Origin: Candidatus Nanoarchaeia archaeon
GTDB lineage: Archaea; Nanoarchaeota; Nanoarchaeia; SCGC-AAA011-G17; JAFCDX01
NCBI GenBank assembly: GCA_028717785.1
Contig: JAQUND010000022.1
Location: 1-24,603, forward strand
DNA: 24,603 bases
Direction of reading: 5' to 3'
Shown: one piece after another, positions 1-24,603 of the stretch
Position numbering within the stretch: the first letter of the stretch is position 1
How the letters are laid out: each line of letters opens with the position of its first letter
Made by a program: the position numbers and the translations under genes
The notes under the pieces: generated by a model
What the model saw: the letters and a program-made list of their open reading frames with translations, nothing else
What the model was told of the DNA's origin: nothing
Databases searched by the model: none

Positions 1-399
1 GAAGATAATCTTTATTCTATAAGAAATATGCATCCAAATGCAATACGTGGAATGTTATCTGCTATTGCAATTGATTTTCAAATACCTATAATTTATACAA
101 GAAATGTTAATGATACTGTTGCTTTAATTGAATCTATACTAAATAGATTAGAAAAAGGAAAAATGACTATTTCTTTACTTAAAAAAAGAAAACCTTTAAC
201 ACTAAAAGAAAGACAAGAATTAGTTATAGAAAGTTTTCCTGGAATTGGACCAACACTAGCTAAATCTTTATTAAAAGAATTTAAAACTATTAAAAATATA
301 ATTAATTCTGAAGAAAAAGTTTTACAAAAAGTTGATAAACTTGGACCTAAAAAATCAACTGAAATAAAAAAAGTTATTGATGAAGAATATAAAGATTAA
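1..399 (+). CDS. hef: Hef/XPF-family (ERCC4-type) structure-specific nuclease, C-terminal part, truncated by window edge
   Basis: The reading frame is open from base 1, so the gene starts upstream of the window; 132 residues are visible. They hold the end of an ERCC4/XPF nuclease domain (RNMHPNAIRG, then SAIAIDF and PIIYTRN, which I recognise from archaeal Hef and XPF proteins). A linker and a tandem helix-hairpin-helix domain follow (FPGIGPTLAKSLL and VDKLGPKKSTEIKK). Proteins of this family cut branched or fork DNA during repair and restart of stalled forks, with the HhH pair binding DNA and dimerising. The catalytic GDxxxERKxxxD motif should lie just upstream and cannot be seen, nor can I tell whether a helicase half is present (Hef) or absent (short XPF form). 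The last 4 nt overlap the convergent thpR gene. Confidence 0.87.
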   Translation, partial: EDNLYSIRNMHPNAIRGMLSAIAIDFQIPIIYTRNVNDTVALIESILNRLEKGKMTISLLKKRKPLTLKERQELVIESFPGIGPTLAKSLLKEFKTIKNIINSEEKVLQKVDKLGPKKSTEIKKVIDEEYKD

Positions 400-935
400 T
401 CTAATTTATATTTCTCAATTAGAGTATAAATTGGTCCTTCTTTTGTTAGTGTACTTTTAAACAAACCAAATTCATCAATATTAAATTTTAAACTTTCAAC
501 ACTAATCTTTTTTAATTCATTATCAAATGTTTCTTTATTTTTTATTGATTTAATCCTTCCTAATGTTATATGAGAAGTAAATTCTTGACTACCTGAAAAT
601 AAATCTAATAATTTTTCATCTATTTCTTGTTGTAATTTCCTTAGTAAATCATCAGAATCTAAACCAACCCAAATAACTCTTGGATTTCTAGAATTAGGAA
701 ATATTCCTTTATCAATTAAAGATATTTTAAAAGAATCGAATTTAATTTTACTTAATCTTGCTTTTAATTCTTCAAGTTGAGATTCAGAAGCATTTGGAAT
801 AAACTTTAGAGTAATATGTAAATTTTTCTTTGAAACTAAAGAAAATTTAGCCGGTAATTTAACAAGTTCTTTTTCTAAATCATATAAATAATCTTTTACT
901 TCCTTTGGTAATGGAATTGCTATGAATAATCTCAT
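396..935 (-). CDS. thpR: RNA 2',3'-cyclic phosphodiesterase (2H family, LigT/ThpR)
   Basis: This 179-residue protein carries both HxT/S motifs that define the 2H phosphoesterase fold: H40-I-T42 in NLHITLKF and H122-I-T124 in SHITLGR. The N-terminus MRLFIAIPLP is typical of the LigT/ThpR branch, and the length fits the family (about 180). Family members hydrolyse 2',3'-cyclic phosphates to 2'-phosphates and can ligate RNA halves in vitro; the in vivo role in archaea is unsettled, with tRNA half or cyclic phosphate metabolism most often proposed. It is the last gene of the tyrS-speB-thpR operon: its ATG overlaps the speB stop by 4 nt, so translation is probably coupled. Its 3' end meets the nuclease gene tail to tail with a 4-nt overlap. 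Confidence 0.92.
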   Translation of the reverse strand: MRLFIAIPLPKEVKDYLYDLEKELVKLPAKFSLVSKKNLHITLKFIPNASESQLEELKARLSKIKFDSFKISLIDKGIFPNSRNPRVIWVGLDSDDLLRKLQQEIDEKLLDLFSGSQEFTSHITLGRIKSIKNKETFDNELKKISVESLKFNIDEFGLFKSTLTKEGPIYTLIEKYKLD

Positions 936-1702
936 CTTATTAATTCTTTAACTAATTTAGCACCTAATTTAACAGTCATATTATTAAGATCTTTTTTAGG
1001 ATTTATCTCAACTATATCTACTCTTTTCAAATTTTTTAATAATCTTATTCTTTGTATAAAATAAATTAAATCTCTACTTGATAACCCTCCAACTTCTAAA
1101 TAACCTGTACCTGGAGCAAAAGCAGGATCAACAACATCAATATCTAAACTTAAATACAAAGTTTTAAAATTAATTGCAATTTCCATGATATTATTGCAAG
1201 CATTTTCTATATTATCTTCAATCTTACTCATATTAAAATATTTAATATTATTTTCTTTAATAAATTCTAATTCTTTAGGATCAAAATTTCTACAACCAAC
1301 TAAAATAACATTTTCTTTTTTAACAATATTATCTTTAATTAAACTAGCTAACCAATCTTCATGAGTTGGAATACTAAAATTTTCAGTTTTATAACAATCA
1401 GGATGAGCATCAAAACTAATTATTCCTATTTCTCCTTTTTTTGCTAATCCTTTTGCTAAAGAATAAGTTATACTATGATCTCCACCAATAAAAATATCAC
1501 CAGAAGCATTTTCTATATTTTTATTAGTCTCTTCTAAATTACCTTTAACAATTTTAACTTCATTTACAGTAAATATTTTATTTATTCCATCTTCTCTAGA
1601 CCAAGTATTATCTAATTCTTCTATTACTTGATCTGGAGCTTCTTCACAACCAAGATTTGCCTTTAAACAACCTTGAGAACTTTTTACTTTAGTTATAATC
1701 AT
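932..1702 (-). CDS. speB: Agmatinase/arginase family ureohydrolase
   Basis: The 256-residue protein has the complete binuclear Mn centre of ureohydrolases: H76 in GGDHS, D98/H100/D102 in SFDAHPD, and D187/D189 in SLDIDVVDP, followed by the usual AFAPGTGYLEVGG stretch. H114 sits where the family has its conserved second-shell histidine. The family splits a guanidino group to urea; in archaea the usual annotation is agmatinase (agmatine to putrescine), which would feed polyamine synthesis. Substrate choice between agmatine, arginine and other guanidino compounds cannot be read from these motifs. It overlaps tyrS upstream and thpR downstream by 4 nt each, so it is the middle gene of a translationally coupled operon. 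No other polyamine gene is in the window. Confidence 0.88.
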   Translation of the reverse strand: MIITKVKSSQGCLKANLGCEEAPDQVIEELDNTWSREDGINKIFTVNEVKIVKGNLEETNKNIENASGDIFIGGDHSITYSLAKGLAKKGEIGIISFDAHPDCYKTENFSIPTHEDWLASLIKDNIVKKENVILVGCRNFDPKELEFIKENNIKYFNMSKIEDNIENACNNIMEIAINFKTLYLSLDIDVVDPAFAPGTGYLEVGGLSSRDLIYFIQRIRLLKNLKRVDIVEINPKKDLNNMTVKLGAKLVKELIR

Positions 1703-2712
1703 TTTTCTGAATATGCTTCTTCTAGTATTTTTTTATTTTTAGCATTATCAAATTTTTTTCTTATGGGATTAAGAAGTAAATTTATTTCTTTAGCTAAAGA
1801 ATTCTTTAAATCTTGTGGATGTAATTTCTTATCTACAAAATCTTTTTCTAAATCTTCATAAGTTTTGTAAATAACATCTCCACCAAATTTCTTATCTCTA
1901 TTAATAGTAAACTTTTCTTTTATAGGAAATACAACATATTTTACAAAAGCTAAAACACCATTATTCTCAACAACTCCAATAGGACAAAAAGCATTTTTTA
2001 ATTTATCACTAACGGTTTTTTCATCATCTATTAAATCAACTTTTGATTCTTTTATAGATGAACTCATTTTTCCACCTTCACTTAATCCTGGAATTAAAGG
2101 AGTCATTACTTCTACTCTTGCCTTATACCCCATTTTAGGTAAATACTCTCTTGCGAACATTAAAATTTTTCTTTGATCAATTCCACCATATTGTACATCA
2201 ACTTCTAAATACTGTTCATCTAAAGACTGCATTATAGGATAAATTAAACCAGATAATTTTGGATTATCTCCAAATTTAACAACTTCTGATGCTGCTCTTT
2301 TACAATCATTTACAGAAGTTAAAGTTGACATTTTTAAAATATCAAAAACATAATCATCTTTTAATTGAAAATCTGATCCTCTAATCATTTCAAAATTTTT
2401 TAAATCTACACCAATGGATTCAAACATAGCAGGTATAACAATTTTATAATATTCGTATCTTTTTTCTAATAAACTCCAAGGAGTATTATCTAAAGCCCCA
2501 TGAATATCAGCTAATAATAGTTTAACTTTAAATCCTGCTTTAATAAAATCTGCTAATTTCAAAACCCAAACATAATAACCAATATGTGGTCTTCCAGTTA
2601 TTGAAGTTCCTAAATAAACAGTTGGATTTTTTTTATTTTTTAGTAATTCCTTTAGTTCACTCTCTTCTATAATCTCTTGAGTATTCCTTTTTATTAACTC
2701 GAATCTATCCAT
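1699..2712 (-). CDS. tyrS: Tyrosyl-tRNA synthetase, archaeal type
   Basis: Class I aminoacyl-tRNA synthetase that charges tRNA-Tyr. The Rossmann fold begins with VYLGTSITGRPHIGYY: PHIG (42-45) is the HIGH motif and Y33 matches the tyrosine-binding Tyr of the Methanocaldococcus enzyme. YPIMQSLD (158-165) supplies the Tyr, Gln and Asp that contact the substrate, and GGKMSSS (213-219) is the KMSKS loop. The C-terminus, with FGGDVIYKTYEDLEKDF and LHPQDLK, follows the archaeal/eukaryotic TyrRS pattern and not that of TrpRS. Length 337 is close to the usual 305-340. The TATA box at 2732-2741 lies about 25 bp before the ATG, implying a leaderless mRNA. It is the first gene of the tyrS-speB-thpR operon. 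Confidence 0.95.
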   Translation of the reverse strand: MDRFELIKRNTQEIIEESELKELLKNKKNPTVYLGTSITGRPHIGYYVWVLKLADFIKAGFKVKLLLADIHGALDNTPWSLLEKRYEYYKIVIPAMFESIGVDLKNFEMIRGSDFQLKDDYVFDILKMSTLTSVNDCKRAASEVVKFGDNPKLSGLIYPIMQSLDEQYLEVDVQYGGIDQRKILMFAREYLPKMGYKARVEVMTPLIPGLSEGGKMSSSIKESKVDLIDDEKTVSDKLKNAFCPIGVVENNGVLAFVKYVVFPIKEKFTINRDKKFGGDVIYKTYEDLEKDFVDKKLHPQDLKNSLAKEINLLLNPIRKKFDNAKNKKILEEAYSEK

Positions 2713-2731
2713 AAAAAACTAAGCTTTATTC

Positions 2732-2741
2732 AAAATATAAA
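2732..2741 (-). promoter_or_regulatory. TATA box for the tyrS-speB-thpR operon
   Basis: On the minus strand this reads TTTATATTTT, centred about 25 bp upstream of the tyrS ATG. That is the usual archaeal TATA-to-TSS distance, so the transcript probably starts at or next to the start codon. Confidence 0.6.
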
Positions 2742-2766
2742 GGTTTTGATGTGAATAAATATAAAT

Positions 2767-3069
2767 TTACTTCAAATTATACTTTGTTGTAAACTCTCTA
2801 AATTGAGGTATATCCTCTAATCTATTATATTTAAGACAATAAGGAATTTTCTTTCCATCTTCAATAAAGCTTATCCTAGATCCTACTTCACAACAATGAT
2901 TGTAATAATTTTCTATTTCTAAAACTTCTTCTAAGGCTATTTTTGCAGTTTCTTTATCTTCAAATGGTCCAAAACTCCAAGTAGAAGAATTAATATAATA
3001 TCCATCATTTTTTTTATTAATCCAATTTAATAAGGGACTTTCTAAACACTGATTCATTTTTAATTTCAT
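2767..3069 (-). CDS. Small protein of unknown function (100 aa)
   Basis: I do not recognise a family. The 100-residue product is soluble-looking, with no signal peptide or membrane segment. It has aromatic residues and several cysteines (C8, the pair C58-C59 in NHCCEVG, and C77 in PYCLKY) but no regular metal-binding spacing. A middle segment, EDKETAKIALEEVLEIENYY, reads as a single helix. Both M1 and M5 could start translation. M1 is preferred because a TATA-like element at 3090-3098 lies 25 bp upstream, which places the TSS at the first ATG. It runs in the same direction as tyrS but has its own promoter, and tyrS has another behind it, so it is probably monocistronic. Confidence 0.6.
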   Translation of the reverse strand: MKLKMNQCLESPLLNWINKKNDGYYINSSTWSFGPFEDKETAKIALEEVLEIENYYNHCCEVGSRISFIEDGKKIPYCLKYNRLEDIPQFREFTTKYNLK

Positions 3070-3089
3070 ATTAAATATTCGCTATTCAT

Positions 3090-3098
3090 ATTTATAAA
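3090..3098 (-). promoter_or_regulatory. TATA box for the 100-aa gene
   Basis: The minus strand reads TTTATAAAT, centred about 25 bp before the ATG at 3069; this suggests a leaderless transcript. Confidence 0.55.
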
Positions 3099-3109
3099 CA
3101 TTTCTATTG

Positions 3110-3129
3110 ATACTTCTTAAAAGTAGTAT
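3110..3129. promoter_or_regulatory. 20-bp imperfect palindrome in a divergent promoter region (possible operator)
   Basis: Arms ATACTTCTT and AAGTAGTAT flank a central AA and are inverted copies with one mismatched pair. The element lies just upstream of the minus-strand TATA box at 3090-3098 and between two divergent genes, a usual place for an operator. In DNA this AT-rich a chance palindrome is possible. Confidence 0.3.
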
Positions 3130-3200
3130 ATATTATATAAAAGATCATGATGTAAATTTTATTTCATAATTTAATATAATAATAAAAAACTATAAATCAA

Positions 3201-3208
3201 TATAAAAT
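3201..3208 (+). promoter_or_regulatory. TATA box for the OB-fold/TctA pair
   Basis: TATAAAAT lies about 23 bp upstream of the ATG at 3227. A second similar element (TATAAATC, 3191-3198) lies just before it. Confidence 0.5.
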
Positions 3209-3226
3209 GCATATCTATTTGATTTT

Positions 3227-3574
3227 ATGGAAAACAACCAATTATTCAATCTTTCTCTAGTTGTTTCTATTTTTGGAATATTCTGTTTATTATTATTAGC
3301 TGAAAATTTAGAATTAAAAGAAACTCCAATAAAAGATATTAATTACAAATTAATGGATCAAAGAGTTAAAACTTCTGGTTATATTGATAGAATATTTGAA
3401 ACAAAAGGACTTTATTTATTAGATTTAAAAAATAATTCTAGTAAAATAACTGTTTTAATTTTTAAAAAAGAAAATATTACTTTATTAAAAAATTCTTATG
3501 TTTCTGTTGAAGGAACTGTAACTGAATACAAAAATCAAACCGAAATTATAGCAAAAAAGGTATTACTAAAATGA
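3227..3574 (+). CDS. Membrane-anchored OB-fold protein
   Basis: The 115-residue protein has one hydrophobic segment near the N-terminus (about residues 8-25, SLVVSIFGIFCLLLL), which could be an uncleaved anchor or a signal peptide. The rest is a small beta-rich domain (about 40-113). Alternating strands such as VKTSGYIDRI, GLYLLDLKN, KITVLIF, YVSVEGTVTEY and EIIAKKVLL match the tRNA_anti-like OB-fold seen in many small archaeal proteins. Whether it binds nucleic acid, another ligand or its membrane partner is not known. Its last 4 nt overlap the start of the TctA-family gene (ATGA), so the two are almost certainly co-translated, suggesting a functional pair at the membrane. Confidence 0.7.
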   Translation: MENNQLFNLSLVVSIFGIFCLLLLAENLELKETPIKDINYKLMDQRVKTSGYIDRIFETKGLYLLDLKNNSSKITVLIFKKENITLLKNSYVSVEGTVTEYKNQTEIIAKKVLLK

Positions 3575-4764
3575 TAGAAATTTATATTGCAATTTTACTA
3601 GGTTGTATTGCTGGAACTATAACAGGCATTACTCCAGGAGTTCATTTAAATTTAGTAAGTGTACTAATAATTTCCAGTGCTTCTTATTTACTTTCACTAA
3701 CAAGTGCAACTGCAATTGGAGTTTTTATTATTGCAATGTCTATTTTACATACATTCACAAATGCAATCCCTTCAATTTTTCTTGGTGCCCCAGAAGAATC
3801 AACTGCACTAGCAGTTTTACCTGGACATTCTTTATTATTACAAGGTCGTGGATACGAAGCCGTTAAACTAACTTTAATTGGAGGATTATTTGGATTAATG
3901 ACTGTAATTTTATTACTTCCATTACTAATTATATTTATTCCTTTAGTTTATTCATCAATAGAAAACTATATTGTTTTTATTCTAATATTTATTTCAATTT
4001 ATTTAATATTTAGAGATAAATTAAAATTTTGGGCTTTTGTTATTTTTACAATCGCAGGTATTCTTGGAATAGTAACTTTAAATTTACCAATAAAAAATCC
4101 TTTATTTCCTTTATTATCAGGATTATTCGGAACAAGTGGATTATTATTAAGTATTAAAGATAAAGTAAATATTCCAAAACAAGAAATAAAATCAGATATT
4201 TTAACAAAAAAAGAATTAACAAAATCTATTTCTTCAGGTGTTATTGCAAGTATTTTAGTTGGTTTACTCCCAGGAGTTGGATCTGGACAAGCAGCAATTG
4301 TTGCTTCATCATTTTCAAAAGAATGGTCAAAAAGATCTTGGTTAATTTTAGTTGGTTCTATTGATACTATAACTATGTTTCTTTCAATTGTAGGATATTA
4401 TACAATTCAAAAAGCAAGAAGTGGTTCTATTGTTGCAGTATCAAAAATAATGAAAGATTTTACTTTAAATGATTTAATTTTATTTGTTGGAGTTTCATTA
4501 ATAGTTGCTTTCTTTGCAGTTTTAATTACCTTAACAATTGCGAAATTTGCATCAACTATAATGACAAAAATAAATTATCAAATAACTTGTATTTCAATTA
4601 TATTATTAATTGTTATTTTATCTTTTGTTTTAACAGGATTTATTGGATTTTTAATTTTACTAGTTTCTACTTTTATTGGGTTATTACCTGCTTTAAAAGG
4701 TGTTGGAAGAACTCATTTAATGGGATGTTTAATTTTACCTGTAATATTATATTTTATTCTATAA
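3571..4764 (+). CDS. TctA/DUF112 family polytopic membrane transporter (COG1784-like)
   Basis: This is a 397-residue, strongly hydrophobic protein with about ten or more membrane segments. Two related signature loops mark it as TctA family: GITPGVHLN (19-27) with FLGAPEEST (70-78) and LPGH (83-86) in the first half, and LLPGVGSGQAA (232-242) in the second. The paired PGV loops suggest an inverted internal duplication. Bacterial TctA is the large membrane subunit of tripartite tricarboxylate transporters and works with TctB and a periplasmic TctC. Neither partner is visible here, as is usual for the archaeal branch, whose substrate is unknown. The gene overlaps the upstream OB-fold gene by 4 nt. 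It ends one base before the convergent gene at 4766-5194. Confidence 0.85.
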   Translation: MIEIYIAILLGCIAGTITGITPGVHLNLVSVLIISSASYLLSLTSATAIGVFIIAMSILHTFTNAIPSIFLGAPEESTALAVLPGHSLLLQGRGYEAVKLTLIGGLFGLMTVILLLPLLIIFIPLVYSSIENYIVFILIFISIYLIFRDKLKFWAFVIFTIAGILGIVTLNLPIKNPLFPLLSGLFGTSGLLLSIKDKVNIPKQEIKSDILTKKELTKSISSGVIASILVGLLPGVGSGQAAIVASSFSKEWSKRSWLILVGSIDTITMFLSIVGYYTIQKARSGSIVAVSKIMKDFTLNDLILFVGVSLIVAFFAVLITLTIAKFASTIMTKINYQITCISIILLIVILSFVLTGFIGFLILLVSTFIGLLPALKGVGRTHLMGCLILPVILYFIL

Positions 4765-4765
4765 A

Positions 4766-5194
4766 TTATGCTGCTAAATAAGAAGATCCAGAATAATATT
4801 GATCTTGATGATAACTTATTTCTCTACTTAAATTAACACAAAATTCACTTAATGTTTTTCTTTTTTCACCAGATAAATTTTGAATATTTCTTAAATCTTT
4901 TGCTACTAAATTAACTTGTAATACTAAATCATCTTTAGATTTACCTTTCCAGTATTCTTCAAACTCTTTTCTCCCTGATATTGCATAACCCAAAATAACT
5001 GAATTATCTAAACGGTTTATTTCGGGATCTTCTCCTAAAGTTATTCTATTAAGTAACTCTGATAAATATTCTGTTGAACTTTCATCATTACATACTTCTG
5101 GATAAATATCTAAATCTATTGCAGCACAACTTGCCAAAGAACTTAAAAGATTATTTCTAAGATCAAATTTTGGAATTTCTTTTTTATAATCCAT
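4766..5194 (-). CDS. Unknown helical protein (142 aa)
   Basis: No family recognised. The 142-residue product is acidic and looks largely alpha-helical, without signal peptide or membrane helices. Cysteines C23, C35 and one near residue 118 are not in a metal-binding pattern. The stretch LSELLNRITLGEDPEINRLDNSVILGYAI has the look of a packed helical domain. The C-terminus ends in SYHQDQYYSGSSYLAA, probably flexible. It converges on the TctA gene (1-nt gap) and diverges from the unknown gene at 5327 across an AT-only repeat region that would contain its promoter. It may be lineage-specific. Confidence 0.55.
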   Translation of the reverse strand: MDYKKEIPKFDLRNNLLSSLASCAAIDLDIYPEVCNDESSTEYLSELLNRITLGEDPEINRLDNSVILGYAISGRKEFEEYWKGKSKDDLVLQVNLVAKDLRNIQNLSGEKRKTLSEFCVNLSREISYHQDQYYSGSSYLAA

Positions 5195-5204
5195 AAAATA
5201 ATAT

Positions 5205-5234
5205 AATTAATTTAATTTAATTAATTTAATTTAA
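5205..5234. repeat. 14-bp tandem duplication in a divergent promoter region
   Basis: AATTAATTTAATTT occurs twice head to tail (5205-5218 and 5219-5232), followed by AA. The stretch contains only A and T and lies 10-40 bp before the start of the minus-strand gene at 5194, overlapping the expected TATA position. It could have arisen by replication slippage. Confidence 0.5.
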
Positions 5235-5297
5235 ATAATTATATATCCTTTAAAAGTTATTTTATATAATTGTTTGTAAAATAAGTAGTAATAAAAG

Positions 5298-5309
5298 TAT
5301 TTAAATACC
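5298..5309 (+). promoter_or_regulatory. TATA box within palindrome for the 5327 gene
   Basis: GTATTTAAATAC, a perfect 12-bp palindrome, is centred about 24 bp upstream of the ATG at 5327. Its TTTAAATA core fits an archaeal TATA box. Confidence 0.5.
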
Positions 5310-5326
5310 AAATTTACAATAAAAAT

Positions 5327-5689
5327 ATGACAAAAGCAAAAACAGCAGTTAAAAATATAGAAAATATTTTACTATTATCAGAAGAACTTAAACCTAATTT
5401 ATTAGTACTATTAAAAGAATTAGGGGAAAAATCTATTAAAAAAGCAATATTTGAAAGAAATAGTCATAATAAAAATTTAAAGAAATATAGATATTACTTG
5501 CGTAGAGAAGGGGTTCTTAGAGAAAATATAAATATTATTCCTGGAAGTCTTAGTCTAGATGCATATGAAGAACCTTCTTCAAAGTATCCTATAAGTTATG
5601 AACTGTTTATGAACGAATTAAATATGATTGAAATGATTCAACTTGGAAAAAATTTGAATGAAATTTATGATTCAACAAATAAAAAATAA
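5327..5689 (+). CDS. Unknown small basic protein (120 aa)
   Basis: I do not recognise a family. The N-terminal half is rich in lysine and leucine and helical (ILLLSEELKPNLLVLLKEL, then KKAIFERNSHNKNLKKYRYYLRREG). The spacing loosely suggests a small DNA- or RNA-binding domain, but no defined helix-turn-helix can be claimed. The C-terminal half (SYELFMNELNMIEMIQLGKNLNEIYD) is another helix pair. The ATG is supported by a TATA palindrome 24 bp upstream. The stop is immediately next to the stop of the convergent DUF1653 gene (5689/5690). Confidence 0.55.
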   Translation: MTKAKTAVKNIENILLLSEELKPNLLVLLKELGEKSIKKAIFERNSHNKNLKKYRYYLRREGVLRENINIIPGSLSLDAYEEPSSKYPISYELFMNELNMIEMIQLGKNLNEIYDSTNKK

Positions 5690-5911
5690 TTATTCTATAA
5701 ATTTAAATCTTGGAACTTCTTTTCCATCAATAACAACCTTTTCTAAAAACATTTCTAATGGCCTAATCCAAATATGATTTTTTCCAAATTTAGGATGATC
5801 ATACAATGCTTTGTAAATAACATACTCTTCTAGTGTTTCTGTATGTGTTCCTACAAAAAGAACTTCATAAAAATTTCCTTTATAATGTTGATATTTTCCT
5901 AACCGAACCAT
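5690..5911 (-). CDS. DUF1653 family protein
   Basis: The 73-residue protein matches the DUF1653 pattern throughout: a GKYQHYKGNFYEVL opening, HTETLEEYVIYKALY in the middle, then IWIRPLEMFLEKV and a VPRFKFI ending. The family is widespread in bacteria and archaea as a single small beta-rich domain, and its function is not established. The start ATG lies inside the last codons of polC (13-nt overlap), so it is probably transcribed and translated with the polymerase operon. This gives three overlapping genes in the order polB, polC, DUF1653. Its stop abuts that of the convergent gene at 5327-5689. Confidence 0.85.
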   Translation of the reverse strand: MVRLGKYQHYKGNFYEVLFVGTHTETLEEYVIYKALYDHPKFGKNHIWIRPLEMFLEKVVIDGKEVPRFKFIE

Positions 5912-8900
5912 CTTCCAAGTCCTTCTTGTCTTTCTTTATCTTTACCAAACATACTTTCTATTCTTTGTCTTGTTAATTCTAAATCTTGTCTTAGATAAGC
6001 AGGTAATTCATATTTTTCTGCTAAACTTATACTAGGGGTTAAATATTTTATAACTGAACCTTCTGCAACTGTAAATATTATTTTTCCTCCACACTTAGCA
6101 CAAACTCCTTTTAGTGGTGGTCTTCTAAATTTTTCATTACATTTAACACATCTAAATTCTTGTTGAGAAAATTTTCTTAAATTTCCTTTAATATCTCTTA
6201 AGAAATGTCTATTAATAATTAAAGATGCAACATCTGCTTCATCTACAGCTCTTATTTTTTCTGCTAATTGCATTTGTCCAAATACTTTTTCTTCCATAGT
6301 TGGAATTGTTTTATATCTTGAACATCTTACTCCTGCATTAATATCAGTTGTATGATGTGTAAATCCAAGACCTTCATATTCAGCATCAGTTCCTAATCTA
6401 GTTCTAAAAGTTTCTAATTTAATTTCTGATGGATGTTTATATTGTTGACATGCTTCATAAAATTCCAAAGGATATTTCCAACAAGTATCTAAATCAAAAA
6501 CCATATCATCAACTTCAGATGGAATTATGATTGAACTTAAAACTAATGGTTCATCTTGTGTTGCTCCTCTATGTTCTCCAAGTAATTGTCTTGAAAAATT
6601 CAAAAATGCATCCATCATTAACATAATTCCAGCTTCATCTCCATCACAATTAGAAACAACTATATCCCCTGCAACAAAATTATGATTATCTTCTATATTC
6701 AGACAATAAGTCTTTTCTGAATTTAAATGTTGAATTGATTTAACTTTAAGATACGCATTATTTTGATCTAATTCTATTTTTGTTCCCTTTGAGTGTCTTA
6801 ATGAAAGTTCTTTAAGGATTAATCTTTTTCTTGGTAATCCAAAATTAATTTCTTCATAAAATTTCTTGGTAAAATTACTAGGTATTATTAATTTAGTTAT
6901 ACTAAAATAAGGAACTTTTCTATTTTTTCTTTCATAAAAACTTCTAACTAAAGGTCCTGGTTGTTTTGTATATTTATATTTTTTAACATAAATTCCAAAT
7001 CTAGCTAAAGAAAAATAAAGATTTTCTAATAAAATTTCACTAACACTATCGCAAGTTACTCTATTGTCTCTTTTGCTAACCGAACCATCTCCATCAAAAT
7101 ATCCTTGTAAAATATATTTTAATTTATTTTTAGGTAAAGATAAAAATAAAGATGGTATAGATTTAGTTTTTGCATTTATTCCACAACCAAGATAATCCAC
7201 AAATAAAGAATAAAGTAATTTACTTGAATAAGTTATAGATTTATTTGTAATATAAGAAGGATTTAAAGAAAATTCTTTTTTAAAAGTATTTATTATTTTA
7301 TTTCTTATATAAGTTTCTATAGCTGCAAAAGAGATTTGATAAAATCCTTTTTTAGAATTATTTTTTCTTGAATAACCTTCCGCTAAATATAATCCAATAC
7401 AATATAATAAATCATTAGAAATTTTAATGAATCGGGGTAAACTAACATTATCTCTTTTTACTCCAATCAATGAATTTTTTGGTATATTAATTTTATTTTC
7501 ATTCAAGAAAGTTAAAGGATAACTATTTCTTCTAATAAAATTATCATATTTTTTAATTTTTAAATTATCCGGTAATTTTAAATTTTTATTTCTTATCATT
7601 AAATCTTTTGTATTTAATTTAAATAAGTCTATTTCTTTAATATCTTTTTCTAAAATATTGATATTATAAGGGATTATTACTTTATCTTCTTCATTTAACA
7701 AAGATACTGATTTTTTTTCTAATCCTTTTTTTGTTTTAATATAAACCCTATGATCTGGAGTTAAGATAAGTTCTCTTCCATTTTCAAATTCAATTTTGAT
7801 TAATTTTGTATTGATATGTTTTGAAACTTCTTTTATTTTTTTAAGTTCTAACTTATTAGTCTTAGAATTTAATGAAAGGGTAGAATAATTATTAATTTTT
7901 GCTATTTTTGTTCCCCATTTATCTACAATCCTATTTGGATTAAATCCTTCTACAAAATTTCCAATTGGAATGGATTTCCAGTTTAATCCATCATAAACAT
8001 TAATTAATGTATTTTTATGTAAACAATCTCTTCTCATAGAAGAATGAAATAATGGATGAGTGTAAAATCCTTGAGTTTTTGAAAATCCAATTATTCTTCC
8101 AATAATTCCTGCAACAGTATGCGGACTCATTGCAATTACTAAATGTCCAACTAAATCATTTTTTGATTTTAAATTATAAAATGGTTCTTGTTTATATAAT
8201 CTAACAAGTAAATCATCAATAAAACTTGCAACTCTAAAAAATATTATATCGGCTCCTTCATCAAAAGATTCTGAACAAGACGGTAAAATAATATCTTGAC
8301 ATCTTATTTCTAAAATTTGTTCATTAGAAGTTAATTCTTTTCCATAAATATCTTTTTCATATCCTAACTCTTTTAATCTTTCAAAACTAGTTCCAATCTC
8401 TTTAGGTTTAAAATGAGTAATTGGAGCTTCAGTCATATCATATCTAATAGTTCCATCTTTGTTAACATTAATATTGTAAGTTGATCTTAAAATTCCTTTA
8501 ACTAAATTTTCTGGGAAATGAGTTCTATTACTTGTTCCTTTAACCCCTTTTATTATATTTGGAAGTTCAGAAATATTTAATTTAGCAATTGCAGATTTAA
8601 AATAATTATTAATATCTAATTCTATACTGTTATAACGAACACATTTATGTTCTTTTATATTACAAGGTTCTTTTAATTCACCACAAACATTACAATTCCA
8701 TAATGGTTTTGTTTCTGAATCGCAAATTTCACATCTTGGATAAATTGTTTTTTTATTACATTGTTCGCAGAAAAACATTGAAAAATTAGAAGTTACTTTT
8801 CCTGTTTCACATGCAGATTGAAAACACCTTAATTTCCCTCCTTCTTCACCAACCGGAAATAATAAATGAGGAGAACCTATCATTTTTCTCATTTTAGCTT

Positions 8901-10773
8901 TTTCTGGTCTTCCCATTCTAGAACCGATAAAAATTCCTGATTTATCTCTTAATTTAACTTCAGATAATTTATTTATTATCTCTATCATATCTTTTTTCTC
9001 ATCAATTTTTTTTAAAATAGCTTTAACATCAAAATTCTTTTCATAAAATCCAAGGCTAACTTGTAATGCTTTTGCCCATTCTCCTTCAACAACTACATAT
9101 TCATTAGAAACTAATTTATGTGGTACTCCTAATAATTCTAAAACTCTTTTTGGATCTACATTAACTAGATCTTTTTGAATATCATATTTTAATGGGAAAA
9201 TTATTTTATCTGGATTTACAACCGCGTATACTAACCAATCTAGAATACTATATAATTGTTGAACATTAATATCTTTCCAATGATAAGTATATCTTGGATG
9301 TAATGGAATTTTATATTTTTTAGAAATTTCAATTGCTCTTTCAATATTTACTTTTGTTTTAATTGGATTATTTAAAATTTCTTCAAATTCAGTTTTATCT
9401 TTTAGTTCTTTTTCTAATTCTAATGCCCACCATTCTTCACAATAACCAGGTGGTACAAGTAAATGATTGAAAACTAAAAAGTCTCCATAATTTATTAATA
9501 TATCACCTAAAAATAATATTTCTTCAACATCATTAACATGAGCCTTTGCTTGTTCTTCATTTTCAACAAAAATTACATTTCCATTTTTTAATTTAATAAT
9601 TGGTCCTTCAATATAATCACATACTCCAAGAATTGTTGATTTATTTGGTCTCTCTGTTCTTAATTGAGTTCCAATTGCAATATAATTATTTAAAATAAAC
9701 ATAGTTGCTGGATGAATTGATTCGGATGAAAATCCTGAAACTCTTGTTCTGCCAAATCTTAATCTAAATCCACCTATTCTTAAAGGATAACCTAAAATTG
9801 GTCTTCCTGCAACTAAATCTTTTATATAAGTATAATTTGGAAATATTTTTTCTGTAGACTCTTTCTTAATTTCTCCTTTTGCTTTTACTTCTTTTTGTAA
9901 TTTCATATAATCTTCTACAAAATTCCAATGATCCATTCCAAGTTCTTTATTGAATTTACTAAACTTACCCCAGAACTTTGGTAACTTTTGTGATAAACCT
10001 TCAGCTAAAACTAAACAATAACCATTTCTTAATTTATTTGCTGTAACTCTTTCTAAATTTTTATAATTAGGAACTTCTATATCTTCAGAAGCATCTCCAT
10101 CAATTTGTACAGGTAAATGAGATGTTAAAAATTCTACTTCTTTTTCTGAAGGTAAATATTGTAAATTAGTTATTCTGTCATGAAAATATTGTATTTCTGT
10201 TGAACTTCTTTTAATTTCTTCTTCAGTTGGATCATAAATTTCATAACCATTTATTTTTCTAATATAATCTGCTATTGCTACAAAAATACAGGTTGCTGTT
10301 GTACCTGCACTTCTTATTGGTCCACCAAAATATAAACAAAAATATTCTTTTCCATCTTTTCTCTTTTTTAATTCTAATCTAACAAATCCTTCTAAGGGAG
10401 ATGAAACAACTCCATTTGTAATATATGCAAGACCAAAACGTAATGCAATTTCCATTGCTTCTTTTTTATCTTTAAATGCACAAAACTTTTCTTGTGCAAC
10501 TTCTTCGGCTAATTTAAATGCAACTCTCCAATTTTGTCTTCCATATTGACCTTCTAATTCTGCAATTCTTTGAACGATATTTGTATCTGCTACTTGTGGT
10601 GCTACAACAGAAATAACTCCTACTACTCTTTCTGCCATATTTTTTGTTAATAAAATAGAAACACTTTTTTCTGGATCATATCCTTTTGTTCTTGCTAAAG
10701 TTGCAATATCATAAGCATGTTTAAGAGAATTATCAATACTATCAAAATATTTTTTTATTAGTTCAGATGTCAT
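5899..10773 (-). CDS. polC: DNA polymerase D large subunit DP2, with in-frame intein
   Basis: Catalytic subunit of the archaeal replicative polymerase PolD. The 1624-residue product is 1165 residues once the intein is removed, normal for DP2. Visible marks are the GGPIRSAGTTA motif (150-160), the VAGRPILGYPLRIGGFRLRFGR core (321-342), GSRMGRPEKAKMRKM (617-631), and a cysteine-rich zinc region (C669/C672, C681/C684, C694/C697, C704/C711). The catalytic CDGDE motif (C1376-E1380, with D1377 and D1379 as the active-site aspartates) belongs to the double-psi beta-barrel that PolD shares with RNA polymerases. A second zinc ribbon lies at C1542/C1545 and C1558/C1561. Residues 917-1375 are the intein. 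The ATG overlaps the polB stop by 4 nt, coupling the two subunits. The C-terminus ends in RWFG, in the region of the PCNA-interacting tail. Confidence 0.97.
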   Translation of the reverse strand: MTSELIKKYFDSIDNSLKHAYDIATLARTKGYDPEKSVSILLTKNMAERVVGVISVVAPQVADTNIVQRIAELEGQYGRQNWRVAFKLAEEVAQEKFCAFKDKKEAMEIALRFGLAYITNGVVSSPLEGFVRLELKKRKDGKEYFCLYFGGPIRSAGTTATCIFVAIADYIRKINGYEIYDPTEEEIKRSSTEIQYFHDRITNLQYLPSEKEVEFLTSHLPVQIDGDASEDIEVPNYKNLERVTANKLRNGYCLVLAEGLSQKLPKFWGKFSKFNKELGMDHWNFVEDYMKLQKEVKAKGEIKKESTEKIFPNYTYIKDLVAGRPILGYPLRIGGFRLRFGRTRVSGFSSESIHPATMFILNNYIAIGTQLRTERPNKSTILGVCDYIEGPIIKLKNGNVIFVENEEQAKAHVNDVEEILFLGDILINYGDFLVFNHLLVPPGYCEEWWALELEKELKDKTEFEEILNNPIKTKVNIERAIEISKKYKIPLHPRYTYHWKDINVQQLYSILDWLVYAVVNPDKIIFPLKYDIQKDLVNVDPKRVLELLGVPHKLVSNEYVVVEGEWAKALQVSLGFYEKNFDVKAILKKIDEKKDMIEIINKLSEVKLRDKSGIFIGSRMGRPEKAKMRKMIGSPHLLFPVGEEGGKLRCFQSACETGKVTSNFSMFFCEQCNKKTIYPRCEICDSETKPLWNCNVCGELKEPCNIKEHKCVRYNSIELDINNYFKSAIAKLNISELPNIIKGVKGTSNRTHFPENLVKGILRSTYNINVNKDGTIRYDMTEAPITHFKPKEIGTSFERLKELGYEKDIYGKELTSNEQILEIRCQDIILPSCSESFDEGADIIFFRVASFIDDLLVRLYKQEPFYNLKSKNDLVGHLVIAMSPHTVAGIIGRIIGFSKTQGFYTHPLFHSSMRRDCLHKNTLINVYDGLNWKSIPIGNFVEGFNPNRIVDKWGTKIAKINNYSTLSLNSKTNKLELKKIKEVSKHINTKLIKIEFENGRELILTPDHRVYIKTKKGLEKKSVSLLNEEDKVIIPYNINILEKDIKEIDLFKLNTKDLMIRNKNLKLPDNLKIKKYDNFIRRNSYPLTFLNENKINIPKNSLIGVKRDNVSLPRFIKISNDLLYCIGLYLAEGYSRKNNSKKGFYQISFAAIETYIRNKIINTFKKEFSLNPSYITNKSITYSSKLLYSLFVDYLGCGINAKTKSIPSLFLSLPKNKLKYILQGYFDGDGSVSKRDNRVTCDSVSEILLENLYFSLARFGIYVKKYKYTKQPGPLVRSFYERKNRKVPYFSITKLIIPSNFTKKFYEEINFGLPRKRLILKELSLRHSKGTKIELDQNNAYLKVKSIQHLNSEKTYCLNIEDNHNFVAGDIVVSNCDGDEAGIMLMMDAFLNFSRQLLGEHRGATQDEPLVLSSIIIPSEVDDMVFDLDTCWKYPLEFYEACQQYKHPSEIKLETFRTRLGTDAEYEGLGFTHHTTDINAGVRCSRYKTIPTMEEKVFGQMQLAEKIRAVDEADVASLIINRHFLRDIKGNLRKFSQQEFRCVKCNEKFRRPPLKGVCAKCGGKIIFTVAEGSVIKYLTPSISLAEKYELPAYLRQDLELTRQRIESMFGKDKERQEGLGRWFG
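6649..8025 (-). mobile_element. Intein with LAGLIDADG homing endonuclease, inserted at the DP2 catalytic motif
   Basis: 459 codons (DP2 residues 917-1375) interrupt the extein between RRD and CDGDE. Splicing signals: Cys1 (C917, CLHKNTLINVYDG, block A); block B TPDH (1005-1008); block F YCLNIEDNHNF (1356-1366); C-terminal N1375 followed by Cys+1 (C1376). These fit a class 1 intein. The central endonuclease has both LAGLIDADG motifs with acidic residues intact: CIGLYLAEG (1125-1133, E1132) and LQGYFDGDG (1222-1230, D1229), about 97 residues apart. It is therefore probably still capable of homing. The penultimate residue is Ser (VVSN) instead of the usual His. Inteins are known at the same active-site motif in other archaeal DP2 genes, including Pyrococcus. 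Confidence 0.95.
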
Positions 10774-12413
10774 TTTCCAAAATTAAGAATTTTTATCTCC
10801 CTTGTTTTTAAATTTGCTAAAATTACTTTAGATGGATCTGGGTTAATACCTCTTCTTGCTTGTTCTTCTGTTCTTGCAGCCCAACATGAACAATTAATAC
10901 AATTAATTCCTTTGTAAACCATTGTAGAAACTTTATGTACATGTCCAGTTGCAAGTATATCTGGAATTTTATCAATTAGCATATAATCTTGTTCTGGATC
11001 AGGGATATAAGTATTTGAAGCGTGTGTTGGTGCAAAATGTCTTCTTTGTAAATAAAATTTCATAATTAAATCTGCTCTATCTTGTCCACCTGCTAATCTA
11101 ATACTATTAACTGCATCTGCATAATGGGGAATACTAAATCCATGATATAATAAAACATTAAATCCCGGAAAATCTCTTGCTGCATGTATATTTACTACAG
11201 ATGGATTTGTAACAATAGTAACATTTTCTAAATCATATAATGGTTTTGCTATCTTTTTATCTAAAACTGGTTGTGGTTCTGCTACTCTTACAGCATCGTG
11301 ATTACCTGCACAAATAATAATTTTAATTTCTTTGGGTATCTTAGATAAATATTCTGCAAGTACTCTATATTGCTCAAAAACATCTTTTATAACTAAATCT
11401 TTTTCCTGTCCAGGATAAACTCCAACTCCATCAACCATATCTCCAACTAAAAATAAATATTTTACTTTTTTAGCAATTTCTTTTTGTTCATCATCACCAT
11501 AATCTTGATTTAACCACTTAATAAAATTCATAAAATCATCTGCTAAGAAATTTTTTAATCCCATATGAATATCAGAAGTAAATACTGCATAAGCTTCATC
11601 TTCTGATTTTTTTTGTTTAACATCTGTTACATCAGGCATAAATAAACTATTAGCAAAAACTATTTTATCTCCAAGATTTCCTTTTATTCCAATTACTTCA
11701 TCTAAAACAATATCATCTGCTATTGTACAAAGTTCAGGTTTATTTTTATTAAACAATACGCTAATTGTTCCAGTTGTATCTTCTAAAGTTAAAATTATAT
11801 TTTCATTTTTAGTTTTTGATTTTGAAGAAACAATTCCAATTATAGCAACTTCTTGTCTTTCTTCAGTTGGTTTTAATTTATTTATAGAAACAGCATTTTG
11901 TAATTCAACTCTATTCATTAATATTTTTTTTAATCCTTCGTATCTTACTTTAAAATATGAAACAAAATCTTGAATTTCTCTTTTTTTATTAACTTCAACA
12001 TAATTTTTTAATATTAATATTGAATTCTCTTGTGGATCTTTTTCCTTTTCAATTACAGTTCTTACTAGTGCTTCTTTAATTTCTTCAAGAATTGTTTCTA
12101 CTTTTTCTTTTTTTTCTTCTGAAGTATTATAATCAAGTATATCTAAAAAGGTATTATATATCTTTGAATCTCTTCCTTTTTCTAAAAGTGTTTTAGATTT
12201 TTCAAAATCAATCCAATTTATGTTTAAATCTCCTTTATTTGAAACAACTTGATAAACATCTTGAGTTAAAATTAGTGGTTTTTCTTTTGTAATTATATTA
12301 TTTTTAATACTATTTAATAAAATAACATCATCGAATGGTTTATCTAACAATTCAGGACTAATTAAAAACCCCTTTTCTATAAAATAATCTATTTTTTCTT
12401 TTTGATTTTCCAT
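10770..12413 (-). CDS. polB: DNA polymerase D small subunit DP1 (3'-5' exonuclease)
   Basis: Proofreading subunit of PolD. An OB-fold lies at about 187-255 (EVAIIGIVSS, NIILTLEDTTGTISVLFN). An Mre11-like calcineurin phosphoesterase domain follows with its full metal-binding set: D281/H283 in TSDIHMG, D325 in VGDMVDG, N371/H372 in AGNHD, H424 in YHGFS, and H491/H493 in ATGHVHK. These support an active exonuclease. The N-terminal 180 residues are helical and poorly conserved and would include the DP2-interacting part. Length 547 is within the family's range. It is the first gene of the polB-polC-DUF1653 operon. A palindromic AT element at 12446-12459 and a closer TTATTATA at about 12436-12443 are candidate TATA boxes. 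Confidence 0.96.
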   Translation of the reverse strand: MENQKEKIDYFIEKGFLISPELLDKPFDDVILLNSIKNNIITKEKPLILTQDVYQVVSNKGDLNINWIDFEKSKTLLEKGRDSKIYNTFLDILDYNTSEEKKEKVETILEEIKEALVRTVIEKEKDPQENSILILKNYVEVNKKREIQDFVSYFKVRYEGLKKILMNRVELQNAVSINKLKPTEERQEVAIIGIVSSKSKTKNENIILTLEDTTGTISVLFNKNKPELCTIADDIVLDEVIGIKGNLGDKIVFANSLFMPDVTDVKQKKSEDEAYAVFTSDIHMGLKNFLADDFMNFIKWLNQDYGDDEQKEIAKKVKYLFLVGDMVDGVGVYPGQEKDLVIKDVFEQYRVLAEYLSKIPKEIKIIICAGNHDAVRVAEPQPVLDKKIAKPLYDLENVTIVTNPSVVNIHAARDFPGFNVLLYHGFSIPHYADAVNSIRLAGGQDRADLIMKFYLQRRHFAPTHASNTYIPDPEQDYMLIDKIPDILATGHVHKVSTMVYKGINCINCSCWAARTEEQARRGINPDPSKVILANLKTREIKILNFGK

Positions 12414-12435
12414 CGTAGAATCTTCTTACAATAAG

Positions 12436-12459
12436 TATAATAAGTTTTTATATAAAAAT
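12436..12459 (-). promoter_or_regulatory. Promoter region of the polB-polC operon
   Basis: On the minus strand, the 14-bp palindrome TTTTTATATAAAAA (12446-12459) and then TTATTATA (12436-12443) lie about 40 and 26 bp before the polB ATG. The nearer one would give a leaderless mRNA, the farther one a leader of about 15 nt. Sequence alone does not decide between them. Confidence 0.4.
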
Positions 12460-12543
12460 TACTATACTTCAAAAAGATTTTATAGAAACTATATATTACA
12501 GTACATATATCTGTGTTCGTTTAAACAAAATTCCACCAAAAGC

Positions 12544-12553
12544 TTAATAAATA
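12544..12553 (+). promoter_or_regulatory. TATA box for the winged-helix gene
   Basis: TTAATAAATA lies about 50 bp upstream of the ATG at 12600, placing the TSS near 12574 and giving a leader of about 26 nt with a Shine-Dalgarno-like AGGTG (12587-12591). This argues against the upstream TTG at 12564 as the start, because it would precede the predicted TSS. Confidence 0.4.
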
Positions 12554-12599
12554 GATTTAAATTTTGTTAACTCTTACAAAAATACTAGGTGTTATTAAA

Positions 12600-13139
12600 A
12601 TGCAACCAACAGATATCGATTTAATGCAGACTTTTAAAGATATTTTAGGACACCAACAACCAATTTATGAGATAAAAAGTAAATTTATTAATATTTTAAA
12701 AGGTCAAAGTTCTTTTACAACCCAATTATCAAAAGAAGAATGTTCTTGGATGGTTCATAATTTAGACTGTATTGAAAATATAGTTAATTCAAAAAAAGCA
12801 GTTGGTGTTTTATGGTATTTATACAAATATAAAGAAAGTTATATACAACAGGTTTCTAGATGTTTAAGAAGTTTTACTGCTCCAGTAAGATATTGGGTTA
12901 ATAGTTTAAAGAAATTATGGTTAATTGAAGAAAGAAGTTCTTCTTTTAGAAAAGATAAAATCTATTATCATTTGAACTTGACTACTTATCCAAATATTGT
13001 TAATATTATGATTCAATTAGTTAAAGAAAAATATGGGGAAGAATATTTAGATAATATAATAAGACCAAACTTAACTGTAAGTAATACAGTTGAAGATAAA
13101 CAATATAATGCAATTAAAAAAATAAGAAATTCTAGATAG
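12600..13139 (+). CDS. Winged-helix DNA-binding protein, probable transcriptional regulator
   Basis: The ATG at 12600 is chosen over an in-frame TTG at 12564 because AGGTG sits 8 nt before it and the upstream TATA-like element would place the TSS beyond the TTG. The 179-residue product has a helical N-terminus (1-60) and a winged-helix core at about 66-125: KKAVGVLWYLYKYKESYIQQVSR, then the recognition-helix region TAPVRYWVNSLKKLWLIEER, then the wing YYHLNL. This resembles MarR/ArsR-like archaeal regulators, with a helical C-terminal extension (131-179) that may dimerise. No ligand site is visible. It diverges from the polymerase operon and shares its intergenic region, so it could regulate that operon or only itself. 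The 3' end overlaps the broken mazG gene by 8 bp. Confidence 0.75.
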   Translation: MQPTDIDLMQTFKDILGHQQPIYEIKSKFINILKGQSSFTTQLSKEECSWMVHNLDCIENIVNSKKAVGVLWYLYKYKESYIQQVSRCLRSFTAPVRYWVNSLKKLWLIEERSSSFRKDKIYYHLNLTTYPNIVNIMIQLVKEKYGEEYLDNIIRPNLTVSNTVEDKQYNAIKKIRNSR

Positions 13140-13445
13140 AATGTTTATATCTATCCTTATCCCTACCATAACATTTATCCATTTTCTTTTGCCATTCTTC
13201 ATTTAGATCAATATTGTGTGAATTAGCTAAACAAATAAGATTAAACATCATATCTGCTATTTCTTCTCCAATTTTAGCTGTATCTTTTGAATCTTTTTTC
13301 TTTCTATGACCATATAAATTATTTAATTCTCTTGCAAGTTCTCCATTTTCTTCTGTAATACAAGATAGAATTTCTAATGGGGGAAAATAACCATTGTAGT
13401 TTTAATCCAATTATCTACATCTATTTGTAATTTTTTAAATGGCAT
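13132..13445 (-). pseudogene. MazG-like nucleotide pyrophosphohydrolase with a single frameshift
   Basis: Frame 1 from the ATG at 13443-13445 reads MPFKKLQIDVDNWIKTTMVIFPH and stops at 13374-13376. The other frame, from 13392, continues as GYFPPLEILSCITEENGELA and so on for 86 residues to the stop at 13132-13134. Joined, they make about 104 residues, the usual size of a single-domain MazG. The Mg-binding EExxE (ITEENGE) and ExxD (GEEIAD) signatures lie in the second fragment. The family hydrolyses nucleoside triphosphates, often non-canonical ones, to monophosphates. One base appears to be missing near 13392-13396, just before the GYFPP stretch. A TTTCCCC heptamer at 13380-13386 would allow a -1 slip into the right frame. 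Real pseudogene, sequencing error and programmed frameshift all remain possible. Confidence 0.8.
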
Positions 13446-13467
13446 TTTAATTTTAATTATTATAAAA

Positions 13468-13477
13468 ATTTATAAAA
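13468..13477 (-). promoter_or_regulatory. TATA box for the mazG-like gene
   Basis: The minus strand reads TTTATAAATT about 27 bp before the mazG ATG, so the frameshifted gene still has an intact-looking promoter. Confidence 0.5.
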
Positions 13478-13694
13478 CTTGCTATAATAAATCATTTATT
13501 CAAAAGGCCTTTTTTGTTTTATATTTTAAGTTAAATTATTTTTAGTGCCATTTTTTCAGATAAAAGAATAATTTTCAATCAGAAACCAAATTTCATTAAT
13601 TTAAAAATTTATAATTTTTATTAAAATTAAAAAAATTTTGAAAATTTAAGTTTTTTTAACAATTTTTCTTTTAGTTAGTTAATTAGTAATTTGA

Positions 13695-13722
13695 AACCTT
13701 TTATTTTAAAGGTTCTTTTTTT
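13695..13722 (+). terminator. Hairpin followed by T-run
   Basis: A perfect 7-bp stem AACCTTT/AAAGGTT with a 6-nt loop is followed by C and seven Ts. It looks like an intrinsic terminator on the plus strand, but no plus-strand gene ends nearby (the closest stop is at 13139), so it may end an unrecognised transcript or be chance. Confidence 0.3.
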
Positions 13723-13992
13723 CCTTTCTAGCTTACTTTTTCATTTTGAAAGTACTATAACTCATTAAAATAATTTTTAAAAATTTTGAATTTCTAATGC
13801 TTTTTATTAATTCAAATTTTATTTTTGGCCTTTAATTTTAATCTTATTTTATTTGTAGTTTACATCTCTTTTATTTTTGAATTGTTTTAGTATGTTTTTT
13901 GTTTTTAATTTTTAATATAAATTATTAATTATAGTTTACACTTTTTATAATATAATATAATACTATAAAACAAACTAATCATAAAATAATAT

Positions 13993-14029
13993 TAAAATAA
14001 ATGTAAATTAAAAGTAAAATAAATGTAAA
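13993..14029. repeat. 15-bp direct repeat with 22-bp period
   Basis: TAAAATAAATGTAAA occurs at 13993-14007 and again at 14015-14029. The 22-bp period is about two helical turns, putting both copies on one face of the DNA, about 70-110 bp upstream of the TATA box at 14098. This is a possible activator-site pair. Confidence 0.45.
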
Positions 14030-14043
14030 ACAATTATAGAATA

Positions 14044-14057
14044 AAGGTTAAAACCTT
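14044..14057. promoter_or_regulatory. 14-bp perfect palindrome upstream of the 14127 gene
   Basis: AAGGTTAAAACCTT is a perfect inverted repeat about 40 bp upstream of the TATA box at 14098. The AACCTT/AAGGTT arms are shared with the hairpin at 13695-13714. Confidence 0.35.
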
Positions 14058-14097
14058 CGTAAAATAAGGAATTAAACCAAATTGATCATTTCAAAAG

Positions 14098-14107
14098 TTA
14101 TATAAAC
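14098..14107 (+). promoter_or_regulatory. TATA box for the membrane-protein gene
   Basis: TTATATAAAC, centred about 25 bp before the ATG at 14127. Confidence 0.6.
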
Positions 14108-14126
14108 AAATTAACTAAGTTATAAT

Positions 14127-14810
14127 ATGATAGGTACTTTAACTACATTAATTTTAACAATAATTGCTATTTTTTTAATACTAAAGTTTGTAAAAAAGTT
14201 AATTTTTACTGTAATTAGTATGGTATTTTTGTTCCTAATTTTAACAACTTTAGTGGTAAGTTTAACTTACTTAGACTTCAAAGATTTAGATAAAAACCTA
14301 AATCAAAACACAAGTGTTATCATTTTAGCTGATAATTCTAATTATTTAACAGGTGGTTATATTAATCCAGGAACTATGACTAGTTCAAATAAAGCAATAA
14401 CTAATATTCAAAATTATCAAAATAAGTCTTACAAAGACATTTTAGGAAATAATTACAAATTAATTATAATAGATATTAATTATTTAGAAAAAAATTTACC
14501 TGAAACACTTGATTATAATAAAAAATCAATAACTAAAAGAGATTTAATTAATATTTTAAGATCTGAAAATCCAAAAAATGAACTATCAATTCTTTATAAT
14601 ATACCTGAAAATGAATTAGGTTATACAAATGAAGAGTTAAGATATCAATTATTTTTAAATTCTTTAAATAGTTTAATACAAAAAGGAGGTATAAATATAA
14701 TACTCTTAGGCTTCAAATCTAAAGAAGTTATAGTTTACAAAGAGACAATGGTATTCAAAGTGATTAAAATACTACCATTTAATTATCTAAACAAATATAT
14801 TGTAAATTAG
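14127..14810 (+). CDS. Membrane protein of unknown function (227 aa)
   Basis: No family recognised. The N-terminus has two hydrophobic segments (about 4-20 and 25-47) separated by a KFVKKL turn, giving a hairpin in the membrane. A soluble domain of about 175 residues follows, with alternating strands and helices: SVIILADNSNYL, YKLIIIDINYLEKNL, INIILLGFKSKEVIVYKE. The alternation of hydrophobic strands with helices resembles a small alpha/beta domain, but no catalytic motif stands out. A serine/asparagine-rich loop (about 76-100) precedes the second strand. A TATA box 25 bp upstream supports the start. The PRC-barrel and LonB genes follow on the same strand but have their own TATA boxes. Confidence 0.6.
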   Translation: MIGTLTTLILTIIAIFLILKFVKKLIFTVISMVFLFLILTTLVVSLTYLDFKDLDKNLNQNTSVIILADNSNYLTGGYINPGTMTSSNKAITNIQNYQNKSYKDILGNNYKLIIIDINYLEKNLPETLDYNKKSITKRDLINILRSENPKNELSILYNIPENELGYTNEELRYQLFLNSLNSLIQKGGINIILLGFKSKEVIVYKETMVFKVIKILPFNYLNKYIVN

Positions 14811-14815
14811 AAATA

Positions 14816-14825
14816 TTTATATAAG
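14816..14825 (+). promoter_or_regulatory. TATA box for the PRC-barrel gene
   Basis: TTTATATAAG, centred about 25 bp before the ATG at 14846, starting only 6 bp after the upstream stop codon. Confidence 0.65.
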
Positions 14826-14845
14826 AGTTATTTATTGTATTATTA

Positions 14846-15121
14846 ATGGAAACCAAATCCCAACAAGAGGTAAAGCGTTATGCTAGACAACTAACAGGAA
14901 AAACAGTTGTTAGTAAGACAGGAAAAAAATTCGGTGAAGTTGAAAATCTTTCTTTCGAAATTAGAACAGGTGAATTGATGCATATTCAATTAAAAAACCC
15001 AACAGGTTACTGTGAAGGTTTAGAATTAGAAAGAACCAATAATGGTGCTTTACTTATACCATGGTCTTCAGTAATAGCAATTGGTGATTATGTAGTTGTA
15101 GCTGAAGAAGATATAATCTAA
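14846..15121 (+). CDS. PRC-barrel domain protein
   Basis: The 91-residue protein is almost entirely one PRC-barrel. RQLTGKTVVSKTGKKFGEVENL (about 15-36) is the characteristic opening, followed by FEIRTGELMHIQL, the LLIPWSSVIAIGDYVVV strand pair and an acidic tail. Small stand-alone PRC-barrel proteins are common in archaea. In other contexts the domain occurs in the ribosome maturation factor RimM and in photosynthetic reaction centre H subunits. Partners of the archaeal versions are mostly unknown, with RNA metabolism or cell division suggested. The conserved position of W73 and the GEVENL turn are clear. It has its own TATA box and lies 34 bp before lonB. Confidence 0.85.
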   Translation: METKSQQEVKRYARQLTGKTVVSKTGKKFGEVENLSFEIRTGELMHIQLKNPTGYCEGLELERTNNGALLIPWSSVIAIGDYVVVAEEDII

Positions 15122-15125
15122 AGTT

Positions 15126-15135
15126 TTTTATATAC
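15126..15135 (+). promoter_or_regulatory. TATA box for lonB
   Basis: TTTTATATAC, centred about 25 bp before the lonB ATG at 15156, just after the stop of the PRC-barrel gene. Confidence 0.65.
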
Positions 15136-15155
15136 ATTGTTTCTAAGTTTGAACT

Positions 15156-17015
15156 ATGGATAGATTGAAATTTAAGACTACTGCAGATATTAAAGTTTCA
15201 GACAAAATTGTTGATCAAATTATTGGTCAAGAACATGGAATTGAAATTATTAAAAAAGCTGCAAATCAAAGAAGAAATGTTTTATTAATTGGTGAACCTG
15301 GTACTGGAAAGAGTATGATTGGACAAGCATTAGCTCAATTAATACCTAAAGAAAAATTACAAGATGTTCTTTCTCTAGATAATCCACAAGATGAAAATAT
15401 TCCTTTAATTAGAGTTGTTCCAAAAGGACAAGGAAAAGATCTTGTTTTAAAATCAAAATTACAAAGTATGAGTTCTTTTAAAAATCAAAATTTACTAATG
15501 TTTGTTTTTATTTTATTAGTTTCTTTATTTCCTTATTATTTATGGAAAACTGGAAAAATTACAGATATTATTTATGCAGCTTCAATGATAACTGGTGTTG
15601 TATTTATTATTGGATTTGTATTAATTATGAATTTAAATAGAAAAACAAAAAATCAAATAAGAGTTCCAAAATTACTAATTGATAATTCAAATACTAAAAA
15701 TGCTCCGTTTATTGATGCAACAGGAGCGCATGCAGGAGCTTTATTAGGAGATTGTTTACATGATCCCTTACAGAGTGGAGGGTTAGGAACACCTGCTTAT
15801 GAACGTTTAGTTCCAGGTTTTATTCATCGTGCTAGTGGTGGAGTTTTATTTATAGATGAAATAGCTTTATTAGATCAACATTCACAACAAGAATTATTAG
15901 GTGCATTACAAGAAAAAAAATATCCAATTACAGGTCAATCAGAACGTTCTTCTGGTGCTATGGTTAGATCTGAACCAGTACCAACAGATTTTATTTTAGT
16001 TGCAGCAGGTAATGTAGATACAATAAAAAAAATGCATCCAGCATTAAGATCCAGAATTAGAGGTTATGGATATGAAGTATTTATGAATGAAATTATGGAA
16101 GATAATCCAGAAAATCAAGATAAAATTGCTATTTTTGTTGCACAAGAAGTAAAAAAAGATAAAAAAATTCCTGATTTTACTAAGGAAGCAGTTAGTGAAA
16201 TTTTACAAGAAGCGAGAAAAATGTCAGGAACATCTGGAAAATTAACAGTTCGTTTACGTGAATTGGGTGGATTAATTAGAGCAGCAGGAGATGTTGCAAA
16301 AGAAGAAAACGCAAAATTAGTTTTACCTGAACATATTAGAAAAGCAAAAATTGTTTCTAGAAATTTAGAACAACAAATGGCAGATAAATATATTGAACAT
16401 AAAAAGAAATATCAAGTTATTCTTACTAAGGGAGATAAAGTTGGTCGTGTTAATGGACTTGCAGTTATTGGTTCAGGTTCATCTTTATCTGGTATTATGT
16501 TACCAATAGAATCAGAAGTAACTCCAGGTGGAAAAAAAGCAGAATTTATTGCAACAGGTAAACTTGGAGAAATTGCTAAAGAAGCAGTAAAAAATGTTTC
16601 AGCAATTGTTATGAAATACTTTGGAGAAGATATTAGAGAAAAGTATGATATTTATACACAATTTCTTGGAACATCAGAAGGAGTTGAAGGAGATTCAGCT
16701 TCTATTGCTGTAGCAACATCAATTGTTTCTGCTTTAAAGAAAGTTCCAGTAAGACAAGATACTGCAATGACCGGTTCTTTATCTATTCGTGGAGAAGTTC
16801 TAGCTGTTGGTGGAATTAATGCAAAGATTGAAGCAGCAATTGAAGCAGGTGTTAAAAGAATTATAATTCCAAAAACAAATGAAAAAGATGTTTTAATTTC
16901 TAAAGAAAAATTAAAAGGTATTCAAATAATTGCTGTTGAAAGAATAAATGATGTTTTAAAAGAAGCTCTTTCTTGGAAAGGTCATGAAGCTTTATTAAAA
17001 CAAATTAATAAATAA
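15156..17015 (+). CDS. lonB: Archaeal membrane-anchored ATP-dependent Lon protease (LonB)
   Basis: AAA+ protease of 619 residues that degrades misfolded and regulatory proteins at the inner face of the membrane. Order: Walker A GEPGTGKS (46-53); an insertion carrying two membrane helices (about 113-130 and 137-160), the mark of LonB; Walker B LFIDE (231-235); sensor AAGNVDT (284-290); arginine-finger region [10 protein letters not shown] (296-305); then the Lon peptidase domain. The catalytic dyad is S514 in GVEGDSASI and K557 in GGINAKIEA. All catalytic residues are present and the length is normal for the family. There is no Lon N-terminal substrate-binding domain, as expected for archaea. 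It has its own TATA box, and the 58-aa gene that follows has another. Confidence 0.97.
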
Positions 17016-17030
17016 TTTTTTACATAAATC

Positions 17031-17040
17031 TTTATAAATT
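17031..17040 (+). promoter_or_regulatory. TATA box for the 58-aa cysteine-rich gene
   Basis: TTTATAAATT, centred about 25 bp before the ATG at 17060. Confidence 0.6.
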
Positions 17041-17059
17041 ATAAATTAATTATATTTTT

Positions 17060-17236
17060 ATGAAAGAGGATGAATTAAAAAAAGAGTTAGAACTATTTTT
17101 ACAAGATTTAGAATCAGATGGAGTTGATTTAGGAAATTTGCCTTGCAATATAAGAGAACATAAAAAAGAACATTGTGATATCTGTAAATTTTTTGAAGCT
17201 TGTCCCTTTCCAAATAATATTGAATTAGAAGATTAG
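17060..17236 (+). CDS. Small cysteine-rich protein (58 aa), possible metal-binding domain
   Basis: The 58-residue ORF starts at an ATG with a TATA box 25 bp upstream and ends at 17234-17236, overlapping the stop of the convergent ABC ATPase gene by 4 nt. An acidic, helical N-terminus (MKEDELKKELELFLQDLE) is followed by a compact Cys/His cluster: C29, H34, H38, C39, C42 and C48 (PCNIREHKKEHCDICKFFEACPF). The CDIC pair with flanking Cys and His suggests one zinc or other metal site. I do not recognise a family. The opposite-strand frame in this interval was rejected because it lacks such a promoter and would run through the ATPase stop. Function unknown. Confidence 0.7.
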   Translation: MKEDELKKELELFLQDLESDGVDLGNLPCNIREHKKEHCDICKFFEACPFPNNIELED

Positions 17237-17922
17237 ATTTTTTTATCACCAACAATTAATCCATCTTTTAATTTTATAATCCTAGAAACATATTTTAAAT
17301 GCCATTCTTCATGTGTAACCATTATTATAGTTTGTTTATATTTTTGATTTAATTCTTTTAAAACATCAAGAACTTGTTCAGATGTTTTTGAATCTAAATT
17401 TGCACAAGGTTCATCCGCAAATAAAATATGGGGAGTTTTTGATATTGCTCTTGCAATTGCTACTCTTTGTTTTTCTCCTCCAGAAAGTTCATTCGGAACT
17501 CTATTTTCTTTTCCAGCTAATCCAACTTTTCTTAAAGCTTCTTTAGCCGTTTCTATAGCTTCTTTTTTTTGTTTTCCTTCCATTAATGATAACATATATA
17601 CATTTTCTAAAGCACTCATTTCATTTATTAGTGCATAATCCTGAAAAATATATCCTAATTCAGTTAATCTATAATAAGTTCTTTCAGCTTCAGCTAAATT
17701 TTGAACATCTAATCCCTGAATTGCATACTCTCCTTTTGTTGGAGAATCTATTAATCCAAGAATTCTAAGCATTGTTGTTTTTCCACTTCCAGAAGGTCCA
17801 GTTACAGCAATAAATTCCCCATTCTCAACTTCAAAATTTATTCCATCTAATGCTTTTACAATTACATTTCCAGTATTATAATACCTTTTTAGATTTTTAA
17901 CTTTCATTAATACTTTTTTCAT
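17233..17922 (-). CDS. ABC transporter ATP-binding protein (MacB/LolD type)
   Basis: Motor subunit for the permease encoded just upstream. With the ATG at 17922 the product is 229 residues. It has Walker A GPSGSGKTT (42-50), the Q-loop glutamine in FQDYAL (94), signature LSGGEKQ (146-152), Walker B ILFADEP (166-172) and the switch histidine in VTHEEWH (204), all intact. The pattern of GLIDSPTKGEY and DEPCANLDS is that of the MacB/LolD/FtsE group. An in-frame TTG at 17944-17946 would overlap the permease; the ATG is preferred because it follows the permease stop after one base and has GGGGAAGA about 6 nt upstream. The stop overlaps the 58-aa gene by 4 nt. Confidence 0.92.
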   Translation of the reverse strand: MKKVLMKVKNLKRYYNTGNVIVKALDGINFEVENGEFIAVTGPSGSGKTTMLRILGLIDSPTKGEYAIQGLDVQNLAEAERTYYRLTELGYIFQDYALINEMSALENVYMLSLMEGKQKKEAIETAKEALRKVGLAGKENRVPNELSGGEKQRVAIARAISKTPHILFADEPCANLDSKTSEQVLDVLKELNQKYKQTIIMVTHEEWHLKYVSRIIKLKDGLIVGDKKI

Positions 17923-17923
17923 T

Positions 17924-19135
17924 TTATCTTCCCCATATAGCTTCAAGTATACTTTCTTTTGAAATTATCCATGCAGGTAAAATTCCAGCAATTATAGACA
18001 TTATCATCATATTCATAACACTCTTTAAAATTAAACTCATTTGAATTTCTGGAATTATACTTAAATTTTGATAAAAGGATACAGGATTAAATGTGAAATA
18101 AATTATTAGCAGAAAATATAAAATCAATCCAAAAATTATTCCCATTGAAACATAAAACATACTTATGAATGCATATGAAATTACTATTGACATTTTAGAT
18201 ATTCCAACTGCTTTTAAAATTCCTATCTCTTTTTTTCTATTTAATACATTTATATAAACTATAATAAAAATTAATGCAGCTCCAACAATTAAACTAATGT
18301 ATTTGGATATAATGTCTATTGTGTTTATACTTTCCATTGCTTGTCTAATTAAAACATCAGCTTTTTCTTCCCAAGTAAAAACTTTTTCTTTAATTCCAAG
18401 ATCGATTATTTCATTTTTAATTTCATTTTTTTCTTCAGGATTATTTACTCTTATTACAATACTTGTTGCTTGTTGACTTTTATTTAATCCATATACAGAT
18501 TCAATTTCTTTATAATTTGTTAATGCATTAAGATCAACTAATTCAAATGTTCCTTCCATAATTCCTTTTACTTTGTATGTTTTTTTAACACCATTATTAT
18601 AAGTTACATTAACTAACACTCCTGGATGCACTTCCCCTAAATTATCATAAATTTCCGATCCAAATCCTGTTCCAGCAATCATAGCTCCAAGAATTATTTC
18701 ATTTTTAGAAAGTTCCCCTAAAAAATCTCCTTCACTAATAATATAAGGATATTTTGAAATTTCTAATTCTTCATTAGGAATTATTCCAGTTAAGGTTACT
18801 CCTACATTTTTTTCTTTATATTGTATAGAAGCAGCAGTATCCAATCTTTTTGTTGCAGATCTTACTCCTGAAATGGATCTTACTTTTTGAACAACTGAAT
18901 CAGCATTATTTATATATGGATTGTTTTCACTTGGTTCGATTACTATATCTCCATATTTATAATCTTGCATAAGTCCTGTCATTGTTCCTGAAAGTCCACC
19001 AATCATTGAAGGGAGAAATACTAAATTTACAAAAATAAGAGCTAAAACAAAAATTACAAATGCTAAAGTTTTTTTATTACCTCTTTTTATAGAACTTACT
19101 GCTTCAAGTAATCCAACCTTAATATCATTGAGCAT
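17924..19135 (-). CDS. MacB/FtsX-family ABC permease
   Basis: The 403-residue protein has the standard topology: a first membrane helix (about 24-45), a large extracytoplasmic domain (about 50-270), and three C-terminal helices (about 276-297, 318-348, 372-393). The NRKKEIGILKAVG loop (299-311) after the second helix is the hallmark of the FtsX/MacB permease domain. Such permeases dimerise and couple ATP hydrolysis to movements of the extracytoplasmic domain (mechanotransmission, lipoprotein or peptide handling) instead of classical import. It overlaps the secreted CARDB-like gene upstream by 11 nt and ends one base before the ATPase start, so the three genes form a tight operon. Substrate unknown. 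Confidence 0.9.
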   Translation of the reverse strand: MLNDIKVGLLEAVSSIKRGNKKTLAFVIFVLALIFVNLVFLPSMIGGLSGTMTGLMQDYKYGDIVIEPSENNPYINNADSVVQKVRSISGVRSATKRLDTAASIQYKEKNVGVTLTGIIPNEELEISKYPYIISEGDFLGELSKNEIILGAMIAGTGFGSEIYDNLGEVHPGVLVNVTYNNGVKKTYKVKGIMEGTFELVDLNALTNYKEIESVYGLNKSQQATSIVIRVNNPEEKNEIKNEIIDLGIKEKVFTWEEKADVLIRQAMESINTIDIISKYISLIVGAALIFIIVYINVLNRKKEIGILKAVGISKMSIVISYAFISMFYVSMGIIFGLILYFLLIIYFTFNPVSFYQNLSIIPEIQMSLILKSVMNMMIMSIIAGILPAWIISKESILEAIWGR

Positions 19136-20030
19136 TTTTTTTCTTTTTAACTGGTTTGTTATTATTGTTATTAAGTAATTGTTTTATTACATTATCTTTT
19201 TTCTTATTAGTATTAATTAGATAATATAAAGAACCACCAAAAGCTATCATTACTAGTATACTCATAATTATTGTCCCAATATTTGCACTTGGTTTAATAA
19301 CAACAAGATTAACACTAGTTTTAACAATATTATCTCCAAAATCATCATTATAAGTTATTGTTACAGGTAGATTATATTCTCCTTTTTTATTTACAACAAA
19401 ATTAAATACAGCAGGTCCATCTTCATCTGGATTCAATGTACCAATAAATGCTTCTTTTGTACCATCAAATTTATGATCTAATTGAACTCTCACAGAATTA
19501 GCATCACCATCACCATAGTTTTCAATTCTTAAGGTTAGTTCAACAGTATCTCCTTCTTTTGGAAGTATTGGTTTAGTTTTAGAAGAGGCAATGTTTAATT
19601 TAGCTTCTTTACCAACTAAATTAATATCGATTTTTCCTATACTTTTAACACTAGAATTTGAACTCCCACCATAAATTAGTTCGTAATTTAATTGATAAAT
19701 TCCTGGAACAGCATTATCCTTTACTTTTATATGGTAAACTAAAAATCTATTACTATTTGAATAACTAATTTTTCCAATATCTCTTTTTAGTGGATCCGTA
19801 ATTTCTAAATATGGACTAATATCTTTTAATTCAAAAGTTACATAATTAGGGGAATCATAACCACAATTTTCAATTTCAATTCCTACTGTAAATTCATCTC
19901 CAATATTTATAGAAGTAGGGCTGATATCTGTTACATGGGCTTCTAGACAAATACCCATACCAGCTGCATTTATAGAACTAATACAAATTAATCCAAATAA
20001 AACTAATAAAAATACTTTCACCCCTTTCAT
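19125..20030 (-). CDS. Secreted, membrane-anchored CARDB-like (COG1361-like) protein
   Basis: The 301-residue protein has a signal peptide (1-22, MKGVKVFLLVLFGLICISSI then NAA). Two Ig-like beta domains resembling CARDB/NEW3 follow: about 29-138 (SINIGDEFTVGIEIENCG) and about 143-245 (PKEGDTVELTLRIENYGDGDA). A membrane helix lies at 252-272 and the cytoplasmic tail is lysine- and asparagine-rich (NNNNNKPVKKKKNAQ). The second domain repeats the first in outline. It is the first gene of the operon with the MacB-type permease (11-nt overlap) and ATPase, so it is probably an extracellular partner or adhesin-like substrate-binding part of that complex. A CTTAAAAG box lies 26 bp upstream. Confidence 0.82.
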   Translation of the reverse strand: MKGVKVFLLVLFGLICISSINAAGMGICLEAHVTDISPTSINIGDEFTVGIEIENCGYDSPNYVTFELKDISPYLEITDPLKRDIGKISYSNSNRFLVYHIKVKDNAVPGIYQLNYELIYGGSSNSSVKSIGKIDINLVGKEAKLNIASSKTKPILPKEGDTVELTLRIENYGDGDANSVRVQLDHKFDGTKEAFIGTLNPDEDGPAVFNFVVNKKGEYNLPVTITYNDDFGDNIVKTSVNLVVIKPSANIGTIIMSILVMIAFGGSLYYLINTNKKKDNVIKQLLNNNNNKPVKKKKNAQ

Positions 20031-20051
20031 ATATTTTAGAGTATATTGATT

Positions 20052-20059
20052 CTTTTAAG
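20052..20059 (-). promoter_or_regulatory. TATA box for the CARDB-permease-ATPase operon
   Basis: The minus strand reads CTTAAAAG, centred about 26 bp before the ATG at 20030. Confidence 0.5.
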
Positions 20060-20134
20060 TCTTTCTTTTTGAGAAAAATAATGATTATATTAAAATATAG
20101 AAAATAATATTAATTAAGTTTATTTAATTTAAGT

Positions 20135-20443
20135 ATGATAGATATTTTTATTTATAGGATTACATCTAGTTTTAGAGATCACAAATTGAGAGATTTTTTA
20201 ATAGAAAATGAAGATTCTGGAGAGATAGTAACTACACCAGATATATTCTATTTAGCCCAACATATTTATGATGAACAAGATAGATTAAATTTTGAAGGAG
20301 ACAGAACTAATCTTCACACTTATTTAGATGGTTATTTTGGAAGACCATTAGTTCCTTGTGATTCTTATTTGTTAAGAAAATTATATAAAAAAGAAAGAGC
20401 TAATTTAGAACAAGAATTAGATAAATTAAGACATAAAAGATAA
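20135..20443 (+). CDS. Unknown small protein (102 aa)
   Basis: No family recognised. The 102-residue product is soluble and charged. It starts with a short strand (MIDIFIYRITSSF), then helices (FYLAQHIYDEQDRLNF, NLHTYLDGYFG), and ends in a highly charged helix (LRKLYKKERANLEQELDKLRHKR) that could form a coiled coil. Residues DIFYLAQHIY and GRPLVPCDSYLLRKLY look well packed. Upstream is an AT-rich stretch with a TTAATTAAG-like element near 20110, consistent with a TATA box but less clear than others here. The stop at 20441-20443 overlaps the TATA palindrome of the next gene. Confidence 0.6.
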   Translation: MIDIFIYRITSSFRDHKLRDFLIENEDSGEIVTTPDIFYLAQHIYDEQDRLNFEGDRTNLHTYLDGYFGRPLVPCDSYLLRKLYKKERANLEQELDKLRHKR

Positions 20444-20455
20444 TATTTAAATATT
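20442..20455 (+). promoter_or_regulatory. Palindromic TATA box for the 20475-argS pair
   Basis: AATATTTAAATATT is a perfect 14-bp palindrome centred about 26 bp before the ATG at 20475, probably the promoter of the unknown gene and argS together. Confidence 0.55.
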
Positions 20456-20474
20456 AGGCACTAGTTGATTTATT

Positions 20475-21008
20475 ATGTACATTCGTACAAAACGTATTAA
20501 AAAAGGGGAATATGGTTATCTAGTGAGTTCTAAATGGGATAAGAGATCTAACACTTCTAAGCAAAAATATAGCCAGTATTTAGGTTATATTTTCAGACCC
20601 CAAAAACAGTTTAACCTTCAGTTTAAGGATATTACTAAAGTAGATGATATTAACAATTATGTAGAAAAGACACCTGTAAATGTAATACTAAAAAACCTTG
20701 TAGAAGTCGATTTATTAAACCATAATTTTAGAAAGAATAAGGATAAGTTAGAGATAGAAAATTGTTATGTAGACTTAAATAATTTTAAAATTTTTAATGA
20801 AAAACTAAAGCCTTGTGTTATAAAATTAAACAACGGATATTTGTGTGATTATACTTTGAAGAATCTTTTCAATGTTTTACCTTCAAATACAAATGAATTT
20901 GAATTTGGTAAGAAATTAGCGAGAGTTTTAATAGAATCAGGGATAAGTATAAATAATGAGATGTTCGTTTTATTATTTGACAAGATTTATAAAAAAGAGG
21001 TTTCTTAG
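20475..21008 (+). CDS. Protein with IS1634-like N-terminal beta domain, unknown function (177 aa)
   Basis: The first 40 residues (YIRTKRIKKGEYGYLVSSKW, then KQKYSQYLGYI) resemble the N-terminal domain of IS1634-type transposases and of a group of short archaeal proteins with the same opening. The rest (41-177) has no DDE-type catalytic pattern that I can see. It has hydrophobic strands (VNVILKNLVEVDLL, LKPCVIKLNNGYLCDYTL) and a helical end (GKKLARVLIESGIS, EMFVLLFDKIYKK). It is therefore more likely a domesticated or stand-alone nucleic-acid-binding protein than a transposase. It lies 6 nt upstream of argS and shares its promoter, which suggests a translation-related role, but this is inferred only. 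Confidence 0.6.
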   Translation: MYIRTKRIKKGEYGYLVSSKWDKRSNTSKQKYSQYLGYIFRPQKQFNLQFKDITKVDDINNYVEKTPVNVILKNLVEVDLLNHNFRKNKDKLEIENCYVDLNNFKIFNEKLKPCVIKLNNGYLCDYTLKNLFNVLPSNTNEFEFGKKLARVLIESGISINNEMFVLLFDKIYKKEVS

Positions 21009-21014
21009 ATTAAA

Positions 21015-22682
21015 ATGGACTTTAAAGAAGAGGTTATTAAATTATTAAAAACAGAAGTAAAAGACCCAGTTTTAGAAGTACCTCCAAATATTGATCTTGG
21101 AGATTATGCTTTTCCTTGTTTTGCTCTAGCTAAAGAACAATCTAAAGCTCCAAATATAATAGCTCAAGAATTAACTAAAAAACTAAAACCAACTAAATAT
21201 ATTCAAGAAATAAAGGCTATTGGTCCATATGTTAATTTTTTCATAAATAAAGAAATTCTAACAAATCAAATTATTCAAGAAATTCTAACAGAAAAAGATA
21301 ATTATGGAAGATCAAATATAGGTAAAAAAAAGAAGTATATGATTGAATTTTTTGAAGGTAATACTCATAAGGCAGTTCATATAGGACATGTAAGAAATAT
21401 CTGTATTGGTTGTAGTGTTTCCAAAATTTTAGAATTTGCAGGTTATGATGTTATTAAAGTAAATTATCAAGGAGATATTGGGCCTCATGTAGCAACAGCA
21501 ATATGGGGAATGAAGCATTTTAATGAACAACCAGGAGAAAATAAAGCTATTTTTTTAGGAGATATGTATGCTCGTGCAAATCAAATGGCTAAAGATGATA
21601 TAGAAATTATAAAAGAAATTCAAGAAATTAATAAAAAAATATATGAAAAAGATCCAGAATTAACAAAATTATGGAAAGAAACAAGACAATGGTCCTTGGA
21701 TTATTTTAATGGTATTTACAAAGAATTTGGATTTAAATTTGATAAATTATATTTTGAATCTCAAGTTGAACAAGATGCAGTAAGATTAGCAAAAGATTTA
21801 GTAAAGAAAAAAATAGCTGAAATTTCAGAAGGGGCTATTATAGTGGATTTAAAAGAATTTAATTTAGGGGTAGCTGTTTTACTAACTAGATTTGGAACTC
21901 CAGTATATCATGCTAAAGATCTTGCTTTAGCTAAATTAAAAGCAAAAGATTACAAATTAGATAAGAGTATTCATGTTGTTGGAAAAGAACAAGAATTTTA
22001 TTTTAATCAAGTATTCAAGATATTTGAATTAATGAAATCTCCATTAAAGAATAAATCTTATCATCTTGGTTATGGTTTAGTAATGTTACCTGAAGGTAAA
22101 ATGTCTTCAAGAGAAGGAACTGTAATTACTTATGATGATTTAATAAATAAATTAAGAGAAGAAACATATAATCAAACTAAAAATAGACATGATTGGGATG
22201 AAAGCAAATTAAAAGAAGTATCAGAAAAGATAGCATTTTCAGCTTTAAGATATTCAATGTTAAATAAGGAAAATAATAGGACAATTACTTTTGATTGGAA
22301 AAATTCATTAAATTTTGAAGGAGATACTGGGCCATATATTCAATATTCTTATGCAAGAGCAAATTCAATATTAAAGAAAGTAGATAGTAAAATAAAGCCT
22401 AATTATGAATTGTTAAAAGAAAGAAGTGAATTAATCTTAATAGGAAAATTAGCTAAATTTCCTTCAATAGTAAAAGATTCAGCTTTAGGTTATAGGCCTG
22501 ATTTAATAGCAAATTATGCTTATGATTTAGCTCAAACCTTTAGTGATTTTTATCATAATTGCCAGTGCATCTCAGATAATAAAGAATTAGAAGCAACAAG
22601 ATTATCCTTAGTAAAAGCAACAAAACAAGTAATTAAAAATAGTCTAAATTTATTAGGAATTGACGTTATAGAAGAGATGTAA
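21015..22682 (+). CDS. argS: Arginyl-tRNA synthetase
   Basis: Class I aminoacyl-tRNA synthetase charging tRNA-Arg, 555 residues as usual. Order: N-terminal Add-1-like domain (1-100, with DLGDYAFPCFALAK at 28-40 and GPYVNFFIN); catalytic core opening with EGNTHKAVHIGHVRN, HIGH at 122-125; the QGDIGPHVA tract (152-160); TPVYHAKDLALAK; the KMSSREG signal (362-368); and a C-terminal DALR anticodon-binding domain (about 430-555, GPYIQYSYARANSIL). The motif ending SREGT is typical of ArgRS. All catalytic signatures are intact. It follows the 20475 gene by 6 nt, apparently as an operon. The downstream gene at 22721 has its own TATA box. Confidence 0.96.
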   Translation: MDFKEEVIKLLKTEVKDPVLEVPPNIDLGDYAFPCFALAKEQSKAPNIIAQELTKKLKPTKYIQEIKAIGPYVNFFINKEILTNQIIQEILTEKDNYGRSNIGKKKKYMIEFFEGNTHKAVHIGHVRNICIGCSVSKILEFAGYDVIKVNYQGDIGPHVATAIWGMKHFNEQPGENKAIFLGDMYARANQMAKDDIEIIKEIQEINKKIYEKDPELTKLWKETRQWSLDYFNGIYKEFGFKFDKLYFESQVEQDAVRLAKDLVKKKIAEISEGAIIVDLKEFNLGVAVLLTRFGTPVYHAKDLALAKLKAKDYKLDKSIHVVGKEQEFYFNQVFKIFELMKSPLKNKSYHLGYGLVMLPEGKMSSREGTVITYDDLINKLREETYNQTKNRHDWDESKLKEVSEKIAFSALRYSMLNKENNRTITFDWKNSLNFEGDTGPYIQYSYARANSILKKVDSKIKPNYELLKERSELILIGKLAKFPSIVKDSALGYRPDLIANYAYDLAQTFSDFYHNCQCISDNKELEATRLSLVKATKQVIKNSLNLLGIDVIEEM

Positions 22683-22691
22683 ACCATAAGC

Positions 22692-22700
22692 TTTATATAT
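22692..22700 (+). promoter_or_regulatory. TATA box for the 22721 gene
   Basis: TTTATATAT, centred about 25 bp before the ATG at 22721 and only 9 bp after the argS stop. Confidence 0.65.
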
Positions 22701-22720
22701 TTTCTTTTTTAGGTTTAAAG

Positions 22721-23170
22721 ATGCCAATCTTAGGATTTAATATAACAAAAATAGATGCTGAAAAAAAGTCTGAAATAACTTCAGGATTAGATATTTCTAG
22801 TGATTTAAAGATATCAAAAGTAAGTGAAGAAAAAGTATTTTTAGATAAAGCACAGGCAGCATTAAGATTTGATTTTGAATTTAAGGTAGATTATAAACCA
22901 AATATAGCAAATATTAATTTAAGTGGTCATATTATGTATGTTGAAGGTGAAGAAAAAGCAAAGAAAATCATTGAAGCTTGGAAGAAAAATAAGACCCTAG
23001 AACCAGAATTAATGGAGAAATTATTTAATTCAATTTTAATGAGATGTAATATTAAGACGTTATTATTAACACAAGAATTGAACTTACCACCGCATATTAG
23101 ATTACCAATGGTAATGGCAGAAAAAGAAAGTGAAAAATTAAAGTCCAAGAAAGATAATTATATTGGCTGA
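22721..23170 (+). CDS. Conserved archaeal protein of unknown function (149 aa)
   Basis: The opening MPILGFNITKIDAEKK, the middle beta strands (AALRFDFEFKVDYKP, ANINLSGHIMYVEGEEKAKKIIEAWKK), and the end with LMEKLFNSILMRCNIKTLLLTQELNLPPHIRLP give a pattern I associate with an uncharacterised archaeal family. I cannot name an accession. The long curved strands followed by two helices and a proline-rich end are reminiscent of the SecB/DUF fold, but that is a guess without structural evidence. There is no signal peptide or membrane helix. It has its own TATA box. Its 3' end overlaps the convergent 41-codon ORF by 13 bp. Confidence 0.75.
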   Translation: MPILGFNITKIDAEKKSEITSGLDISSDLKISKVSEEKVFLDKAQAALRFDFEFKVDYKPNIANINLSGHIMYVEGEEKAKKIIEAWKKNKTLEPELMEKLFNSILMRCNIKTLLLTQELNLPPHIRLPMVMAEKESEKLKSKKDNYIG

Positions 23171-23283
23171 AAGAAATCTTTTAGTTTTTTTCTCTCGTTT
23201 TGACGTTTAGAAGCCTCTTCCCAGACACATTTTTCTTTTTTCATAATTTTTAGAATATCAATTTCTTTGTTAATTTTTACCAC
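23158..23283 (-). CDS. Possible small protein (41 aa, GTG start)
   Basis: Reading from GTG at 23283, the minus strand encodes 41 residues, largely one charged helix: VVKINKEIDILKIMKKEKC, then VWEEASKRQNERKK, ending LKDFFQPI. The frame uses typical codons for this genome and ends inside the 3' end of the convergent gene (13-bp overlap). The start is weakly supported: GGGG immediately precedes the GTG, and a TATA-like TATATATAAAC lies about 31 bp upstream at 23309-23319. It is short enough to be chance, but the composition is unlike the repeat array next to it. Function unknown. Confidence 0.45.
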   Translation of the reverse strand: MVKINKEIDILKIMKKEKCVWEEASKRQNERKKLKDFFQPI

Positions 23284-23308
23284 CCCTAAAAATAAAAAGT
23301 TAATTTTG

Positions 23309-23319
23309 TTTATATATAT
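23309..23319 (-). promoter_or_regulatory. TATA-like box for the 41-codon ORF
   Basis: The minus strand reads TATATATAAAC about 31 bp before the GTG, slightly farther than the other TATA boxes of the window. It adjoins the first element of the repeat array. Confidence 0.35.
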
Positions 23320-23320
23320 T

Positions 23321-23970
23321 CTCAACTTTTATTATGCATAAAAAAATATAGATAATCCATTGAGACATCCCTCACCAGTTTAGAATAACTTTTTCATTTA
23401 CAGTTACAAATAAAATTTTAATTTAATTCTCACTCTAATTAATTTTTATTAAAATTTCATTATAAAATTATATGAACATATAAAAATAAAATTGAATTAT
23501 TATCTCTCACTTTTTATTATGGACTTATTATTGTTTATTTTAGCTCACTTATTTTAATAAAAATTACTAGTTTTATTGATTTTTGGATATATCAACTCTC
23601 ACTTTCTATTATGTTTCCTATTATAATAACCTTTTTCAAAAGAAACCTTACTTATTTACCCCTCACTTTCTTAATAAAACTCTAAAACCCCTACTATTTT
23701 TGTTATATTTTACCCTTATATATCTCACTTTTTATTATACTTTTATAACCCTTTTATTATTATACCCAAAACCGTTCAATTAGAACTCTCACTTTTCTAA
23801 TAAGTCTTATATTTTACCCCCTCCCAATATAGTACTCTCTTTTTTTTAATCTCACTTTTGTCTAAAAAGGCCACATTATTTACTCAAATTTTGTTATAAT
23901 AACCCTCACTTTTTGTATTATTTTAATAACTCACTTAATTAAAAACTAACAAGAACTCACTTTGCATTAA
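23321..23970. repeat. Array of degenerate CTCACTTTTTATTAT elements, core spacing about 63 bp
   Basis: Plus-strand elements start at 23321 (CTCAACTTTTATTAT), 23371 and 23429 (weak), 23506 (CTCACTTTTTATTAT), 23544, 23598 (CTCACTTTCTATTAT), 23662 (CTCACTTTCTTAATA), 23724 (CTCACTTTTTATTAT), 23788 (CTCACTTTTCTAATA), 23851, 23905 (CTCACTTTTTGTATTAT), 23930 and 23956. The five from 23598 to 23851 are spaced 64, 62, 64 and 63 bp; outside this core spacing ranges from 25 to 77. Units often carry an AACCC tract about 25-32 bp after the core. All are in the same orientation. The last overlaps the TGA stop of the winged-helix gene. The region encodes no plausible protein. It resembles an iteron, operator or centromere array, but no function is shown. 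Confidence 0.75.
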
Positions 23971-24556
23971 CTATATTTTTTTTAACTTTTTCATCAAAAT
24001 AGAACAATTTTTTTCTACCTCTCACACTCACTTTTTCATTTATTTTGAAACCCACTCTTCTAATATCGTTCATATGTCTTCTAACTGTTACCTCACTCAA
24101 GTCTAACTTTTTAGAAATATCATCATACCCTAAAGGTTCTTCGGAATAAATTAGTAAAGCAACTATATTTTTTTCTGCAGGAGTCAATTTTTCAATTGAT
24201 TGAACGTTCATGAACGATTGAACGTTCATGAACAATCTTGAACGGTCAGGAAGCTCGTTTTCAACGTTTTTAGCCTGATTTGACTTTTGTGATTGAACGT
24301 TCATGAACGATTGAACAGTAGATTGAACATCTAAAAGTTCTTTAATTTCAGAATAATCATTTTCTATTCGGGATAAACGTCTTTCTATACCCTTTAAACG
24401 CTCATCATGACTGTCATGTTTAAGCTTAAAATGCTCAATCCATTGAACAGTTCCGTTCATATCTTTTTTCAAATTCTTGAAGGAATCAGCTATTTTAACG
24501 TGTAATTCATCAATTCTCTTATCTGACTCTTTTTTAGAGAAAAACCAAAATACCAT
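23957..24556 (-). CDS. Coiled-coil plus winged-helix DNA-binding protein
   Basis: The 199-residue protein has three parts. Residues about 10-77 form a charged coiled coil (SKKESDKRIDELHVKIADSF, later LKGIERRLSRIENDYSEIKELL). Residues about 78-120 are a Gln/Asn/Ser-rich linker with the hexapeptide SFMNVQ repeated, reflecting an 18-bp DNA repeat. Residues about 124-190 are a winged helix: LTPAEKNIVALLIYSEEPLGYDDISKKLDLSEVTVRRHMNDIRRVGFKI, then a wing VSVRGRKKLFYF. TVRRHMNDI is the recognition helix. The coiled coil suggests dimers or higher oligomers. A TATA box is about 26 bp upstream of the ATG. The gene faces the repeat array and its stop codon lies within an array element, so the array may hold its binding sites. 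A plain transcription factor is the alternative. Confidence 0.72.
   Translation of the reverse strand: MVFWFFSKKESDKRIDELHVKIADSFKNLKKDMNGTVQWIEHFKLKHDSHDERLKGIERRLSRIENDYSEIKELLDVQSTVQSFMNVQSQKSNQAKNVENELPDRSRLFMNVQSFMNVQSIEKLTPAEKNIVALLIYSEEPLGYDDISKKLDLSEVTVRRHMNDIRRVGFKINEKVSVRGRKKLFYFDEKVKKNIVNAK
24198..24233. repeat. 18-bp palindrome-containing tandem repeat inside the winged-helix gene
   Basis: GATTGAACGTTCATGAAC is present as two perfect head-to-tail copies (24198-24215, 24216-24233); a third perfect copy is at 24291-24308. Each unit holds the palindromes GTTCATGAAC and GAACGTTC. In the protein they encode the repeated SFMNVQ hexapeptide. Degenerate GAAC-rich pieces continue to about 24460. 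Confidence 0.8.
24291..24308. repeat. Third copy of the 18-bp palindrome-containing repeat
   Basis: A perfect copy of GATTGAACGTTCATGAAC, followed at once by GATTGAACAG and GATTGAACAT half-copies. It lies 58 bp beyond the tandem pair at 24198-24233 and is in the same reading frame, giving another FMNVQS in the linker. Confidence 0.8.
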
Positions 24557-24577
24557 TAATATTGATTCGCATAATTC

Positions 24578-24587
24578 CTTTTTAAAT
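24578..24587 (-). promoter_or_regulatory. TATA box for the coiled-coil winged-helix gene
   Basis: The minus strand reads ATTTAAAAAG, centred about 26 bp before the ATG at 24556. Confidence 0.5.
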
Positions 24588-24603
24588 GTTTAGTTTCTAT
24601 CAT

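Follow-up and report, generated by a model that had tools for sequence, protein, structure and literature searches.

A one-strand CTCAC array and word-rich coil/winged-helix genes in the DNA polymerase D neighbourhood of a Nanoarchaeia archaeon: a possible origin-region docking locus

Introduction

The sopC/parS-F site of plasmid F consists of a 43-bp unit repeated twelve times in tandem, with palindromic sites for ParB, and parS sites lie near the origin (PMC6238139). In phage lambda, the iterons stand in the middle of the gene for their own DNA-binding protein, O, with AT-rich DNA nearby (PMC7466680). Archaeal Orc1 genes commonly adjoin the origin, and their products bind ORBs (PMC3984812). 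Other systems of interest include Noc of Bacillus subtilis, a ParB paralogue with an N-terminal membrane-targeting helix and about 70 scattered palindromic sites (PMC4331003); KfrA of plasmid RA3, which binds DNA, has a coiled coil and interacts with proteins of the segrosome (PMC7783346); and SegAB of Sulfolobus, which serves archaeal chromosome partition (PMC7617429; PMC11381335).

The locus considered here lies in a window of 24,603 bp (the whole stretch of DNA analysed), in which an array of short, same-strand elements separates two genes that belong to the gene clusters c1 and c0; relatives outside the family carry a further paralogue, c3. Like sopC/parS-F and chromosomal parS, the array gathers direct repeats in one cluster. 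Unlike them, its element is short, non-palindromic and variably spaced, and the c0 and c3 proteins scanned contain no ParB or ParA family. The palindrome that marks a ParB–parS pair is missing from the one-stranded array core CTCACTTT, although the words repeated within c0 genes do contain one, TGAACGTTCA. These words resemble the lambda O iterons in their mid-gene position; in contrast to lambda O, the c0/c3 locus is chromosomal and widespread, its words vary by lineage, and many relatives have an Orc1/ORB gap. With the archaeal Orc1/Cdc6–ORB origin the array shares its neighbourhood, whereas its element has no ORB dyad and persists where canonical Orc1 was not found. Noc is, as c0 may be, a DNA-binding protein with a membrane-targeting N-terminus, that of c0 being aromatic and basic; c0 differs in joining a coil to a winged helix and in having its words in one gene. 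KfrA is a plasmid protein whose likeness to c0 and c3 is one of description. Overall, the locus is somewhat like sopC/parS and the lambda O iterons, and membership in neither class is claimed, because no ParB family was found, the element is non-palindromic and a role in initiation is only putative.

To our knowledge, the start, anchoring and separation of DPANN archaeal chromosomes have been little studied, and no title or abstract found describes this locus, the literature covered being mostly outside subscription journals. Since the locus offers a place, two proteins and defined DNA words, it makes these three processes directly testable.

Loci Compared and Scoring

Taxon levels are those of the search tool, and most genomes are drafts. 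Of 103 genomes of the order, 89 have c0-type matches, and some of these are weak or fall on the paralogue c3. From these 89, 18 order loci were chosen by match strength and contig room, while the 20 class loci are the strongest c3 matches outside the order with contig room; neither set is random. The c3 search behind the class loci matched 254 of 378 genomes, and a phylum-wide search matched 111 of 148 at E ≤ 0.001; in both, many matches are weak and cover only the HTH part or c0 itself. The motif matrix was built from 36 copies of the five family loci and then run on the 18 other order loci, with a threshold of 15 for the order-locus span and genome-wide scans and of 14 for class, intergenic and orientation counts. 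The gene-cluster survey counted L137, a continuation of L136, as a separate locus.

A One-Strand Array Between Convergent Genes

The array and its flanking genes comprise the following features:
22721..23170, + strand: c1, a conserved 149-aa protein flanking the array in the family
23371..23936, + strand: array of 11 CTCAC elements, nine of them CTCACTT, in the c1–c0 intergenic gap, with 0 copies on the gap's − strand
23506..23512, + strand: CTCACTT copy
23544..23550, + strand: CTCACTT copy
23598..23604, + strand: CTCACTT copy, first of five spaced by 63 bp
23662..23668, + strand: CTCACTT copy
23724..23730, + strand: CTCACTT copy
23788..23794, + strand: CTCACTT copy
23851..23857, + strand: CTCACTT copy, last of five spaced by 63 bp
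23905..23911, + strand: CTCACTT copy
23930..23936, + strand: CTCACTT copy
23956..23962, + strand: array copy across the c0 stop codon
24027..24033, + strand: array copy within the c0 gene, where the − strand codes for conserved K-V-S residues
23957..24556, − strand: c0, 199 aa, with an aromatic/basic N-terminus, a long helix, a disordered linker and a C-terminal winged HTH

Same-strand elements resembling CTCACTTTTTATTAT had been given at 23321–23970, in AT-rich surroundings (window G+C, 25%). The window contains 11 copies of CTCACTT, all on the + strand, with starts at 23506–24027 and the last end at 24033; the reverse complement has 0 copies in the whole 24,603 bp. The shorter CTCAC has 16 copies on the + strand, all but one within 23371–24092, and a single reverse complement, at 20523. 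The 786-bp c1–c0 gap has nine CTCACTT copies, against 0.11 on average and at most 2 when it is shuffled 1000 times with dinucleotides kept, so that shuffled sequence gives no comparable motif hits. The initial annotation had described ten or more same-orientation copies in about 650 bp of non-coding DNA; copies and strand stand, while the array passes 23970 and enters the c0 gene, with copies at 23956, overlapping the c0 stop, and at 24027.

The flanking genes c1 (+) and c0 (−) converge, which places the array 3′ of both. A promoter operator of the 23957–24556 gene is ruled out by this orientation. An Rfam scan of 23100–24603 returned nothing reaching the gathering score, the sole listing being PsrR1 (18.8 bits versus 42), and no tRNA was found in the window. 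An exact 15-mer scan of viral contigs gave at least 120 stretches, with one match apiece in the 80 stretches listed, and is uninformative for AT-rich DNA.

Conservation of Motif, Strand and Place

Three properties are conserved across relatives: the motif AACTCTCACTTTT, its strand and its place. All three recur within the family and likewise in 14 of the 18 order loci and every one of the 20 class loci, which supports selection on the clustered, same-strand motif. Within the family, the array adjoins c0 in all five loci, c0 is present in 4/4 genomes, and the order argS–c1–array–c0 is kept in all four; the window belongs to a Woesearchaeota-like archaeon, since its ArgS shares 64% identity with the ArgS of L001 (Candidatus Woesearchaeota RIFCSPLOWO2_01_FULL_33_9b), the one locus confirmed in that comparison. 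Intergenic copies with a matrix score of at least 14 number four to six per family relative and seven in the window, with 0 on the other strand, which gives 25 forward and 0 reverse copies over the five loci.

In the 18 order loci, the c3–c0 span, genes included, holds 34 matches (1.35/kb) against seven elsewhere (0.025/kb), and all 34 lie on c3's strand. At least one match reaches 15 bits in 14 of these loci, and L191, L192, L196 and L198 have none at this score. The gene c0 is in tandem with c3 in five order loci, in four of which the array keeps c3's strand (L197, L199, L200 and L201); its allegiance to c3 even with c0 reversed, together with its position 3′ of both genes, tells against the large operator that had also been proposed. 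The c3–c0 gap is shorter than 100 bp in 12 of the 18 loci, with copies there at gene ends, and a gap-only count at 14 bits finds copies in seven loci (17 forward, 0 reverse).

All 20 class loci chosen have matches at the c0–c3 junction on c3's strand, with a few further matches elsewhere in the pieces. Intergenic copies occur in 16 of them (26 forward, 0 reverse), and in a matrix-free count CTCACTTT is the 8-mer shared by more class gaps than any other (15/20 forward, 0 reverse).

On the genome scale, this locus accounts for seven of the eight strong matches in G004 (536 kb). In the G044 contig (829 kb) there are five strong matches, all single, one at the locus and four elsewhere. A general terminator is ruled out, because strong matches are rare in the rest of both. 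Some array copies fall in codons of conserved c0 residues.

Gene Neighbourhood, Orc1 and ORB-like Dyads

Upstream of c1, the window carries these members of a conserved neighbourhood:
5899..10773, − strand: DP2, DNA polymerase D large subunit, with a LAGLIDADG-domain intein
10770..12413, − strand: DP1, DNA polymerase D small subunit
12414..14845: interval that holds Orc1/Cdc6 and the ORB gap in Orc1-bearing relatives; here it has neither Orc1 nor an ORB-like dyad
14846..17015, + strand: PRC-barrel gene and LonB
21015..22682, + strand: ArgS

In terms of gene clusters, the order is DP2–DP1–Orc1/Cdc6–PRC–(LonB–ArgS)–c1–(c6)–c3–array–c0, often with a XerA-type recombinase nearby; LonB and ArgS belong to this neighbourhood in the order loci but for the most part not in the class loci. 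The piece fetched for each locus includes Orc1 in 18 of the 20 class loci and in 10 of the 18 order loci. Canonical Orc1 scored 418–435 bits in nine of ten genomes tested, the exception being G004, and it was not found in any of the four family draft genomes (best 165–186 bits). The weaker Orc1 relative of the family genomes is on another contig or, in G004, 77 kb from the locus; a second, weaker Orc1-like copy is also present in all nine genomes with canonical Orc1 (150–184 bits). Neither the window nor the four family loci contain a member of the Orc1 cluster, and Orc1's usual place, visible in the window, G002, G003 and G004, is occupied by other genes.

The distance from Orc1 to c3 is about 4.5–8.3 kb in six of nine genomes and about 14, 15 and 32 kb in G084, G078 and G041. 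From the centre of the Orc1 gap to the nearest array copy, the median is 5.6 kb (range 2.1–7.6 kb; 24 of 26 loci), a figure that counts only loci with Orc1 inside the fetched piece and leaves out distant-Orc1 genomes. An ORB-like dyad, TCCA...GAAA, is found in 26/26 Orc1 gaps, at 4.0/kb versus 0.16/kb elsewhere; the pattern was written after reading nine of the 26 gaps, so those nine are not independent, and it replaced a strict ORB G-tract pattern found in eight of the 26. The window has one dyad match in 24.6 kb, inside DP2, and none in its DP1–PRC interval; family loci have 0–1 each. No separate c3 was found in the four family genomes, where the c3 profile matches only c0.

On the sequence at hand, the window locus is not an ORB origin, having no adjacent Orc1/Cdc6 and no ORB elements. 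The array sits in the neighbourhood that in relatives includes Orc1, in a lineage that appears to be without canonical Orc1 and c3. Of the roles first suggested for it, an iteron-like origin and a centromere-like partition site, both putative, gain from the DP1/DP2/Orc1 neighbourhood and the ORB-bearing gap.

The c0 and c3 Proteins

The c0 model has a low-confidence N-terminus, a helix at 7–78, a disordered linker at 78–119 and a winged helix (mean pLDDT 72.5), and the c3 model has a helix at 2–63, a disordered linker at 65–97 and a winged helix (mean pLDDT 78.4). Structural matches are weak. For c0 the best is MepR (4e-4), and for c3 the best are ST1889 of Sulfolobus (8e-4) and MarR; further down the ranking come winged helices of ORC subunits. 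A Pfam/NCBIfam scan of c0 and two c3 proteins matched no families other than HTH, winged-helix and sigma-region ones, most of them under the cut-off, with no ParB, ParA or SegB family and no ParB-type HTH/CTPase protein. SegB is a ribbon-helix-helix protein, whereas c0 and c3 model as winged helices.

An N-terminus that is aromatic and then basic distinguishes 30 of 43 c0 proteins (MVFWFFSKK in the window) from c3 (0/38) and from other proteins (5/783). It looks like a membrane-targeting segment, from which we infer the likeness to Noc; a membrane anchor in c0 is a sequence impression. By eye, the motif is constant across lineages and the C-terminal part of c0 is not, so a different protein may read the array.

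Repeated DNA Words in Linker Codons

Three copies of one word lie in the linker codons of the window's c0 gene:
24198..24215: 18-bp word GATTGAACGTTCATGAAC, containing the palindrome TGAACGTTCA
24216..24233: second copy of this word, in tandem with the first
24291..24308: third copy of this word

A short word abounds in the linker codons of c0 genes, in either orientation and in several frames; it is CGTTCAA/TTGAACG in the window's group and GTCCAAACA in another. In c3 genes, the words are often four-base repeats such as CTCACTCA, ACAGACAG or GCGAGCGA, and L187:7904-8482 is a word-rich example among relatives. The sequences of the linker words thus differ between lineages. A 7-mer repeated at least five times within 220 nt is found in 19 of 43 c0 and 22 of 38 c3 genes, versus 0 of 227 genes from nine other clusters. 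CGTTCA/TGAACG is counted 114 times over 13.9 kb of c0 genes from the family and the order versus 38 times in 320.5 kb of other genes, with CGTTCA in all three frames and TGAACG in two.

Word content exceeds that of synonymous-codon shuffles at P < 0.05 in 25 of 43 c0 and 29 of 38 c3 genes, and does not in 18 and nine. Repeats kept at the DNA level within their own gene, the lambda O arrangement, are therefore found in these genes, with the words as putative sites. Because they occur in several frames and beyond synonymous-codon shuffles, the DNA, and not the protein alone, appears to be under selection in most c0 and c3 linker genes. As a case of DNA words shaping a protein linker, the words are arguably as interesting as the array.

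A Possible Docking Function at the Origin Region

The best reading of these data, which we favour tentatively and at less than even confidence, is that the array forms part of an origin-region docking locus of the class, centromere-like or anchor-like. According to this model, c0 and c3 would bind the linker words through their winged helices, while c0 or a further factor would bind the array. Dimers joined by their coils might then build a nucleoprotein body, which the aromatic N-terminus of c0 could help to tie, with the origin region, to the membrane. Such a complex would mark the origin region and help to place or separate sister chromosomes, and in the window's family the array and c0 would work without canonical Orc1, local ORB-like dyads and c3.

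The docking model draws support from the conserved motif, strand and place, the clustering of hits, the neighbourhood of DNA polymerase D, Orc1 and ORB, the linker words, the c0 N-terminus and the structural models. It is weakened by the lack of ParB, ParA and SegB families in the c0 and c3 proteins scanned and by an element that, unlike parS, is non-palindromic. Further points against it are that four of 18 order loci have no 15-bit match and only seven have an intergenic copy at 14 bits, that some copies lie in conserved c0 codons, that four of the five strong G044 matches are elsewhere, that Orc1 is about 14–32 kb from c3 in three of nine genomes, and that GC skew does not fix the origin. 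A more far-reaching proposal, which we consider doubtful, is that the locus represents an undescribed system of two paralogous coil/winged-helix proteins, one of them membrane-tethered, with codon-written target sites that change between lineages and an invariant one-way CTCACTTT array; such a system would have outlived canonical Orc1 and ORBs in the window's lineage and may define the origin there. The Orc1-less family can be compared with its Orc1-bearing relatives.

Alternative Explanations

Rather than docking, the locus could serve replication itself, with the words in the c0 gene as iterons, c0 as initiator and the AT-rich, strand-biased array as a region of unwinding or helicase loading, acting as the main origin in the Orc1-less family. 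The missing canonical Orc1 (165–186 bits in the family versus 418–435 in nine other genomes), a DP1–PRC interval without the dyad and a gap that is C-rich and G-poor on one strand are consistent with this role, as is G004, where strand-averaged GC skew, taken over 20-kb pieces, switches sign near 340 kb, with the locus at 338.8 kb, and the GC residual by gene dips shallowly over about 310–380 kb (minimum 368 kb; range attained in 42 of 5000 permutations). However, the T/A residual of G004 is lowest at 225 kb, and in G044 the GC signal is not significant (1521 of 5000 permutations) and the T/A minimum is at 319 kb, with the locus at 241 kb; the skew of G070 and G078 was sampled without statistics. 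GC skew therefore does not fix the origin here and is suggestive in G004. Array, c0 and c3 also coexist with Orc1 and the ORB gap in other genomes, and a weaker Orc1-like gene persists in the family. We consider an origin function rather unlikely.

Function at the RNA level, in which the copies would work within the 3′ part of transcripts from c3 or c1 in 3′-end formation, stability or translation control, is in our judgement rather unlikely. It would suit a strand that always follows c3, or c1 in loci without c3, the U-rich sequence after CUCAC, the C-rich, G-poor strand (≥0.74 in 15 of 30 gaps versus 0 of 38 other convergent gaps) and the position of most strong G044 matches outside the locus. 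Strong matches are nevertheless rare genome-wide (eight in 536 kb of G004, seven of them here; five in 829 kb of G044), the array is kept where c3 is absent, and 23100–24603 has no Rfam match at gathering score.

An autoregulatory, operator-like site of c0 and c3 only would fit winged-helix models that fall near transcription regulators and words that lie in the genes' own sequences; with the array 3′ of c0 and c3 in convergent loci, the words mid-gene and a downstream array more widely retained than is usual for an operator, this is quite improbable. We consider very improbable a polar origin-side signal, that is, a one-way fork barrier or a loading signal for a helicase or translocase. The element is non-palindromic, and all 68 c3/c0 copies, gene copies included, point away from the Orc1 gap (26 loci with a gap, 24 with copies), but this orientation follows the conserved gene order and is not independent, and no barrier protein was identified.

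Spacing of the Copies

The five core starts at 23598, 23662, 23724, 23788 and 23851 are exact, with spacings of 64, 62, 64 and 63 bp. Four consecutive intervals within a 2-bp range arose in 56 of 200,000 random placements of 11 sites, a statistic picked after the data were seen. As had been noted initially, there is no sign of recent tandem duplication, and no homology remains between the spacers of the units (10 pairs, z from −2.0 to +2.4). CTCAC spacings are 25–146 bp in four family relatives and 6–175 bp in ten further loci, and a phased run like that of the window is found in 0 of these 14 relatives with three or more copies. For loci with at least three gap copies, the Rayleigh test at 10.5 bp gives p of about 0.16 for all 62 intervals, 0.28 for the 52 without the window and 0.33 for the window's own 10; conserved helical-turn multiples, expected of a helically phased binding array, were thus not found in the 14 relatives and the window.

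The phasing of about 63 bp is real in the window but local to it. The initial annotation had placed the sites on one face of the helix, had considered wrapping by a histone tetramer and had taken the kept spacing as a sign of phased protein binding; these views are unsupported because relatives have the gene and the array and do not keep the spacing, and helical or histone phasing as a conserved feature is ruled out by this variation. Phased nucleosomes or a single-face array, to which the window's five copies at 62–64 bp would point, are barely tenable, since spacing is not kept in relatives and 10.5-bp phasing is absent.

Other Features of the Region

Several further features were observed in the neighbourhood. 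At Orc1's place, the window (12600–13139, +) and three family loci encode a 179-aa protein without a Pfam or NCBIfam match. Beside it, at 13140–13460 (−), two adjoining frames are interrupted by a frame change and look broken or miscalled; they read like parts of what we take to be a MazG-type protein. The DP2 of G004 is shorter (1175 aa), which suggests that it has no intein. LonB is uninterrupted in the window and is interrupted by an extra ORF, common to both loci and perhaps an intein, in L001:234-2770 and L193:558-5400. Overlapping the end of c1, a conserved short open frame (...INKEIDILKIMKKEKCVWEEASKRQNERKKLKDFFQPI) runs at 23160–23290 (−) and is also present in L001, with no obvious ATG where its conserved part begins. 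Finally, AT-rich 22-bp tandem repeats occupy 13982–14067, in a 987-bp stretch without ORFs of at least 60 aa.
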